NCBI GenBank assembly: GCA_002215645.1
Contig: NGFI01000004.1
Span: 62,001 to 126,000, forward strand
DNA length: 64,000 nt
From: Gemmatimonadetes bacterium 2013_60CM_65_52
Lineage (GTDB): Bacteria > Gemmatimonadota > Gemmatimonadetes > Gemmatimonadales > Gemmatimonadaceae
Direction of reading: 5' to 3'
The notes beneath the pieces are model-generated. The model had not been told where the DNA came from and made no database searches. It worked only from the letters and a program-made list of their open reading frames with translations. Positions 1 through 64,000 of the stretch are shown here, piece after piece; the first letter of the stretch is position 1; the number at the start of each line of letters is the position of its first letter. A program made the translations under genes and the position numbers.

Positions 1-1
1 G

Positions 2-178
2 CTGCGGTACTCACTCGGTATGGATGCGGGAGCGCGCGCGATCGAGCGCGCCGTGCGTGACGCACTCGACGAAGGTGCCCGCACACCGGATGTCGGCGGG
101 TCGGCCACGACCGTCGATGTGGCGGAGTCGGTGCTCGGCCGGCTGCAGCTCGCACCGGAGCCGGCGTCGATCGCCTGA
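2..178 (+). CDS. leuB: 3-isopropylmalate dehydrogenase, C-terminal end (partial)
   Basis: The open frame enters from the left edge and stops at TGA 176-178. The visible 58 residues read LRYSLGMDAGARAIERAV, then ALDEGARTPDVGG and a GTAEMG-like tail, which matches the C-terminal helix and end of LeuB, the NAD-dependent oxidative decarboxylase of leucine synthesis. It converges on ilvE with only 9 bases between stops. The call rests on a short tail and on the branched-chain context. Isocitrate or tartrate dehydrogenase relatives share this fold and cannot be fully excluded. Confidence 0.75.
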   Translation: MRYSLGMDAGARAIERAVRDALDEGARTPDVGGSATTVDVAESVLGRLQLAPEPASIA

Positions 179-187
179 TACCTCCGG

Positions 188-1171
188 CTATACGTACGTC
201 AACCACCCACGGTCGTCCGTTCGCTCACCGCGCACGGTGGCGAAGAACGCGCGCTGCAACGTCGTCGTCATCGGGCCGCGTCGTCCCGAGCCGACCACGA
301 GGCCATCGACGGCGCGGACCGGCGTCACCTCCGCGGCCGTGCCAGTGAAAAACACCTCGTCGGCCGCATAGAGGGCCTCGCGCGGAATGCGTTCTTCCCG
401 CGTCGGGATGCCATGGTCGCGCGCCAGAGTGAGCACCGTGTCACGCGTGATGCCGGCCAGGATGGACGACCCACTCGGCGGCGTAAGGAGGACGCCGTCG
501 CGCACCAGGAAGATGTTCTCTCCCGAACCTTCACTCAGCGTGCCCGAGGTATCCAGCGCAATACCTTCCGCGAAACCGAGACGCTCGGCCTCCATGGCGA
601 TGAGCTGGCTCGACACGTAATTGCCTCCCGCCTTTGCGCCGGTCGGAATGGTGTTCGGCGCGGGCCGCGTCCACGAGGAGATTCCCACGTCCACGCCGGT
701 CTCGAGGCTTTCTTCTCCCAGGTAGGCGCCCCAGGGCAGCGCCGCGATCATCATCTCCACAGGGTGGCGCGTCGCGTTGAGCGAGAGGCCGCCCACGCCG
801 CGCCACGCGAGCGGACGCAGATAGGCATCCGTCAACCTGTTGCTTCGCACCACGTCGCGGCACGCCGCGAGGAGTGCTGCATCGTCGAGCGGAAGCTCCA
901 TGCGATACAGCCGCGCCGATTCACGCAGACGACGCAGATGCTCGCGCGCGCGGAACAGTGCCGGTCCGCGCGGCGTCTCGTAGCAGCGCATTCCCTCGAA
1001 CACCGACGAGCCATAGTGCAACGCGTGCGTCATCACGTGCACCGTTGCAGACGCCCATGGCACGAGGCGGCCGTTGAACCAGATGCGCTCCGGCAGCGCC
1101 CCCAGGGGAACGTTCGCTGGAGATGTGGTCGTCTCCAGGCGCGCTTCGCTGAGCGTGCTCGCGGCACTCAC
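188..1171 (-). CDS. ilvE: branched-chain amino acid aminotransferase
   Basis: This class IV PLP aminotransferase performs the last transamination to Val, Ile and Leu. It shows [10 protein letters not shown], then [18 protein letters not shown] near the N-terminus, a catalytic-Lys segment [11 protein letters not shown], and the [15 protein letters not shown] motif near the C-terminus. The track ORF runs far upstream into ilvC. I chose GTG 1171, which overlaps the ilvC stop as GTGA and leaves 327 residues, the usual family length of about 305 plus a short extension. It is the last gene of the ilv operon. Confidence 0.93.
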
Positions 1172-2253
1172 GATGCACCTGCGCCGGCAACTTCCGGCGT
1201 GGCCGATGGGCGCAGTGCCGTGGCGGGTGCCTCGACTGCGTTCTGTCCGGGCAAGACTTCCTTCGCGTCGAGAAACGGCATCATGCGGCGCATCGCACGG
1301 CCCACCGACTCGATCTGGTGCGACGACTCCGCTCGGCGACGTGCGTCGAAGGACTTTCGTCCGGTGCGATTCTCCTCGATCCACCGCCGTGCGAACGAGC
1401 CGTCCTTGACCTCGTCCAGCAGCTTCTGCATCTCGCGCTTCGTCTCCGCGGTCACGATGCGATCGCCGGCGACGTAATCGCCGTACTCCGCCGTGTCCGA
1501 CACGGAGTGCCGCATGTAGTTCAATCCGCCGCGGTACATCAGATCGACGATCAGCTTGAGCTCGTGCAGGCACTCGAAGTACGCGATCTCCGGTTGATAT
1601 CCATTGGCCACGAGCGTCTCGAAGCCGGCCTTCACGAGCGCCGAGGCACCGCCGCAGAGGACCGCCTGCTCGCCAAACAGATCGGTTTCCGTCTCTTCGG
1701 CAAAGGTTGTCTGAAGAACGCCGGCGCGCGTAGAGCCGATTCCTTTTGCGTACGCGAGCGCGTCGCTGAGCGCATGACCGGAGTAGTCATTGTGCACGGC
1801 AACGAGTGCGGGCACACCGGCGCCTTCCGCGAACAGCTCGCGAACGCGGTGACCCGGCGCTTTGGGCGCGACCATGATCACGTCCGTATGCGCGTTCGGT
1901 GTGATCTCGCCGAAGCGGATGTTGAATCCGTGCGCAAAGAGCAGCGTCTTGCCAGGCGTGAGATGCGGTGCGACCGACTCCTCATACACCGCCCGCTGTG
2001 TGTGATCGGGAGTAAGGATCACGATGAAATCCGCCTCGCGCGCGGCCTGCTCCGTGGTCACCGCCCGCAGTCCCTCGGATTCAGCGGCGGCGCGACTGCG
2101 TGAGCCGGCCGCGAGTCCGACGCGCACGTCGACGCCGGAATCGCGCAGGTTGAGCGCATGGGCATGTCCCTGGCTGCCATAGCCAATGATCGCGACGCGG
2201 CGGCGCGTGAGGCGTTGGAGATCGGCGTCGGCGTCGTAATAGAGAGTGGTCAT
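1168..2253 (-). CDS. ilvC: ketol-acid reductoisomerase (NADP+)
   Basis: It converts acetolactate or acetohydroxybutyrate to the dihydroxy acids of Val/Ile synthesis. The 361-aa protein opens with a Rossmann dinucleotide site ([19 protein letters not shown]), followed by LTPDHTQ and FAHGFNI. The knotted C-terminal domain contains [16 protein letters not shown] and [14 protein letters not shown], which carry the Mg-binding acidic residues. It is slightly longer than the usual 330-340 aa because of an Ala/Pro-rich tail. It overlaps ilvN and ilvE by 4 bp each. Confidence 0.97.
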
Positions 2254-2597
2254 CGAGCTGGCTCCTGAGGGTTCGAAGAAGGGGCAAAATGAGGAAAGTC
2301 GAAACGGCGCATGGCGTCGGCCACCTGCTCGAGCCGAGCGTCCTCGTGGGGGATCTCCTGGACGGAGAGGACGTCGATGAGCCGCGAGAGCTGCTGGACG
2401 ATCTGATGGACGTCGGCAGCTTCGACGACCAGCAGCATGCGGCTCGTTCCCGAATCGCCGGTGGCACCGACGACGAGGCTCGAGACGTTGTAATCGCGGC
2501 GCCGAATGAGGCCGATGGCGCGATAGAGCGCGCCGGGCCGGTCATTGAGGTGCACCACGAGCGTGTGCCGCTGCGTGTTCGCAGGAGCGGTCGTCAT
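2250..2597 (-). CDS. ilvN: acetolactate synthase small (regulatory) subunit
   Basis: The 115-aa ACT-domain protein begins [28 protein letters not shown], the typical valine-binding ACT fold of IlvN/IlvH. It forms the regulatory subunit of acetohydroxyacid synthase with the adjacent ilvB product and confers feedback inhibition in known homologues. It is short, like E. coli IlvN, and lacks the second domain of IlvH. ATGA overlaps at both ends imply coupled translation. Confidence 0.92.
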
Positions 2598-4402
2598 GGC
2601 CGCTCGGCGTAAGCGGCAACGACGCTCGGCGTGGTATGCGTGTGCGCGTCCACGAGCATCTCGCCGATGCTTCGTCCTTGCGGGACGATCGGAAAGACAT
2701 TGGCCTCGCGCTCAACGCGGAAGTCGAGCACGACGACGCCAGGATAGTTCCATGCGTCGTCGATCGCCTGCTCGACCTGATCCACGCTGTCCACGGTCAC
2801 GCCGCACACGCCATAGGCTTCGGCCAGCTTCGCGAAGTCGGGCCCGGAGAGTGGCGTGCCGCTGTACCTGCGTCCCTCGAAGAGCTGTTGCCACTGCCGC
2901 ACCATGCCGAGGTAGCCGTTGTTCACGATGGCGATCTTGACGTTCGTCAGGCCTTCCTGCGCCATCGTCGCGATCTCCTGATTCGTCATCTGGAATCCGC
3001 CGTCGCCGACGACCACCCAGATCGTCTCATCAGGCAGTGCGATGGCGGCACCGAGCGCGGCGGGGACGGCGAAGCCCATGGTGCCCGATCCGCCGCTCGT
3101 GATGTGCGAGCGTGGGCGGTGCCAGTCGAGCAGTTGAGCCGTCCACATCTGATGCTGTCCGACGTCCGTGACGACGCGACAGTTGCCGCGCGCTCTGCGT
3201 GCTGCGTTGAGTGCGGCGCAGACGTCGTTCGGTTGGAGCGTTCCGTCATCTGTGCGACGCCGATACGCCTGCCGCGGCTCGAACTTGTCGCGCAGCGCGT
3301 GCACCTCCTCGAGCCAGGCGGACCGATTCTCGAATTCGGCCCCCGTCGCGTCGGCGTTTCGAGTCGGGAGTTCTTCCAGAGCAGATTTCAACGCGCGCAA
3401 TGCGGCGCGTGCATCGCCAACGATTCCAACACGAACCGGAACCAACTTCCCGATCTCCGACGGATCGACGTCCACGTGAATCACTGCCGCATGCGGTGCA
3501 AAGGTGGATGCCTTTCCGGTGACGCGGTCGTCGAAACGGCTGCCGACGTTCAACAGCACGTCACACCGCTGGATGGCGCGATTCACGTGCACCCATCCGT
3601 GCATGCCCGGCATGCCAAGGCTCAGCGGATGGTCCTGCGGAAATGATCCGAGTCCGTGCAGCGTGGTGATGACCGGAATTCCCGTGTACTCGGCGAGTGC
3701 AAGCAGCTCCGCCGATGCACCCGACTGGATCACGCCGTTGCCGACGAGGATGAGCGGACGACTCGAGGACGCCAGCAGGGCGGCCGCCTCGCGAACGGCG
3801 CCCGCGTTCACCTCGCATTGGCGATGGTCGTCGTATCCTGCGAGATCGAGCGTAACGTTCCAGTCCGGGACGATACTCGCTTGCTGCGCGTCCTTGGTCA
3901 CGTCCACAAGCACCGGGCCGGGCCGTCCCGTGGACGCGAGGTAGAACGCCTCCGCGATGACGCGCGGGATCTCGCGCGGATCGCGCACGAGATAGCTGTG
4001 CTTCGTGATGGGGACCGTGATGCCGACGATGTCCGTCTCCTGAAATGCGTCGGTGCCGAGCAGTGCGCTGGAGACCTGTCCCGTGATGGCGACCATGGGT
4101 GAGGAGTCCATCCACGCGTCCGCGATGGGCGTGACGAGGTTCGTGGCGCCAGGTCCGCTCGTCGCCACGCACACGCCGACACGCCCACTCGCGCGCGCGT
4201 AGCCTTCCGCGGCGTGTCCCGCGCCCTGTTCGTGGCGGCAGAGCACGTGATGCAGTTGTTCCGAGTACTCCGGCAGCGCGTGGTAGAATGGCATGATGGC
4301 GCCGCCGGGGATGCCGAAGATCACATCCACGCCCTGGCGCACGAGTGCTTCGCAGAGGATCTGCGCGCCGGTGCGCAGATCCGGATTCGGCGTGGCGCTC
4401 AT
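2594..4402 (-). CDS. ilvB: acetolactate synthase large (catalytic) subunit
   Basis: This TPP-dependent enzyme condenses pyruvate with pyruvate or 2-ketobutyrate. The N-terminal PYR domain shows [17 protein letters not shown] and the catalytic Glu in [19 protein letters not shown]. The C-terminal PP domain has the TPP/Mg motif [15 protein letters not shown] ending in IVNN. The track ORF extends upstream inside ilvD. ATG 4402 overlaps the ilvD stop as ATGA and gives 602 aa, near the family's usual 560-590. It pairs with ilvN directly downstream. Confidence 0.96.
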
Positions 4403-6159
4403 TTCGCGACTCCGGCAAATGCGTCGCTCGGCTGCGACGTCCAGCTGGGCACCGTGTCCGCCGCGGGGCGGTGATCGGGCACCGCGAGCACAGCGCCCGT
4501 GTGTGCGCTCGTGACCAATGCCGCATAACGAGCCAGCCAGCCGCGCGTGAACTTTGGCGGTGGTGCGTGCCATTCGCGTCGGCGACGCTCGAGCTCCTGC
4601 TCCGAAAGGTCGACGTCCAATTGACGTGCAGCGAGGTCGATGACGATGACGTCGCCGTCGCGCAGCAGGCCAATCGGGCCGCCCTCAGCGGCTTCGGGAG
4701 AGACGTGGCCGATGCACAGTCCGCGCGTTCCTCCGGAGAAGCGGCCGTCCGTCACCAGTGCGACTGACTCTCCAATTGGCATGCCCTTGAGGAGGCTCGT
4801 GAGCGCGAGCATCTCGCGCATGCCCGGTCCGCCACACGGACCTTCGTTGCGCACGATCACCACGTCGCCGGAGTGAATCTTTCCCGCCATCGCCGCGGAG
4901 GTTGCAGCTTCCTCGCTGTCGAACACGCATGCCGGACCGCGGAACGTCATCTCGTGCTGCGACACCGCGCCGACCTTGATGACTGCGCCGAGTGGCGCGA
5001 GCGATCCGAAGAGCACGGCGAGTGCGCCGCGCCGCGTGTGCGGGTTGTCGATGGGGCGAATGCACTCCGGATTCAGATTGGCGACGTCTGCCACCGATTC
5101 GCCGATCGTCTGCCCGGTGACCGTCAGCGCATCGAGGTGCAGCGTGTCCGGTTTCTTCGCGAGCTCGGCGAGAATTGCGGGAATGCCGCCGGCTCGGTGA
5201 ACGTCCTGCATGTGCCATTGGCGCGTACCGTCCCACGCCGGCGAGACCTTGGCGAGATGCGGCGTCCGCTCGGCCACCTCGTTGAAGCGCGACAGCGGGT
5301 AGTCCACTTCGGCTTCGCGTGCGAGGGCGAGGACGTGGAGCACCGTGTTTGTGGAGCCGCCCATCGCCACGTCGAGGGCAACCGCGTTGTCGATTGCATC
5401 CGGCGTCACGATGTCGCGGAACGTGACCCCATCGCGGACGAGCTGCATGAGCGCCTGTGCCGCTCGGCGCGCGAGCGCGTGCCGTTCAGGCGACGTCGCG
5501 AGGATCGACCCATTGCCCGGCAGCGCCAAGCCGATCGCCTCGCAGAGGCAGTTCATCGAGTTCGCCGTGAACATGCCGCTACAGCTTCCGCACGTCGGAC
5601 ACGCGAGTCGCTCGAGCTCGAGCAATCGTGCGTCGTCGATCGTTCCTGCGGCGCGTTGTCCCACAGCTTCGAACACCGAGATGAGGTCCACCTTCGTCCC
5701 AGAGGAGTCCACGCCCGCTTCCATCGGTCCGCCCGAGACGAACACCGTGGGGACGTTCGCTCTCGCCGCGCCCATGAGCATGCCGGGCACGATCTTGTCG
5801 CAGTTCGGGATGCAGATCACCGCGTCGAAGCAGTGCGCGCGGACCATCGTCTCGACCGAGTCCGCAATGATCTCGCGCGACGGGAGGGAGTAGTGCATGC
5901 CCTCGTGGCCCATGACGATGCCGTCGTCGACGCCGATGGTGTTGAACTCGAACGGGATGCCGCCGGCTTCGCGGATGGCCTCTTTGACGACTTTGCCGAA
6001 GGCCTGGAGGTGGACGTGTCCGGGCACGATGTCCACGTACGAGTTGCACACCGCGACGAACGGGCGGTCCCATTCGCCGTCCTTCACCTGGCCTGTTGCG
6101 CGCAACAGGCTGCGGTGGGGTGCTCGCTCCATGCCACGTTTGATCGTGTCCGATCGCAT
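4399..6159 (-). CDS. ilvD: dihydroxy-acid dehydratase
   Basis: This Fe-S enzyme dehydrates the dihydroxy acids to 2-keto acids in Val/Ile synthesis. The 586-aa protein contains [31 protein letters not shown] and [19 protein letters not shown], which together hold the cluster-ligand cysteines. It also has [19 protein letters not shown] near the C-terminus. The start ATG follows GAGG at 6-nt spacing. It is the first structural gene of the operon and sits directly behind the predicted attenuator terminator. Confidence 0.97.
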
Positions 6160-6185
6160 GCCGACCTCGAGAGGGGGTAAATGCG

Positions 6186-6219
6186 ACCGCGGCCCGTCCT
6201 GGTTGGGACGGGCCGCGGT
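6186..6219 (-). terminator. ilv attenuator terminator hairpin
   Basis: A perfect 14-bp stem, ACCGCGGCCCGTCC / GGACGGGCCGCGGT, with a 6-nt loop lies between the leader peptide stop and ilvD. Read on the minus strand it is followed by CGCATTT, a weak U-tract. A second hairpin, GCCCCTC/GAGGGGC (6237-6259), precedes it. Its position between leader peptide and first structural gene fits a transcription attenuator. The short U-tract is the weak point. Confidence 0.7.
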
Positions 6220-6275
6220 GACTCGAGATCCGCGCTGCCCCTCCCGTCTGGAGAGGGGCTGCGGTCGTTGTGCTG

Positions 6276-6368
6276 CTACGCCGCTGGACCCTCTCGCACG
6301 CCAATTACCTCCGTAAGCGATACGGAGGCTACGACGATAATCGAGAGGAGACTGCGCGAGGCGAGCAT
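6276..6368 (-). CDS. ilv operon leader peptide
   Basis: A 30-codon frame starts at ATG 6368 and ends at TAG just upstream of two hairpins and ilvD. The peptide contains [19 protein letters not shown]. Twelve of its 30 residues are Leu, Ile or Val, including adjacent II and VV, as expected for control codons that stall a ribosome when branched-chain aminoacyl-tRNA is scarce. The codons overlap a pause-type hairpin. No strong Shine-Dalgarno is seen. In the ORF track it is hidden inside the longer frame 6276-6500. Confidence 0.75.
6308..6328 (-). promoter_or_regulatory. pause hairpin within ilv leader
   Basis: CCTCCGTA and TACGGAGG form a perfect 8-bp stem with a 5-nt loop inside the leader-peptide codons. 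It lies where the 1:2 pause structure of a classical amino-acid attenuator would be. This is inferred from position only. Confidence 0.5.
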
Positions 6369-6403
6369 TATCCGGGCTGTACGGAGTTTCGTGCGGCTTT
6401 CAT

Positions 6404-6433
6404 ATGATAGGGCGATGCGGGCGGGGAGCACAA
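6404..6433 (-). promoter_or_regulatory. predicted ilv operon promoter
   Basis: On the minus strand TTGTGC (6428-6433) and TATCAT (6404-6409) are separated by 18 bp, a fair sigma70-type match. It would start transcription about 30-35 nt before the leader peptide ATG. Confidence 0.5.
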
Positions 6434-6532
6434 GGGGAGCTGCCCGCTTTCGCAACAGCGCCCTACAGCAGAAGGGACGATCGGCGGGATTCGGCCGCAA
6501 CGGGACCAGGGCTCAATCCCCGGCCGCCGCCG

Positions 6533-6979
6533 TCAGACGTCCGGCCAGGGTGCGACGAAGTCGAAACGCTCGGCCTGTCGGATACGCTCGAAGTCGCGCA
6601 CATTCGCGGTGACGAGCGTCAGGCCAGCGCTACGGCAAGAAACGGCCAGCAGCACGTCGTTGAGAAACGAGCGGCCGAAACCGCCCGGGCTGATGGTTTT
6701 CTCGCGCACGAGCTGCGCGACGATCTCCCCGCTGCGAGCCCAGTTCGCAAACGTCGGCGTGACAATCCGTCCGCGCGACTCAAAGGGGCGGACATACGCG
6801 TTGCGAATCGACACGCCGCGTCTGGCATCAACCGCGCCAAGCAAGAGTTCTTGAACCACTACGGCGTGAAGGTAAGTCGCAGGGAGACGTGCGGCGTAGA
6901 ATGCCGCGAGCTCCTCGGCTTTCGCTCCATCCCGATCGGCCGCGATATAGATGTTGGTGTCGAGGACGAAGCGTTTCAC
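6533..6979 (-). CDS. vapC: PIN-domain ribonuclease toxin (VapC family)
   Basis: The 148-aa PIN domain begins FVLDTNIYIAAD. The acidic residues expected in the Mg site are present: D7, E44 in VVVQELLLG, D108 in SFLNDVLLA and D129 in VTANVRDF. VapC toxins are RNases, often cleaving tRNA or rRNA. The gene follows a 71-aa antitoxin-like gene by 6 bp, the usual antitoxin-first order. Confidence 0.85.
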   Translation of the reverse strand: MKRFVLDTNIYIAADRDGAKAEELAAFYAARLPATYLHAVVVQELLLGAVDARRGVSIRNAYVRPFESRGRIVTPTFANWARSGEIVAQLVREKTISPGGFGRSFLNDVLLAVSCRSAGLTLVTANVRDFERIRQAERFDFVAPWPDV

Positions 6980-6985
6980 CTCTGT

Positions 6986-7201
6986 TCACTTCGCAGGAAG
7001 ATCTCGGAAGACGTCGCGGAGGCTTCGCGTCCCGGCGACACGGCGGACGCCATCGATCACCTCTTGGCGAAACGCGACGAGATCGAGCGCCTGCTCGACC
7101 GTGTCGGTCTCCGTCTCCGTTCCGAGGATGCGCTGCGCGCGAAGCAGCTTGGCCTGCGTCAGGCGCAGGTTCTTGCGGACCTTTCCAGCCGTCCTGGGCA
7201 T
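6986..7201 (-). CDS. VapB-like antitoxin
   Basis: The 71-aa basic protein has a ribbon-helix-helix style N-terminal part (KNLRLTQAKLLRAQRILG, then TETDTVEQALDLV). This resembles antitoxins that bind DNA and neutralise a PIN toxin. The remaining C-terminal third would wrap the toxin. It lies immediately upstream of the PIN toxin and directly downstream of a repeat-containing promoter region. Assignment is by size, context and the helix pattern. Confidence 0.75.
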   Translation of the reverse strand: MPRTAGKVRKNLRLTQAKLLRAQRILGTETETDTVEQALDLVAFRQEVIDGVRRVAGTRSLRDVFRDLPAK

Positions 7202-7220
7202 GATCAGCCACCGGAGAGAA

Positions 7221-7250
7221 TGTACAGACGCAATGTAGATACTGTACAGT
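7221..7250 (-). promoter_or_regulatory. toxin-antitoxin promoter/operator
   Basis: TGTACAG occurs at 7221-7227 and again at 7243-7249, 22 bp (two helical turns) apart. The second copy lies in the palindrome ACTGTACAGT. The pair lies 20-50 bp upstream of the antitoxin start, as expected for an autoregulatory operator bound by a ribbon-helix-helix antitoxin. Confidence 0.5.
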
Positions 7251-7287
7251 CACGGCGAAAGACGCGACGGCAGGCCGGCTGTGTTGG

Positions 7288-9282
7288 TCATGTTCGGACA
7301 ACGTGCCGGTCCAACCGTCCCAATGCAGAGGTTCGCCAATCCAGCGGCCCAGCGATTTCCGCCGCGTCGGTCATTGCCGCGGCCTCGTTCACGAAACTAC
7401 TCGCTGCAAGCGTTTCGGCGCCGCCACTAAGCGAGTGTTGGGCGCGGACAGGGTCGCCCGCCTCGAGCCAGTGCGCTGCGATGGCCAGATGTCTGCGATG
7501 ATCGTAGGGGCCCTGCGTCGCCGTGACGTGTTGCAGCCATTCGGCGGCATACTGATGCAACAGTCGTTGCGTCGAAGTAGGTGCTCTCTGCACTACCGCG
7601 TCCGCCCACAGCGCGCGCGCTGAGATCGTGCTCTCACTGAAGCACGCGATCCCCGTCGTCTCCAATTCGCGTGTTGCCGCGAGAATGCTCGTGCGGTCGA
7701 GCAGACTGACCCACTCCACTGCTCGAAGATCCGCATCGGGTCCGAGGACAGCGATTGTCTCGAGCACTCCATAGGCACTTGGCGACAGCCTGTCGAGACG
7801 AGCGGAGACCAGCCGCGACACAAGCGGAGGGAGGGCCGCCACGTCGTCGAGCTCGAGCCAACGATCCACGAGCGCCTCGGCGACGAGCGGAATACCGCCC
7901 GCTCGCCTAGCAAGAGTGTCCAGAATCGTTGATGGCACAGCACGCGGCTCAGCGCGCGCAATGCATAACATGCGAATCTCTTCTTCCGAAAGCGGCGATA
8001 ACCACAGTGTATCGACACCCATCTCGGATATCGCGTTATCGGTTGGAAAGGCCTGGCGGTATACCTTGGCCGCATCCTCTTCCGTATCAGCATGCAGGGC
8101 GATGACACAGACGCCCGCCGCCACGGGAAGCGCGGCGAAAAGATGCGCGAGCATCGACCAGGATGCCGACTCTGCCCATTGCCCGTCGTCGATCGCGATC
8201 ACGATCGGACCGTCTTCGCTAATGGCTGCAACGACGTCACTCAAGGCGGCGATCACGGCTCCGCGGTGTTCCGCATCTGTCAGCGCCGCCAGTCTCGCTT
8301 TGGCGTTGCCAAGAAAGCGCTGGAGAACGGCGACGGAATCCGGATCGGCGCCGAGCGCTCCTCGTAGGCGCGTCAGCGTGTGGGCGAGGTTGGCAACCAG
8401 AGAGAGTGGTCGGAGGAAATCCCCTCTGTTGCAACGTTCGTGGGCGACCTGCGCACCCTGTGCGCGTGCGCGCCTGAAGAACTCGTCCAGTATTCGACTC
8501 TTTCCGATACCGGCGGGGCCCGCAATACCAATTCGGTGTCCGGTGGGATTGGGAGTGAGACCAGTGAGTAGATGAGAAAGGGTGTCGCTTCGCCCAACGA
8601 GCGACGATTGTGTAACACCAGAAACGGACGCGTGTGGTCCGGAGCTTCGCATTGGCGCGTGAGTTGAGCCACCTCCCCGATGAGCATTCTGACTTACTCC
8701 ATGCCATTCGGTGCGAGCCACGGAGTCCAAAAGATCCTTCAGTGCAGGTGCATGCGAAGGATCGAGCTGAAGAATCCTTCGCGCGACGGCGGCCAGGCCA
8801 GTGAGGTCGGAGTTCCGCCGACTGGCAGCCGACCACTCTTCGAGCGCACTCACGACGACGGCGCGCTGCGAGGTTCTTGCGTCCTCCAGCCATCGCGAAA
8901 AGCCGTCCGATATTTGCGGAGCATAGCCATCGAGGACATCGCCCTGCGCGATTGCGACTGCGGTCGCGGCCGACTCGGCTGACAAGAGCTCGTCGACGTC
9001 AAAGTGCACGTCGAGTCTGTCCAATCCGAGGTCGGCAGTTCGAAGCGGCGGAGCGACGCCGTGCCGTCTCAGTCGCGAAAGAAGCCAGCGGAGACGCTCT
9101 CCGCGAACGCGGTCGTCAGCATCCGGCCACAAGAGTGTGGACAGTTGCGAGCGGTGCACTGTCGCGCCGCGCCGCAGTCCGAGATAGAGCGCAGCCCCAA
9201 AGACATGCGGCTTGCTCGGTGACAAGTCACCGAGTGGCGTTCGGAGGCGCGGAGGGCCAATGAGTTGAATGCGATAATTCAC
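7288..9282 (-). CDS. BTAD/AAA transcriptional regulator (SARP-LAL type)
   Basis: The 664-aa protein has an N-terminal winged-helix segment (residues ~1-95, with HRSQLSTLLWPD and RLRWLLSRLRR). A helical bacterial transcriptional activator domain follows (~95-190). A STAND/AAA ATPase comes next, with Walker A GPAGIGKSR near residue 255 and Walker B IVIAIDDGQWAE. The C-terminus is short, with no obvious TPR tail or LuxR HTH. It starts with GTG and is divergent from the type II secretion operon, so it may control that operon or itself. The inducer is unknown. Confidence 0.85.
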   Translation of the reverse strand: MNYRIQLIGPPRLRTPLGDLSPSKPHVFGAALYLGLRRGATVHRSQLSTLLWPDADDRVRGERLRWLLSRLRRHGVAPPLRTADLGLDRLDVHFDVDELLSAESAATAVAIAQGDVLDGYAPQISDGFSRWLEDARTSQRAVVVSALEEWSAASRRNSDLTGLAAVARRILQLDPSHAPALKDLLDSVARTEWHGVSQNAHRGGGSTHAPMRSSGPHASVSGVTQSSLVGRSDTLSHLLTGLTPNPTGHRIGIAGPAGIGKSRILDEFFRRARAQGAQVAHERCNRGDFLRPLSLVANLAHTLTRLRGALGADPDSVAVLQRFLGNAKARLAALTDAEHRGAVIAALSDVVAAISEDGPIVIAIDDGQWAESASWSMLAHLFAALPVAAGVCVIALHADTEEDAAKVYRQAFPTDNAISEMGVDTLWLSPLSEEEIRMLCIARAEPRAVPSTILDTLARRAGGIPLVAEALVDRWLELDDVAALPPLVSRLVSARLDRLSPSAYGVLETIAVLGPDADLRAVEWVSLLDRTSILAATRELETTGIACFSESTISARALWADAVVQRAPTSTQRLLHQYAAEWLQHVTATQGPYDHRRHLAIAAHWLEAGDPVRAQHSLSGGAETLAASSFVNEAAAMTDAAEIAGPLDWRTSALGRLDRHVVRT

Positions 9283-9293
9283 GTCGGTGAATT
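9276..9293. promoter_or_regulatory. inverted repeat over the BTAD regulator start codon
   Basis: AATTCAC-GTCG-GTGAATT is a perfect 7-4-7 inverted repeat that covers the GTG start of the BTAD gene. It could be an operator or an mRNA hairpin that hides the start codon. The rest of the 376-bp divergent gap (9283-9658) shows no other clear structure except the possible sigma54 site near gspE. Confidence 0.4.
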
Positions 9294-9627
9294 CGAGGGG
9301 CAGGGCGTGCCAGTACGTGGGTCATGGGGCGAGTCAGTCGAGTGGTGGGGGCTCGCACGTCAGGCGATTGCTGGGCATCGTGCCGTTCATGGCTTAGAAA
9401 ATTCTCAGTGAGGCCGGTATTGGATTGAGTGGTGGGCGGACATGGTGATGGGCCGGCGCCACCGCTGTCAAACACCAAGCGGCAGCAAGTGGTCACATGC
9501 TGGCACTGTAGCGCGACATCGATTCGCGCCGAAAACACAGTAGCAATGCAGCGTCATTTAGGCGTCACATCTGGGCGCCATCCGCATAACTCGTTGCCCT
9601 TGCGCGACCTAAAGGCCAACGCGTTAA

Positions 9628-9643
9628 TGGCCTCGCTCGTGCA
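9628..9643 (+). promoter_or_regulatory. possible sigma54 (-24/-12) promoter for gsp operon
   Basis: TGGCCTCGCTCGTGCA has GG and GC separated by exactly 10 bp, as sigma54 promoters require, and matches TGGC and TGC of the consensus TGGCAC-N5-TTGCA. It would start transcription only a few bases before the gspE ATG. A sigma54-type activator gene at the end of the operon makes it plausible, but a single-site match is weak. Confidence 0.3.
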
Positions 9644-9658
9644 AAGGGCGATGGTCAA

Positions 9659-11137
9659 ATGCGACCAGAATCGCTCGAGTCGGTGCCACTGTCGCTCGCT
9701 GCTGGGTTGACGCGCGAGTATCTCATCCATCATCGACTCTGTCCCAAGGCAATCGCCGCCGAGGGTCACCTCGTGGTCGCGACCGCGCCCGAAGCAATCC
9801 TGGATGGCCTGGATGACGTGGCCTTCGCATATGGTCTACCCGCCATAGCCGAGCCGACCAGCGAGGACGAGGTCCTTCGGTATATCGAGCGGTTGACCAC
9901 GCGTGCCGAGCGAACCGTTGAACTGGAGCGGGCCGATGCCGGCGACGAGGAGATGGCGACAGACGTGCGCAACCTCGTCAATCAGCCACCGGTCATTCGG
10001 TATGTGAATCTCCTCGTCCGCGATGCGTACGACGCCGGGGCGAGCGACATTCATCTCGAGGCATCGCGCAACGGACTGACGGCCCGATTTCGGCTCGACG
10101 GCGTCCTCGCGCCAGCACCGGAGCCCCCGAGTCAGCTCCAGCACGCCGTCGTTTCGAGAATCAAGCTGCTGGCGGAGCTCGACATTGCGGAGCGACGACG
10201 CCCGCAAGACGGCCGCATTCGCGTTCGGCTGGAATCACGTGAACTCGACCTGCGTGTGTCCACCGTGCCGACGCTCCATGGCGAGAGCGTCGTACTGAGG
10301 CTGCTCGATCGCGGCGGTCGGCCAGTAGGACTCGCGGAGCTCGGGATGTCTCCGGTGGTGCTCGATGGGGTCATGCACCTGGCGCGCAGACCGCACGGAA
10401 TGCTGCTCGTCACCGGGCCAACCGGAAGCGGCAAGACGACGACGCTATATGGCGCCCTTCAGACGCGCACGGCCGACGCTGAGAAGATCATCACGGTCGA
10501 GGATCCCATCGAGTACCAGCTCGCGCGTATCACACAGGTGCCAGTTCACCGACAAGCCGGAGTGACGTTCGCGACCGCGCTGCGCGCAATCCTGCGACAG
10601 GATCCTGATGTGATCATGGTCGGTGAGATGCGCGACAAAGAGACCGCCGAAGTGGCCGTGCAGGCCGCCATGACGGGGCACTTGGTCTTCTCGACGCTGC
10701 ACACAAACGATGCGGTCGGAGCGATACCCAGGCTGCTAGACCTGGGTATTCCGGACTATCTGGTGGCGGCGACTGTCGAGGGAGTACTGGCGCAACGTCT
10801 AGTGCGCCGGGTGTGTGGCGCGTGCCGCGTCGAATATCAGCCATCGCCGGAGAGCATTGCGCTGCTCGCGCATGGGGACACCCCAGATCAGCCGTTCACG
10901 CGCGGAGCCGGATGCCCGGCGTGTCGAGGAACTGGATATCAGGGACGGCTCGGCGTCTACGAACTTCTACTCGTCACGGAGCGCGTAAAGGACGCTATTG
11001 CCCGCAACCTGTCACGAGGCGAATTACGGGCCATTGCCCTTGATGACGGACTCGTGCCGCTGCGCACAAACGGTTGGCAGCAGGCGAAGGCGGGTCTCAC
11101 CACCATCGAAGAGGTGCTACGTGTCATCCAGGACTGA
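9659..11137 (+). CDS. gspE: type II secretion ATPase GspE
   Basis: This cytoplasmic hexameric ATPase powers pseudopilus assembly. The 492-aa protein has an N1E/MshEN-like N-terminus, Walker A GPTGSGKTTTLY, an Asp box (ITVEDPIEYQL), Walker B LRQDPDVIMVGEMRD and a His box STLHTNDA. The zinc tetracysteine CGAC...CPAC lies before GRLGVYELL. All catalytic motifs are present. ATG 9659 is used, but no good Shine-Dalgarno precedes it and a slightly later GTG is possible. It is the first gene of an eleven-gene gsp operon. Confidence 0.95.
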   Translation: MRPESLESVPLSLAAGLTREYLIHHRLCPKAIAAEGHLVVATAPEAILDGLDDVAFAYGLPAIAEPTSEDEVLRYIERLTTRAERTVELERADAGDEEMATDVRNLVNQPPVIRYVNLLVRDAYDAGASDIHLEASRNGLTARFRLDGVLAPAPEPPSQLQHAVVSRIKLLAELDIAERRRPQDGRIRVRLESRELDLRVSTVPTLHGESVVLRLLDRGGRPVGLAELGMSPVVLDGVMHLARRPHGMLLVTGPTGSGKTTTLYGALQTRTADAEKIITVEDPIEYQLARITQVPVHRQAGVTFATALRAILRQDPDVIMVGEMRDKETAEVAVQAAMTGHLVFSTLHTNDAVGAIPRLLDLGIPDYLVAATVEGVLAQRLVRRVCGACRVEYQPSPESIALLAHGDTPDQPFTRGAGCPACRGTGYQGRLGVYELLLVTERVKDAIARNLSRGELRAIALDDGLVPLRTNGWQQAKAGLTTIEEVLRVIQD

Positions 11138-11144
11138 GCAGTCA

Positions 11145-11591
11145 ATGAATGGCCGCCCACGAGCTGGCTTCACGCTGATCGAGCTCCTTGTCGTCATTGC
11201 AATCATCGCAACGCTCGCTGCGGTTGTGGCCCCGTCTCTCTTTGGTAACGTCGGAGAGGCGCGCAGGAGCACAGCGAAGAGCCAGATCGAGATTCTCTCG
11301 CTCGCACTGGATGCATACAGAGTCGACAACGACGGCTATCCAACGAGCGAACAAGGTCTGGACGCACTCAGAACCATGCCGCTCGGCGGCGATCCTCCAC
11401 GCAACTGGAAGGGCCCATACCTGAAGCAGATGGTGCCCGCCGATCCCTGGCGGCGGCCTTACGTGTACGTGTATCCGGGCGTGTCTAATCCTCAAGGTTA
11501 CGATCTCTACACATTCGGCAAAGACGGCAAGTCCGGCGGAGATGGTGAGGACGCCGACATCACCTCTTGGGGGGGCGCTGTACGTCAGTGA
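11145..11591 (+). CDS. gspG: major pseudopilin GspG
   Basis: The 148-aa protein has a short basic leader ending at the prepilin cleavage site RAGFTLIELLVVIAIIATLAAVV (G/F, with E at +5). It then has the GspG features DAYRVDNDGYPTSEQGLDAL and a calcium-loop-like C-terminus around KSGGDGEDADITSW. It polymerises into the T2SS pseudopilus. ATG 11145 lies 7 bp after the gspE stop, and the track ORF starts much further upstream. Confidence 0.95.
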   Translation: MNGRPRAGFTLIELLVVIAIIATLAAVVAPSLFGNVGEARRSTAKSQIEILSLALDAYRVDNDGYPTSEQGLDALRTMPLGGDPPRNWKGPYLKQMVPADPWRRPYVYVYPGVSNPQGYDLYTFGKDGKSGGDGEDADITSWGGAVRQ

Positions 11592-11612
11592 GTCTGCCAC
11601 GAGGAGTTGTGC

Positions 11613-12830
11613 ATGAGCACTGAATTGGCGCCGCTTGCCGGAAACCTGTCCTTCTCGTTTGAGGCCATGACTGCGGGTGGCGTCATGGAGCAGGGCAGCA
11701 TCCATGCTCCGTCGCTTCTCGATGCACGGCGGGCGGTGATCAATCGCGGATTGCTCTTGCTTACAATTCGTCAGACTGAAGTCCACGTGCGGCGGACGCA
11801 GCTGCGAGTTGCGGATCTCGGTCTTGGTCTGCGTATCCTGGCGGATCTGCTCGATGCCGGCCTCTCCGCGGGCCGGGCACTGAAGGCCCTCGAGGATCTC
11901 GCGCCACCCGCGTGGCGAAGTGCGATACCCGCGCTCCAGCAGTCCATTCGCGAGGGAAATGGACTTGCAGCAGCCCTGGCATCTGGTCCGATCGAGATAC
12001 CGGCGGTCGTAATTGGAATAGCGCAGGCAGGAGAGGCCGGCCAGGGGTTGGGGCCCGCCATACGGCAAGCGGCCGAGATGATGGAAGCGTCGGCGGCAAC
12101 CCGAGCTGCGGTTCGCTCCGCTCTCGCGTATCCACTGGTGCTCGCGAGTGCGGGAGCACTCGCCATTGCGTTGCTCATCGGCGTGGTGTTGCCACGCTTC
12201 GCAATCATTCTCGCGGATCTCGGCGAATCACTGCCGCCGGCAACTCGATTCGTAATGATGAGCGCGACCGTGGTGAAAGCTGGTGCCCTCCCCGCCGCGG
12301 TGGGCGCGGCAAGCATCTTCGGCGTGTGGCGTGCTTGGCTCACTACGCCAGCAGGGCGCCAGCGGTGGTGTGAGTGGCTGCTCATGACACCGTTCTTCGG
12401 CGTCGTTCGCTTTTCCGCCGCAAGCGCTCGAGCATGCTACACTCTTGCCACACTGCTGGACACCGGCGTCCCAATTGCATCTGCGGTAAAGTACGCAGCA
12501 CAAGCGTCTGGCGACGCGGCCGTTGAATCCCGCATGATGCTTGCGCGCGAGCGCGTGGGCGCGGGCGCGCCGTTGTCACGCGCGACCGCTGAGTTCGCGG
12601 CGCTCACGCCTATCTCGGTGCGACTGCTCAGAAGCGGCGAAGAAAGCGGCAAGCTCACGTCAATGCTGCTGCATGCCGCTCGGTTAGAGCAGCAGCGCAG
12701 CGACAGGATGGTGCAGACGTCGGTCAAGCTACTGGAGCCAGTTCTCGTATTTGTCTTTGCCGCGGTCGTGGCGATCATTGCTGCGGCCCTGCTCCAAGCC
12801 GTCTACAGCGTGCGACCCGTGGTCACATGA
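11613..12830 (+). CDS. gspF: type II secretion inner-membrane platform protein GspF
   Basis: The 405-aa protein has the two repeated T2SSF domains, GLRILADLLDAGLSAGRAL and CYTLATLLDTGVPIASAV. Transmembrane segments lie at LAYPLVLASAGALAIALLIGVV, in the middle, and at the C-terminus (VLVFVFAAVVAIIAAALL). It forms the platform joining GspE to pseudopilin assembly. ATG 11613 is preferred over the track's TTG 11607 because GAGGAG ends 6 nt before it. Confidence 0.93.
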   Translation: MSTELAPLAGNLSFSFEAMTAGGVMEQGSIHAPSLLDARRAVINRGLLLLTIRQTEVHVRRTQLRVADLGLGLRILADLLDAGLSAGRALKALEDLAPPAWRSAIPALQQSIREGNGLAAALASGPIEIPAVVIGIAQAGEAGQGLGPAIRQAAEMMEASAATRAAVRSALAYPLVLASAGALAIALLIGVVLPRFAIILADLGESLPPATRFVMMSATVVKAGALPAAVGAASIFGVWRAWLTTPAGRQRWCEWLLMTPFFGVVRFSAASARACYTLATLLDTGVPIASAVKYAAQASGDAAVESRMMLARERVGAGAPLSRATAEFAALTPISVRLLRSGEESGKLTSMLLHAARLEQQRSDRMVQTSVKLLEPVLVFVFAAVVAIIAAALLQAVYSVRPVVT

Positions 12831-13153
12831 TTGTCTCACCGCGCGATTGTGGCATCCGAGAACGCCAGGGAACGACTCTGCTCGAGGTCGTCATCGTGGT
12901 CCTGATTCTCGGTGTCCTTGCGACTGTCGCATCCCTGGCCATTCCCGGTGCGACGACACCAGCGCAAACGCTCGCCGCGACAGTGGGACGTGCGCGACGG
13001 GAGGCCGCGGAGCACGGCCACACCGTGAAAACAACCTACAGGGATAGCCTGCATGTCATTGACATCGTTGCGTTCGTTGACGGCAGGGTGCTGATCGACT
13101 CGACGGGCGTGGTCAATCCGTTGACCGGCCGCGCCGAGGGCAACGATCCGTGA
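12827..13153 (+). CDS. gspH: minor pseudopilin, GspH-like
   Basis: The 108-aa protein has a prepilin-type helix (TTLLEVVIVVLILGVLATVASLAIP) after a basic leader, followed by a small globular part. It starts as ATGA on the gspF stop. Position between gspF and gspI fits GspH, but the globular domain is shorter than usual and the residue before the hydrophobic helix is Gly-Thr-Thr rather than Gly-Phe-Thr. Confidence 0.75.
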   Translation: MIVSPRDCGIRERQGTTLLEVVIVVLILGVLATVASLAIPGATTPAQTLAATVGRARREAAEHGHTVKTTYRDSLHVIDIVAFVDGRVLIDSTGVVNPLTGRAEGNDP

Positions 13154-13530
13154 CCTCTAACAAGTGCTGTGGCCGAGCGCGTCGTGGATATGCACTGCTG
13201 GACGCGCTCATCGCTCTCGCGATTCTCAGTCTCGTTACGGCGGGCATGATCGCGCTCCTTCGTCAAACGGTCTTCTCTCTCGAGGAGATGCATCGACGAG
13301 ACCGCGTAATGCGGGAGGCCACGACCGCCATGGCGTCGCTCATAGTGCGTGATGGCTCATGGCTGGACGAGCACCTCGGCGACAGCCGCTATGAAGCCTG
13401 GGATCTTCATGTCGAGCGGCAATCAGCGCAAGTCTATGACCTGACCCTGAAGGATACCGTGCACGAGAGCGTTCTCCTCGAAACAGCGACGTATCTGGGC
13501 GCTACCGAGCAAAGACATGCAGACCATTAA
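13150..13530 (+). CDS. gspI: minor pseudopilin, GspI-like
   Basis: The 126-aa protein has a basic leader and a pseudopilin helix (RRGYALLDALIALAILSLVTAGMIALL), with D rather than E at the +5-like position, and a short globular domain. GTG 13150 overlaps the previous stop as GTGA. By order and size it corresponds to GspI in the pseudopilus tip. Sequence conservation is low, so the letter assignment is by context. Confidence 0.75.
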   Translation: MTSNKCCGRARRGYALLDALIALAILSLVTAGMIALLRQTVFSLEEMHRRDRVMREATTAMASLIVRDGSWLDEHLGDSRYEAWDLHVERQSAQVYDLTLKDTVHESVLLETATYLGATEQRHADH

Positions 13531-14056
13531 CCGCGCGGCCTTCACCCTCGTCGAGATTATGTTGGCGGTCGGCCTCGCCGCCGCCGCCGTCGTGATGAGC
13601 GCAATGCTCGTCCGCCAGCTGTTAACGTCGCATACCGTCCTTATGCGAGTAGGTGCTCGGGCCGACGCGGAGGCGAATGGTAGCCGTGAGCTCCGTGAAT
13701 TGTTCGGGCGAGCCGAATTGGGAACGGACACGACGCGGCAGTTTGTCGGTGACCAGCGAAGTGTGGCGTTTCCGACATGGTGCGATCGCGCGACCGGCTG
13801 GCTCGAGCACTGCATCGTACGCGTCTATCTCGACCACCGCGTGGACAGCACGAGCATCGAAGCTCATTTCGACGATGGCTCCGACCTCCGACTGCAGACA
13901 CTGACGGGATTGCTCGAGTTTCGCTACTACGGGCGCGTTGGTGAGGCGTTGGTCTGGAATGAGAAATGGAACAAGGGCCTGATTCCACCGGCCGGTGTGG
14001 GTCTCGTGCGTACTGGTGGAGATACCACCGTCCTGTATATCGGAGAGCGCGGGTGA
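13517..14056 (+). CDS. gspJ: minor pseudopilin, GspJ-like
   Basis: The 179-aa protein has the class III prepilin signal RAAFTLVEIMLAVGLAAAAVVMSAMLV and a beta-rich C-terminus that includes GLLEFRYYGR, typical of GspJ tip pseudopilins. It overlaps gspI by 14 bp and gspK by a GTGA junction. Confidence 0.8.
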   Translation: MQTINRAAFTLVEIMLAVGLAAAAVVMSAMLVRQLLTSHTVLMRVGARADAEANGSRELRELFGRAELGTDTTRQFVGDQRSVAFPTWCDRATGWLEHCIVRVYLDHRVDSTSIEAHFDDGSDLRLQTLTGLLEFRYYGRVGEALVWNEKWNKGLIPPAGVGLVRTGGDTTVLYIGERG

Positions 14057-14979
14057 CGAAAATTCGCGACAGGCGCGGGTACGCGACGCTGCTGGTGCTC
14101 TGGCTGCTCGTCATCGCCTCCAGTGTCGGGCTCTCAGCCGTGCTGACTGGGCGCGACGAATACCACTTCGCTCGCAACAGATTCGAGGCAGAACGCGCGC
14201 AGTGGCGGGCACACGGCTGTGCAAGCGAGGCGGAAGCGTCGGTCGACGAAATCCTCGAAGCCGCCTCGTCCAACGGAGAGCGAACGCGTAGATGGCGGCA
14301 CCTCGATACGCTCATCACGGTGCCCAATGCGGAGCGCTGGCGCTGCGTCGTTGTCGTGCGCGCTGCTGGCTCCCGGCTGAACATCAATGAGGCCACCGAG
14401 GAACAGCTGGCTCGCGCCCTAGCGCAAATCGCCGATACGCGCGGAAGCGCTGCACTGATTGACGCCATACTTGATTGGCGCGGAGCCCGTGATGATGCGC
14501 GTAACGGAATGGTTGATACCGCACGGTATCGAGGAGCCCATGGCCATGAGCCGCGAAAGGGGCCGTTTGCGTCCACCGCCGAACTGCATCGTGTCCGCGG
14601 CCTCGATTCAATTCAACGACTCGACGCACTGTTCGATGTCGAATCCGGTCGGGTGTCGCTTCCCAATGCTTCAGGCGAGGTACTCCTCTCGCTTCCCGGA
14701 CTCGCATGCGAGACGGTCGACCGACTCCTCGAACTTCGCGCCGATGGCCACGACGTCGAGGATCTCATGTCGCTGACGGGCCGCATTTCAGCCACAGCTG
14801 CGGAATCTCTCATGACGCGATATGCGGAGCTCTCACTGGCGACGACTCTCGAGCCCGACGCGTGGATCGCGACTGTAACTGCATCGAGTGGCCGGCCGGA
14901 GATATCGGTAGTCATCGAGCTCCGCCTCATTCGCAGAGGCAACAGCAGCGCCGTGGTTCGGAGGAGAACATGGTCGTGA
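14053..14979 (+). CDS. gspK: minor pseudopilin GspK
   Basis: The 308-aa protein has an N-terminal helix RRGYATLLVLWLLVIASSVGLSAVL that lacks the +5 Glu, as is characteristic of GspK. It also has the family hallmark LNINEATEEQLARAL (SAM-like helix-hairpin-helix domain) and a second copy near LLSLPGLACETVDRLLEL. GspK caps the pseudopilus tip. GTG 14053 overlaps the gspJ stop. The longer track ORF starts inside gspJ. Confidence 0.9.
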   Translation: MTKIRDRRGYATLLVLWLLVIASSVGLSAVLTGRDEYHFARNRFEAERAQWRAHGCASEAEASVDEILEAASSNGERTRRWRHLDTLITVPNAERWRCVVVVRAAGSRLNINEATEEQLARALAQIADTRGSAALIDAILDWRGARDDARNGMVDTARYRGAHGHEPRKGPFASTAELHRVRGLDSIQRLDALFDVESGRVSLPNASGEVLLSLPGLACETVDRLLELRADGHDVEDLMSLTGRISATAAESLMTRYAELSLATTLEPDAWIATVTASSGRPEISVVIELRLIRRGNSSAVVRRRTWS

Positions 14980-16214
14980 GCCGCCGGCGCTATGGAGTCA
15001 CGATTCATCGGTCGGAAGTCCGCATAGTCGGCGTTGTGCGTGGGCGGAGTGCCTGGACATGGCGCGGCGAGATCACGGACGGAGACACGGCGGGAGCTCT
15101 CAAGAACGCGCTGCTTCAGATGCCGCGGCCGTCGATTGGACGTCCGCTCGTGCGCGTTGGCGTTGGGGCGAGCGCCGCACAGCTGCGCACGATTAGCGGC
15201 CTTGCCGCTGAAGTCGAATCGACGCGCCGAACTGCGGCGGTCGCTAGCAACCCCGAACGATTCTTTCTTCGTTGGACGGGAGCAACGACCGTGTCGCCGG
15301 TCTTCCAGACCCCAGGCGGCGAGTACGTCGCCGCGGCCTTTGACGGAGCCGTCATCAACGCGTTGCGCGCCGCTCTTGCTGGCGCTCCCGTTCGAATCGA
15401 GGGCATGATCAACGTGGCGTCTGCGGTACCGTGGGGCGTCGGCGTGAACGCCAAAGACAACTCCATGCTCTGGTCCAGCATCGATGGTGAACTCAGGCTT
15501 CGTCTCTCGGCGGGAACGGTGACAGCGGCGCACCCGGTCGTGGGCGCGCTTGTCGACTCGATTGATGGCAACCCTCCGTCAACATCAACTTCCGGTGGAA
15601 ATACCGACTGGACAGAAGCGTTCTCCGTCGCGACGTGCAATCTCGAGGAACTGCCATATCTGCCAGGCGGAGCGCTGAGAGGGACATCGAATGCCGGCGC
15701 CCGTGCAACTCGTCTGGGAGTGAGTCTGGCCATGGCAGCGGCGATGGTAGCATGGCTCTTCGCGCCCGCCATGCTCGCGATGAGAAGCGCGGAACGTGCG
15801 GAAGCGCGAATGGTGGCGCTGACACGGACGCGTAGCCACGCGGCGCGACTCGCGGCCGATGCTCGCGATCTCGAACAAGCCGCGCGCCACGTCGATCAGT
15901 TTCGCGCAGGCAGACTCTCGATGACGTATCTGCTAGGTGCGATTTCTAGCGCCTTACCGGAATCAACCGCCGTCACGAGCCTCCGCATCGACTCCCTCGG
16001 CGGAACTGCGATTCTCCTCGCTCCGCGCGTCCTACCGGCCTTGCCGAAGCTCCTTTCGCTCCAACCGCTGGATGGTATGCAGGCGACTGGTCCCATTACT
16101 CGTGAAGCGTTCTCCGGGCGTGAGCTCGAGCGACTCTCCATCCGCTTTCGACTGCGGCGTCTCGGGACTGGCAGTATGCGTCCTTCAAAGCGGTACGGTG
16201 GAGCGCTCAATTGA
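14976..16214 (+). CDS. gspL: type II secretion protein GspL-like
   Basis: The 412-aa protein has a divergent actin-like N-terminal part (IGVNA-type PWGVGVNAKDN), one transmembrane helix (LGVSLAMAAAMVAWLFAPAML, residue ~250) and a PilN/GspL-type C-terminal domain containing YLLGAISSALPESTAVTSLRID. It links GspE to the inner-membrane platform. GTG 14976 overlaps the gspK stop and lies 9 nt after GGAGGAG. ATG 14970 is the alternative but is only 3 nt from that Shine-Dalgarno. Confidence 0.8.
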   Translation: MSRRRYGVTIHRSEVRIVGVVRGRSAWTWRGEITDGDTAGALKNALLQMPRPSIGRPLVRVGVGASAAQLRTISGLAAEVESTRRTAAVASNPERFFLRWTGATTVSPVFQTPGGEYVAAAFDGAVINALRAALAGAPVRIEGMINVASAVPWGVGVNAKDNSMLWSSIDGELRLRLSAGTVTAAHPVVGALVDSIDGNPPSTSTSGGNTDWTEAFSVATCNLEELPYLPGGALRGTSNAGARATRLGVSLAMAAAMVAWLFAPAMLAMRSAERAEARMVALTRTRSHAARLAADARDLEQAARHVDQFRAGRLSMTYLLGAISSALPESTAVTSLRIDSLGGTAILLAPRVLPALPKLLSLQPLDGMQATGPITREAFSGRELERLSIRFRLRRLGTGSMRPSKRYGGALN

Positions 16215-16816
16215 TGCACTGGACATCGCAAAAGGATCGTCGAGTCCTCGCTCTTGGCGGCACGTTGATCGCCCTCATCTTGATTCTCGGTCGCGGCATG
16301 CCGCTGTGGAGAGTGTGGGAAGTCGATAAGCGCGCGTCGGCTACCGGAATACTGAGGAGGGCCGCTGAATTCGATCGGACAACGAAAGAGTATCTCGCCA
16401 CTGCGGCGAATGCGGCCGAGTCACAGCGGCGCTACGGCAGCTCCTTGAGTGGCGTTCTACGTGCGATGTCACCAGTTGCTGCCGCGGCGACTCTTGCCAG
16501 TCTCACCGAGGACGTAGCGGAGAAGGCAGGAGCGAAGCTGACAAGCATCCAGCTTCGGCCGGACTCCGCCTTCCATGATCACTTTGCGCGCGTCGGCGTG
16601 CGATTCTCGGCATCAGCTGACGTAGAGGGTCTGACCGCACTGTTGGAAGGCCTGGAGACCAATGCAACGCTGCTTGCGATACGCGAACTATCGGTGACAC
16701 CGGCTGAGGTGGCTGGTTCTGATGCAAAGCCAGAGGTGCTGCGTTTCCAGGTCTTGGTGGAGGCGTTGGCCTTCGATGGAACATACGCTAGACCGGCCGC
16801 CGGTCATACCAAGTGA
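16214..16816 (+). CDS. gspM: type II secretion protein GspM-like
   Basis: The 200-aa protein has a short cytoplasmic tail, one N-terminal transmembrane helix (VLALGGTLIALILILGRG), a helical linker and a ferredoxin-like C-terminal domain (ADVEGLTALLEGLETN). This is the GspM/PilO pattern. ATG 16214 shares one base with the gspL stop (TGATG). It partners GspL in the inner membrane. Confidence 0.8.
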   Translation: MHWTSQKDRRVLALGGTLIALILILGRGMPLWRVWEVDKRASATGILRRAAEFDRTTKEYLATAANAAESQRRYGSSLSGVLRAMSPVAAAATLASLTEDVAEKAGAKLTSIQLRPDSAFHDHFARVGVRFSASADVEGLTALLEGLETNATLLAIRELSVTPAEVAGSDAKPEVLRFQVLVEALAFDGTYARPAAGHTK

Positions 16817-17310
16817 GCAAGTCTCTCGTCGACATGGCGATGAGTGCGATAGCCGTTGCGATGCTGACAAGCACAGCGATTCGAGCGAGAGATGCGCAGA
16901 GCGTGGCTCCGTCCCGAGTCGATATCAAGGAGAAACGGAACAAACTGGAGCCAACCACGTTCCTCGCGCACGTGGATCCGCCTATGGATACGCTTCTTAC
17001 ATCCCGCATCGTCAAGAACGACATGTTCCGCCTGGCGAACGCTCCAACGGCCGTTCGCTATGCTCTCGCGGTCGAGGGCGCCGGCGCTTCACTTCCCGCA
17101 GTCCCACGACCGCGACTTGCGGTGAAGGCCATCATCGGCGGTCCACCCTGGCAAGCAATGATCGAGGGCTTTCCCGGCCAATCGGTTGCCATTGTGCGTG
17201 CGGGACAGCTGGTAGGAGCGTTCACCGTTCGCACCGTGGGACGCGACTCCGTTGTCATTCTGGGCGCGGACACATCATGGACGCTGTCCCTCCACGGAGC
17301 TCGCCAATGA
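16813..17310 (+). CDS. GspC/PilP-like periplasmic T2SS protein
   Basis: The 165-aa protein has an N-terminal hydrophobic stretch (DMAMSAIAVAMLTSTAI) and a C-terminal beta domain (PPWQAMIEGFPGQSVAIVRAGQLVGAF, ending DSVVILGADTSWTLSL). This resembles the homology region of GspC or the PilP fold that contacts the secretin. It lies between gspM and gspD, and no other gspC is present in the operon. The family match is by pattern and position, not strong identity. Confidence 0.6.
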   Translation: MSKSLVDMAMSAIAVAMLTSTAIRARDAQSVAPSRVDIKEKRNKLEPTTFLAHVDPPMDTLLTSRIVKNDMFRLANAPTAVRYALAVEGAGASLPAVPRPRLAVKAIIGGPPWQAMIEGFPGQSVAIVRAGQLVGAFTVRTVGRDSVVILGADTSWTLSLHGARQ

Positions 17311-18842
17311 GGGATCATCTCATGGCTAGTTGGGTGGTAACGCTGTTTGTTGCTACGGCCGTGAGCGCGCCGTGCAACGCGCAGAAGACGACACAGAAGG
17401 TCGGCGCCAAGGACAGTGTGACCATCCGTGTGGTCAATACGGAACTTCGATCCGCTGTCCAGTTCATCGGTCAGTATCTCGATTGGCCTGTGATCTACAG
17501 CGGACCTGTCGGGGCGCAGGTGACACTGGAGACTCCTCATCCCGTGGCTCGCTCAACTGTGCCGACTCTGCTGCGCGGCTTGCTGGAGAGCCAGAGTTAC
17601 GAATTGATTCCCGATACGGCGGCGCAGCTTTTTCGCGCGCGCCCGCACGAGACTCCGAAGCCGCCGGTTGTCTCTCCAGGGGATGCGGGCTCTCGCCAGG
17701 CGACGCCCCCAGCGCAACCCGCGAGCAGCACGGAGCTGTTCGTCATTGGACTGAAGCACGCACGTGCCGCCGACGTTGCCGCTACCGTCAACGCGCTCTA
17801 CGGTCGGGGCACGTCCGACGGGAGCAGCGTGCGTCGATCGACGCTGAGTGACGAACTGCGGGCCAATCAAGTGCCTCCCGTGGGTGCACCTCCATCGCCG
17901 CCGATCACTATTACCCAGGGCGCGCAGCGCGGTTCGGCCTTCACGGGAGAAGTGATCATCGTGCCAGATCCTCGAGGCAACACGCTGCTGGTTCGTGCAA
18001 ACCGTACCGACTACACGCTCATCGAGCAGGTCGTCGGGAAGCTCGATGTCCGCCCATTACAGGTCTTGATAGAAGTGCTGATCGCCGAGGTGCGACGCGA
18101 CAGAAGTCTGACGTTCGGAGTGACTCTGAAACTGCCGAAGACAAACATTGCCGGCACAGAAAACACGACGATCGCTGGTAGTATCGATGGCCTTGGCAGC
18201 GGTGGAACCGGAGCCGGTGGCCTCGGCGAATTCGCGCTATCCGTCATGGGGATCGGCGGACTCGACTTGGAAGCAACGATCAAGGCTGCGGCCGGTCGTG
18301 GCGACGTATCGATTCTCAGCAGGCCAATCGTACTGACGGCGAACAATCAGGAAGCAGAGATCAACGTCGGGAGTCAGCGTCCCTTCGTTCAGGTGTCGCG
18401 GTCCTTACCCACGGACGCCGCAGTCCGCGATCAAGTCGTTCAATACAAGGATGTGGGAACCAAGCTTGCCGTGCGCCCCACCATCAGCGTGGACGGATCT
18501 GTTCAGTTGGAAGTGAAGCAGGAGGTCAGCAGTGCCACGACTGAGACAGCATTCAATGCGCCCGTGATTTCAACGCGCTCAGTGACGACGCAACTCCTCA
18601 TCCTTGACGGCCAAACGGTCGTTCTCGGTGGCCTTACGGACCGGCAGAGGGACGTTTCCCAGAGCGGCATACCCCTCCTTTCGAGCATTCCATTCATTGG
18701 CGGCCTCTTTGGAAGCGCCTCCCGGCGCACGACGGAGACCGAGCTCTTCATCTTCCTCACACCTCATGTCATTCGCTCCGACGACGACGCTGCCCAGCTC
18801 TCCGCTCCGCTGCGAGAGCGGGCAACTCGCTCACGCCCCTAG
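17307..18842 (+). CDS. gspD: type II secretion secretin GspD
   Basis: This outer-membrane secretin channel is 511 aa, shorter than typical GspD (~650 aa) and with fewer N-repeats. It has a signal peptide ending near SAPCNAQ, an N0-like segment (IRVVNTELRSAVQFIGQYLDWPV), one N1/N2 repeat (LFVIGLKHARAADVAATVNALYG, then NTLLVRANRTDYTLIEQV) and the secretin domain ending TETELFIFLTPHVIRS. ATGA overlap with the preceding gene fixes the start. Confidence 0.93.
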   Translation: MRDHLMASWVVTLFVATAVSAPCNAQKTTQKVGAKDSVTIRVVNTELRSAVQFIGQYLDWPVIYSGPVGAQVTLETPHPVARSTVPTLLRGLLESQSYELIPDTAAQLFRARPHETPKPPVVSPGDAGSRQATPPAQPASSTELFVIGLKHARAADVAATVNALYGRGTSDGSSVRRSTLSDELRANQVPPVGAPPSPPITITQGAQRGSAFTGEVIIVPDPRGNTLLVRANRTDYTLIEQVVGKLDVRPLQVLIEVLIAEVRRDRSLTFGVTLKLPKTNIAGTENTTIAGSIDGLGSGGTGAGGLGEFALSVMGIGGLDLEATIKAAAGRGDVSILSRPIVLTANNQEAEINVGSQRPFVQVSRSLPTDAAVRDQVVQYKDVGTKLAVRPTISVDGSVQLEVKQEVSSATTETAFNAPVISTRSVTTQLLILDGQTVVLGGLTDRQRDVSQSGIPLLSSIPFIGGLFGSASRRTTETELFIFLTPHVIRSDDDAAQLSAPLRERATRSRP

Positions 18843-18858
18843 AGACTGCGCATCCATA

Positions 18859-19803
18859 GTGGACATGCTCGTCGGAACGTCGCCGCCGATGGCGCGAATT
18901 CGAGCCATTATCCACATGGTGGCACCCACAATATTGCCTGTTCTCGTTCAAGGCCCAACCGGTGCTGGCAAAGAGGTCGTTGCGGCGGCGCTACACGCGC
19001 TGAGCGGCCGCTCTGGACCTTTCGTCGCATTCAACGTCTGCGCAATCGGAGACGCGGTGTTTGAAGACGCGCTCTTCGGACACGTGCGAGGTGCGTTCAC
19101 GGGGGCAGTCGCGGAGTCGCCCGGATTACTCCGTGAGGCGAACGGTGGAACGCTCTTCCTGGACGAGATTGGCGGTCTGCAACTCGCATCACAGGCCAAG
19201 CTGCTCCGAGCGATCGAGACCAAGCGATTCCGACCCCTTGGAGCACGCATGGACGCAGCCAGTGACTTTCGCGTGATTGCCGCGACCAACGATCGCGTGA
19301 GCGACCTCGTAGCGACGGGTCGCTTTCGTGAGGACCTCGCGCATCGACTGGGAGCCGTTGTCATCGACGTACCGTCACTGCGCGAGCGAGCGTCAGACAT
19401 AGGTCTGCTCAGCGAACATTTTCTCTCACGCCTTCGCCCAGGATTGGGACTCGACGACCACGCACGAATCCTCCTCGAGGAATGCCAGTGGCCAGGCAAT
19501 GTGCGCGAGCTCCGACAGGTGTTGGAGAGTGCCTCTATGTGGTCCGGCAGCGTTATCACACGCGAGGCTTTGTTGGCGGCGCTGGCGTCCCGATTCGGCT
19601 CGCTCGCGCCTCCGAACACGTTCGTGCACGAAAGGGACACACTGAAGCAGGCGCTCGAGCGGAACAATTGGGACACGCGTGTAACCGCTCAGGAGTTCGG
19701 TGTTCATCGAACGACAGTGTATCGACTAATGCGACGATACGCACTATCGCCGCGTCAACGCGGCCGTCTGCTCAACGTCACGATCAGTTCATCATCAACA
19801 TGA
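18859..19803 (+). CDS. sigma54-interacting transcriptional activator (AAA + Fis HTH)
   Basis: The ~314-aa protein consists of a sigma54 AAA domain: Walker A GPTGAGKE, the sigma54-contact loop GAFTGA intact in GHVRGAFTGAV, Walker B GGTLFLDEIGG and sensor VIAATNDR. A C-terminal Fis-type HTH (VTAQEFGVHRTTVYRLMRRY) follows. There is no N-terminal sensor or receiver domain, so activity may be set by expression or a partner. It follows gspD by 16 bp. The start (GTG 18859 or ATG 18865) is uncertain. Confidence 0.88.
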   Translation: MDMLVGTSPPMARIRAIIHMVAPTILPVLVQGPTGAGKEVVAAALHALSGRSGPFVAFNVCAIGDAVFEDALFGHVRGAFTGAVAESPGLLREANGGTLFLDEIGGLQLASQAKLLRAIETKRFRPLGARMDAASDFRVIAATNDRVSDLVATGRFREDLAHRLGAVVIDVPSLRERASDIGLLSEHFLSRLRPGLGLDDHARILLEECQWPGNVRELRQVLESASMWSGSVITREALLAALASRFGSLAPPNTFVHERDTLKQALERNNWDTRVTAQEFGVHRTTVYRLMRRYALSPRQRGRLLNVTISSSST

Positions 19804-19822
19804 CTCGAACCCGAGATCTCGA

Positions 19823-20431
19823 ATGCCGCATATCTCACAAGTAGTTAGCAGTCTTATGCGAGGCCTTGCCCTTGCAAGTCTGCTGCTTGGCTGCGCACGC
19901 CAATCATCGAGCGACGACCTGTTTCCACTGCTGTTGCCGAGAGCGAAGCCGCAGGCACCGGAGGTGCCGTTGGAGAGCCTAACCGTGCGAGATGGCAAGG
20001 ACGGAGCGAGAGCACCAGAGGCACCCGACAGCGCCGTCATGGCCGCAACATTGGCGTTGCTCCGGGATGGGCGCGCGAAGCCTCTCACCCAGGCGCAACG
20101 AGCCGATACGATCGCGGTCGTGGCGGCGTTCAGCTTGGTATCCAGCGCGGCACGCGCCGATTCGGTCGACTCCGAGTTCATCATGGAAGTCGTTGGCTAC
20201 CTAATCTATGGCCGCCCCTCAGGTCAGCCGCGGTTGGGGCGGTTCGTCAGCGAGCTGCGCACAGAGCGCCGCGTGTATGTCGCCTACCGAAGTGTGGACG
20301 CATGGCAGGTAGCAGCGAATCAGTCGCGGCCCTTCAAGTTCCCGGTGGCGATACTCGCGGAATCAGCGTCGTTTGCGTTGTCCTCCAACGACCAGGATGC
20401 CATTAGGCGTCTCGTCCGCACCGACAGGTAG
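19823..20431 (+). CDS. predicted lipoprotein of unknown function
   Basis: The ~202-aa protein carries a lipoprotein signal (MRGLALASLLLGC, Cys lipidation site), then a Pro/Arg-rich linker and a mostly helical domain with no recognised motif. It is 19 bp behind the sigma54-type regulator in the gsp transcription direction, so it may be an accessory of the secretion system or a pilotin-like factor; that is only inference. ATG 19856 is an alternative start that gives a more classical signal peptide. Confidence 0.6.
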   Translation: MPHISQVVSSLMRGLALASLLLGCARQSSSDDLFPLLLPRAKPQAPEVPLESLTVRDGKDGARAPEAPDSAVMAATLALLRDGRAKPLTQAQRADTIAVVAAFSLVSSAARADSVDSEFIMEVVGYLIYGRPSGQPRLGRFVSELRTERRVYVAYRSVDAWQVAANQSRPFKFPVAILAESASFALSSNDQDAIRRLVRTDR

Positions 20432-20601
20432 TCGCAGCCGGTTGCGCCACATGTGCAGGGCTTCATGCGAATAGCGCAAACGCAAGCCACGATGCGCTAC
20501 GCAATGCGTTGTCCCACAACGACTTTCGGAAAGCCACCACAGGCATAACGCGTGCTTTCGCTGCGATCCGGGTATCCCGCCACCAATCTCCGCCCGGACC
20601 G

Positions 20602-23600
20602 ATGCCATCGTCAACTCTCCACGGTAGTGCGCGCACTGTAGGCGTCCGCCACGCGGTCCGCGCCAGATCGCATCACGCAAGCGCCGCGATCATGCTGGGA
20701 CTCTTGCTCGCCGGAATCGGATCCGCGAGCGCACAGTCGGCAACGTTCATCACGCCGAGCGGTACTCATTTTTCAACCGGTCAGCAGAACATCAGCGTGC
20801 GCCTGTGCGCATCGGCGACCCCGGAAGACGTTTCGATTCAGGTGAATAGCAGCGTTTACACCGCGAGCCAATCGGCCACGACCGGGTGTTCGACGGCTTA
20901 TACTAGCCTTGCGTCGGTTACAGCGATCTATCTCAAGCGGGGAGCCAACGCGATTTCATTTCGCTCATCCAACTCTGCGATCGGCGAGTACATTACCGCA
21001 ACGGCGACCTACTACAACGACAATCCGCCCACGCCAGCGCCGTCCGTATCAGTACTTCCAAAGGCGATCGTGCAGAATGGGAGCGATACCGTCCTTTTCA
21101 GTGTGACGAACAATTCGGCTAATGCCCTGAGCTATACATTCTCTGCGAGTTGCGCCGGCGTCACATGCGGTCAGTATCCCTGGGCCAGTAACATCGCGGG
21201 AAACGCAATGTTTGTGGTGAAGGTGCCCGTTTCGGTAGGAATGACGGGCGGTACCATTACGCTCAGCTCGCACAGCATGGAGGCGCAGAACGACAATAGT
21301 CCGACGACGAGCGCGACGAGCACTATCAGTACAACGCTGCCACCATTCTACTTTAAGGTTGCTGCGCTAGACAGCGTCTGGTACCAGGGGCAAGCAGCGC
21401 AGGGCAGCGCCACCTTCACACTCAGGAACAACGGGAACACGACAGCTGACGTTCATTGGAGTGTCTCATGTCCTCCCGGAAGCGCCTCGTATACCTTCTC
21501 ATTTTGCGGCGCCAGTGGTTGGAGCGCGGACTACGGCATGAGTGGCTATCTCACATCAGTGACTCCGGGCGCAGGCTATACCGGATACGTAAGCGCTAAG
21601 TCGGGCCCCAATGTGGGCGATCGTGTTCGAGCGGCGGCTTATCTCTACGATGTGAACGGGACAATACGGGATAGCGCGTATGCATACGTCGTGTCGCTCG
21701 CAGCTCACGGCGTGGCTGTATCTCCGCACGATACCACCCATACCGCCCTCGTTAATCGCACGGTCTCCGACACATTTACCGTCAGATCAACCGGGGCAGC
21801 CACAGCAGGGAACGTCATCGCGTTGCAAGCCTCCTGTGGTACGTTCACACAGTGTCGCGTGTCGAGTGACACGTTGCGTCTGGCGCCGGGCCGATCGACG
21901 ACCATGACCGTCAGCTATCAGACCGGAGCGACGCGCAACGTGCAGAACGTCATCCGGCTGATCGCAACTGAGCAGCGACAGCTCTGGGACGATTGGTGTG
22001 GCTGCTACTACACCGTGTGGTACGCGGCGGACTCCGGTAAGCACCGTGTGACGGTGGGAGAGTTCAAGGCACCCACCATCGCGGTCGTGCCGAGACAGGA
22101 CAGCCTGCTCCGCACGCGCCTGTTCAACGCCATCGTGACGGTGTGCGACTCCGATGGTACCGTGCAGGGCATTCAGGCACAGTTCAACGGTGTGCAGCTG
22201 CCCCCGGTCTTCTCCAACACAACGGTCTCGGGATGCTACACGGCCAAGGAAGGCAGGTTCGCGCTCCTGGCACAAGCGGAGACGAACATATTCAACATCA
22301 CGGCCAGCGACGGCTACAACACGACGACGGTCGCGCCGACGTTCATCTATGATCCGGCGTGGGAACACACGCCTGGTGTCACCGCCGATCTTCCCAGTGT
22401 ACGCACGCCTGGCTTGCAAGCGCGTGCCGACACGTTTCGCGTGAGAAACACGGGGAGTTACGCCGAGACGTACAGCGTATTAGCGGATTGCACAGCGCTC
22501 GGCGTGGCATGCGCGGTACCAGCGAGCATCAATGTGCCGGCCGGGTCAACCGAACGCGTCATTGTCGCGTATACGCCACCAGCATCCGGAACGGCGATGC
22601 CCCTCAAGCTGCACGCGATCTACAACGGAAGCCACACCGTGCGACGAGATTCCGCAACGTCGCTGATCACGATCGGAGGTGGGCAGCCACCACAGATAGC
22701 GCTGACGCCGATCGACGGAAGCAGTACGACGTCCAGTGCCGTCGCGGTCAGTGTCAGTTGGTGTGATCCTGACGATGTGCTGGCGAGCCATCAAGTACTC
22801 GTGAACGGTCGCCCGATTGCCGATACGTTCGCGACGCAAACGCAGGCGGGCTGTGTCGAGGCGGCCACATCGACCGCGACCGCGACGCTGTTGCCGGGCC
22901 AGAATCTCATCGTGGCGCAGGCCAGCGATGCAGCCGGCCACATGGTGAGCATCACCAACGCAATCACGTACACGGCGCTATTGTCCGCGCTCGCTCCGGC
23001 CGTAACGCCTCGCAACACGACCATGTATGCGAAGCGCGGTGCGACGAACTCGACGCTGTACACCGTCACCAACGCCGGCTCGTACGCGACCACTTACGCA
23101 TATGCCTCGGCATGTGGAACGTACGCTGACTGCACGATCTCCAAGCCGCTCGCGTCACTTCAGCCGGGAGCTCAGGACACGGTTCGCGTGTGGTATACGG
23201 CTCCCATCACCTTCGGGACGACTACCCAGGCCAGCTTGACGGCGAGCACGGCCTCGTGGGTGGGTCCGCTTGCGGCGGATACCGCGCGGATTACACTGGC
23301 AACGAGAACGTCGGCGGCCAGCTACCAGGCCCAACTCGCACCCAATACGGGCGCTTATTGGAACTATCCTGGGTGGAATAGCGGCGGGTTCTTTACCAAT
23401 GTGACCAACCTCGGAGCGGATACCGCGAACTATCGGTATACCATCACGTCGCCGAGTTCGCAGGTGATTCCGCCGTACTCCCAGGACATGCACCAGCTGG
23501 ACGTCGTGCCACCTGGGCAAGCGAGACGGTTTTGGATCAACTTCTGGGGCGATTGCAACAATTGCACTGATCCCGTTTACGTGAACATCGCTGCAGGAGA

Positions 23601-26600
23601 CAACGGCGATTCCGTCCGTACGGCCGGTACCTATTACATCTCTGGGTATGCGCCCACATTCGGCATTGCGCTCATAAAGCCGCCGCCGAAGATCGATTCA
23701 CTCGCCGGCACGATTCACGAGATCGTCTACCGAGTCACGAACAAGGGCGGGAACTACGGCGACACCATCCGCGTGCACTTCACTTGTGACGGGTACGTCA
23801 CCAACTGTCGTGGTGATCAATCCGGCACGGCAGATCAATGGCACATGGTCGCCTCCGGCGATACGGCCACAGCCAAGGTGCTGTACGATCTCACCGCAGG
23901 GACGACCACGGGCTACGTCTACATTGCGGCTCGTTCCTCGAAGGACGCTTTGCAGAGGGACTCGGCCGCCGTGATGGTGACGACGAACGCGAACCAGGCG
24001 ATCGTGGCGCTCACGCCGACATCGATTCAGATCACGCCGCCCCCGGGGGTGAGCATGGTGCAGAAGTTCACCATCACGAACAAGGGCATCGGCGACAACC
24101 CGTCAGATGCGTTCACATACTCGATCGCCTGCAATGGGCCGATTACGAACTGCACGGCAAAGAGCGGACAGACCAACCAGCTGGCACGTGACAGCTCGTA
24201 CGTCATCCTCGTTCCCTACACGACTCCGATCACCCTCGGGGATGTTGGAAGCATCTCGATCTCAATCAAAAGTGTGAAGGATGGCAGGGTGACGGCATCG
24301 TCTACTATTTCAGTAGCAGCAGGGAGTAGTTCGCTGCTTACGGTTGCCGCATCAAACGTGAATCCAGGCACGCAGGTGGAGCGGAGCGCCTGCCTGACCG
24401 TGGCCACGGGATCCAACGCGGCGTACGAGTGTGGCGGCCTGCGGATAGCACATCCTCTGCCGGCGGTCACCACGATGAGCAAGACGCGAGCTCCGACACT
24501 GACCTTTGTCAGCAGTCATGCGGATCCTGTTGCATTGATCGCCGCGAACATCACGACACGGATCGGCGCGTCTCCCGTTGGAGGCATCAACGCCACGGTC
24601 ATCGTGATGAACATGGTGGACACCACCACCCGCGGGTCTGTGACGAGGCACTTCACGTGGAGATCAGACTGGCCGGATAGCACGCCGAGGAGAATCGTTA
24701 TTCCCGTCCGCGAGGACGATGTTCACCTGCTGGGAGGTTCCAGCCAGGACGCCGGAGCGTTTCGCTACCGACTGGAAGTGAAGGACAGCGCGAACACCTA
24801 TCCAGTGGCGAGCGATACCGGCTCGTTCGTCATGATCGATCGACGAAAGAGTCCGTTCGGGAGCGGCTGGTCCCTGGATGGTCTCGAGGAAATTGTGATG
24901 GTTAGTGCCACCAAGAGGCTGTGGGTCGGTGGCGATGGCACCACGCGGTCGTACACATTCAGTGCCACGAATTCTCTTGGCGACGTCTATATCGCCACGC
25001 CGCGCCTGGACCGTGCCGACACGCTCGTCGTGTTGCCGGGCGGACAGGGATACGTCCGTCGACTTCCCAACGGCGCTGCCGTTCGATTTGATGGATACGG
25101 CCTGCATGCGTCGACGACCAGCCGGCAGGGACACGTCACATCCTTCTTCTATACTCCGGGGACACGAAACTTAACTGACATCTACCTGCCGATTCCCGGT
25201 GGCAAACGCTCATATACGTTCAGTTACGGGACCGACGGGAAACTACAAACCGTGACCGTGCCGTACACAGGGGCGACAACACGCTCGGTCACCGTGGCTC
25301 AGACGAATGGATGGGTGACGAGCTTCGTCGGCCCCGATACCACCCACGTGGATTTCGGCTACGACGGTGCCCTGACCAGCGGTGCCACGGCGCGGCATCT
25401 TGCCTGGCGCACCAACCGCCTTCGCGATGCGACCTTCTTTACCTACGATCCCGCGAGCCTACTGCTGACCGCCGAGCTGGATATGAGGCGAACGGACGGT
25501 CTCTTCGCGCCACGAATCGTCCATCGATTTTGTCCGGCGGAATCACGGAGCATCTCAGACTGTGGCGGCCAGCCCGATGCGACGCCGCAGTTGCTCTCCA
25601 AGGTCTATACCCTCTATGACGGTCCGCGCGACAACGTCGCGGATGTGGCGGACACGACGGTGTTCTATCAGGGGCGCTACGCGACCGTCGATACCATCGT
25701 GAATGCGCTTGGGTATCGAACACAAATCCTCAGGAACGGCGCATTTCCCCTACTGCCCGGGTCGCTCATCGAGGCGAACGGCCACCGAGTGGATCTGTAC
25801 TACAACAGCCGAGGCCTCGACAGTTTGCGTGTGGATCGGAATCCTCTTGGCGACGGACAGAACGCCACTACCTCGTACTCGTGGCACCCCAAATGGAATC
25901 AGCCCACGACTATTGTAGGGCCGACCGGCGAGCGGGTGGATTTCGCGTACGATACCGGCGCGCCGAATCGGCTCTGGACGCAGGATGGCCGCGGTGACAG
26001 CACGCGCGTGAATTTCCAGTATAACGGCGCCAACCAAGTCAGGTACATCCTGCCTCCAGGAGGCAGCGAGCGATTCGACTACGACGGATTGGGAAATCTT
26101 CTGCGTGAAACGACGGCAAACGGTTTCGTAACGACCTATCACACGGACTCGATCGGGCGCGTCGACAGCGTGTACACGCCGATCGATGGGACGCGCCGTC
26201 GGGTGACTGCGACGACGTACGATGTGATGGATCGCGTGCGAGGCACGACTGACTTTGGTCCATCGCTACCCGTGAGCGTCGGCGTCTTCTCTGCGACCGA
26301 CTCCCTCGTCTTGGCCGTTGTCAACGACTACGACCTGGAAGGGCGAATGACGTACAACAAGCGTACGTCCACTCCAGACCTATCCGGTCAGCTGCTCACG
26401 ATGTCTTGGGGGTATGACGCGGCCGGTCGGCGCCGGAGCGCCGTTGGTGTCGCCGGCGTGTCGGAGAGCTGGCTGTACGATCCTGCGGGCAATCCCGTCG
26501 TGTGGACCACGAAGCGCAACAAGTCGGTGTCGATGTCCTACGACGCCCTGAACAGGCTCGCAACGAGAACGACGCAGGCCGACACCGTGCGCTCGATCTC

Positions 26601-28890
26601 CGGGTTCCCGCTCCTGTTTCCGCACTATGCTACCGGCTTTGCCGCCGATCTTGTCGTTGCTCCACACGCGATACCACCTGCCTACATCACTCCCACCGAA
26701 ACGGCGTCGTTCACGTATGACACGCTAGGCAACATTGCCACCGCGCTCAACTATGCCGCTCGCGTTGCAAGGGCTTATTCCCCGAATGGGGCGCTGAAGG
26801 TGGACTCGATGCAGGTCGCCGTCGTGGATACGATCGAGACGCCGACCAACCGATACGGATACCACTTGTATCGGTTGACCTACGCGTACGATCTGAGCGG
26901 ACGTCGGATATCGCGGACAGACAACATCCCGGGGTGCTCCACGGCCTGCGTGCAGCGGTATCACTACATGCAATTGAGTGGCGTGCTGGATTCGACCTAC
27001 GATGGCAATGTCGATTTCGGCGGCGTCAAGGCGCTCGGCTTCGCCTATGATGCCGCTGGTCGCGCAATCACGAGGTCCTGGGACGGTGGGCGCTCGGTCT
27101 ACTCATTCGGCTACGATCCTGACAGCCGGCTGACCTCGCGAACGGTCTCGGAACAGACGTCCTTGCCTACCGTCCTTAGTGACGTTCTGACTTACGATCA
27201 GGCCGGTCGTGTGATCGATGCAAGCATATCGTCGCAAATTCTTCCAGCCGACCATCGAGTGCAGGCCTACAATGGACTCGGCGCGCTGTTCGCGATGCAG
27301 AGCTATACGGGTGGTGGCGGCGTGCTCGATGAGTACCAGTCGGACGCCATGGGGAACACCGTCAAGCACTATCGAAACATCGGCAACGGTCGTGACACGA
27401 CGACCAGCAACTACATAAGTGAGCGCTTGACGTTCACGAGACAGCGAGGCGGAGGTGAGGGAGGTGTCGCACCGTCGATCACGACACGCGACTCCACCAT
27501 GAACTCCTATGACCAATCGGGCAGCCTAACAGACGCGTTCACTGGCCTGCAGAAATGGAATGGCGCGGCCTGGGACTACTACAACACTGGCACGACCTGG
27601 ATCAAGAATGTGTACGACGTTGGCGAGAGGCTTCGCGTCGCGCAACGGACCTACATGGAGGACGTCGCACATCCTCGAACCGCATTCGTGGAATACCGCT
27701 ACGACGCGCTCGGACGTCGCGTGCTCACACGCACGCGATGGGACCAGTTCTGCACACCGTCGGCTATCGATGGCAAGTGCTTTCCCACCATCGACCGTAC
27801 CATCTGGGACGGCGATCAAATTCTCGCAGAGCTACGCAGCATTGTGTATCGAGCAACCATCGACTCGATACCCTATGTTTGCGGGCCCGACGATGCATGG
27901 GAGAGTCAAGTGTGCCGCGCACAACGACAGGCCCCAACGCGATTCACGCAGCAGGGACTTGGCAGTGCGCTCGAATCGGAATACACGAATGGTCTCAACT
28001 TTGGCGGCTCCGTTCGGTATACGCACGCGGGGGGCATTGACGAGCCGGTCGCGCTCTGGAAGAGCGGGATCTCCGTCAGTGTTGTGCCGCACAAGAGCTG
28101 GCGTGGTGTCTACGAAGCCGGGTCATTCCTGGGGTCGTCCAACACCGGAATCAACTGGGTGGGACGGACACTGGATGCGTTTCACGCGCCGGATGCACGG
28201 GCTACGCCGATCCAACAATCGCACTGGTTGGGGAGCGTCATTGATGGCGGGGCGAATGCATCCGGGCTAGTGTATCAGCGAAACCGCTACTACGATCCCA
28301 GCACCGGACGGTTCACGCAGGAAGATCCCATCGGGCTAGATGGGGGAATGAATATGTACGGGTTTGCGTCTGGCGACCCGGTGAACTTCAGCGACCCGTT
28401 TGGCTTGAAAGTCTGCTATCAAGGATCAGGGGCCGAAATCGCAGACTTGAAGAAAACGACCGAGGCCGCGACGAACAGTTCATTTACGCTTGATAAGAGC
28501 AATTGCGTGAACGCCAGCAGCGTAAGGTCTGGAGGAGACAAGAGCTTCGATGGCCTACGGGCTGGGTTTCGGGAGCTGATTGACTCGGATGTGACGTTTG
28601 GTATCGCGTTCGGCGCTGAATACGAATCGCCGCAACGTAGCGCCTACAAGATCAGCATTTTTGTCGACGCGGACGCCTTGGCTTATTCGACGGGTTCGTG
28701 GGGTAAGTGCGATGGTGGACGCGCCGCCTTCAGCTTTCCTCAAGTGATGGCGCATGAGCTCACTCATCACTTCCCGGTTGCTCGTGGCGGAAGAATGACG
28801 AGTGGGACGGTTGGCGAGAAGAATGCAGTGAAGGGCGGAGACAACATCTTCAACGCAGCGAGCGGGAGACCTTTGCGATGCCGATACTGA
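20602..28890 (+). CDS. giant secreted RHS-repeat polymorphic toxin with HExxH tip
   Basis: The ~2,762-aa protein starts with a Sec signal (IMLGLLLAGIGSASAQ). Residues ~40-1350 are tandem Ig-like modules, each with a close Cys pair (SCAGVTC, SCGTFTQC, ACGTYADC, TCDGYVTNC, ACNGPITNC). An RHS/YD-repeat shell follows (many YDxxGR units) and closes with the core RNRYYDPSTGRFTQEDPIG...DPFGL near residue 2600. The last ~160 residues are a variable tip with VMAHELTHHF, a zinc-metallopeptidase signature. It lies directly after the T2SS operon. The start is uncertain: ATG 20602 is preferred over the track's TTG 20509. Confidence 0.85.
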   Translation: MPSSTLHGSARTVGVRHAVRARSHHASAAIMLGLLLAGIGSASAQSATFITPSGTHFSTGQQNISVRLCASATPEDVSIQVNSSVYTASQSATTGCSTAYTSLASVTAIYLKRGANAISFRSSNSAIGEYITATATYYNDNPPTPAPSVSVLPKAIVQNGSDTVLFSVTNNSANALSYTFSASCAGVTCGQYPWASNIAGNAMFVVKVPVSVGMTGGTITLSSHSMEAQNDNSPTTSATSTISTTLPPFYFKVAALDSVWYQGQAAQGSATFTLRNNGNTTADVHWSVSCPPGSASYTFSFCGASGWSADYGMSGYLTSVTPGAGYTGYVSAKSGPNVGDRVRAAAYLYDVNGTIRDSAYAYVVSLAAHGVAVSPHDTTHTALVNRTVSDTFTVRSTGAATAGNVIALQASCGTFTQCRVSSDTLRLAPGRSTTMTVSYQTGATRNVQNVIRLIATEQRQLWDDWCGCYYTVWYAADSGKHRVTVGEFKAPTIAVVPRQDSLLRTRLFNAIVTVCDSDGTVQGIQAQFNGVQLPPVFSNTTVSGCYTAKEGRFALLAQAETNIFNITASDGYNTTTVAPTFIYDPAWEHTPGVTADLPSVRTPGLQARADTFRVRNTGSYAETYSVLADCTALGVACAVPASINVPAGSTERVIVAYTPPASGTAMPLKLHAIYNGSHTVRRDSATSLITIGGGQPPQIALTPIDGSSTTSSAVAVSVSWCDPDDVLASHQVLVNGRPIADTFATQTQAGCVEAATSTATATLLPGQNLIVAQASDAAGHMVSITNAITYTALLSALAPAVTPRNTTMYAKRGATNSTLYTVTNAGSYATTYAYASACGTYADCTISKPLASLQPGAQDTVRVWYTAPITFGTTTQASLTASTASWVGPLAADTARITLATRTSAASYQAQLAPNTGAYWNYPGWNSGGFFTNVTNLGADTANYRYTITSPSSQVIPPYSQDMHQLDVVPPGQARRFWINFWGDCNNCTDPVYVNIAAGDNGDSVRTAGTYYISGYAPTFGIALIKPPPKIDSLAGTIHEIVYRVTNKGGNYGDTIRVHFTCDGYVTNCRGDQSGTADQWHMVASGDTATAKVLYDLTAGTTTGYVYIAARSSKDALQRDSAAVMVTTNANQAIVALTPTSIQITPPPGVSMVQKFTITNKGIGDNPSDAFTYSIACNGPITNCTAKSGQTNQLARDSSYVILVPYTTPITLGDVGSISISIKSVKDGRVTASSTISVAAGSSSLLTVAASNVNPGTQVERSACLTVATGSNAAYECGGLRIAHPLPAVTTMSKTRAPTLTFVSSHADPVALIAANITTRIGASPVGGINATVIVMNMVDTTTRGSVTRHFTWRSDWPDSTPRRIVIPVREDDVHLLGGSSQDAGAFRYRLEVKDSANTYPVASDTGSFVMIDRRKSPFGSGWSLDGLEEIVMVSATKRLWVGGDGTTRSYTFSATNSLGDVYIATPRLDRADTLVVLPGGQGYVRRLPNGAAVRFDGYGLHASTTSRQGHVTSFFYTPGTRNLTDIYLPIPGGKRSYTFSYGTDGKLQTVTVPYTGATTRSVTVAQTNGWVTSFVGPDTTHVDFGYDGALTSGATARHLAWRTNRLRDATFFTYDPASLLLTAELDMRRTDGLFAPRIVHRFCPAESRSISDCGGQPDATPQLLSKVYTLYDGPRDNVADVADTTVFYQGRYATVDTIVNALGYRTQILRNGAFPLLPGSLIEANGHRVDLYYNSRGLDSLRVDRNPLGDGQNATTSYSWHPKWNQPTTIVGPTGERVDFAYDTGAPNRLWTQDGRGDSTRVNFQYNGANQVRYILPPGGSERFDYDGLGNLLRETTANGFVTTYHTDSIGRVDSVYTPIDGTRRRVTATTYDVMDRVRGTTDFGPSLPVSVGVFSATDSLVLAVVNDYDLEGRMTYNKRTSTPDLSGQLLTMSWGYDAAGRRRSAVGVAGVSESWLYDPAGNPVVWTTKRNKSVSMSYDALNRLATRTTQADTVRSISGFPLLFPHYATGFAADLVVAPHAIPPAYITPTETASFTYDTLGNIATALNYAARVARAYSPNGALKVDSMQVAVVDTIETPTNRYGYHLYRLTYAYDLSGRRISRTDNIPGCSTACVQRYHYMQLSGVLDSTYDGNVDFGGVKALGFAYDAAGRAITRSWDGGRSVYSFGYDPDSRLTSRTVSEQTSLPTVLSDVLTYDQAGRVIDASISSQILPADHRVQAYNGLGALFAMQSYTGGGGVLDEYQSDAMGNTVKHYRNIGNGRDTTTSNYISERLTFTRQRGGGEGGVAPSITTRDSTMNSYDQSGSLTDAFTGLQKWNGAAWDYYNTGTTWIKNVYDVGERLRVAQRTYMEDVAHPRTAFVEYRYDALGRRVLTRTRWDQFCTPSAIDGKCFPTIDRTIWDGDQILAELRSIVYRATIDSIPYVCGPDDAWESQVCRAQRQAPTRFTQQGLGSALESEYTNGLNFGGSVRYTHAGGIDEPVALWKSGISVSVVPHKSWRGVYEAGSFLGSSNTGINWVGRTLDAFHAPDARATPIQQSHWLGSVIDGGANASGLVYQRNRYYDPSTGRFTQEDPIGLDGGMNMYGFASGDPVNFSDPFGLKVCYQGSGAEIADLKKTTEAATNSSFTLDKSNCVNASSVRSGGDKSFDGLRAGFRELIDSDVTFGIAFGAEYESPQRSAYKISIFVDADALAYSTGSWGKCDGGRAAFSFPQVMAHELTHHFPVARGGRMTSGTVGEKNAVKGGDNIFNAASGRPLRCRY

Positions 28891-29453
28891 TGGTGTTGAG
28901 CCGGGGGGAAGGGAAAGCTCATCGCCGCGTGAGCATTGTTGCGGTGTCAGTTCTTCTCTACGGCGGTGAAGTCTTGAGCCTGGGTTGCTCAAAGTCCGAC
29001 ACTCGGAATCCTGATACAGCGCGTATCGCTACGCCAGGAATCTCTAGCTGCCCGACCTTCGCTGGTTCGACTTCGGGGTGGAGAAGAAGTCAAACCAGCG
29101 ACGGTCGGGCGAGTCTGTTGATGCCTAGTACGTACGTCCCGGTCCGTATTGATTCGGGGCAAATGTGGGCCAGCGACGTGGCTAGCGTTGGCTACAGGGT
29201 CGGCGAACCGAGAGTTAGAGATACCATGCCAGTGAGTTCTCCCGAGAATCAGCTCTGTACGGAGAGGACTGGCGACACGGGGCGCCTGAGCTACTACCAT
29301 GCACAGGCTGCAACGGGCGAGGGACACTATCTCCAAGCGCTCTTTTCAATGGCCGATGGAACGACCATTCGCCTTATTGGTTTCGTGCGAGATCCTGCTG
29401 ACGGCACCGAACTTCTTGCAATTGCACGTGGCGTTAGGCTTGCAGAGAAGTGA
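28878..29453 (+). CDS. candidate immunity lipoprotein for the RHS metallopeptidase tip
   Basis: The 191-aa protein overlaps the RHS gene end by 13 bp. It has a signal helix with lipobox (VAVSVLLYGGEVLSLGC) followed by a soluble domain of unknown family. A gene translationally linked to the variable tip of an RHS protein is where immunity genes are normally found, and a lipoprotein would neutralise a toxin in the periplasm. Function is inferred from position and localisation only. Confidence 0.6.
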   Translation: MPILMVLSRGEGKAHRRVSIVAVSVLLYGGEVLSLGCSKSDTRNPDTARIATPGISSCPTFAGSTSGWRRSQTSDGRASLLMPSTYVPVRIDSGQMWASDVASVGYRVGEPRVRDTMPVSSPENQLCTERTGDTGRLSYYHAQAATGEGHYLQALFSMADGTTIRLIGFVRDPADGTELLAIARGVRLAEK

Positions 29454-29510
29454 CGCGCAAACGCTAGCACGTCATTGGGCCGCGAAGCACTGCCGAGTGT
29501 TTCTCGGCGG

Positions 29511-30153
29511 CTAGTGGTCCTGGCTACTAGTCGTATGCGCTCTCAGTTCGCTTTGCGGTTGGCGCGCGGCGGTAGCGCGGAGCGTCGTGGCGAACAGTTG
29601 GTCGTGGACGAAATCCATGCTCCAGCGCTGATGCCGACCCGTCGGTACCGGCGCCGGGCCGCGATGTAACGCCATGTGCTTCCGCCGCCGCACACGCATC
29701 CGGACCTGAAGCCCCTCCAGCCGGTACAGACGGCGGACCCGCTTCTTGTTGATGCGCCAGCCTTCGCGCCGCAGGAGCGTGTGAATGCGATTGTAGCCGA
29801 ACCGCGGCCGCGCCATCGCGAGCTCGCGGATCCGCATTCGTAGCGCGCTCTGATCCCGCGTCGCGCTCGGCTTGTACCACGCCGTTCGAGAGAAACCGGC
29901 GTCACCGGTTTTCGGATGGTCTCCGTGAGAATGCGTTTACCGAGCGTCAGATCGGCGACCAGGCGCTTCAGCCGACTGTTCTCGTCCTCGAGCTGGCGGA
30001 GCCGTCGGAGCTCACTCACGCCCAGACGCGCGTACTTCTTCTTCCAGACGTAGAAGGTCGCCTCACTCACCCCGACCTGCCGACAGACGTCGGCCACGGC
30101 TGTCCCGCTGTCGATCTGCCGGAGCACGTCTCGCTGAATTTCGACCGCTTCAT
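29511..30153 (-). pseudogene. IS3-family transposase orfA/orfB remnant
   Basis: OrfA begins MKRSKFSE at ATG 30153, but one base appears to be missing before the continuation VLRQIDSGTAVADVCRQVGVSEATFYVWKKKY, which is in another frame. The HTH and leucine-zipper (LRQLEDENSRLKRLVADL) are intact. OrfB follows in the other frame (KTGDAGFSRTAWYKPSAT, then RPRFGYNRIHTLLRREGW, then RWSMDFVHDQLF). It ends shortly after the first catalytic Asp, losing the rest of the DDE domain. Confidence 0.8.
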
Positions 30154-30236
30154 TGGCCTCTCTCCTCTGTCCGTGGAGCGGACCGCGAAGTGAACCTACT
30201 CCAGTTCTAACCTGCCCGCCTTTTCTGGACCAACGT
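29514..30236 (-). mobile_element. decayed IS3-family insertion sequence
   Basis: A ~720-bp remnant carries an IS3-type orfA/orfB pair on the minus strand. TGGTCC occurs near both ends in inverted orientation (29516 region, and GGACCA near 30231). A full IS3 element is about 1.2 kb. This one has lost most of the DDE catalytic region and is frameshifted, so it cannot move by itself. Ends are approximate and no target duplication was evident. Confidence 0.75.
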
Positions 30237-30439
30237 CACCTCATCAGAGATATCGGGTAGGGCCGCCAAGTCATTTTTACGCGATCGCAGTCACCGCACT
30301 GGCAGCATGGGCACTGAGTCACTTACGCGGACTGCGAACCCTTCTCTGACAGCCCTCTCCACTGATACTTTGCCCTTACGCCACGTCTTGCGTCCCACTG
30401 TGCGGAGTAGGCGGTTGCATCGAGTCCGTAACACGAACG

Positions 30440-31450
30440 GTGTGGGACGGTAGCGCCATCGCGCACGAGGACAGGCGTCCCTACCAGGACGGAGCGATCA
30501 CTACGCCAAATTTCAACAGCGTAGACTACGTACATGGAGTCGAGAAGGATCGGCCTTTCGCGACCCTGGATGCGAGCCTGGCCGCAACATCGTCATCAAC
30601 CACTCGCGCAGTGAGCTGGACGCTGCGCGGCATGGCGGAGGCGAGCACGTTGGCGGATGGATCAGCTGGCGACTGCAGTCTCGGGATTGGTGCGTGCACG
30701 TACATCGCATGGATAGATGGGAAGGCGATCTATAGCCGCCCGACTCCAGCGAATACGGCAACTGGCGGCTACTCGTATCTCTGGTCGGGAAGCCTGCTAC
30801 AGGATCAACAAGACAAAAGCGGGCAGCTCTTTCGGCGAAACCGGTATTACGATGCGCAGAGTGGGAGGTTCACGCAGGAAGACCCCATCGGCCTCGCCGG
30901 CGGCATGAACCTCTATGGCTTCGCGGGTGGAGACCCAGTCAATTTCTCAGACCCACTCGGGCTCACGAGCTGTCCGCCAATGTGCGGAATCGGCAGTTTC
31001 AACCTGGCGGCTGATATGTGGGATCGCGGCGTCGAAGCGGTTAAGCAGGCAGCCAAGAGCGTCGTGATATACGCGAAGGGGAATCTTGGAGCGGCTTCTG
31101 GAGAGGTCGAGGGAGATTTGGCTGGTGGCGCGTCCGCTCATTTTGGTGGAGAGGCCAGCAGCGAGGCTCTGGGTATTGAAGCCGGCGTGCGAATTGATGT
31201 TGCCCGCCCAGCAGCCGGCGGTCATCCGGTCAGCTTCAACAGCCCTGGTCTGCGAGTTGCGCCCGGCGTAAGAGCATCAGTAACTGCGACAGTGTCGGGG
31301 GATGCTCAAGGTGGGCTCAAGGTCAACTCCTTTGGAATCGCGATAGGAGCCAGTGAGGGCCGCTTTGGCCCTGGCAACGTGGGAGGGGTAAGCACCCCAG
31401 TTAACTCTCTCCCGTCAGCGTGTACCGCGAGCGATTGTGCGCGGCCATAG
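30440..31450 (+). CDS. displaced RHS C-terminal tip cassette (5'-truncated)
   Basis: The 336-aa frame starts inside RHS sequence. RTVWDGSAIAHE parallels RTIWDGDQILAE of the upstream RHS protein, and recognisable RHS-like codons reach back to about 30360. It holds a complete core RNRYYDAQSGRFTQEDPIG...DPLGL and a distinct ~165-aa Gly/Ala-rich tip (GEVEGDLAGGASAHFGGEA). No start codon, signal or shell of its own is present. It looks like a silent toxin tip that could replace the active one by recombination. The tip family is not recognised. Confidence 0.65.
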   Translation: MWDGSAIAHEDRRPYQDGAITTPNFNSVDYVHGVEKDRPFATLDASLAATSSSTTRAVSWTLRGMAEASTLADGSAGDCSLGIGACTYIAWIDGKAIYSRPTPANTATGGYSYLWSGSLLQDQQDKSGQLFRRNRYYDAQSGRFTQEDPIGLAGGMNLYGFAGGDPVNFSDPLGLTSCPPMCGIGSFNLAADMWDRGVEAVKQAAKSVVIYAKGNLGAASGEVEGDLAGGASAHFGGEASSEALGIEAGVRIDVARPAAGGHPVSFNSPGLRVAPGVRASVTATVSGDAQGGLKVNSFGIAIGASEGRFGPGNVGGVSTPVNSLPSACTASDCARP

Positions 31451-31525
31451 CTGCCGGCGCAGCAACGCCTCCTTGTCACCTCTCGTTGCTCAGCGGCGAC
31501 GGGCCAAAGCAATCACTCAGGCAAG

Positions 31526-31762
31526 ATGTATTGGCTATTTGTAGGAGTGGTCGTCCTGTACTACGGTATTGGCTACCGCCTCACAAACATCGCGTTTCGC
31601 TATCTTCGCTCCGATGTGCGCGATGTCTCATTCCTGGCGATCTATGATCCTTCGAATTTTCGACCCGAAGGCGAAGAGGCGCGAAGGCGAGCCCTACATT
31701 TTTGGTGGATTGGTTTTGCTGTCGTGGTTGCGGTTGTCATTACTTTGGTCGCCGCGTCGTGA
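31526..31762 (+). CDS. small two-helix membrane protein, possible immunity protein
   Basis: The 78-aa protein has one hydrophobic helix at each end (MYWLFVGVVVLYYGIGY and HFWWIGFAVVVAVVITLVAA) and a charged middle. It lies 75 bp after the displaced RHS tip. A membrane immunity protein is plausible by position. Nothing in the sequence shows function directly. Confidence 0.5.
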   Translation: MYWLFVGVVVLYYGIGYRLTNIAFRYLRSDVRDVSFLAIYDPSNFRPEGEEARRRALHFWWIGFAVVVAVVITLVAAS

Positions 31763-31799
31763 CGCGTTCCCAGGTGACCAAGATCACAGGTTCTTAAGC

Positions 31800-32306
31800 G
31801 TGCGTATATACATGCTGGCTGCCTTATTGGCCGTGCACACCCTGGCCGCGTGCGAACATACGCCACCGAGTATCTCGGAAAGGCGTCCTGAGCATGCCAT
31901 CGGGAGCGCATTCGAGAGTGGAACAGTTGGTGAGGCAGCGAGTAAGTACGTGCTCACGATGACGGCGGTGCGCGTGTGGTATGCTATCGTGGGCCAATTG
32001 CGCAGTGAAGCCGAACGCACTGGCACCAGCATTTCTCTCGACTTTCCCCTTGAGGGCGGCATTGACGCACAAGCGCGGCAGGTTGAAGCCATGCCCCTAC
32101 TTCGGACCGTGCTGCTTAGGCGAGGTATGACACCTAGACAATTTGTGATCGTCACTACAGCAGTTGGTGCCGTGCGGTTATCGCTCACGCTCGTCGATTC
32201 GCTGGGACCTGCAGGTCGACCGACCAATATCGGGCAAAGCGTCTCCGACTTTGCGCGGCTTCATCGGCGCGAAATCGACAGCCTTGATGCATCCCTCAGG
32301 CCATAG
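31800..32306 (+). CDS. predicted lipoprotein in the RHS island
   Basis: The ~168-aa protein has a lipoprotein signal (VRIYMLAALLAVHTLAAC) and a helical domain of unknown family, with RTVLLRRGMTPRQFVIVTTAVGAV in the middle. GTG 31800 is preferred to ATG 31812 because it adds an Arg to the n-region; the track start at 31569 is far too early. It may be a second immunity or adaptor gene for the displaced tip. Confidence 0.55.
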   Translation: MRIYMLAALLAVHTLAACEHTPPSISERRPEHAIGSAFESGTVGEAASKYVLTMTAVRVWYAIVGQLRSEAERTGTSISLDFPLEGGIDAQARQVEAMPLLRTVLLRRGMTPRQFVIVTTAVGAVRLSLTLVDSLGPAGRPTNIGQSVSDFARLHRREIDSLDASLRP

Positions 32307-32399
32307 GCGGCAAGCTCGCTCGTGACACTTAATGCGACATCGAAGCGCGCACGCCTGGCACGCACGTCTCGATCAATCCGTAATCAAGGAGCAGGAGCC

Positions 32400-32444
32400 A
32401 TGATCGTTCGGATAAGCTCCCTTACAAGGTTTATAGGTCCGTGA
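32400..32444 (+). other. possible 14-codon ORF with strong Shine-Dalgarno
   Basis: ATG 32400 follows GGAGCAGGAG closely and encodes MIVRISSLTRFIGP. Just after it, AAGCTCCC and GGGGAGCTT could pair. It is in the 206-bp gap between the lipoprotein and the AAA regulator, which otherwise shows nothing clear. Too short to be sure it is translated. Confidence 0.2.
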
Positions 32445-32512
32445 GAGTCTCCGTTCGACTCTTCACCTGCTAGGGGAGCTTACCGACCGAAATGACGACT
32501 CGCGGGTATCGG

Positions 32513-33574
32513 TCACGCTGACTGCGAGCCTTTTCCCGGCAAGCCTCGGCGCTGATGCCGATGCACTGTCGTTCGCGCCACCCCGAGCATCCTCGCCGCC
32601 CCCGACACCGAGCCCGTCCTCTCAATCGCATCCGAAATCCGCTCCAGAGTCAATTCACACCCCTTCGCGGTCAGCTCCCGCAGATACCGCAGTTCCGCCC
32701 GGCAGTGCTCAATCGACACCACCGACTCACCATCCGCCTCCAGCATCAGCCGATGAACTGTCGAATCAAGCTCGCGAAGGTTGTACATCCACGGCGCCCG
32801 CTCCAACGCCTCCAGTAGCTCGGGGTGCACCGCTGGAGTCACGGAATACCCACACGCTTCGGCATGCCGCCTCAACGCGGTACCCACCAACACCGGAATA
32901 TCCGCCCGCCGCTCCCGTAGTGGCGGCAACCGCGTCCGAAACGCCGATATCCGCGCATAGAGATCCGGCAGGAACGACCCGTCAGCCACCTTCTCCTCCA
33001 ACGGGACATTCGTCGCCACGATGAGCCGAACGTCGATCCGAACGTTGCGATCTGAGCCCACCGGCCGCAGCTCCCCATACTCGATCGCATGCAACAACTT
33101 CTGCTGGACATTCAGCGACGCCTTGCCGATCTCGTCGAGGAACAGCGTCCCCCCGTGCGCCGCGGTGAATAAGCCCGCCCGCGCACTCTTCGCATCCGTG
33201 TAGGCACCGGACACGTGCCCAAATAGGTCCGACGCCGCCAACGCATCATCCATCGCCGACAGCACCGCGTGCTGAAACGGATACCGGCTCCGCGCCGAAT
33301 TGGCGTGGAGCCATCTGGCAATCGAAGTCTTCCCCGTACCCGACTCCCCCTCTAGCAGCAGGGTGGTCGAGTCATCGCGGTTGAATCGTCGCAACTGCTG
33401 AAGCGTGCGTGCGAAGCTGGCGCTTCGAAAGCGGCTGAAGTTGCTGGCGAGCGCTTCGAAGACGTCGCCGTCGGAACTGGTCTGTCTCACCGCAGCGAGG
33501 ATCGGACGGAAATGGCGCTGCGCCGCCTCCCTCGTCGAAGACGGCCTCACAGCGCCGCCACTATACACACGCAC
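32513..33574 (-). CDS. sigma54-family AAA regulator with degenerate GAFTGA loop
   Basis: The ~353-aa protein has Walker A LLLEGESGTGKTSIARW, Walker B GGTLFLDEIGK, sensor LIVATNVPL, and a Fis-type HTH (GSVSGAARMLGVARTTVHRHQRRG). The loop that contacts sigma54 reads GAYTDA instead of GAFTGA, so it may work without sigma54, like TyrR/PspF-derived regulators. There is no sensor domain. The start is unclear: GTG 33574 abuts the tandem repeats, and the track ORF reads through them. Confidence 0.75.
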   Translation of the reverse strand: MRVYSGGAVRPSSTREAAQRHFRPILAAVRQTSSDGDVFEALASNFSRFRSASFARTLQQLRRFNRDDSTTLLLEGESGTGKTSIARWLHANSARSRYPFQHAVLSAMDDALAASDLFGHVSGAYTDAKSARAGLFTAAHGGTLFLDEIGKASLNVQQKLLHAIEYGELRPVGSDRNVRIDVRLIVATNVPLEEKVADGSFLPDLYARISAFRTRLPPLRERRADIPVLVGTALRRHAEACGYSVTPAVHPELLEALERAPWMYNLRELDSTVHRLMLEADGESVVSIEHCRAELRYLRELTAKGCELTLERISDAIERTGSVSGAARMLGVARTTVHRHQRRGLPGKGSQSA

Positions 33575-33575
33575 C

Positions 33576-33619
33576 GTGAGTAGAACGTGAGCGCAACGTG
33601 AGCGGAACGTGAGCGACGC
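33576..33619. repeat. four 11-bp tandem repeats (GTGAGCGGAAC-type)
   Basis: The units GTGAGTAGAAC, GTGAGCGCAAC, GTGAGCGGAAC and GTGAGCGACGC follow head to tail. The exact 11-bp period puts each on the same face of the helix. They lie between a divergent regulator and membrane-protein gene, suggesting a multi-copy operator. Confidence 0.75.
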
Positions 33620-33711
33620 CCGTCCGGCCTCCGGACCGCCCTTGCGCCGAGCCGAAGCTCGGGTTCCGCCGGCCACTTCCACTGTCCGCGCATGCCAGAT
33701 TGTTTTCCGAC

Positions 33712-34236
33712 GTGACCAATCCCCAACCGCCGTTGCCGCCCACGATACCGAATCCGGCCGATTCTGACCCGGACTCGCTCCTGTCGCCCCACGCCGTGGC
33801 CGCAAGCAGCCTTACCGCCGCCGCAGTCCTCGGCATGCTCCTCGGCTTAGGGCACCGGCACTACACCGTGTGGGAGCCGCTAAATGCCGCGGCCCACCCG
33901 CTCATCGGCGAACGCGCCGACAACGTGCTCGGATTCCAAGCGAATGTGACGCTACCGGGGGTTGCCGTGGTGTTAGTAGTGAGCATCGTGGCAGGCTTCA
34001 TCGCCACCGCGCTCACATCGTCACGCCGCACGTTGCACTGCGCGATGACGGCGTTCGGCGTGGCGCTCGCCGGCTATGTCGTCCACCTCCACATCGTCGC
34101 ACGAACACCGGGTGGGCTCGCCGCACTCCTGCAGACTGGGGAGCTGCGCGCGGTCTACGCCGCCGGGGCAATCGCGCTCTTTGCTGGTATGCGATATGCC
34201 TTTTCCTTCGACGTCACGTCGTCGCCGACAGTCTGA
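33712..34236 (+). CDS. four-TM membrane protein of unknown function
   Basis: The ~174-aa protein has a Pro/Asp-rich N-terminus and four predicted membrane helices: around VAASSLTAAAVLGMLLG, GVAVVLVVSIVAGFIATAL, MTAFGVALAGYVVHLHIV and AVYAAGAIALFAGMRYAF. The loop HPLIGERADN sits after the first helix. GTG 33712 is the likely start; the track uses TTG 33700. It is divergent from the AAA regulator across the 11-bp repeats, so it is a likely regulatory target. No known family recognised. Confidence 0.65.
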   Translation: MTNPQPPLPPTIPNPADSDPDSLLSPHAVAASSLTAAAVLGMLLGLGHRHYTVWEPLNAAAHPLIGERADNVLGFQANVTLPGVAVVLVVSIVAGFIATALTSSRRTLHCAMTAFGVALAGYVVHLHIVARTPGGLAALLQTGELRAVYAAGAIALFAGMRYAFSFDVTSSPTV

Positions 34237-34339
34237 CGCGACGCGGCGCTCCGTTCCACAATGGGGACGGTCGCGTCACTCACTCGTGACGCGCACGCGG
34301 GAACTTTGGCGAGACGATCGTGTTCGATTGGTTGGTGAC

Positions 34340-34358
34340 CCACGGTACTCTACCGTGG
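34340..34358. promoter_or_regulatory. 8-bp perfect hairpin/palindrome
   Basis: CCACGGTA-CTC-TACCGTGG lies in the 200-bp gap before the 34437 gene. It may be an operator for that gene. There is no T-run, so a terminator is unlikely. The rest of the gap shows nothing clear. Confidence 0.35.
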
Positions 34359-34436
34359 CCAGCCGAAACCTTAGTTCGATCCCGCTCGTCGTTGGAGTGT
34401 AGCATGGGTCAGGCGGGTCTTTCATCAGGAGGGGTT

Positions 34437-34982
34437 ATGGACGTCCTCGTAATGCTCGAGGAAAGTCCCGACCACTCGCCGGTTCTCGCACACGTGAATT
34501 CCGTTCCGTCGTCGGCCTCGTCCGACCGGCCCGCGCGGGACGTAGTCACGCTGTACGGAGAGCCGAGCGCAGAGCGAGTCGCACTGGCGCTCGCCGCGGC
34601 GGTGGAGTCGCACCGCACGGGTTGGGGGCACGACAATCTCGAGGCCATTCGCCACCTCGGCGTCTGGGCGGAGCGGGGCGCGGTCGGTGACGCCGCGTGG
34701 CGCGATGGCATGACGGGGCAGCTCGTCACGCACGACCTCGAGATCCCGCTGGACATTCTCAACACCACGGCGTCCGAACTGCTGGGCGAGTGCGGCCAGC
34801 TCATTCGGCGTCTCGTGGCGGGCCTGTCCATGCCGGACTGGCCGGAAGGCGCACGACGCGCGATCACGGTGTCGCTCAGCCCGGTAATGGGGCTGGCCGC
34901 GCCGGTGTTCGCTCCCCTGGAATCCTTGCTGGACCGGCTCCGCGAAGCGGACGGGCTCACCTTCGAGTACGAGGGAGACTAG
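34437..34982 (+). CDS. conserved-looking hypothetical protein
   Basis: The 181-aa acidic cytoplasmic protein has no signal or TM segment. It is helical, with LAAAVESHRTGWGHDNLEAIRHLGVWAERG, and has ELLGECGQLIRRLVAGLSMPDWPEGARRA in the second half. AGGAGGGG lies 4-6 nt before ATG 34437, which fixes the start well inside the longer track ORF. A strong terminator follows it. Function not recognised. Confidence 0.7.
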   Translation: MDVLVMLEESPDHSPVLAHVNSVPSSASSDRPARDVVTLYGEPSAERVALALAAAVESHRTGWGHDNLEAIRHLGVWAERGAVGDAAWRDGMTGQLVTHDLEIPLDILNTTASELLGECGQLIRRLVAGLSMPDWPEGARRAITVSLSPVMGLAAPVFAPLESLLDRLREADGLTFEYEGD

Positions 34983-35018
34983 AACGAATCGTTCAACGTC
35001 AGAGATCGGAGTTCCGGG

Positions 35019-35050
35019 CGGCCCACACAGTTGTGTGGGCCGTTCGCTTT
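35019..35050 (+). terminator. Rho-independent terminator
   Basis: CGGCCCACACA / TGTGTGGGCCG is an 11-bp perfect stem followed by TTCGCTTTT, directly after the 34437 gene. Confidence 0.85.
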
Positions 35051-35069
35051 TGAGGTGGATGCACTCACT

Positions 35070-35295
35070 TATAGAAGGGACCCCGGAACCCCAGTATCCG
35101 GAGGGAACCGCAGTACCCGGTATCCGGCACCCTGTACAGGAGTATTCCGTACACGGCGGTCTTTGTCTGTGGTCCATACCGGGTACGTTGTTCTTCCGAG
35201 TGCCGGGGTACCGGATACCGGTCTTCCATACTGGTTTCCACGGAAGCTTGACACTCCTTCCTCCCGGCGTCATTCCTTTTCCTGACATATAGAAG
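35070..35295. repeat. palindromic intergenic repeat, copy A
   Basis: The arms CCAGTATCCGG...GTATCCGGCAC and, inverted, CCGAGTGCCGGGGTACCGGATACCGG...CCATACTGG form a long imperfect inverted repeat (~35083-35240). The direct repeat TATAGAAG lies outside it at 35070-35077 and 35288-35295, which could be a target duplication or chance. The same motifs recur in copy B near 49.9 kb. Confidence 0.65.
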
Positions 35296-35312
35296 AGGTG
35301 GGGCAGCAAACC

Positions 35313-35573
35313 ATGCCGAAGTCCACGACCCGCCGCGCGCCGACCAGGCCATCCGGGGGCGAGCGTGTGTTCACGGACGACACAGGGCGCCTCTGGAGCG
35401 CCGCGCTCGAACAGCGCGACGACCCCGGCGACGCCCTGGTGTTTCGCTGCATCAGCGACGGGCGCCAATCCGTGCGCGCCCTGGTCGTGGACCCACCCGC
35501 CTTCCGCGAGGCCCTCGACGACGTCCTCCGAGTCTGGCTCGACAGCGCCCCCCGCATTGGTATGCTCTCCTAG
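35313..35573 (+). CDS. small hypothetical protein upstream of EF-G-2
   Basis: The 86-aa protein has a basic N-terminus (MPKSTTRRAPTRP) and a domain FTDDTGRLWSAALEQRD...GDALVFRCISDGRQSVRALVVDP. It has no TM segment or signal. ATG 35313 is preferred over the track's GTG 35298. It lies 15 bp before the EF-G-2 gene and is probably co-transcribed. Function unknown. Confidence 0.6.
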   Translation: MPKSTTRRAPTRPSGGERVFTDDTGRLWSAALEQRDDPGDALVFRCISDGRQSVRALVVDPPAFREALDDVLRVWLDSAPRIGMLS

Positions 35574-35588
35574 CAGCGAGGTGCGCGC

Positions 35589-37697
35589 ATGCGTGAGTAC
35601 CAGGGGTCGGAGATCCGCAACATCGCGGTAGTCGGACACGGAGGCAGCGGCAAAACCAGTCTGGTCGACGCCCTCGCCTTCGTGTCCGGATCCAGTAAAC
35701 GACACGGAACGGTCGGCGACGGCACGAGCCTCACCGACACAGCCCCGGAGGAAATCGAACGGGGCTACTCCATCAACCTGGGCTGCGCATTCGCCGAGTG
35801 GATGGACACCAAGATCAACCTCCTCGACACACCGGGCTTTCTCGACTTCCAGGGCGACGCCATCGCGGGACTCGCCGCGGCGGACGGCGCCCTCTGCGTC
35901 GTCGGCGCCACGGCGGGCGTGGAAGTCGGAACGGAGCGCATGTTCCGCGAAGCAGTCCTGCGCGGCGACCCGGTGCTCTTCGTCGTCACCATGATGGACA
36001 AGGAGCACGCGGACTTCGACGGGATCTACCAGCAGATCAAGACGCGGCTCTCCAACAAGGTCATTCCCATTGAGGTGCCGGTGGGCCAGGGGGCCGACTT
36101 CCACGGCATCGTCAACCTCTTCGACCGCCGGGCACACGTCTATACGCGGGCGGTAAAGACGGGGGCATACGAGGAGACGGACGTCCCCGCCGAGGTGCAG
36201 GGACAGTTCGACAAATACTACAACGAGCTGATCGAGACGGTCGCGGCCACGGACGACAACCTGCTCGAGCGCTACCTCAACGGCGAGCAGATCTCACGGG
36301 ATGAGGCTATCGCGGCCATGAAGGCGGCCATGAAGCGCATGGAGCTCTTCCCGCTCTTCTGCGTGTCATCGACGCATAACTACGGCACGCGCGCGGTGCT
36401 CACGCACATCGTCGAGCTGATGCCGAGCGCGTACGAGATGGAGGAGATCCACGCGTTCAAGGGGGCGGAAGGAGACCACACGGTGGAGATCCACGCCAAC
36501 GACGTGGACCCCTTTGCGGCCATCGTCTTCAAGACGCAGAGCGAGCCGCACGTCGGGGACGTCAGCATCTTCCGGATCCTGTCCGGTTCCGTCCGCACGG
36601 GCGACGAGCTGTACAACGCCACGCGCGACGGCGCGGAAAAGCTGAACCATCTCGCCGTCTCGCAGGGCAAGGACCGGATCGAGGTCCAGCGGCTGCGCGC
36701 GGGCGACATCGGCTGCGTCGCCAAGCTGCGCAACACGCACACGAACGACACGCTGTCCACGCGCGCACATCCGGTCCGGCTGCCGCAGATAGTGTTCCCG
36801 GATCCGCTGGTGCAGATGGCCATTCATCCGGTGAACCGGGCGGATGAAGAGAAAGTGCAGCAGGGCCTTCACCGTTTGCACGACGAGGATCCGGCGTTCG
36901 AGACACAGTGGAACGCCGAGACGCACGAGACGCTGATCTCCGGACTCGGCGAGCGGCATCTCGAGGTGGCGCTCTCGAAGCTCAAGCGAAAGTTCGGCGT
37001 TCAGGCGGAGCTCTCGAAGCCGAAGATTGCGTACCGGGAGACGATTCGCGCGCGAGCCGAAGGGCAGGGGCGCCACAAGAAGCAGTCGGGAGGACGCGGG
37101 CAGTTCGGCGATTGCTGGGTGCGGTTCGCGCCGACGCAGCGTGGCGACGGCATCCGCTTCGAGGACCGCATCGTCGGCGGCTCCATCCCCAGCAAGTTCA
37201 TCCCTGCGGTAGAGAAGGGCATTCACGAAGCCGCGGAGCGGGGCGTCATCGCGGGCTATCCGCTGGTGGACTTTCAGGTGGAGCTGTACGACGGCTCGTA
37301 CCACACGGTGGACTCCAACGAGATGTCGTTCAAGATGGCGGGCATCCAGGCGTTCAAGGCGGTGGCGCCGAAATGCCGGCCGGTGTTGCTGGAGCCACTG
37401 GACGAAGTCGAGATCACGACGCCCGACGCGTCACTCGGCGACGTCCTCGGCGATCTATCGTCGCGCCGCGGGCAGATTCTGGGCACGGACGTGCTGGCCG
37501 ACGTCGCAGGGACGCGCGTCCGAGCGCTGGTGCCGCAGTCGGAGCTGCATCTCTACGCCAGCGCACTCCAGTCGATGACGCATGGGCGCGCAACGTTTCG
37601 CCGGCACTTTCGAGGGTACGAGGAGATGCCGAGCGACGCCGCACAGCGGGTGGTGGAGGAGTCGCAGAAGACGCATACCGCCGAAGCGGCTCACTGA
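35589..37697 (+). CDS. fusA2: translation elongation factor G paralogue (EF-G-2 type)
   Basis: The 702-aa translational GTPase has G1 GHGGSGKTSLVDAL, a switch I variant ERGYSINL, G3 DTPGFLDFQGD, a G4 position that reads TMMDKEHADF rather than NKxD, and domains II-V through DALGDVLGDLSSRRGQI. The usual catalytic His of DTPGHVDF is replaced, as happens in EF-G-2/FusA2-like proteins. It probably has a specialised or slow GTPase role in ribosome function, and a canonical fusA would be elsewhere. Confidence 0.88.
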   Translation: MREYQGSEIRNIAVVGHGGSGKTSLVDALAFVSGSSKRHGTVGDGTSLTDTAPEEIERGYSINLGCAFAEWMDTKINLLDTPGFLDFQGDAIAGLAAADGALCVVGATAGVEVGTERMFREAVLRGDPVLFVVTMMDKEHADFDGIYQQIKTRLSNKVIPIEVPVGQGADFHGIVNLFDRRAHVYTRAVKTGAYEETDVPAEVQGQFDKYYNELIETVAATDDNLLERYLNGEQISRDEAIAAMKAAMKRMELFPLFCVSSTHNYGTRAVLTHIVELMPSAYEMEEIHAFKGAEGDHTVEIHANDVDPFAAIVFKTQSEPHVGDVSIFRILSGSVRTGDELYNATRDGAEKLNHLAVSQGKDRIEVQRLRAGDIGCVAKLRNTHTNDTLSTRAHPVRLPQIVFPDPLVQMAIHPVNRADEEKVQQGLHRLHDEDPAFETQWNAETHETLISGLGERHLEVALSKLKRKFGVQAELSKPKIAYRETIRARAEGQGRHKKQSGGRGQFGDCWVRFAPTQRGDGIRFEDRIVGGSIPSKFIPAVEKGIHEAAERGVIAGYPLVDFQVELYDGSYHTVDSNEMSFKMAGIQAFKAVAPKCRPVLLEPLDEVEITTPDASLGDVLGDLSSRRGQILGTDVLADVAGTRVRALVPQSELHLYASALQSMTHGRATFRRHFRGYEEMPSDAAQRVVEESQKTHTAEAAH

Positions 37698-37765
37698 ACG
37701 TTCCTATGTGCGCACAGCGAGGGCGTCGCACCACGCGGCGCCCTCGTGGCGTATCCGCGCCGGGC

Positions 37766-37771
37766 TATATT
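37766..37771 (+). promoter_or_regulatory. possible -10 box of a leaderless transcript
   Basis: TATATT ends 6 bp before ATG 37778, which has no Shine-Dalgarno. This spacing would make the mRNA start at or near the start codon. The -35 region is poor. Confidence 0.3.
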
Positions 37772-37777
37772 CTCGTG

Positions 37778-38533
37778 ATGACCCCAGGGGACGCGCAGCT
37801 CACCGATCCACTCGAAGGCTGGTGTGACGTCGTCGGCCCCGGTCGGATGGGACAGGCGCTGGTGGACGCGCTGAGCGCCGCGGGTGTCGCCGTTCGTGGG
37901 CCATTCGGCCGGGGCGCGAATGGCGACGGCGCCTCGGTCGTGGTGCTCTGTGTACCGGATCGCGAGATCGCTACCGCCGCCGCGGCCATCGCCACCGGTC
38001 CGATCGTGGGACACGTCAGCGCGTCCGCGCCGATGGACCTCCTCGAGCCGCACGAGCGGTTCGTCATGCATCCGCTGCTCAGCGTGGTCGGCGCAGGAAC
38101 CACCTTCGCTGGCGCCACCTGTGCGATCGACGGCAGCTCGCCGCACGCCCTCGCCGTCGTGACCGCGATCGCGGAACGGTTGGGCATGCACGCGCGCGTG
38201 ATCGAAGCGCCTCTGCGCGCGCTCTATCACGCGTCGGCGTCCGCGGCATCCAACCACGTGACGACGGTACTCGGACTCGCGGAATCACTCGGCAGCAAGG
38301 TGGGTCTCGACCGCGCCGCGCTGCTTCCCCTCGTGCAGGCCACCGTTCAGCACTGGGCAGCCCTCGGCGCGCGCGACGCACTGACGGGACCAATCGCGCG
38401 CGGCGATGAAGGGACGGTCACACGGCAGCGCGACGCCGTCGCAGCAGGCGCTGCGGAGCAGTTGCCCCTCTGGGATGCGCTCACTCAAGCGACTCGCGAG
38501 CTGGCTGCGAAGCCGACAGGGACGCCGAAGTGA
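37778..38533 (+). CDS. Rossmann-fold/DUF2520 NAD(P)-binding protein in pantothenate operon
   Basis: The 251-aa protein has a dinucleotide-binding N-terminus (WCDVVGPGRMGQALVDALSAAGV), then VLCVPDREI and the DUF2520 C-terminal helices (LYHASASAASNHVTTVLGLAESL). It resembles 6-phosphogluconate/ketopantoate reductase-like enzymes. GTG of panC overlaps its stop. Linkage to panC and panB suggests a role in pantothenate synthesis, possibly as an unusual ketopantoate reductase. This is inference. Confidence 0.8.
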   Translation: MTPGDAQLTDPLEGWCDVVGPGRMGQALVDALSAAGVAVRGPFGRGANGDGASVVVLCVPDREIATAAAAIATGPIVGHVSASAPMDLLEPHERFVMHPLLSVVGAGTTFAGATCAIDGSSPHALAVVTAIAERLGMHARVIEAPLRALYHASASAASNHVTTVLGLAESLGSKVGLDRAALLPLVQATVQHWAALGARDALTGPIARGDEGTVTRQRDAVAAGAAEQLPLWDALTQATRELAAKPTGTPK

Positions 38534-39390
38534 TTCTCGTTCGGACCGTGGCGGCCGTGCGCGACGTGGTGCGGAGCGCGCGAGCCGAGGGGCGTCGCGT
38601 TGGCCTTGTCCCGACGATGGGGGCCTTTCATCGGGGACACGTGTCGCTCATGTCGCGCGCACGCGAGGAATGCGGATTCGTGGTGGTGTCACTCTTCGTC
38701 AACCCGGCGCAGTTCAACGAGGCGGCGGATCTCGCGCGATATCCCCGTGACGAGGGCGGCGACGCCGCTCTTGCTGGGAATGCGGGCGTCGACGTGCTGT
38801 TTGCACCCGACGCGAGCGAGGTCTATCCGGCGGGCTTCGCGACCACAGTGGAAGTCACGGGCATCACCGAGCCACTCGAGGGCGCGGTCCGCGGAACGGC
38901 GCACTTTCGCGGCGTGGCGACCGTGGTGGCGAAGTTGTTCAACATGGTGCAGCCCGACGCGGCATACTTCGGTCAGAAGGACGCGCAGCAGGCGCTGATG
39001 ATTCGACGGATGGCGAAGGATCTCGATTTTCCCATCGAGGTCGTGGTGTGTCCGACCGTGCGCGAAGACGACGGCCTCGCGATGTCGAGCCGCAACGCGC
39101 TGCTCGATGCCGACTCGCGCCGGCGCGCGACAGCATTGTCCCGCGCCCTGCGTGCCGTCGAGCGCACCGTGGCCGCGGGCGAGCGCGAAGCGGCCAGCGC
39201 GCTCGCCAGCGGGCGTGCGGAGCTGGCTGCCGAGGGAATCGAGGCAGAATATTTCGCCGCCGTTTCCGTGGACACGCTTCAGCCAGTGGACCGCATCGAG
39301 AGCGAGACACTCATCGCGCTCGCCGCCCGGCTCGGCGCCGCGCGCCTCATCGACAATGTGATCGTCCGTCCCCCAGGAGCAACCAGATGA
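38530..39390 (+). CDS. panC: pantothenate synthetase
   Basis: It joins pantoate and beta-alanine using ATP. The 286-aa protein shows VGLVPTMGAFHRGHVSLM (HIGH-type motif), VVSLFVNPAQFNEAADL, NMVQPDAAYFGQKDAQQ and the MSSRN motif in REDDGLAMSSRN. GTG 38530 overlaps the upstream stop, and its own stop overlaps panB as ATGA. Confidence 0.96.
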   Translation: MILVRTVAAVRDVVRSARAEGRRVGLVPTMGAFHRGHVSLMSRAREECGFVVVSLFVNPAQFNEAADLARYPRDEGGDAALAGNAGVDVLFAPDASEVYPAGFATTVEVTGITEPLEGAVRGTAHFRGVATVVAKLFNMVQPDAAYFGQKDAQQALMIRRMAKDLDFPIEVVVCPTVREDDGLAMSSRNALLDADSRRRATALSRALRAVERTVAAGEREAASALASGRAELAAEGIEAEYFAAVSVDTLQPVDRIESETLIALAARLGAARLIDNVIVRPPGATR

Positions 39391-40232
39391 CGAATGCGAA
39401 GCTCGACCGGCTGGACGAGCTGTACCGGCGCGGCGAGCCGATCGTGATGATCACCGCCTACGACTATCCGTCGGGGCGCATCGTCGCCGCAGCAGGGGTG
39501 GACGTCATTCTCGTAGGCGATTCCGCCGCGATGACGGTCCTGGGCTACGGTTCCACGCGCGACATATCGATTGACGAGCTTCTGGTGCTCACGCGTGCCG
39601 TTCGCCGGGCGGTCCCCGACCTTCCCGTCATCGGTGACCTCACCTTTGGCAGCTACGAAGACAGCAACGAGCTGGCGGTGCGGTCAGCGCGGCGTTTCGT
39701 GGACGAGGGCGGCGTGGACGCCGTGAAGCTCGAGGGGGCCGGTGCGATGCTCCCTCGTGTTCGTGCAATTCTCGAAGCCGGTATTCCCGTCTACGGCCAC
39801 GTGGGGCTGTTGCCGCAGTCAGTACGGACACGCGAGGGGTATCGCGCACGGGGACGAGAACCGAGCCAGGCGATCAGTATCGTGAAGGACGCTGACGACC
39901 TCGCAGCGGCAGGAGTATCCGCGCTCATCATCGAGGCCGTGCCCACGCCGGTGACGAAGATGATCACCGATCGCTTGCGCATTCCCGTGATCGGAATCGG
40001 CGCGGGCCTCGAGGCCGGCGGACAGGTGCTCGTCTACCACGACGTCCTCGGCTTCGGCGAAGGACGGCTGCCCAGATTCGTGAAGCAGTACGCGTCGGCG
40101 CGGACCGATCTTGTGTCAGCGGTAGAGCGGTGGGCCGCCGACGTGCGGGCGCGGACGTATCCTGCGCTGGAACACACCTACCCGATCACTGCCGAGGCAT
40201 TCGCGGAAGTGCAGCGGCAGGTTGGAAGGTGA
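39387..40232 (+). CDS. panB: 3-methyl-2-oxobutanoate hydroxymethyltransferase
   Basis: It makes ketopantoate from 2-ketoisovalerate, linking this operon to the ilv pathway at the other end of the window. The 281-aa TIM-barrel protein has MITAYDYPSGRIV, VDVILVGDSAAMTVLGY, the DLTFGSY segment, GHVGLLPQS and IGIGAGLEAGGQVLVYHD. ATG 39387 overlaps the panC stop and follows CAGGAGC. The track ORF start at 39048 is a read-through of the panC region. Confidence 0.96.
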   Translation: MTNAKLDRLDELYRRGEPIVMITAYDYPSGRIVAAAGVDVILVGDSAAMTVLGYGSTRDISIDELLVLTRAVRRAVPDLPVIGDLTFGSYEDSNELAVRSARRFVDEGGVDAVKLEGAGAMLPRVRAILEAGIPVYGHVGLLPQSVRTREGYRARGREPSQAISIVKDADDLAAAGVSALIIEAVPTPVTKMITDRLRIPVIGIGAGLEAGGQVLVYHDVLGFGEGRLPRFVKQYASARTDLVSAVERWAADVRARTYPALEHTYPITAEAFAEVQRQVGR

Positions 40233-40283
40233 GCGAAATAGTCACTCGCGCCAGATAGAAAAGCGACGGCAGAAGCTAATGAA

Positions 40284-40350
40284 CCACAGAGGCACAGAGA
40301 TGTAGAGAACTGCAAGAGCCGTAGTTCTCTACATCTCTGTGCCTCTGTGG
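40284..40350. terminator. 28-bp perfect hairpin, bidirectional terminator or palindromic repeat
   Basis: CCACAGAGGCACAGAGATGT... and its exact complement form a 28-bp stem with an 11-nt loop, between the convergent panB and kamA genes. It has no T-tract of its own. Confidence 0.75.
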
Positions 40351-40365
40351 CGTCAGTTTATGAAG

Positions 40366-41559
40366 TTAGCCGTTCGCTGACTTGCGCCGCCGAGCCGCCC
40401 GCTTCTTCTTCGCCGCCTTGCCCACCTCGATCGGCACGACACCCTGCTGGGCGGCAATTCCGGGCACCGTAACGGGGATGGGCTGCTTCGGCTGCTTGTA
40501 CGTGAAGCGCTTGCCCTCGTAGTTGCGGAAGACCACCTCTTCGTCGTTGATCTCTTCGACGTACTCGGGAAGCAACGGCACCTTGCCGCCGCCTCCGGGC
40601 GAGTCGATGACGAACTGCGGCACCGCGAGTCCGGACGTCCAGCCGCGCAGCGCCTGAATGATCTCGAGTCCTTTCTGCACGGTCGTGCGGAAGTGCTCGC
40701 CGCCGGCGACCTGATCGGCCATGTAGATGTAGTAGGGCCGCACGCGCGCCTTCAGCAGCTCATGCATCAGCTTCATCATGACGCGCGGATCGTCGTTCAC
40801 ACCCTTGAGCAGCACCGTCTGGCATCCGAGCGAGATGCCGGCCTTGCTCAACCGATCCAGGGAGGCCACCGCGGCGGGCGTGAGCTCGTCCGGGTGGTTG
40901 AAGTGCGTGTTCATGAAGATCGGATGGTATTTCTGCACCATCTCGCAGAACTCGGGCGTGACGCGCTCGGGCAGATGCGACGTGATGCGGCTGCCCAGCC
41001 GGATGATCTCGATGTGCGGGATGGCGCGCAGCCGCTGGAAGATGTACTCCAGCCGCTGGTCGCTCAGCATCATCGGGTCGCCGCCGGAGAGGATGACGTC
41101 GCGGATCTCGGTGTGTGCGGCGAGATACTGGAATGCCGACTCGTATTCCTTGAGCGAGATCTTCTCCGGATCGCCGACCTTGCGGCGGCGCGTGCAGAAG
41201 CGGCAGTAGCTCGCGCAGACGGGGCTCACGAGAAAGAGCGCGCGGTCGGGATACCGGTGCGTGATGTTCGGAACGGGAGAATCGCCGTCCTCGTCGAGCG
41301 AGTCGATGACGCCGTCAACGACTTCCAGCTCCTGGACTGATGGAATGAACTGATTCCAGTTGGCGTCGCCCACTTCCCTGATCTGCGAGAGCGACTCCCG
41401 CGTGATGCGCATCTGGAAGTTGTCGAATGCAGGGCCCAGGGCCTGGACGTCGATCTCCCGCTCCGCCACGTCCGTTCCGAATCGCTCGGCAACGTACCCG
41501 TGAAGCTGCTCGAGGGTGGAGATGCTCTCGTCGCGCAATGTCTTCTGCCAGTCACTCAT
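40366..41559 (-). CDS. kamA: lysine 2,3-aminomutase (radical SAM, PLP)
   Basis: It interconverts L-lysine and L-beta-lysine in the known family. The 397-aa protein has the radical-SAM motif CASYCRFC (C115, C119, C122), DVILSGGDPMML, IIRLGSR, THFNHP, YYIYMADQVAGGEHFRT and the PLP-lysine motif SPGGGGKVP. A basic tail (KKKRAARRRK) ends the protein. It is the last gene of an operon with a GNAT and two ATP-grasp ligases, so beta-lysine is probably used in a product made by those enzymes. Confidence 0.92.
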   Translation of the reverse strand: MSDWQKTLRDESISTLEQLHGYVAERFGTDVAEREIDVQALGPAFDNFQMRITRESLSQIREVGDANWNQFIPSVQELEVVDGVIDSLDEDGDSPVPNITHRYPDRALFLVSPVCASYCRFCTRRRKVGDPEKISLKEYESAFQYLAAHTEIRDVILSGGDPMMLSDQRLEYIFQRLRAIPHIEIIRLGSRITSHLPERVTPEFCEMVQKYHPIFMNTHFNHPDELTPAAVASLDRLSKAGISLGCQTVLLKGVNDDPRVMMKLMHELLKARVRPYYIYMADQVAGGEHFRTTVQKGLEIIQALRGWTSGLAVPQFVIDSPGGGGKVPLLPEYVEEINDEEVVFRNYEGKRFTYKQPKQPIPVTVPGIAAQQGVVPIEVGKAAKKKRAARRRKSANG

Positions 41560-42062
41560 GCGGTAGCTACTCCGCGCTCGCGTGTGGTAAGGCGTGTGGT
41601 GAGGATGAGGCGGTCGTCCGCCGGTGCATAGAAATCGCGCACGCGCGCGGCCTCCTCATAGCCGCGGCGCGAGTAGAACTCCCGCGTCGGCGCATAGTCG
41701 GCGCGCGACGAGGTCTCCACGACGAGGAGCCGTGCTCCTCGACGACCAAGCTCCTGCTCTACCCATCGTACGAGCGCGCGTCCACAGCCGCGCCCCTGCG
41801 CGGCCGGATGAACGGCGAGCCAGTACAGATCGAAGGAGCCTTCTGTGGCGGGCGTCGGGCCGAAGCACGCGTAGCCGGCCAGCGCAGCGCCTTCGTCGAA
41901 CGCGCCGACGAGCTCGTAGTCGCTGCTGCCCGCAATCACCTCATCGAACAGCTCGAGCGCCACGGACACCTCCTCGTCGGAGAACGCATCCGTCGCCGAG
42001 AGAATTCCGGCGACCTCGGACCGATGCTGGCGGTCGAGCGGGCCAACGCGAACGGCGGTCAC
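41556..42062 (-). CDS. GNAT N-acetyltransferase
   Basis: The 168-aa GNAT domain has the acetyl-CoA motif LAVHPAAQGRGCGRALVRWVEQELGRRGARLLVVETS, followed by FYSRRGYEEAARVRDFY. GTG 42062 overlaps the upstream ATP-grasp stop and its own stop overlaps the kamA start (ATGA). In archaea and bacteria a GNAT (AblB) beside KamA acetylates beta-lysine to an osmolyte. This protein could do the same or modify a peptide built by the ligases. Confidence 0.88.
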   Translation of the reverse strand: MTAVRVGPLDRQHRSEVAGILSATDAFSDEEVSVALELFDEVIAGSSDYELVGAFDEGAALAGYACFGPTPATEGSFDLYWLAVHPAAQGRGCGRALVRWVEQELGRRGARLLVVETSSRADYAPTREFYSRRGYEEAARVRDFYAPADDRLILTTRLTTRERGVATA

Positions 42063-43123
42063 TAGACCTCCCCCGCGGGAAAGAGCTGTAGCTCGTCGTC
42101 GGTGACGGCCACTCCGGAGAGCTCCTTGGCGAGCGCCCAGCGCTCCTGCGTCATGACGGTCAGGCGAGCACGCTGTAGCGCCAGCTCGCAGATGCGGCGG
42201 ACGAGCGGTCCGTATTCGATGCCGGCGACGCGCGCCATCCGCGCGAGGCCTGCGTCGGGAGAGATGTCGGGATTCGCGTTGACCTCGAGGATCCACGGGC
42301 GGCCGCGCTCGTCGATGCGGATGTCTACGCGGCCATATCCCTGCCCACCGACGATGCGCCACGCCGCGACCGCCATCTTCCGGATCTGCGACGCGACGCT
42401 TGCAGGCAGGCGCGCAGGGCATTGCGGCTTGGAGCCGAGATCTTCGTCCGATCCCTCTTCCCACTTGGACCGGTAGGTGACGATTCGCCACATGCCCTTT
42501 GGCATGTTCCCGAAGTCGATCTCGGCAATCGGGAGAACTGCGTCGCCAAGAATGCCGACGTTGACTTCGCGGCCGTCCACGTAACGCTGGACGAGGACCT
42601 CGTCCCACCGCTCCAGCATGACCCCGATCCGCTCGTTCAGCGCGCGCGACGTGCGAACTACCGAGCGTTGCTCGATGCCGATGGACGCGTCCTCGGCGGC
42701 CGGCTTGCAGATGGCCGGGAAGCCGACGTTCGGGATGGCGCTGCCCTGACGGACGGCGGCGAACTTGGGGACGGGCAGGCCGGCCCGCTCGAGCGCGCCG
42801 TTGACGACGTGCTTGCGGAGCGTCAACGACGTCGTCCAGCTGGAGCTTCCAGTATATGGTATGCCGAGGAGCTCCAGAACGGCGATTACCGGGGGCTCGA
42901 GGGCAGCGACGCCATCGATGGCCTCGCAGAGATTGAAGACCAGGTCCACCCGGGCGCGGCGCAGCTTGTCGATCCACTTGGTGTCGCCGTGCACGGCGAC
43001 GAGCGCCACCTGATTTCCTTCGCTCGCGAGGCAGGCTTCGACCGTGTGTACGGTGCTGAGGATGGCGCCGTCGGCGGCCAGTCCGGTAGCGCTGTCGCCG
43101 TCGTACAGAATGCCGATTCTCAC
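42062..43123 (-). CDS. D-Ala-D-Ala ligase-like ATP-grasp enzyme (second copy)
   Basis: The 353-aa protein has a Ddl-type N-domain (VDLVFNLCEAIDGVAALEPPVIAVLELLGIPYTGSS), the ATP-grasp lysine strand PAICKPAAEDASIGIEQ, the ATP-site loop DEVLVQRYVDGREVNVGILG and the Mg ligands in RPWILEVNANPDISPDAG. It forms an amide bond via an acyl phosphate. GTG 43123 overlaps the neighbouring ATP-grasp stop as GTGA. Two such ligases, a GNAT and KamA suggest stepwise assembly of a small amide or peptide. The substrate is unknown. Confidence 0.85.
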   Translation of the reverse strand: MRIGILYDGDSATGLAADGAILSTVHTVEACLASEGNQVALVAVHGDTKWIDKLRRARVDLVFNLCEAIDGVAALEPPVIAVLELLGIPYTGSSSWTTSLTLRKHVVNGALERAGLPVPKFAAVRQGSAIPNVGFPAICKPAAEDASIGIEQRSVVRTSRALNERIGVMLERWDEVLVQRYVDGREVNVGILGDAVLPIAEIDFGNMPKGMWRIVTYRSKWEEGSDEDLGSKPQCPARLPASVASQIRKMAVAAWRIVGGQGYGRVDIRIDERGRPWILEVNANPDISPDAGLARMARVAGIEYGPLVRRICELALQRARLTVMTQERWALAKELSGVAVTDDELQLFPAGEV

Positions 43124-44241
43124 GCCTGACCTCCCGCCAGCTGAATGCCTTGCCGGTCGGCGGCTGCGCGGAGGCAGGCGCCGATGAGTGCGTCGTAGTC
43201 GAGACCCGCTGCGCGCGCGGCCTTCGGCAAGCACGAGTTGTCCGCCGGATCCGGCAGGATGCCCGGCAGAGGATTCACCTCGATGACGTTGGCTCGTCCC
43301 TCGGCGTCGAGTCGGACGTCGATGCGCGCCCAGTCGCGGCATCCGAGGACGTCGAATGCGCGCAGCACGACGCTTTCGATCTCGGCACGCATTGCGGAGC
43401 TGACGGGCGCGGGACACTCGAAGATTGCGAGCGGCTCTTCCGGGCGATCCCAGAGCCACTTGGCCTCGAAGCCGTAAATGGGAAGCGCTCCGGCGGGCAG
43501 AGCGTCGAAGTTCAGTCCGACGATCGGCAGCACCCGCGCCGCCGAGCCGTTGCCCAGCACGCCGCATGTAAACTCGGCGCCGGGAAGGAACGACTCGAGG
43601 AGCACCGGCTGCTCGTACCGCTCGAGCAGCTCGAGCACCACAGGCTTGAGCGCGCGCGGGGAATCGATGTAGTTGCGGACGGTGATCCCCTTCGACGAGC
43701 CCTCGTGCAGCGGCTTGGCGAAGAGCGGCAGGCGCGGGCGATTCCTGGCGAGGGCGTTAAGCTCCGCGGGCGTGCGCACGAGCCACCAGTCGGCGGTCGG
43801 AACGCCGCGCGCGCGGAGGATCTCCTTGGTCCGCGCCTTGTCGAGGCAGAGTGCCAGCGTGAACGGGTCGCTGCCGGAATACGGAATGCCGTAGAACTCG
43901 CAGATGGCAGGGACGTGCGCCTCGCGGTTCGGACCGCGAAGTCCTTCGGCGATGTTGAAGACGATGTCGGCGCGGGACTTGCGAAGACGCTGCGGAAAGT
44001 CGTCGGTGGCCTCGAGGCGGACGACGCGGCCGAGCCGCCCGAGTGCCGCGGCGACGGCGTCGATGGTCGACGGTGCGTCCCACTCGGCGAACTCGTCGTC
44101 CGCGACGGCAGCGGGGGCGACCATGGTCGCTGCCCCCGCTCCGTTACTAGGCGGCTCGTCTTCCGCCCGTGCGAGCTCGATGGAGCTCCCCACGCCGGCG
44201 GCGTCTGGCTTCTGATTGTACGCGAACCCGATGCGCGTCAT
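43120..44241 (-). CDS. D-Ala-D-Ala ligase-like ATP-grasp enzyme (first copy)
   Basis: The 373-aa protein has a Ddl-type core: ADIVFNIAEGLRGPNREAHVPAICEFYGIPYSGSD, LPLFAKPLHEGSSKGI, LESFLPGAEFTCGVLG, WARIDVRLDAEGRANVIEVNPLPGI. A ~35-residue insert near residue 25 is Ala/Glu-rich. It differs clearly from its neighbour, so the two may act on different substrates. It is the first gene of the ATP-grasp/ATP-grasp/GNAT/KamA operon. It is unlikely to be the cell-wall Ddl, given the operon. Confidence 0.85.
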   Translation of the reverse strand: MTRIGFAYNQKPDAAGVGSSIELARAEDEPPSNGAGAATMVAPAAVADDEFAEWDAPSTIDAVAAALGRLGRVVRLEATDDFPQRLRKSRADIVFNIAEGLRGPNREAHVPAICEFYGIPYSGSDPFTLALCLDKARTKEILRARGVPTADWWLVRTPAELNALARNRPRLPLFAKPLHEGSSKGITVRNYIDSPRALKPVVLELLERYEQPVLLESFLPGAEFTCGVLGNGSAARVLPIVGLNFDALPAGALPIYGFEAKWLWDRPEEPLAIFECPAPVSSAMRAEIESVVLRAFDVLGCRDWARIDVRLDAEGRANVIEVNPLPGILPDPADNSCLPKAARAAGLDYDALIGACLRAAADRQGIQLAGGQA

Positions 44242-44371
44242 CCAATCCCGGAACTGGTATGCTGCACTGCGTCGCGAGCGATCTTCTTATCCGAGCACCG
44301 CCGCGTGAGCGACGGCGCCCGTTGCATGACGACGCGGGCAACTCACGCGCCACATGTGATGCCGCCGAAGA

Positions 44372-44401
44372 TATGTATTTGATTTTTTTCGCGCAATGAA
44401 A
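44372..44401 (-). promoter_or_regulatory. predicted promoter of the ATP-grasp/KamA operon
   Basis: In the AT-rich 179-bp gap after thyX, TTTCAT (44396-44401) and TACATA (44372-44377) on the minus strand are 18 bp apart. ATTTTTTT and AAAAAAAT flank it and could also help terminate thyX. Confidence 0.4.
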
Positions 44402-44420
44402 AAAATTGGCCGAGATCGAC

Positions 44421-45203
44421 TCAGACCTTGTGGTACGACACGCGCGCGGCCTCGCGCCGATCGTCCGCCTCGTAAATCTCGAAGTCGGAAAAGAAGCCCG
44501 GAGCCTCGGTCGTCAGCACGCGAAGCACTGCGACAGCGAGCCGGCGAATCTCGAGCTCAGCGCCCTCGCTCGACCGGAGTTCCAGCATCGTGCGCCACGC
44601 GCGGGCATTGCCCGTCACCACGATTTTTGTCTCGGTGGAGTTCGGGAGCACGGCGCGCGCCGCCTCTCGCGACATCTTCCGGCGATGCACCTTGTCGGCG
44701 ACCCAGCCGTACCGCTCCATGAGCTGCGCCACGAGAGTGACGTAGGCCTTTTGCGCGCTCTCGACCTGGGCGCGCCACGCGTTCTCGAGCTGGTCGTCGC
44801 CGGCGATGGCGGGGGGCACGACGAAGCTCGCGACGCTCTCGTCCACATAGCGCTGGGAGAGCTGTGAGTACGCAAAGCCCGCGCGGTGCCGCACCAGCTC
44901 GTGCGTGAGCGAGCGGCTCACCCCCTCGAGGAGCAACGAGTAGTTCGCATGCTCGAGTACGCTGCCGTGCCCCTGCTTCTTGATGTTCTCCAGGTATTCG
45001 CGCGTTGACCGCCGCGCGGGATTGTGCTGGCTCATGTAGCAGAGCCGCCCCGCGAACTCCGCCAGCCGCTCGCCGCCGCTGCTGTCGCCCTGCCACTCGA
45101 CCGGCAGGTGCTCGGGTTCGGAGAAATCGGGGCGCGAGAGCACGGTGACCTTCGGCTCGAAATAGAGACGCTGGTCGGCAGGAGAGACGAGAGCTGCGGT
45201 CAT
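44421..45203 (-). CDS. thyX: FAD-dependent thymidylate synthase
   Basis: It makes dTMP using FAD and methylene-THF, replacing ThyA. The 260-aa protein carries the ThyX motif as RHRAGFAYSQLSQRY near residue 103, with GHGSVLEHANYSLLLEGVSR before it and RTMLELRSSEGAELEIRRLA near the C-terminus. ATG 45203 removes the 42 non-homologous residues of the track ORF. Confidence 0.95.
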   Translation of the reverse strand: MTAALVSPADQRLYFEPKVTVLSRPDFSEPEHLPVEWQGDSSGGERLAEFAGRLCYMSQHNPARRSTREYLENIKKQGHGSVLEHANYSLLLEGVSRSLTHELVRHRAGFAYSQLSQRYVDESVASFVVPPAIAGDDQLENAWRAQVESAQKAYVTLVAQLMERYGWVADKVHRRKMSREAARAVLPNSTETKIVVTGNARAWRTMLELRSSEGAELEIRRLAVAVLRVLTTEAPGFFSDFEIYEADDRREAARVSYHKV

Positions 45204-45243
45204 GAGTGGGAGCGGCTGGGAATTGATGAATCGGAAACTAAGG

Positions 45244-46899
45244 TCACCGCCGCCGCTTCGCGCCATCCAATTCGATGTCGGCGAGCAGATCGAGACGAAG
45301 CCGGCCGTATGCGCGCTCGCGTTCGACACGGTCGAGCGCGGCCCGTGCCGCGGCGGGGAGCGGTGTGGCGAGCGGATCGTACTTCACATGTCCGATGGCG
45401 CTCGCGCCGGGCGCCGACAGCTTCGCATCGGGATTGAGTTGTCCCTCGGGATCGAAGGCCCGTTTGACGGACGCGAACCGCTCGATGACGTCCGCGGGCC
45501 AGACGAAAGGCAGCAGCGGCGCCCGGAGGCGGCCGTCGCCATGCTCGCCGCTGAGCGTGCCGCCGAGGGTCGCTGTAAGGCGCGTCACGTCCGCGAGCAA
45601 CGCCTCCACCCGAACGCGCCAATCGGGCGCCGCGACGTCCACGAGCGGATTCACGTGGACGTGCGCGTCACCCGCGTGACCGAAGATCACCCCTCGAATA
45701 CCCTGCGCACCGAGGGCCGCACGAACTCCATTCACGTACTCGGCAAGGCGATCCGGAGGAACGCAGCCATCCTCGATGAACTGCATGGACTTGAGGGAAG
45801 GATCCAGGCGGCTCAGTGCCGGACTCGCCGCGTGTCGCAGCTCCCACATCTCGCGCTCGGTGTCGGGATCGAGCGCAACCGCAACGGACACGGCCGACGC
45901 GGCCGTGAACCGCGACGCGAGATCGCGCGCCGCGGCCTCGCACTCGACGCGCGAGACGCCTTCCACCTCTGCCAGGAGCACGGCTTCGGTGTCGCCAGCC
46001 ACGGGCACATTCACGCCACCACGCCGCGCGACATCCAGGAAGGTACGGTCGAGCAACTCACAACAGCTCGCGTTTGCGGCGCGCGCCTCGCCTGCTCCGG
46101 CCACCGCGTCATTCAATGATGCGAACGCGCCGAGTATGCTGGCAGTGAACGGGAGTACAGGAGCGAGTCGGAGCTCGAGGCCCACGATGATCGCGAGCGT
46201 CCCCTCGCTCCCCACAAGCAGGTCGACGAGCTCTCCACTTTCCGCAAAGTCGGCAAGGGCGTAGCCGGACGACTCCTTTCGCACGTGGTGTCTCGAGGGC
46301 GACGCTCGCTCCCCCTCGATGAGCGCAGGCGCCACAGCCATGAAGCGCCGCACGGCGGCGAGGTCGGGAACAGGTGTCCCACGGCGGATCTCGGCCCGGC
46401 TTCCATCCGCGAACACGCAGTCGAGCGCCTCCACCCATGGGCGCGTCGAACCGTAGCGCATGGTGTGCGCGCCGGCCGCATTGGTCGCCGCCATTCCTCC
46501 GATTGTACAGAACGCGCCGCTCGACGGGTCCACGGGAAAGCACAGTCCCACCGCGCGCGCTGCCGCGTCCACTTCATCGCGAAGCACACCCGGCCCGCAA
46601 CGGATCGTTCTCGTCCGCACATCGACGACGCCGAGAGTACGAAGCCGGCTGAGATCCACGATCATGCCGTCGCCGATTGCGCCACCGGCCATGCTGCTGC
46701 CCGAGCCGCGGGGGACGAGCGGCATCCGGTGCTCCACCGCCCATTTCACGAGGGCCGCGACGTCATCGGCGTCGCCCGGAACGGCGACGGCGCGCGGAAG
46801 GATCTGTCCGATGCCCGCGGCCTCGCTGTAGACTGCGAGGGCCGCCGCGTCGTTCCGCAGGAGGCCGCGAAATCCATCAACGGCGGGTATCTTCTGCAT
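45244..46899 (-). CDS. FAD-linked oxidase (glycolate/D-lactate dehydrogenase GlcD type)
   Basis: The 551-aa flavoprotein has the PCMH FAD-binding part (LVPRGSGSSMAGGAIGDGMIVDLSRL, then GAFCTIGGMAATNAAGAHTMRYG and LVGSEGTLAIIVGLELRL). Its FAD-oxidase C-domain has IFGHAGDAHVHVNPL and SGEHGDGRLRAPLLP, where His/Glu bind metal and substrate. It probably oxidises a 2-hydroxy acid such as D-lactate or glycolate. No Fe-S domain is fused. Its ATG (46899) touches the divergent squalene synthase start. Confidence 0.85.
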   Translation of the reverse strand: MQKIPAVDGFRGLLRNDAAALAVYSEAAGIGQILPRAVAVPGDADDVAALVKWAVEHRMPLVPRGSGSSMAGGAIGDGMIVDLSRLRTLGVVDVRTRTIRCGPGVLRDEVDAAARAVGLCFPVDPSSGAFCTIGGMAATNAAGAHTMRYGSTRPWVEALDCVFADGSRAEIRRGTPVPDLAAVRRFMAVAPALIEGERASPSRHHVRKESSGYALADFAESGELVDLLVGSEGTLAIIVGLELRLAPVLPFTASILGAFASLNDAVAGAGEARAANASCCELLDRTFLDVARRGGVNVPVAGDTEAVLLAEVEGVSRVECEAAARDLASRFTAASAVSVAVALDPDTEREMWELRHAASPALSRLDPSLKSMQFIEDGCVPPDRLAEYVNGVRAALGAQGIRGVIFGHAGDAHVHVNPLVDVAAPDWRVRVEALLADVTRLTATLGGTLSGEHGDGRLRAPLLPFVWPADVIERFASVKRAFDPEGQLNPDAKLSAPGASAIGHVKYDPLATPLPAAARAALDRVERERAYGRLRLDLLADIELDGAKRRR

Positions 46900-47982
46900 G
46901 TGAGCAGTAGTCTAACGTCTCCCGCCACCGAACGAATCCAGTCGCCGAGCGAACGGCTTGCGACTGCGGAGCGATTTGCCAGGGACATCCTGCCGTCGGT
47001 GTCGAGGACGTTCGCGCTCTCCATCCGCGTGCTGCCGGGTGCGCTTGGCCGAGCGGTCCTCACGGCGTACTTGCTCTGCCGCATTGCCGACACGCTCGAG
47101 GACGAGCCCGAGCTACCCGCCGCGACGAAGGCAGCGTTGCTCGAGGAGCTGGCGCGCTGCTTCGACGATGCGGGTGAGGCCGATGCGTTTCCAGCCCGCG
47201 TCGCCGGCATCGAGGGGGACGTCGCCCACGTGCGCCTCACGCGCAACGCCGACCTGATCTTCGTGCTCTATCGATCGTTGCCGCCGGGAACGCAGATGCA
47301 CGTGCGGCGCTGGGTGAGCGAGATGATTGCGGGCATGCGAAAGTTCGTGCTGCTGTATCCGCACGGCATTCGCATCCAGAGCCTCGATGAGTATCGCGAG
47401 TACTGCTACTACGTTGCCGGTACGGTGGGATACATGCTCACCGATCTCTGGCACGAGCACGCCCCGAGCATCGGCGAGCGGCAGTACGCGGTGCTGCGGG
47501 AGCGCTGCCGTTCGTTCGCCGAAGCGTTGCAAACGGTGAACATTCTCAAGGACGTCGCCGCCGACGCCGAGACCGAGAATTCCATCTACATCCCCGAGGA
47601 GCTCCTCCAGCGCCACGGCAGCAGCCATGCGACCATACTCGCGCCCGACCGTCTGCGCGGCACCCGCGACGCACTCGCAACGCTTGTCCAACTGGCCTGG
47701 CACGATCTCGAAACGGCGCGAAGCTACCTGCTTCTCATTCCGCGGCGGGCGGTCACCATCAGACTGTTCTGTCTGCTGCCGCTGCTCTTTGCCTACGCAA
47801 CACTTCGCGATCTGACGCGCACCCCTCACGCGCTTGCGCAACGTGAGGTGGTCAAGATTTCGCGGCGCGAGGTGAAGTCGCTGACGCTGTTCGGTGTGCT
47901 CGTCATTCTGAGCAACCGCGGAATGCGGTGGCTCGCAGACCGTGCGAGCCGGCGCCCCTTCGTCGTCGCCGGGGTTCGCTAG
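46900..47982 (+). CDS. squalene/phytoene synthase family protein
   Basis: The ~360-aa all-helical prenyl synthase has LPSVSRTFALSIRVLPG, the first Asp motif CRIADTLEDE near residue 64, YCYYVAGTVGYMLTDLW, and the second motif ALQTVNILKDVAAD near residue 210. DTLEDE favours squalene-type (farnesyl diphosphate farnesyltransferase) over phytoene synthase. A hydrophobic C-terminal part may associate with membranes. GTG 46900 is the only early start. No other sterol, hopanoid or carotenoid gene is nearby. Confidence 0.85.
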   Translation: MSSSLTSPATERIQSPSERLATAERFARDILPSVSRTFALSIRVLPGALGRAVLTAYLLCRIADTLEDEPELPAATKAALLEELARCFDDAGEADAFPARVAGIEGDVAHVRLTRNADLIFVLYRSLPPGTQMHVRRWVSEMIAGMRKFVLLYPHGIRIQSLDEYREYCYYVAGTVGYMLTDLWHEHAPSIGERQYAVLRERCRSFAEALQTVNILKDVAADAETENSIYIPEELLQRHGSSHATILAPDRLRGTRDALATLVQLAWHDLETARSYLLLIPRRAVTIRLFCLLPLLFAYATLRDLTRTPHALAQREVVKISRREVKSLTLFGVLVILSNRGMRWLADRASRRPFVVAGVR

Positions 47983-48800
47983 CGTCCCGTGCGTCGTCCG
48001 CCGCCCACGGCGGCGGCGAGCATGCTGATGAGCGAGGGCGGCCGGCCGGCGTCTCCTCGCTCGAGTCGATCCAGCACCTGCTCCAGGACGAGCTGTGCCC
48101 GCGACGCGGCATCGATGTGCGCGCTGCGGGCGACGAAATAGCTGAGCGGAGCAACAAGTACCACCGGCGCGGCGACCGCCATCGCCGAGAAGCTGAGCAC
48201 TGCCAGGATGCCGCCGCCCACCATGCTCGCGCCGGTGAGAGCGGCCTGTTGCTGAGCCATCAATCGCCGGAAACCGCCGAGGTGCGCATCGATCCGCACG
48301 AGCGTGCGCTGCGGGTCCACGGGGACCACCGTCGCCCCGACGGCGGTTGCGCGCCGCAGAGCGTGCCCACGGCCGCTGACGGCGCGGCGCACCAGGCCGA
48401 CGACGTCGCGCCGTGCTTCCCAAACGATGCGATCGCCGAACTGCCGCTGCACGATGAGCGATTCCTGGCGCTGCATCCAGTCGTCGAGTGCACCGAGCAC
48501 CTGGGCTGGAGTCCCACTGACGGTGCGCTGCGCACTGACGGTGGCGGCGCCATAAAGGCTCGCCAACATCCCTCGCTCCACAGGCAACGAGACTCGAGAC
48601 CGCTCCTCCGCCATCGCCTGGCGGAGATTGATGGGATCGAGGCCCACCTCCTTCGCCAATGCCTCGATCTGCGCCTCCGTGAGACTGCCCTCCGCGTCCG
48701 GAGCCGCGCCAGCCTGAAGCTCCGTTGCGCGCGCCAGCACACGCTCGACCGCCGCGCGATCGAGAGAGTTTGGCACGGGCGTCCCGGGAGAGTCGCTCAT
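47979..48800 (-). CDS. hypothetical membrane-associated protein
   Basis: The 273-aa protein has an N-terminal helical segment (GSLTEAQIEALAKEVGLDPINLRQAMAEE) like a small regulatory or SHOCT-like motif, a soluble middle, then one or two hydrophobic helices (SMVGGGILAVLSFSAMAVAAPVVLVAPLSYFV). It overlaps the 3' end of the squalene synthase gene by 4 bp in convergent orientation. No known function. Confidence 0.65.
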   Translation of the reverse strand: MSDSPGTPVPNSLDRAAVERVLARATELQAGAAPDAEGSLTEAQIEALAKEVGLDPINLRQAMAEERSRVSLPVERGMLASLYGAATVSAQRTVSGTPAQVLGALDDWMQRQESLIVQRQFGDRIVWEARRDVVGLVRRAVSGRGHALRRATAVGATVVPVDPQRTLVRIDAHLGGFRRLMAQQQAALTGASMVGGGILAVLSFSAMAVAAPVVLVAPLSYFVARSAHIDAASRAQLVLEQVLDRLERGDAGRPPSLISMLAAAVGGGRRTGR

Positions 48801-48866
48801 CGGATGAATGATAACGCGCCAGGGCGGTCATTGTGGACGCGCCGACCGCCGCATTAGCCTCCCAGC

Positions 48867-49820
48867 ATGACGACTCTCGACGACATTCGCGCCGCGCACG
48901 ATCGCATCCGTTCACGCGTCCACCGCACGCCGCTTCTCAGCAGCGCCACGCTGGCCACCAGCGCCGGTGTTGCTCGCGTTGCGCTCAAGTGTGAGAACCT
49001 TCAGAAGACCGGATCCTTCAAGGCACGCGGCGCGCTGAACGCGCTGTCGCAGCTCGACGCCGGCGCACAGGCGCGCGGCGTCGTGTCCTTCTCCGCCGGA
49101 AATCATGCGCAGGCGCTGGCCTGGGGCGCGCGTACGGCGGGCGTGAAGTGTACGGTCGTCATGCCGGCCACCGCGTCGCAGACCAAAGTCGCGGCGACGC
49201 GCGGCTACGGCGCCGAGGTCATCCTCCACGGAACGGGGACGGAAGCGCTCGCGAAGGCCCACGAGATGTCCGAGCAGCAGGGGCTCACGTTGGTCCATCC
49301 GTTCGACGACGACCGGATCATCGCCGGAACCGGGACCGTCGCCCTGGAGATCCTGGACGAATGGAAGGGCGCGCCCGACGTGGTCGTCGTCCCCATTGGC
49401 GGAGGAGGGCTCATCTCCGGCATTGCGCTGGCCATCAAGGAGCTGGCGCCGGCAACGCGCGTCATCGGTGTCGAGCCAACCGGCGCCGCCGTCATGCGCC
49501 AGAGCCTCGACGCCGGGCACCCGACATCCATGAAATCCACCAACACGATCGCCGACGGACTCGCGGCGCCGATGGCCGGCGTGCGTAACTTCGAGATCGT
49601 GAAGCGCTACGTGGACGACGTGGTGCTGGTCTCGGACGACGAGATCGCGGAGGCCATGCGCATGCTCCTGCTGCGCGGAAAACTCCTTGCAGAGCCTGCG
49701 GGCGCGGCCGCAGCAGCGGCGCTTGTTACCGGGAAATTTCCCACGCGGAGCTCGGAGTCGGTGGTCCTCCTGGTGAGCGGAGGCAACGTAGATACGGAAA
49801 GGATCAAGTCGCTCATCTGA
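48867..49820 (+). CDS. threonine dehydratase / serine racemase-like PLP enzyme
   Basis: The 317-aa fold-type II PLP enzyme has the Schiff-base lysine in LQKTGSFKARGALNAL, SFSAGNHAQALAW, the Gly-rich phosphate loop VVVPIGGGGLISG and a final VSGGNVD. No ACT domain is present, so it would not be feedback-inhibited by isoleucine as biosynthetic IlvA is. It is a TdcB-like catabolic threonine dehydratase or serine racemase. It could still supply 2-ketobutyrate to the ilv pathway. Confidence 0.85.
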   Translation: MTTLDDIRAAHDRIRSRVHRTPLLSSATLATSAGVARVALKCENLQKTGSFKARGALNALSQLDAGAQARGVVSFSAGNHAQALAWGARTAGVKCTVVMPATASQTKVAATRGYGAEVILHGTGTEALAKAHEMSEQQGLTLVHPFDDDRIIAGTGTVALEILDEWKGAPDVVVVPIGGGGLISGIALAIKELAPATRVIGVEPTGAAVMRQSLDAGHPTSMKSTNTIADGLAAPMAGVRNFEIVKRYVDDVVLVSDDEIAEAMRMLLLRGKLLAEPAGAAAAAALVTGKFPTRSSESVVLLVSGGNVDTERIKSLI

Positions 49821-49828
49821 CCCAAATT

Positions 49829-49950
49829 CAGTACTGAAGTAGGAACTCCAGTATCCGGAACTCGGCACTCGGTATGGAGACGGCAGTAAACGGCGTCGTT
49901 GGTTTGTACCGGATACGACGTTGTACCGAGTGCCGGATACAGAGTACTGT
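49829..49950. repeat. palindromic intergenic repeat, copy B
   Basis: CCAGTATCCGGAACTCGGCACTCGGTAT on the left pairs with TACCGAGTGCCGGATACAGAGTACTG on the right. The motifs match copy A near 35.1 kb. It lies between two convergent genes and may act as a terminator. Confidence 0.65.
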
Positions 49951-49982
49951 TGGTCACTACTGCTGTTGTTGTTGCTCCGGCA

Positions 49983-51110
49983 TCAGATTCCTCCAAGCAC
50001 GACATCGAGCTGCCTTGCGATCGCCTCCCTGACCGCATCGGGAATCGCGAAGGCCGCGGTGAATGCCCCCCTCGGATCATTCGGCGAAGGACGGCCGGCC
50101 TGCTGGAGGTAATAGCGCATATAGCCCATGACCATCGCGGGCAACGTGCGCTCGAGCAACAGAGCGCCCGCGCGAACGGCTGCGGCCTGCTCGTACCTCG
50201 ACGTCGCGCCGGACCGCTGTTCGGCGGGCGTCGTGTTGTCGGCAATGGCGGCGCTTGCGATGCTTCCCGTGACCTCGTGCGCGAACACGTACAGCACGTG
50301 CTCCGATTCCGCGTCGCTCTCCGGCACCGGCCCGGCCACGACATTCTCGCCCTTGGCGAAATGAATGGTGCGTCCCTCACCTCCAAGGGGCAGCGATAGA
50401 TAGAGCTCTCCGTTGCCCTGCTGCGTGTTGTTGAGGAAGCGTTGCAGTGCCGGCCGCCAGACGCGCTGCCATAGCGAGTCGGTGTGGGCCACGGCGCGCG
50501 CACGTGCGCGTGTTTCCCCGTTCCAGTAGTCCGTGTAGAAACGATGCCCCTCGTCGTCCGCCGACACGGTGAACAGACGCAGCCACTCGCGATCGGCGGC
50601 GGAAGGGAACGCGCCATTGAGCACCCCGAAGAGCAGGCGCGTGGTTGGATCGGCGTTTCCACTCGCGCCCGTGCCCAGCGCGAAGCGGTCGATGACCTGC
50701 CGCATCTGCTCCCACGACTCGAAGTACAGCGGAACGAACTGGCCGCTCGTGGCAATCGACGGGTTGCTGATGAGCCGCGCGAGGAGACGCTGCCGGTTCG
50801 CATCCAGTTGCGAGCTGACGCTGCGCTGGCGGCGAATGCCGACCATCCGATCCCGATAGCCTCGGGTGAAATAGGGAATCAGCGTGGTGTCGGAGGTGAG
50901 CATCGCATACGAGTGCAGCCAGAGGTCGACGTGCTCCTTCGTGCGCGCCGGCCATGTGGTCTGCACCATGGGCGCGGGTCCCGCGGGCGGACGCGAGCTT
51001 GTCGACGGTGACGGCGACGGTGACGGCGATGGCGTCACCCCACCGCACGCCAGGACGCCGGCGAACGTGATGATCACAGCGCAATGCGAAGAAAGGCGCA
51101 GACCGCTCAT
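49983..51110 (-). CDS. predicted lipoprotein of unknown function
   Basis: The 375-aa protein has a lipoprotein signal (AVIITFAGVLACGG), a Pro/Ser-rich linker (PSPSPSPSPS) and a large helical domain with REWLRLFTVSADDEGHRFYTDYWN and VLYVFAHEVTGSIASAAI. The AHE could suggest a metal site, but no HExxH is present. ATG 51110 follows GGGGGAG. It is the third gene after rnhA and a zinc-ribbon gene. Function not recognised. Confidence 0.7.
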   Translation of the reverse strand: MSGLRLSSHCAVIITFAGVLACGGVTPSPSPSPSPSTSSRPPAGPAPMVQTTWPARTKEHVDLWLHSYAMLTSDTTLIPYFTRGYRDRMVGIRRQRSVSSQLDANRQRLLARLISNPSIATSGQFVPLYFESWEQMRQVIDRFALGTGASGNADPTTRLLFGVLNGAFPSAADREWLRLFTVSADDEGHRFYTDYWNGETRARARAVAHTDSLWQRVWRPALQRFLNNTQQGNGELYLSLPLGGEGRTIHFAKGENVVAGPVPESDAESEHVLYVFAHEVTGSIASAAIADNTTPAEQRSGATSRYEQAAAVRAGALLLERTLPAMVMGYMRYYLQQAGRPSPNDPRGAFTAAFAIPDAVREAIARQLDVVLGGI

Positions 51111-51126
51111 GGCCAAAAAACTCCCC

Positions 51127-51792
51127 CTAGGAAACTCCTCGTCCGCACATGACGCAGAAACTCCAGTCGCGCTCCAGCTCGCTGCCACACGCCGGGCAGC
51201 GTACGACCGTGAGATCCTGGCCGCAGTGTGGGCAAAAACTGATCTCGCGTCCGGGCGGAAGGGCTCCCTTGCAGTACGGGCAGTCTTCACCCTCCTCACG
51301 AATCATCACGGATTTCACCGGACGGCGCCTCGAATCCGGTGGAGGAATGACGCGGTTCGGGTCGGACGGCGTTGTGGGAAGGGGTGGTACGCTGCTCCGC
51401 ATCGCCGCCGCCGCCGCGCGCGATACGGTGACGCTTGGCGCCGGCGTGCTGGAGCCGTCCAGGCGCCGCAACGCATCCGCCGCGAGAGAAACGTGTGTCG
51501 TGGCGAAATCCCGAATGCGCTGCGTGTCCGGCACGGACGACGCCCGCTCCATGGCGATCATGTCACGTAGACGGTCGTCCACGATGAGATAATCTCTGTC
51601 GTTCGCCAGCAGCTCGAGCAGCGTGTGCTCGTAGTCCTGGTTCGTCTCCAGGCCGAGCTCGCGACGATGGAGACGGTAGGGAAGGATCGTCTGATACAGC
51701 TCGCCGATCTCGAAGGGGTGCGACTCGTACTGCGGAAAGCTCGCGCGAATGGTGCGCACGAGGTGCCGGTACATCCGCTCGACGTCGTCCAT
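51127..51792 (-). CDS. double zinc-ribbon protein
   Basis: The 221-aa protein has a helical N-terminus (FPQYESHPFEIGELYQTILPYRLHRRELG, then LLANDRDYLIVDD), a Pro-rich linker and two C-terminal zinc ribbons: CPYCKGALPPGREISFCPHCG and CPACGSELERDWSFCVMCG. Such proteins often act as adaptors. ATG 51792 is the internal start. It is 16 bp ahead of the lipoprotein and 29 bp behind rnhA. The ligand is unknown. Confidence 0.75.
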   Translation of the reverse strand: MDDVERMYRHLVRTIRASFPQYESHPFEIGELYQTILPYRLHRRELGLETNQDYEHTLLELLANDRDYLIVDDRLRDMIAMERASSVPDTQRIRDFATTHVSLAADALRRLDGSSTPAPSVTVSRAAAAAMRSSVPPLPTTPSDPNRVIPPPDSRRRPVKSVMIREEGEDCPYCKGALPPGREISFCPHCGQDLTVVRCPACGSELERDWSFCVMCGRGVS

Positions 51793-51821
51793 CGAAGACG
51801 CTCCCGAAGAACTCGGTGAGA

Positions 51822-52478
51822 CTACTTGTCCACGGCCGATGATGCACGTCCCGTACGCGGCAGCGCCCGGGCCGCCACGAACTGCGCTCCGGCGGGAAAG
51901 GGCATGGGCTCCACGGTAACGCGCTTCCTTGCGCGCTGCGCCTCGAACCATTCGTCGAAGTGCGAGGGCTGCGCCCCGTCAGAGCTGGTCTGCCCGCGCG
52001 CGGCCGCGACCGCAAGATCGTTGGCATACTCGTTCTGCGGATGTCCCGCATGCCCGCGCACCCAATTCCACTGCACGCGATGCGGCGCGGCGTCGTCCAC
52101 GAGCTGCTGCCACAGCTCGAGATTCTCGATGGCGCCTTCCCGCCGCCTCCAGCCGCGTCCCGCCCAACCGTGCACCCACTCCGTCATGCCCTTGACCAGA
52201 TACTGCGAGTCGCTGGTGAAGAGGACGCGAAAGTGCCGGCTCTTCCGTCCGAGAACGCGAAACGCCTCGATGGCACTGCGCAGCGCCATGCGATTGTTGG
52301 TCGTGGCGCGCTCGGAGATCCAGTAGTCCCAGCGGCCGAGCTGCCCGGTTGCCGGCACCACATACTCGATCACGCCCGCCGCGCCACCGGGATTCTCTCC
52401 CTCACGCCCGTTGCCGAGGCACGATTCGTCGGCGTAGATGGCCACCAGTGGCAGCTCGACGGAGGATTCCGCGCTCAC
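51822..52478 (-). CDS. rnhA: ribonuclease HI-like protein
   Basis: The 218-aa protein shows the RNase H core: VAIYADESCLGNG (first Asp), TTNNRMALRSAIEAF, TSDSQYLVKGMTEWVHGW, WNWVRGHAGHPQNEYANDLA (His and last Asp). The catalytic Glu of NNRMEL is Ala here, which is unusual. A ~50-residue C-terminal extension follows the domain. It probably removes RNA:DNA hybrids if the change is tolerated. It overlaps the small upstream gene by ATGA. Confidence 0.85.
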   Translation of the reverse strand: MSAESSVELPLVAIYADESCLGNGREGENPGGAAGVIEYVVPATGQLGRWDYWISERATTNNRMALRSAIEAFRVLGRKSRHFRVLFTSDSQYLVKGMTEWVHGWAGRGWRRREGAIENLELWQQLVDDAAPHRVQWNWVRGHAGHPQNEYANDLAVAAARGQTSSDGAQPSHFDEWFEAQRARKRVTVEPMPFPAGAQFVAARALPRTGRASSAVDK

Positions 52479-52708
52479 GATACGACCTCGATTCCCTCGA
52501 GCTCGTCGACGAACAGTGTGAGCGAATCGCCCGTCGTGGGGTGATGGGCCTCGAGCGTCTCACGGCCACCCACGACGCGCAACCGATCCACCACGATCAT
52601 GAGCTCCGTTCCCCGCCGCCAGACGGCAAGCCGACGCCGGTCCGCGATCGCGCGCTCGAGTGCGTCGTACTGTGCCGTTGTGAGCTGAGTGTATCTGGGT
52701 CGAGCCAT
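52475..52708 (-). CDS. small hypothetical protein upstream of rnhA
   Basis: The 77-aa protein (RPRYTQLTTAQYDALERAIADRRRLAVWRRG, then ELMIVVDRLRVVGGRETLEAHHP) looks like a compact alpha/beta domain. It starts at ATG 52708 inside a longer track ORF and overlaps rnhA by 4 bp, so the two are translated together. Function unknown. Confidence 0.6.
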   Translation of the reverse strand: MARPRYTQLTTAQYDALERAIADRRRLAVWRRGTELMIVVDRLRVVGGRETLEAHHPTTGDSLTLFVDELEGIEVVS

Positions 52709-52724
52709 TGCGTTGCGAATCGAA

Positions 52725-53879
52725 TCACCGGCACCAGCCGAGCGCGAGCGCCGCGAGCACGTCCGTGGCGCGGGCGATCTCGTCGAGCGGAATGTACTCC
52801 TCCGCCGCGTGCGCGAGGGAGATGTCACCAGGCCCGAAGCAGACCGCGGGAATACCGGCGGCGTTGAGCAGAGCGGCATCCGTCCAGGCGGACATTCCCT
52901 CGATGGCCACTGGCAGCCCGAGACTGGTGAGAGCGGCGTCGAGCGCACGGACCACCGGCGCATCCACTGCCACGTCACTCGGCGCCTGCGCGAGCAGCAG
53001 CTGCGAGCTCGCAACGAACGTCGGATGGACGCGTTTCACCGCCTTGCAGACTTCCTCTATCTGCGCGAGCACCGTGGACGGCTGCTCACCGGGCAGCGTA
53101 CGTCGCTCGAGCTTGATGACGCATCGATCGGGATATGTGGACATTCCGGTGCCACCCTCGATGAACGACGCGTGGATGGATGCACGGCCGAGCAGCGGGT
53201 GAGTTTGCCGTGGCAGCACGTCAGCATCGAACCCATGCAGCTCGGCGAGCAGGAGTCCCGCATGTCGGATGGCGTCGACACCGAGCTCGTACCGGCTGCC
53301 GTGCGCCGCGCGCCCCGTCACCTCCACTTCGATCCACACGAACCCCCGATGCGCAGGCATGATGGCGAGCCTCGTGGGCTCGGTGACCACGGCGGCGTCG
53401 GCCCGTACGCCGCGCGCAAGCAGCGCTCGTGTGCCGATGCTCTCGTATTCCTCGTCGGCCACGGCGGCGACCATGATCTCTCCGTTCAGGCCATTCTGCG
53501 CGGCACGCCATGCGGCCGCGCACATCGCCGCGACACCGCCCTTCATGTCCGCCGCACCACGGCCGTAGAGCCGTCCATCCTGGACCGCGGCATCGAACGG
53601 CGCGTGCGTCATGCCATCCACGCCGACCACGTCGAGATGTCCGTTGAACATCACGGTGCGCCCGAACTCGGCGCGTCCGATGCGCGCAAGCACGTTCGGA
53701 CGACCCGGTGCTGCGTCGAACACTTCGACGCGAAAGCCCCATTCGGTGAGAATGCCTTCCAACGCGCGCGCACACTCGAGCTCACCGGGGCCGCCCGGCA
53801 CCAGCGTTGGATTTCGCGAGTCGATGGCGACCAGCGTCCGTGCAAGCGCGCCCGCGTCGCCAGGGTCAATCGTCGTCAT
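52725..53879 (-). CDS. M20 family metallopeptidase/deacylase (ArgE/DapE type)
   Basis: The 384-aa protein has the M20 metal-site motifs MFNGHLDVV, GRGAADMKGGVAAM and AAVADEEYES (catalytic Glu), then the dimerisation domain GRAAHGS and the C-terminal His region. It is most like acetylornithine deacetylase or succinyl-diaminopimelate desuccinylase. The substrate cannot be fixed from the sequence. It overlaps the GHMP kinase end by 14 bp. Confidence 0.85.
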   Translation of the reverse strand: MTTIDPGDAGALARTLVAIDSRNPTLVPGGPGELECARALEGILTEWGFRVEVFDAAPGRPNVLARIGRAEFGRTVMFNGHLDVVGVDGMTHAPFDAAVQDGRLYGRGAADMKGGVAAMCAAAWRAAQNGLNGEIMVAAVADEEYESIGTRALLARGVRADAAVVTEPTRLAIMPAHRGFVWIEVEVTGRAAHGSRYELGVDAIRHAGLLLAELHGFDADVLPRQTHPLLGRASIHASFIEGGTGMSTYPDRCVIKLERRTLPGEQPSTVLAQIEEVCKAVKRVHPTFVASSQLLLAQAPSDVAVDAPVVRALDAALTSLGLPVAIEGMSAWTDAALLNAAGIPAVCFGPGDISLAHAAEEYIPLDEIARATDVLAALALGWCR

Positions 53880-54849
53880 GCGGAGTCGCGCTGTCCGTAA
53901 GCGAGGCAATGACGTCAAAGCCCGCGACGTCGACGTCCCAGGTCATGCGATCGCCATATGGTGAGAGCGCGCGCGCCAGCTCGTCCTCGCGGCCATCGCG
54001 CGCGATCGCGAGCACGCATCCGCCTCCCGAAGCACCGAGCGCCTTGACGCCGAGCGCGCCCGCTGGTCCGGCGACGTCCACGATGGCGTCGATACGCGGC
54101 GTCGTGATGGACGGATGCAACGCGCGCTGATGAACCCACTGCTCGCCAAGGAGCGAGCCCAGCACATCGATGTCGGCGGCGCGCAGCGCGTTCGCCATCT
54201 CCACCGCGAGCTCACGCGTCCGCGCGAGCGCCTTCACGACCCTGGGCACGCCCGCGAGGTAGTCATCTCGTACCGCGGTGATCGTGGAGCCGGAGAGACG
54301 CGACTCGCCGGTGTAGAGAAGCACGCCTCTGCGCGCGATGTCGGCGCGGAGCTCGACGGACAGCGGAATGCGTTCGACGTCGACCGTGTCCGTGATGCGA
54401 AGGAGGAGCGCGCCACCGAATGCCGCGGCGAAGTGATCCTGCACGCCGCCGGGGACGCGCAGCTCCTCGACCTCGGTCGCTCGGCTGCGCAGGGCCAACG
54501 CATGCGGCTCGAGTGCTGCGCCGCCGAGTACGGCGAGTGCGCCGGCGAGGGCGACGCCGGCCGCGGATGAGCCGCCAAGTCCGGCACCGATGGGAAAGTC
54601 GCTGGCAACGTGCGCGTCCACACCGGAAAGCAACGACCGCCGAATGGCCGCCTGCACGAGCGCGTCGTCATCGAATGCCGGCGAGGGGGTGCCAGCGTGA
54701 GCGCCCTGGGAAACCGTCGCGGTGGCATACCGCGTAATCGCGATGTTGCAGACCGCGCCGCCCTCGCGCTCGCAGTACGGCGGCACGTCCGTCCAGCCGC
54801 CGGCAAAGTCGAGGCGAGTTGGCGCCCTGGCGACGAGCGCGCGCGTCAC
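53866..54849 (-). CDS. GHMP family sugar kinase
   Basis: The 327-aa protein has ARAPTRLDFAGGWTDVPPYCEREGG, the ATP-binding GHMP motif PIGAGLGGSSAAGVALAGAL and a C-terminal GASGGGCVLAI motif. The N-terminal pattern is closest to D-glycero-D-manno-heptose-7-phosphate kinase (HddA) or fucokinase-like enzymes rather than mevalonate or homoserine kinases. It starts with GTG 54849. No heptose pathway genes are adjacent, so the sugar is unknown. Confidence 0.85.
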   Translation of the reverse strand: MTRALVARAPTRLDFAGGWTDVPPYCEREGGAVCNIAITRYATATVSQGAHAGTPSPAFDDDALVQAAIRRSLLSGVDAHVASDFPIGAGLGGSSAAGVALAGALAVLGGAALEPHALALRSRATEVEELRVPGGVQDHFAAAFGGALLLRITDTVDVERIPLSVELRADIARRGVLLYTGESRLSGSTITAVRDDYLAGVPRVVKALARTRELAVEMANALRAADIDVLGSLLGEQWVHQRALHPSITTPRIDAIVDVAGPAGALGVKALGASGGGCVLAIARDGREDELARALSPYGDRMTWDVDVAGFDVIASLTDSATPHDDD

Positions 54850-54867
54850 CTCGATTCGCGGCCGAGG

Positions 54868-55536
54868 TTATTTCTTTTTCTTTGCCGGCTTGGCGCTCTT
54901 CGCTGCCGGCTTCGGCTTCGACGCGGGCTTTGCCGCGGGCTTGCTGGTCTTCGCGGGCGCCTTTGCCGGTGCCTTCGCGGCAGGCTTGGCCGGCTTGGGA
55001 GCCGGTTTGGCCGCGGCTTTCACCGGAGGAGGCGGCGGTGGTGGCGCAGGAGGCTTGACCACGGGACGCGGGCCTCCCGTGCGGAGCGAGAATGAGCCAG
55101 GACGCTGCGGCGGCGCGTTGAGCAACGCCGCGGCGTTCGCGGCGTCACGGGCGGCCTTGTCGACGGCAGCTTTATCGGCGGCGATCTTTGACGCGGTCGG
55201 CCGCCCCTTTTCGCTGGCGGGCTTCTTGGCGAAGGACTCCTCCGCCTCGCGAATGAGCTTGTCGGCTTCCTCCTGTGTCATCTGGCCGCGGCGCACCATG
55301 TACTGCACGAGGTCGCGGGCGCTCTCGATGGCGAAGCCGGCGAGTCCGGCGGCGGCGCTGATGACGTCCTTCATGGCGGAGGCTACCTTGCTTCCCGCCT
55401 CCTGGCTGATCAGCTGCGCACGCTCGGCCATTTCGGCCATCGTGTCTCGCATGTCAGCGCCGCGGTGACCTGGACCGCGTCGTGGCGCTGGAGGTGTTGC
55501 GGGCGCCTTCTCCTCCTCAGTGTCCTTATCCACCAT
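54868..55536 (-). CDS. phasin/histone H1-like Ala-Lys-Pro-rich protein
   Basis: The 222-aa protein has a helical N-domain (LISQEAGSKVASAMKDVISAAAGLAGFAIESARDLVQYMVRRGQMTQEEADKLI) typical of PhaF/phasin-like proteins. A proline block (PPAPPPPPPP) and an AKPA/KPA-repeat tail (PAAKAPAKAPAKTSKPAAK) follow, resembling histone H1 or PhaF. It may bind DNA and/or granules. ATG 55536 is used. Confidence 0.7.
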   Translation of the reverse strand: MVDKDTEEEKAPATPPAPRRGPGHRGADMRDTMAEMAERAQLISQEAGSKVASAMKDVISAAAGLAGFAIESARDLVQYMVRRGQMTQEEADKLIREAEESFAKKPASEKGRPTASKIAADKAAVDKAARDAANAAALLNAPPQRPGSFSLRTGGPRPVVKPPAPPPPPPPVKAAAKPAPKPAKPAAKAPAKAPAKTSKPAAKPASKPKPAAKSAKPAKKKK

Positions 55537-55650
55537 GGTGCCGGCCTGTTGTCTTTTCGCAGGGGAAACTGATCCCCGTTTCATTAGGAAGGCAGCCTGG
55601 CGACGCGCGAGGGCGCGGCGGTCGCCTGGGCGCCCGGAATTGTGGCGGCA

Positions 55651-55678
55651 AGTATATGATTTTTCGACAGCTACGCAA
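55651..55678 (-). promoter_or_regulatory. predicted promoter of the phasin-like gene
   Basis: TTGCGT (55673-55678) and TATACT (55651-55656) on the minus strand with 16-bp spacing, giving a ~110-nt 5' UTR. Confidence 0.45.
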
Positions 55679-55759
55679 GGTTTAATGATGCGCAGCGCGA
55701 ACCTCGCACGAGGGCAAATCCGCGCGTTTTCGCAGTGTGGAAGGCCAAGTCGGCTGCTA

Positions 55760-55788
55760 TTTACGCGCCTATATAACGGCACTATAGC
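55760..55788 (+). promoter_or_regulatory. predicted promoter of the CoA-transferase gene
   Basis: TTTACG (55760-55765) and TATAGC (55783-55788) with 17-bp spacing. The ATG is only 8 bp after the -10 box, so the transcript should be nearly leaderless. Confidence 0.55.
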
Positions 55789-55796
55789 GACAGAAT

Positions 55797-56882
55797 ATGC
55801 TCACTAGCGTCAAAGTGCTGGACCTCACGCGAGTGCTCGCCGGACCGCTCTGCACCATGATGCTCGGCGACATGGGCGCAGATGTCCTCAAGATCGAGCG
55901 TCCCGGCGAGGGCGACGAAACGCGCACCTGGGGCCCACCCTTCGACGCCCGGGGCGAAAGCGCCTACTATCTGAGCATCAATCGGAACAAGCTGAGTGCC
56001 GCGCTGGACCTCGATCTTCCCGGAGATCGGGCGGTTCTCGAGGGGCTGTTCGACGAAGCAGACGTCGTGGTGGAAAACTTCCGCCCCGGCACCCTGGAGC
56101 GGCGCGGTCTCGGCGCGGAACAGCTCCGAAGCCGGCATCCCCGACTCGTGTGGTGCACCATTGCCGGCTTCGCAGATGACAGCGGCCGGCCCGGATACGA
56201 CTTCGTCATTCAGGCCGAATGCGGCTGGATGTCCATCACGGGCGAACCGGATGGCGCGCCGATGAAGCATGGCGTCGCACTGGCGGACGTCATGGCCGGC
56301 AAGGACGCCGCGATCGCGGTCCTCGGTGCGCTCGTCGAGCGAGCGAGGACAGGAGCCGGCCGGTTCGTGCGTGTGTCACTCCAGGAGACCGCTGAAGCCG
56401 CACTCGTGAACGTGGCGCAGAATGCGCTCGTGTCGGACAAGCCGCCGCGCCGATGGGGCAATGCGCACGCGAACCTCGTCCCCTATCAGTTGTTCGAGGC
56501 GTCGGATCGCGCGTTCATCATCGCGGCGGGAAATGACGCGCAGTGGTTGGCGTGCGTGCGCGCACTCGGACTGTTGGATCTCGCGCATGACGAGTCGTTG
56601 CGCAGCAACGCCGGTCGCCTCGCGCACCGCGAGCGCGTGGTCACCGTAATTGCCGCGCGCGTGCGAGAGCGCTCCGCCGCCGAGTGGCGCGAAGCGCTCG
56701 ATGCGGCAGGCGTGCCGAATGGTGTCGTCCGCACGGTGCCCGAAGTGCTCGCCGAGCGGCCGGCGTCGATGTCGACGGGCATGCCGCCGAGCGTGCCGGG
56801 ACGCGTGCGTTACGCGCCGCCGACGCTGGGACAGCACACGCAGCTCGTGCGCGACCGCGGGTGGAAGGCCTTCAACGGATAG
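55797..56882 (+). CDS. CaiB/BaiF family III CoA-transferase
   Basis: The 361-aa protein begins VLDLTRVLAGPLCTMMLGDMGADVLKIERPGEGDETR, the family hallmark, with ADVVVENFRPGTLERRGLG and the catalytic-Asp region RPGYDFVIQAECGWMSITGEPDG. It moves CoA between carboxylic acids. The substrates cannot be predicted. It is slightly shorter than typical (~400 aa) but complete. Confidence 0.9.
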   Translation: MLTSVKVLDLTRVLAGPLCTMMLGDMGADVLKIERPGEGDETRTWGPPFDARGESAYYLSINRNKLSAALDLDLPGDRAVLEGLFDEADVVVENFRPGTLERRGLGAEQLRSRHPRLVWCTIAGFADDSGRPGYDFVIQAECGWMSITGEPDGAPMKHGVALADVMAGKDAAIAVLGALVERARTGAGRFVRVSLQETAEAALVNVAQNALVSDKPPRRWGNAHANLVPYQLFEASDRAFIIAAGNDAQWLACVRALGLLDLAHDESLRSNAGRLAHRERVVTVIAARVRERSAAEWREALDAAGVPNGVVRTVPEVLAERPASMSTGMPPSVPGRVRYAPPTLGQHTQLVRDRGWKAFNG

Positions 56883-57005
56883 TCCGTGACGCGGGTGTTA
56901 CGGCCGGTTCGGGCGACTCGTCTCATGAACGTGGCGACCCGATACGCGGCAAACGGCGGGACGGCGACCCTGTCCCGAGCGCGGAAAGTGCGTTACTCTA
57001 TCGTC

Positions 57006-57572
57006 GTGAGGACGACGGAGCCGGAACTGCTCGTTGATCAGGACGACTCTGATCAGCGCATCATTCAGCGCGTGCTGGCTGGTGAGCGCGACGAATTCAC
57101 CGTGCTGATCACCCGGTACAGCGATCCGCTGTATCGCCATGCGCTGTGCATGACGGGGAGCCCGGATGTCGCGGAAGACATCCTGCAACTGTCCTTCATC
57201 AAGGCATATCAGCATCTCGCGGAAGTGCGCGGCCGGTTCGACGCGTGGGTATTCAGGATCGTGGCGAACGGGTGCAAGGACTGGCTGAAGAACATCCGGC
57301 GCTCGCATCTCAGTTACGACGAGGACGATCAGCCTTCGGCGTATGCGACACCCGATGAGGACCTGGACCGTACAGAGCTCAGAACGGATCTCGACATCGC
57401 GTTGGCGTCCCTGCCGGCATCGCTGCGGGAAGCGTTCATCATGAAGCATGTCGAGGGGCGGTCGTACGAGGAGATGGCGGACTTGCTGGGAACCACGGTC
57501 GGTGCGTTGAAGATGCGTGTCCATCGCGCCCGCGAAGCGCTGCAGGCCTTACTCGAGGAGAAATACGCCTAA
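57006..57572 (+). CDS. ECF-type RNA polymerase sigma factor
   Basis: The ~188-aa protein has sigma region 2 (FTVLITRYSDPLYRHALCMTGSPDVAEDILQLSFIKAYQHL, with FDAWVFRIVANGCKDWLK) and region 4 (LDIALASLPASLREAFIMKHVEGRSYEEMADLLGTTVGALKMRVHRAREAL). GTG 57006 is chosen; the track start 56886 adds 40 residues with no homology. It is followed directly by a small membrane-anchored gene that is probably its anti-sigma factor. Confidence 0.88.
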   Translation: MRTTEPELLVDQDDSDQRIIQRVLAGERDEFTVLITRYSDPLYRHALCMTGSPDVAEDILQLSFIKAYQHLAEVRGRFDAWVFRIVANGCKDWLKNIRRSHLSYDEDDQPSAYATPDEDLDRTELRTDLDIALASLPASLREAFIMKHVEGRSYEEMADLLGTTVGALKMRVHRAREALQALLEEKYA

Positions 57573-57573
57573 C

Positions 57574-57993
57574 ATGTTCGACGAACTTCACTCTGACGGC
57601 ACGGGAGACGGTCGGAAGCGCGAGCGCCAGGTTCCTGAGCGCCCGCTGGCCGATCGCGAGGTGCCGCTCGGACCTCCGAGTGCCACGATCGCAGAGGCCG
57701 TGCATGCGTGGCTGGACGGTGAGACGCCGGAGCGCGACGCGCGCCGCGGCGACTGGTCGCGCGACGTGGAGTTCTGGAAGCGTCTCGATGACGATCTCGC
57801 GCGCCGCCGCCGGTTGCGCACGCCGGTCGGTCTGCAGGCGCGGATCATGGAGGCCATTCCGCAGCACACGCCGGTCCTGATCACGCCCTGGTGGCGGCGG
57901 GAGTTCGTCGTCACGCCGTCGAGCGCGCTGATCGCGGCGGCGACGCTGATGGCGGGAACGGCTGCGGTCACCTCGTTGGTGATGCGCTTCTAG
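57574..57993 (+). CDS. putative membrane-anchored anti-sigma factor
   Basis: The 139-aa protein has a soluble N-terminal part including ATIAEAVHAWLDGETPERDARRGDWSRDVEFWKRLD and one C-terminal membrane helix (SALIAAATLMAGTAAVTSLV). The size, one TM helix and position 1 bp after an ECF sigma gene fit an anti-sigma factor. No zinc HxxxCxxC motif is visible. Confidence 0.65.
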   Translation: MFDELHSDGTGDGRKRERQVPERPLADREVPLGPPSATIAEAVHAWLDGETPERDARRGDWSRDVEFWKRLDDDLARRRRLRTPVGLQARIMEAIPQHTPVLITPWWRREFVVTPSSALIAAATLMAGTAAVTSLVMRF

Positions 57994-58016
57994 TCACACA
58001 TCGCTGTCATGCTCGT

Positions 58017-58045
58017 GGCCGGCGCTTGATGCGCCGGCCTTTTTT
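58017..58045 (+). terminator. Rho-independent terminator
   Basis: GGCCGGCGC / GCGCCGGCC, 9-bp stem, 5-nt loop, followed by TTTTTT. It ends the sigma/anti-sigma operon. Confidence 0.92.
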
Positions 58046-58206
58046 GTGCCCATCATCAGTCTTCCTCTCGGAAGATGTCGTGCCACCCCTTAACGGAGTA
58101 CGATACCCCCGGAGCGCAAATAGCAGAGGTCGCTATAAGTGTGGGCTTAATAGAACTTGTATCGCCACGACGTGCGGGTCTCGAACAACGAGGAGAGCGA
58201 ATCGTC

Positions 58207-58272
58207 ATGATCGTGGGAGCGCAAGCTCCACACTTCGGGCAGTTGGAGCTCCTACCACGCGGTCGCGTTTGA
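58207..58272 (+). other. possible 21-codon ORF with Shine-Dalgarno
   Basis: GAGGAG lies ~10 nt before ATG 58207, which encodes MIVGAQAPHFGQLELLPRGRV. It is in the otherwise empty 459-bp gap between the terminator and the lipase. Coding is unproven. Confidence 0.2.
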
Positions 58273-58304
58273 AGTCTCTTAATGGTTCTCTAAAAACTCG
58301 TCGG

Positions 58305-58333
58305 TTGACTTAAGCATGATTACAGCCTAAACT
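58305..58333 (+). promoter_or_regulatory. predicted promoter of the lipase gene
   Basis: TTGACT and TAAACT with 17-bp spacing, the best sigma70-type match in the window. The 5' UTR to ATG 58505 would be ~165 nt. Confidence 0.6.
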
Positions 58334-58504
58334 GCGTAACCTGCGAGATGCGAACAAACCCTCTGGCCAGATGAGAGGGACGTTTTCATCCCACGTCGAT
58401 GCGGATGTGGCGGCACATGCCCGGTGGTTCCGTGGTGCACGGCATGCCGCTGTCCGAGACCCGCATCCACGATCGCACTCGATGAGTGCCAAGGATTCAA
58501 CGAC

Positions 58505-60787
58505 ATGTGTTCGTTTCCCTCCCGCCTGCGCCGGTGGCAATTGCCCGTGGCGAGAACAGCCATCTGCGCCCTCATGCTTGTCGCGTGTCGTGAACCGACT
58601 GCGATAATGATCCCCGATGACGCGGTTCCCGTACCCTCGGAGCCACGACTCGTCTATGAGTGCGTCGACCCGAGCCTCGGTTGCGTGAACCCCTATGACA
58701 CCCAGGTTAGCGCAGACATCACATTCAGCGTGCTGTACACGGCCACGCTCAGTACCTCCTTTCTGGATCCGGTGAGCGGGCAATACACCAATGTGCTCAC
58801 TGTCAATCCGCCCGACTTACATGTCCATGTCGACGCGGGATACATGACAAACGGCTCGGCAAAGATTACGACGTCATATTCCGATGGCGCTGATCAATCC
58901 ACAACGCTGCTGCCCCAAGTCATTCGTCAGGACCTGACTGGTAACCGGCTGACCGATATCAATCCGTTGGGGTATGCGCTGACGAATACCTCTCCCGATA
59001 GTATGAGTGCTACGCCCGTCATGAGTCTCGTAGGCTCGACCACCAACGGGAGTATCACGGCTGGCATTCTCGTGGACCTGACCGACACCGTGACCGTGAG
59101 TGGCTCCCTTGCCCCGGCGTTGCCGCCACAGGTCAAGGGGCGGCTCATACCGCAAGCGGCCGCTGTCGTCGTTCCAACGATGCGACCTGCAGCCGCGTTC
59201 GCCGCTGCAGATCAGGGAACGCCAACTGTCGCCGTCTTCAATGGCGCGAGTGTCCGGATACGCAAAATGTCTTCCGGCGTTCTGTCCGTTGCCGACGTCA
59301 ATGCAACGACCGCGAACAACGCGGGGACCGGGGGTACTAACCCATCGTCAGGCCAGCAGCATGTTCGCACGTTTCACAGGTCCGGAACTGCGTGGGTGAT
59401 CGACGAGGATCGCAGCGTCAGCGATGAGAGCACAGCCGACGGGCACCGGCACACCGAGCATGTGCTGTCGTATTCGAATGTCCATTGGAAACGCAATCGG
59501 TCGCAGGACTCGCTGAGACTTGCTGCCAGGCCGTCTCGCGATTGGATGCCCCTCCCACCTGAGTCCGCCACCGGCACCGGAGCGTTCGCATCCGTTGCTC
59601 ATGGTCCGTTTTCAGCACCAAAGGGACCGAGCGCTTTGATTGCATGTGACGATCAATGCGTCGGCGGCAGCGTACCGACGGGTCCCTCTCCGCTCGGCAG
59701 CGGCGCGCCATGTATCAACGATGTTGCCTGGACGATTAACAGCTCGAACGCTACGGTCAATCTCCTCTATCAGCACGGGTTTGCGAGCGCGGCGACGACG
59801 TGGTGTCAGATGAGCGACTACGTGCGCGCAAAATTTGTGGTCGGGTATGAACTCCGTCACTCGTTGACATGGCGCAATTCCTATGAGGATCAGGCGGCTG
59901 ATCTTGCAGGCCGGCTTCAAGCCGACGTTGCCGGCACGCAGACCGGTGTTCCGCGCACGGGGCCATATGTGCTTGTGGGACATAGCAATGGCGGTATAGT
60001 CAACCGCTACATGGCGCAAAATCTGAGCGATCCATCCACGATTCTTGGTGTGGTGTCGGTCAGCAGCCCGCACGCCGGGGCGTATCTTGCCAATATCGGT
60101 CAAGGAGTTCTCACAGGGGCTCTTGCGGTGCCCCTAGCGTCCGCCGAGTTCGGTTGCAGTGTGGCAGGGGCATATGTTTGCAGTCGGAGTGGCACGCTTA
60201 CGGCATCACTCCTCGCCGCGATCGCACCGATTCTGGCGGACAACACGGTGCCCGTGCTTCAGGAGATGGGGACCAATGCCCCGTTTCATAACACGATCAA
60301 CGCGCGCGGCGACGCGACCTACCGGGTCGCGGGCGTCCAGAATCAAATCTGGAACCGCTGGACGTTGTGGCGGGTCCTTGGCGACTATCAGCAATGCGTA
60401 CCACAGCCCTACATACCCTGCGACGACTACAGTCGCCGGTATGTGAACGCGGTCGATAAGACCTATCATCAATACATCGATTGCTCGGTTATCACAGGCC
60501 TCTTCGGATTTATCTGGGCGCCGTCGTGGTCTGCCTCGATCGGATGCGCGAAAAACGCTGGCACACTCGTGGCCATCGACTATGCCTACCGACATCTCTC
60601 GGTCGGCAGTGGATCGGGAGACGGAGTCGTTCCGCTCTCGTCGCAGTACTTTCCGGGAGCTCCGGCGACCAGTCAGTACCTTGTTCCTGACTCCGACTCT
60701 CACCTTGGGGAGACGAAGTCCCAGCTTACGGCGGGTGGAATCGTGCGTGCGCTTAACCAGACAATGAACGTCCCTATTGCCCAATGA
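58505..60787 (+). CDS. secreted alpha/beta-hydrolase, lipase-like lipoprotein
   Basis: The 760-aa protein has a lipoprotein-type signal (RLRRWQLPVARTAICALMLVAC). A ~400-residue N-terminal region is of unknown fold, Thr/Ser-rich and beta-like. A lipase domain follows: LLYQHGFASAATTW, nucleophile motif VLVGHSNGGIVNRYMA near residue 490, Asp in GSGSGDGVVPLSSQ near 704 and His in DSDSHLGE near 731, a complete Ser-Asp-His triad. It probably hydrolyses esters at the cell surface. AAGGA lies 8 nt before ATG 58505. Confidence 0.85.
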   Translation: MCSFPSRLRRWQLPVARTAICALMLVACREPTAIMIPDDAVPVPSEPRLVYECVDPSLGCVNPYDTQVSADITFSVLYTATLSTSFLDPVSGQYTNVLTVNPPDLHVHVDAGYMTNGSAKITTSYSDGADQSTTLLPQVIRQDLTGNRLTDINPLGYALTNTSPDSMSATPVMSLVGSTTNGSITAGILVDLTDTVTVSGSLAPALPPQVKGRLIPQAAAVVVPTMRPAAAFAAADQGTPTVAVFNGASVRIRKMSSGVLSVADVNATTANNAGTGGTNPSSGQQHVRTFHRSGTAWVIDEDRSVSDESTADGHRHTEHVLSYSNVHWKRNRSQDSLRLAARPSRDWMPLPPESATGTGAFASVAHGPFSAPKGPSALIACDDQCVGGSVPTGPSPLGSGAPCINDVAWTINSSNATVNLLYQHGFASAATTWCQMSDYVRAKFVVGYELRHSLTWRNSYEDQAADLAGRLQADVAGTQTGVPRTGPYVLVGHSNGGIVNRYMAQNLSDPSTILGVVSVSSPHAGAYLANIGQGVLTGALAVPLASAEFGCSVAGAYVCSRSGTLTASLLAAIAPILADNTVPVLQEMGTNAPFHNTINARGDATYRVAGVQNQIWNRWTLWRVLGDYQQCVPQPYIPCDDYSRRYVNAVDKTYHQYIDCSVITGLFGFIWAPSWSASIGCAKNAGTLVAIDYAYRHLSVGSGSGDGVVPLSSQYFPGAPATSQYLVPDSDSHLGETKSQLTAGGIVRALNQTMNVPIAQ

Positions 60788-60823
60788 ACGAGACTCGTCT
60801 CGAGGTTCGAACGGCTTTCAAAG

Positions 60824-61996
60824 ATGACGAGTAACGCAAGAGTGTCGGCGACACGGAACGCGCCGTGTCGCCGCCGACCGGTGTTGGCTGGTCTCGGCTG
60901 TCTGGTGCTCTGTGCGCCGTTACTCGCCTCCGCGTGCAAGAGCGATGGGGCGCTCGGGCCAGATGGCACGGGCGGATTCGTCCCCATTTGGAGCAGCCCA
61001 CCGACCATGGCGGGCGGCGATTGGATCGGCGGCACGCCCGCCGTCGATGGGGGGCGGGTCTTCGTCCAGGAGGCGTACAATCTCGTGGGCCTGGATGCGG
61101 CGACCGGTCGCCGGCTCTGGTCACGACGCATTCGGATCGCGCCGTCCCCAGGGCCCACGACGTTGCTGGCGGCGAGCGGTCGGGTGTTTGTGTCGGAAAC
61201 GGACTCCATCATGGCCGTGGACGCGGCGACCGGCGCGACGATCTGGAACGTGCATCCGGATTCCCAGACGGTGATCGCCCCGGCGCTGGATGACGCGAGC
61301 TTCTACACCGGGCAGCGCGGGATCCCGGTCGTATATGCCGTGGCGCGCGACAATGGTGCCATCCGGTGGAAGGTGAATGTCGGCGTCGGGTACACGTTTC
61401 CGGCGCATGTGCATGGTGTGGGGGTGTCTGGTGACACGGTCTATGCGGCGCTCGAGCGATACCTGAACATCAATGGCGCTGTGGTCAGCGGCGTCCTGGT
61501 GGCGCTCGATCGGCGGGATGGCCACGAATTGTGGCGCTATGAAACGCCGGGTACCCATGATTTTCTCAGAGGCGCCCCCGTGCCCATTGGCCGTGTTGTG
61601 CTCGTAAGTGATTTCTACAGCGGCGACGTTGTCGCCGTGGACGTCGTCACGCACAGAGAGGCGTGGCGTACACCCGCCGGCGGTCCAGATGGCACTTATG
61701 TCGTCGGGCAGACCGTGTTCGTCGCCGGAGTGGACCACCAGGCGCGAGCGCTTGATCTGGCTACCGGGTCCGTCAAATGGACCGCGGATACCGAAGGGTC
61801 CGACCTTGGGTATGGCTCCTGTGGCGCGAACTTCATGGTGAGTGCGTTTGTCCTACGTCGATTCGACGGCGCGACGGGCAAGATAACTGGGCGGTCCGGG
61901 CTCGGCGGAGCGGGTGGATTCGTGTCGTACATTGCGACGGATGGAACACGCGGGTACGTCACGGGCACCAACGGCGTCTTTGCATTTCCCTGCTGA
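60824..61996 (+). CDS. PQQ-like beta-propeller lipoprotein
   Basis: The 390-aa protein has a lipobox (CLVLCAPLLASAC) and repeated propeller blades with the signature LVGLDAATGRRLW, MAVDAATGATIW, VALDRRDGHELWRYE and ALDLATGSVKWTAD. BamB- and PQQ-dehydrogenase-like propellers of this kind usually act as binding scaffolds. It is 36 bp after the lipase gene and probably in the same operon. Confidence 0.85.
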   Translation: MTSNARVSATRNAPCRRRPVLAGLGCLVLCAPLLASACKSDGALGPDGTGGFVPIWSSPPTMAGGDWIGGTPAVDGGRVFVQEAYNLVGLDAATGRRLWSRRIRIAPSPGPTTLLAASGRVFVSETDSIMAVDAATGATIWNVHPDSQTVIAPALDDASFYTGQRGIPVVYAVARDNGAIRWKVNVGVGYTFPAHVHGVGVSGDTVYAALERYLNINGAVVSGVLVALDRRDGHELWRYETPGTHDFLRGAPVPIGRVVLVSDFYSGDVVAVDVVTHREAWRTPAGGPDGTYVVGQTVFVAGVDHQARALDLATGSVKWTADTEGSDLGYGSCGANFMVSAFVLRRFDGATGKITGRSGLGGAGGFVSYIATDGTRGYVTGTNGVFAFPC

Positions 61997-62061
61997 GATC
62001 TGAGGCAGGGCGCCTGTCGGTGGTGCTCCTCCAGCCCCGATACTGCGGCGGATGGCGGCAT

Positions 62062-63537
62062 TTACATAATGTACCGATTCTTGATCCGGACGTCCTGACC
62101 CGACATCGGACTCTCGCCGAATCGATGGAATACCACGGTCGGCCGAAGCGCCGGCCGGATCATCTTCACTGATTCACGAAAGTCCTGATTCACGGCCGCC
62201 AGCTCCCGCAAGAGATCTGTCGTCGCCGCGTCACGATCCGCTGGCAGTGACACACCGCTATCCATTTCCAGCCATAACTCCAGCCGTTTGTTCGCGTCGG
62301 CATCCTCGTATGGGTGGAGCGCGAAGTTGGCAACGGTTCCTATCGTGTGTGCCAGATGAACCAACGCGTGCTGGACGTCCTCCGGCGTGACCTTGCATCC
62401 GTAGAAGGCGACGGATGAATCCTGACGGCCCCAATGGAACATCACCGGCAACGCCGTCGTGAGCCCCATCTGTTGCGCGTTCAGGCCGTGATCGAGCAGG
62501 ATCGGCTCCAACTCGGCGATCGTGCGGACTATGCCACGATCATGGAGGTTGTATCGAATCCGGGGGCTCACGTTCTCCAGCCGATTGATCGTGAACAGGA
62601 GACTGCGCTCGGCGTCGCTTTCGACGAACGTGTTCAGCGGATCGTACTGGAAAACCATCGGCAAGCCTTCGCTGCCATAGATATCGCCGCCAAGCCGTTG
62701 GTCCGACATGATCGACTCACGCAATGCCACGGTGAACGGCGTCTCGACGGCGAGGTTGATCTCCAGGTCCGACGCACCGAAGCACGAGATCGTCTTCCGG
62801 AAGCGCTTGTTCAAAGCCGCTCGCAGTGGTTCCGACATCCCTTCGCCGCCCACGACGGCCGAAACATCGTACGGCGACCAATCGAAGTCGGCCGTATCGA
62901 CCATCGACTTGAGAAACGGTGGATAGCCGGCGATCACGTACTTGTACTTCGGACCGAACAACTTGAGCGTGGCCAGTGCCTTGCCGGCATCTGGTCCGAC
63001 GGACTTGACGATGCATCGGTCGACCAACGACATCGACACGTTCATCCCCGTTGCCCACGGCCCCAGCGCGAAGCAGTTGAGCAGGATGAATCCCTCGTCA
63101 CCGAGTGTGGCGCGCGTGGAATACTGGATCAAGCGCCGCGTCGCCGCGCGCTCCGTCGCCCCGCGCACCCAGTTTGTCGCCGTCCCGCTCGAGCCGGACG
63201 ACTCGTCGATTACCGCGTCCCGCATCGGCAGGCGGCCGCCCTGGCACAGCATCTCAATTGGCCACTGGGCGATGTAGTTGTGCTTGTCCATGGGCGGGAT
63301 CTCCTCCAGGCGACGCGGGTCGGTGGCGCCGTGCCTCGCGAGAAATTCCTGATACGCTGGCACCGTCCGACGCGCGTGGTAGAAGGCAGCCGATGCGCGA
63401 CGGCGGCTGATCCATCCGCGCGTTGTACCGATCAGGCCGGGCGCGAAGAGCAGCCGGTAGCCGAACCACGATGCATTCGTCACATCACCGATCTTGCTCG
63501 CCGCGAAGCCAAAGGCCCTGTCGAAGAGCGGATTCAT
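62062..63537 (-). CDS. PaaK-like adenylate-forming enzyme
   Basis: The 491-aa protein resembles phenylacetate-CoA ligase: the AMP-binding SSGSSGTA loop at residues 113-120, PMDKHNYIAQWP before it, VVGGEGMSEPLRAAL, SCFGASDLEINLAVETP and RYNLHDRGIVRTIAEL. It activates a carboxylic acid as an adenylate. The absence of adjacent phenylacetate catabolism genes and its coupling to a nitroreductase suggest a biosynthetic role. Confidence 0.8.
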   Translation of the reverse strand: MNPLFDRAFGFAASKIGDVTNASWFGYRLLFAPGLIGTTRGWISRRRASAAFYHARRTVPAYQEFLARHGATDPRRLEEIPPMDKHNYIAQWPIEMLCQGGRLPMRDAVIDESSGSSGTATNWVRGATERAATRRLIQYSTRATLGDEGFILLNCFALGPWATGMNVSMSLVDRCIVKSVGPDAGKALATLKLFGPKYKYVIAGYPPFLKSMVDTADFDWSPYDVSAVVGGEGMSEPLRAALNKRFRKTISCFGASDLEINLAVETPFTVALRESIMSDQRLGGDIYGSEGLPMVFQYDPLNTFVESDAERSLLFTINRLENVSPRIRYNLHDRGIVRTIAELEPILLDHGLNAQQMGLTTALPVMFHWGRQDSSVAFYGCKVTPEDVQHALVHLAHTIGTVANFALHPYEDADANKRLELWLEMDSGVSLPADRDAATTDLLRELAAVNQDFRESVKMIRPALRPTVVFHRFGESPMSGQDVRIKNRYIM

Positions 63538-64000
63538 AGCAGAATGGACTCCAGTCGGGGCGCCCTCGGCGGAAGGTCGCTGTACCCCGCTCGCATCACG
63601 AGCCAGCAGTCCGTCACCCCGAAGCGTTGCGCGATTCTGGCCGCATAGGCGGGATTCGTGAGCATCGAGCCCATGGGTTGCATGTAGACCCCATACCGAG
63701 CCATCTCGATCCAGATGTCAAACAGCGCTCGACCCGCCTCGACGAGCTCCAGCCACGTCGCGAACGCACCGCAGAGCAGCACAATGTGACGGGTGCCGTG
63801 CTGTGTGTTGAGGTACCGGTGCGCCGCGAGTTGCCGGATGATCGGCAGGTGGAAGAGGCCGGGAGAACCGAATGCGGCTCGTATCTCGAACGCGCTCTGG
63901 TTCAGCGGTCGTTCCCAGAGACCGTCCCCGAATTGCGGCGTCGGACCCGTACGGTACCAGTGTCTGATTTCCTCGCGCTCCCGGTCGAGCCCGAGATTAT
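63534..64000 (-). CDS. nitroreductase family protein (partial, C-terminal part)
   Basis: The frame is open to the right edge and shows the C-terminal ~155 residues. GLFHLPIIRQLAAHRY is followed by HIVLLCGAFATWLELVEAGRALFDIWIEMARYGVYMQPMGSML and an end like ...WLVMRAGYSDLPPRAPRLE, the flavin-binding C-terminal pattern of nitroreductases. Its stop overlaps the PaaK-like start as ATGA. The track lists only the part from an internal GTG. Confidence 0.7.
   Translation of the reverse strand, partial: NLGLDREREEIRHWYRTGPTPQFGDGLWERPLNQSAFEIRAAFGSPGLFHLPIIRQLAAHRYLNTQHGTRHIVLLCGAFATWLELVEAGRALFDIWIEMARYGVYMQPMGSMLTNPAYAARIAQRFGVTDCWLVMRAGYSDLPPRAPRLESILL

What the first reader, a model, noticed from the sequence alone, without database searches (positions are those of the whole stretch)
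20602..29453. A secreted giant RHS toxin placed directly behind a complete type II secretion operon
Seen: an eleven-gene gsp operon, a sigma54-type activator and a lipoprotein gene are followed in the same direction by a ~2,762-aa RHS protein with a Sec signal peptide. Known: RHS toxins are usually delivered by T6SS (VgrG/PAAR) or TcC-type routes, and T2SS substrates use Sec. Inference: this T2SS may be dedicated to exporting a polymorphic toxin through Sec and GspD, a little-described pairing.
Basis: partly seen in the sequence, partly recalled or inferred. Interest (0 to 1): 0.72.

Follow-up and report, generated by a model that had tools for sequence, protein, structure and literature searches.

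The report
Toxin-dedicated type II secretion module
A group of soil bacteria (Gemmatimonadota) keeps a complete protein-export machine next to a giant, swappable toxin gene that it most likely exports, a pairing that recurs across the phylum and suggests a weapon system not yet described as such.

Summary
In detail: eleven gsp genes (9659-18842), a sigma54-type activator, a lipoprotein and a 2,762-aa signal-peptide RHS protein (20602-28890) run in one direction. It is not chance. The GspD belongs to a strongly supported clade (gene order E..D, then activator) found in Gemmatimonadota. Of 29 clade members with enough flanking contig, 26 have RHS genes within 13 kb; a second T2SS lineage (order D-E) has 2 of 13. 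Across 298 phylum genomes, RHS occurs in 33 of 34 with this T2SS, in 10 of 62 with only other T2SS-like GspD, and in 28 of 202 with none. RHS does not track T6SS, which the own genome lacks. The RHS is a true polymorphic toxin: its metallopeptidase-like tip and exported partner recur as a pair in two other genomes, and an older tip+partner cassette lies displaced downstream. A sigma54 -24/-12 motif sits about 60 nt before the RHS start here and before half of the linked RHS genes (2% expected). Most likely: a dedicated, sigma54-controlled T2SS exporting RHS toxins. Export is inferred, not shown. T2SS-dependent RHS activity is known once (Xanthomonas BcnA); the linked, dedicated module appears undescribed in the searched open-access literature.

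The parts
9659..11137 (+). gspE, T2SS ATPase
   Evidence: Pfam T2SSE 1.4e-127
11145..11591 (+). gspG, major pseudopilin (frame opens at 10998)
   Evidence: Pfam T2SSG 2.7e-36 and N_methyl
11607..12830 (+). gspF
   Evidence: Pfam T2SSF 3.4e-37
12827..13153 (+). gspH-like pseudopilin
   Evidence: N_methyl; position
13150..13530 (+). gspI-like pseudopilin
   Evidence: no Pfam hit; homologues in the same place in relatives
13517..14056 (+). gspJ-like pseudopilin
   Evidence: no Pfam hit; homologues in the same place in relatives
13966..14979 (+). gspK-like (open frame; true start later)
   Evidence: weak T2SSK_1st; homologues
14706..16214 (+). gspL-like (open frame; true start later)
   Evidence: position and homologues
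16211..16816 (+). gspM
   Evidence: Pfam T2SSM_b 1.2e-10
16813..17310 (+). gspC-like protein
   Evidence: position, homologues 33-52% identical in relatives; no Pfam hit
17307..18842 (+). gspD, secretin with signal peptide
   Evidence: Secretin 2e-46, TIGR02517 2e-79
18859..19803 (+). sigma54-dependent activator (AAA+ with GAFTGA motif, Fis-type HTH, no receiver domain)
   Evidence: Sigma54_activat 5.9e-52; same place in relatives
19823..20431 (+). small lipoprotein gene, no homologue in the other loci
   Evidence: lipobox LLGC in sequence
20541..20555 (+). sigma54 -24/-12 promoter-like motif AGGCATAACGCGTGC, about 60 nt before the RHS start
20602..28890 (+). giant RHS protein, 2,762 aa: signal peptide 20602-20733; Ig/CARDB-like region to about 24950; RHS/YD region to 28407
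28258..28407 (+). Rhs_assc_core ending in DPFGL, expected tip release site
   Evidence: TIGR03696 4.6e-18
28408..28887 (+). variable toxin tip 1, HExxH metallopeptidase-like
   Evidence: HELTHH motif; homologues in G021 (80%) and G017 (53%)
28878..29453 (+). exported, lipoprotein-like candidate immunity protein for tip 1
   Evidence: homologue next to the tip 1 homologue in G021 (50%) and G017 (23%)
29543..30127 (-). IS3-type transposase orfA between the two cassettes
   Evidence: HTH_Tnp_1 3.7e-16
30440..31450 (+). displaced RHS fragment: core 30803-30964 and tip 2 30965-31447
   Evidence: TIGR03696 5.7e-17; tip 2 is 43% identical to the tip of the full-length RHS in L125
31526..31762 (+). 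small membrane protein, candidate immunity for tip 2
   Evidence: homologue directly behind the L125 tip, E 4e-12
31812..32306 (+). lipoprotein, third gene of the tip 2 cassette
   Evidence: homologue in the same place in L125, E 4e-13

Best explanation
The region is a polymorphic-toxin module in which a type II secretion system of a Gemmatimonadota-specific lineage is dedicated mainly to RHS toxins. Shown by sequence: the conserved block gspE-G-F-H-I-J-K-L-M-C-D, a sigma54 activator, then a giant signal-peptide RHS gene; swappable tips with paired partner genes; a sigma54 promoter motif in front of the RHS gene. Inferred: the activator with RpoN switches on the RHS gene; Sec carries the RHS protein into the periplasm, where the RHS shell forms around the tip; the GspE-driven pseudopilus pushes it through GspD to the surface or medium; Ig-like repeats act as a stalk or adhesin; the tip is released at the DPxGL site and acts mostly on the envelope of neighbouring cells (periplasm, wall, membrane), since partners are mostly exported or membrane proteins and several tips are wall-cutting peptidases. 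Sister cells are protected by the partner protein.
For: Adjacency: 26 of 29 informative clade members have RHS within 13 kb against 2 of 13 in the D-E lineage (p 5e-6); clade support 100/100. Genome level: family 20 of 21 versus 19 of 78, p 3e-9; phylum 33 of 34 versus 38 of 264, p 7e-23, and versus other-T2SS genomes 10 of 62, p 1e-15. RHS presence does not follow T6SS (p 0.81); own genome lacks VipB but has RpoN and prepilin peptidase. Paired cassettes: tip1/lip2 in three genomes, tip2/imm2/lip3 in two. GGCAY-N6-TGC before 11 of 22 linked RHS genes, 0.4 expected (p 1e-13), and before 6 gspE of this lineage but none of the other. Tips include M23, NlpC/P60, M15 and Tox-REase-7. Partners exported or membrane in 38 of 56 versus 141 of 399 ORFs (p 7e-6). 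Precedent: RHS bacteriocin BcnA loses activity in an xpsD mutant (PMC7259588).
Against: No secretion data. Only 17 of 78 RHS clusters in the family sample lie within 25 kb of this T2SS (many others are on short contigs). Near-complete RHS-positive genomes such as G009, G032 and G020 have no T2SS-type GspD detected, and the G009 RHS has a signal peptide, so RHS export there must be different. Three T2SS copies have no RHS nearby. Some linked tips are nucleases or deaminases that would need to reach the cytoplasm. Relatedness of genomes inflates the significance. Signal-peptide and localisation calls are heuristic.
Confidence: 0.75

Rival explanations
1. The two are neighbours because both travel on the same accessory genomic island; the T2SS exports general enzymes and the RHS protein leaves by another route or stays in the envelope.
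For: Module G+C is about 0.60 against 0.65 outside; several genomes have more than one copy; RHS proteins with signal peptides exist in genomes without a T2SS-type GspD.
Against: The same order (gspD, activator, RHS) holds over two families and GspD divergence down to about 45% identity, and this T2SS is almost never found in a genome without RHS. Random islands would break up over that distance.
Confidence: 0.17
2. The RHS protein is a surface or matrix protein (adhesin or scavenging enzyme), exported by the T2SS but not a weapon.
For: Large Ig/CARDB-like region; peptidase tips could digest environmental polymers.
Against: Hypervariable tips behind a constant core, displaced cassettes, orphan tip arrays, tip-partner pairs that move together, and Tox-REase-7 or deaminase-like tips.
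Confidence: 0.1
3. RHS is delivered by a T6SS encoded elsewhere.
For: Most studied Gram-negative Rhs toxins use T6SS; 22 of 99 family genomes have a T6SS sheath.
Against: Own genome has none; 31 of 39 RHS-positive genomes have none; no association (p 0.81); signal peptides and no PAAR or VgrG domain on the protein.
Confidence: 0.02

Closest known systems
BcnA bacteriocin of Xanthomonas perforans (RHS, 1,398 aa; PMC7259588)
   Same: RHS toxin with an immunity gene; activity in the supernatant lost in an xpsD (gspD) mutant
   Different: The RHS locus is described as five ORFs without a T2SS of its own and the general Xps system is used; no sigma54 activator or Ig-like region described
Sec-signal polymorphic toxins of Zhang et al. 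2012 (PMC3482391)
   Same: RHS repeats, C-terminal toxin tips (including HExxH Tox-HopH1-like and NlpC/P60 types), immunity neighbours; Sec export noted as 'T2SS'
   Different: There 'T2SS' is equated with Sec export; the words GspD and secretin do not occur in the held text
WapA of Bacillus subtilis
   Same: Sec-exported giant YD-repeat protein with variable tip and immunity gene (own knowledge)
   Different: Gram-positive, needs no outer-membrane secretin
T6SS-delivered Rhs effectors
   Same: RHS shell, DPxGL core end, swappable tip with immunity (own knowledge)
   Different: Delivered by VgrG/PAAR without a signal peptide; no T6SS sheath in this genome
Canonical single-operon T2SS (Xcp, Xps, Out)
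   Same: gspC-M parts
   Different: Different gene order, activator at the operon end, linked RHS substrate

Membership tests
Type II secretion system | ATPase E, platform F, major pseudopilin G, secretin D in one operon | tested here: met
Type II secretion system | Minor pseudopilins H, I, J, K and L, M, C | tested here: inconclusive
   M and K by Pfam; H by N_methyl; I, J, L, C by position and homologues only
Type II secretion system | Prepilin peptidase in the genome | tested here: met
   PF01478, C2:300869-301213
Type II secretion system | GspD-dependent secretion of a substrate | not testable with these tools
   needs a mutant
RHS polymorphic toxin | RHS/YD repeats and conserved core ending DPxG | tested here: met
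RHS polymorphic toxin | Variable tip after the core, exchanged between relatives, with displaced cassettes | tested here: met
RHS polymorphic toxin | Cognate partner gene that moves with the tip | tested here: met
   tip1/lip2 in three genomes, tip2/imm2 in two
RHS polymorphic toxin | Toxicity neutralised by the partner | not testable with these tools
   needs expression tests
T6SS Rhs effector | T6SS in the genome; PAAR or VgrG link | tested here: not met
   no VipB (positive control E. coli); no PAAR hit
Tc toxin C component (TcC) | TcB-type partner domains on the same or next protein | tested here: not met
   no such Pfam/NCBIfam hit on the RHS protein or on genes 16722-20428 and 28878-32303
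Sigma54 enhancer-binding protein | AAA+ sigma54 interaction domain with GAFTGA and HTH; RpoN present | tested here: met
Tox-HopH1/M91-like metallopeptidase tip | Match to the family profile, HExxH and later E/N | tested here: inconclusive
   motif present in 5 of 6 homologues, no Pfam match, fold model too poor

The most novel reading that the evidence does not exclude
A distinct T2SS subtype evolved as a dedicated antibacterial weapon in Gemmatimonadota: it exports, and perhaps displays on the surface, giant RHS proteins under sigma54 control, and delivers mainly envelope-acting tips to competitors without any contractile apparatus.
Probability: 0.5. Interest if true: 0.87.

Novelty: new variant of a known kind. 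Interest (0 to 1): 0.76.

Why it matters
T2SS is usually seen as a general exporter of enzymes whose substrate recognition is poorly understood. A T2SS lineage genetically tied to one substrate class gives a direct way to ask how substrates are chosen and how very large folded proteins pass a secretin. It also points to an antibacterial weapon in a common, little-studied phylum, and to a route for RHS toxins in diderm bacteria that lack a T6SS.

Tried and rejected
AlphaFold models of tip 1 and tip 2 were too poor (mean pLDDT 39 and 38), so no fold search was made. Pfam found no family for tip 1, tip 2 or their partners. The small lipoprotein 19823-20431 had no homologue in the other loci and remains unexplained. 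A loose sigma54 scan was uninformative by itself; the strict GGCAY-N6-TGC pattern gave the signal. T6SS delivery was rejected. The literature search covers only open-licence PMC papers and found no description of the linked module. The copy in an 'Acidobacteria' MAG (L152) is very like one in a Gemmatimonadetes MAG (L137) and is probably a misbinned contig.

Full report
WHAT IS THERE. The window (contig C10:62001-126000 of a 4.2 Mb, 14-contig genome) holds eleven gsp genes from 9659 to 18842 in the order E-G-F-H-I-J-K-L-M-C-D, a sigma54 activator, a small lipoprotein gene and an RHS gene of 2,762 codons, all on the + strand. The RHS protein has a Sec-type signal peptide, an Ig/CARDB-like region, an RHS/YD region and an Rhs core ending DPFGL, then a 160-residue tip with HELTHH. 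The next gene overlaps it and encodes an exported, lipoprotein-like protein. Behind an IS3-type orfA remnant (29543-30127) lies a second RHS core fragment with another tip (30440-31450), a small membrane protein (31526-31762) and a lipoprotein (31812-32306). These are the only RHS core matches in the genome.

ORGANISM. The nearest relatives of the GspD in the GTDB species collection are Gemmatimonadota MAGs. One 'Acidobacteria' copy (L152) looks misbinned, and one very weak match comes from Dadabacteria.

THE LINK IS REAL. I collected GspD relatives in 99 genomes of the family, fetched their surroundings, added the 49 loci and mapped RHS cores with a profile built here. The GspD tree splits with 100/100 support into a clade with order E..D, usually followed by the activator, and other lineages with order D-E. 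In the first clade 26 of 29 loci with informative flanks have RHS within 13 kb, often starting about 1 kb behind gspD; in the others 2 of 13 (p 5e-6). Two of the three exceptions are second copies in genomes whose other copy has an RHS neighbour. At genome level the association is 20 of 21 against 19 of 78 in the family. In 298 genomes of the phylum it is 33 of 34, against 10 of 62 with only other T2SS-like GspD and 28 of 202 with none (the lineage was assigned there by a bit-score cut of about 500, not by a tree). Outside the home family, gspD and an RHS core lie 2-17 kb apart in eleven genomes. Genomes are related, so the p-values are too small, but the block is shared across two families and GspD identities down to about 45%.

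T6SS IS NOT THE ROUTE. The own genome lacks the T6SS sheath protein VipB. In the family VipB occurs in 22 of 99 genomes with no link to RHS (p 0.81).

IT IS A POLYMORPHIC TOXIN. Tip 1 and its partner recur together in G021 (80% and 50% identity) and G017 (53% and 23%), in both as orphan cassettes and in genomes with this T2SS. Tip 2, its membrane partner and the lipoprotein recur in the same order in L125, where that tip sits on the full-length RHS behind the closest related T2SS. So the window appears to show a newer tip that displaced an older one, with the old cassette kept downstream. G023 carries eleven orphan tips in a row straight behind gspD. Other linked tips include M23, NlpC/P60, M15 and Tox-REase-7 domains.

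WHERE IT ACTS. Genes directly behind linked tips look exported or membrane-bound in 38 of 56 cases, against 141 of 399 background ORFs (heuristic). With the wall-cutting tips this suggests that many of these toxins act on the envelope. Nuclease tips show it is not a rule.

REGULATION. GGCAY-N6-TGC, the sigma54 -24/-12 core, occurs around the start of 11 of 22 linked RHS genes against an expected 2% each, in most cases with a clear start about 50-65 nt before it; here at 20541. It also precedes six gspE genes of this lineage and none of the other. RpoN is present. An activator at the end of the T2SS operon that turns on the toxin gene is the simplest reading. It is inference.

LIMITS. Export through GspD is not shown. 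Many RHS genes lie away from this T2SS, and some RHS-positive genomes, one with a clear signal peptide on its RHS (G009), have no T2SS-type GspD detected. Tip folds could not be predicted.

WHAT IS KNOWN. An RHS bacteriocin of Xanthomonas perforans loses activity in an xpsD mutant (PMC7259588), so T2SS-dependent RHS activity has a precedent, without a linked T2SS. Zhang et al. 2012 (PMC3482391) list Sec-type RHS toxins under 'T2SS', meaning Sec. I found no paper on a linked, dedicated T2SS-RHS module in the held library. I file it as a new variant of known kinds: a member of T2SS and of RHS polymorphic toxins by the tested features, new in their fixed union and its likely sigma54 control.

Noticed in passing
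G023:C2:578345-591778 (L075, L076): Array of eleven orphan RHS tips with partner genes directly behind gspD, with M23, M15-like, deaminase-like and metallopeptidase-like tips; a rich source of untested toxin-immunity pairs.
   Followed up: partly
L142, L071/L072, L091, L102, L093, L100: Several linked tips seem to share a hydrophobic C-terminal segment and are followed by polytopic membrane proteins; possibly one family of membrane-acting toxins with membrane immunity proteins. Seen by eye only.
   Followed up: no
window 19823-20431: Lipoprotein gene between activator and RHS without homologues in the other loci; could be a pilotin or a remnant.
   Followed up: partly
window 7288-9282 (-): Large ORF divergent to the gsp operon that looks like an AAA-type regulator.
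   Followed up: no
window 6533-6979 (-): PIN-domain (VapC-like) toxin-like ORF upstream of the module.
   Followed up: no
G009:C24 (L122): Three RHS genes, the first with a signal peptide, in a near-complete genome without a T2SS-type GspD or T6SS; export route unknown.
   Followed up: partly
G042:C47 (L105), G096:C31 (L108): Two D-E type T2SS operons also have an RHS gene just upstream, a possible independent association.
   Followed up: no
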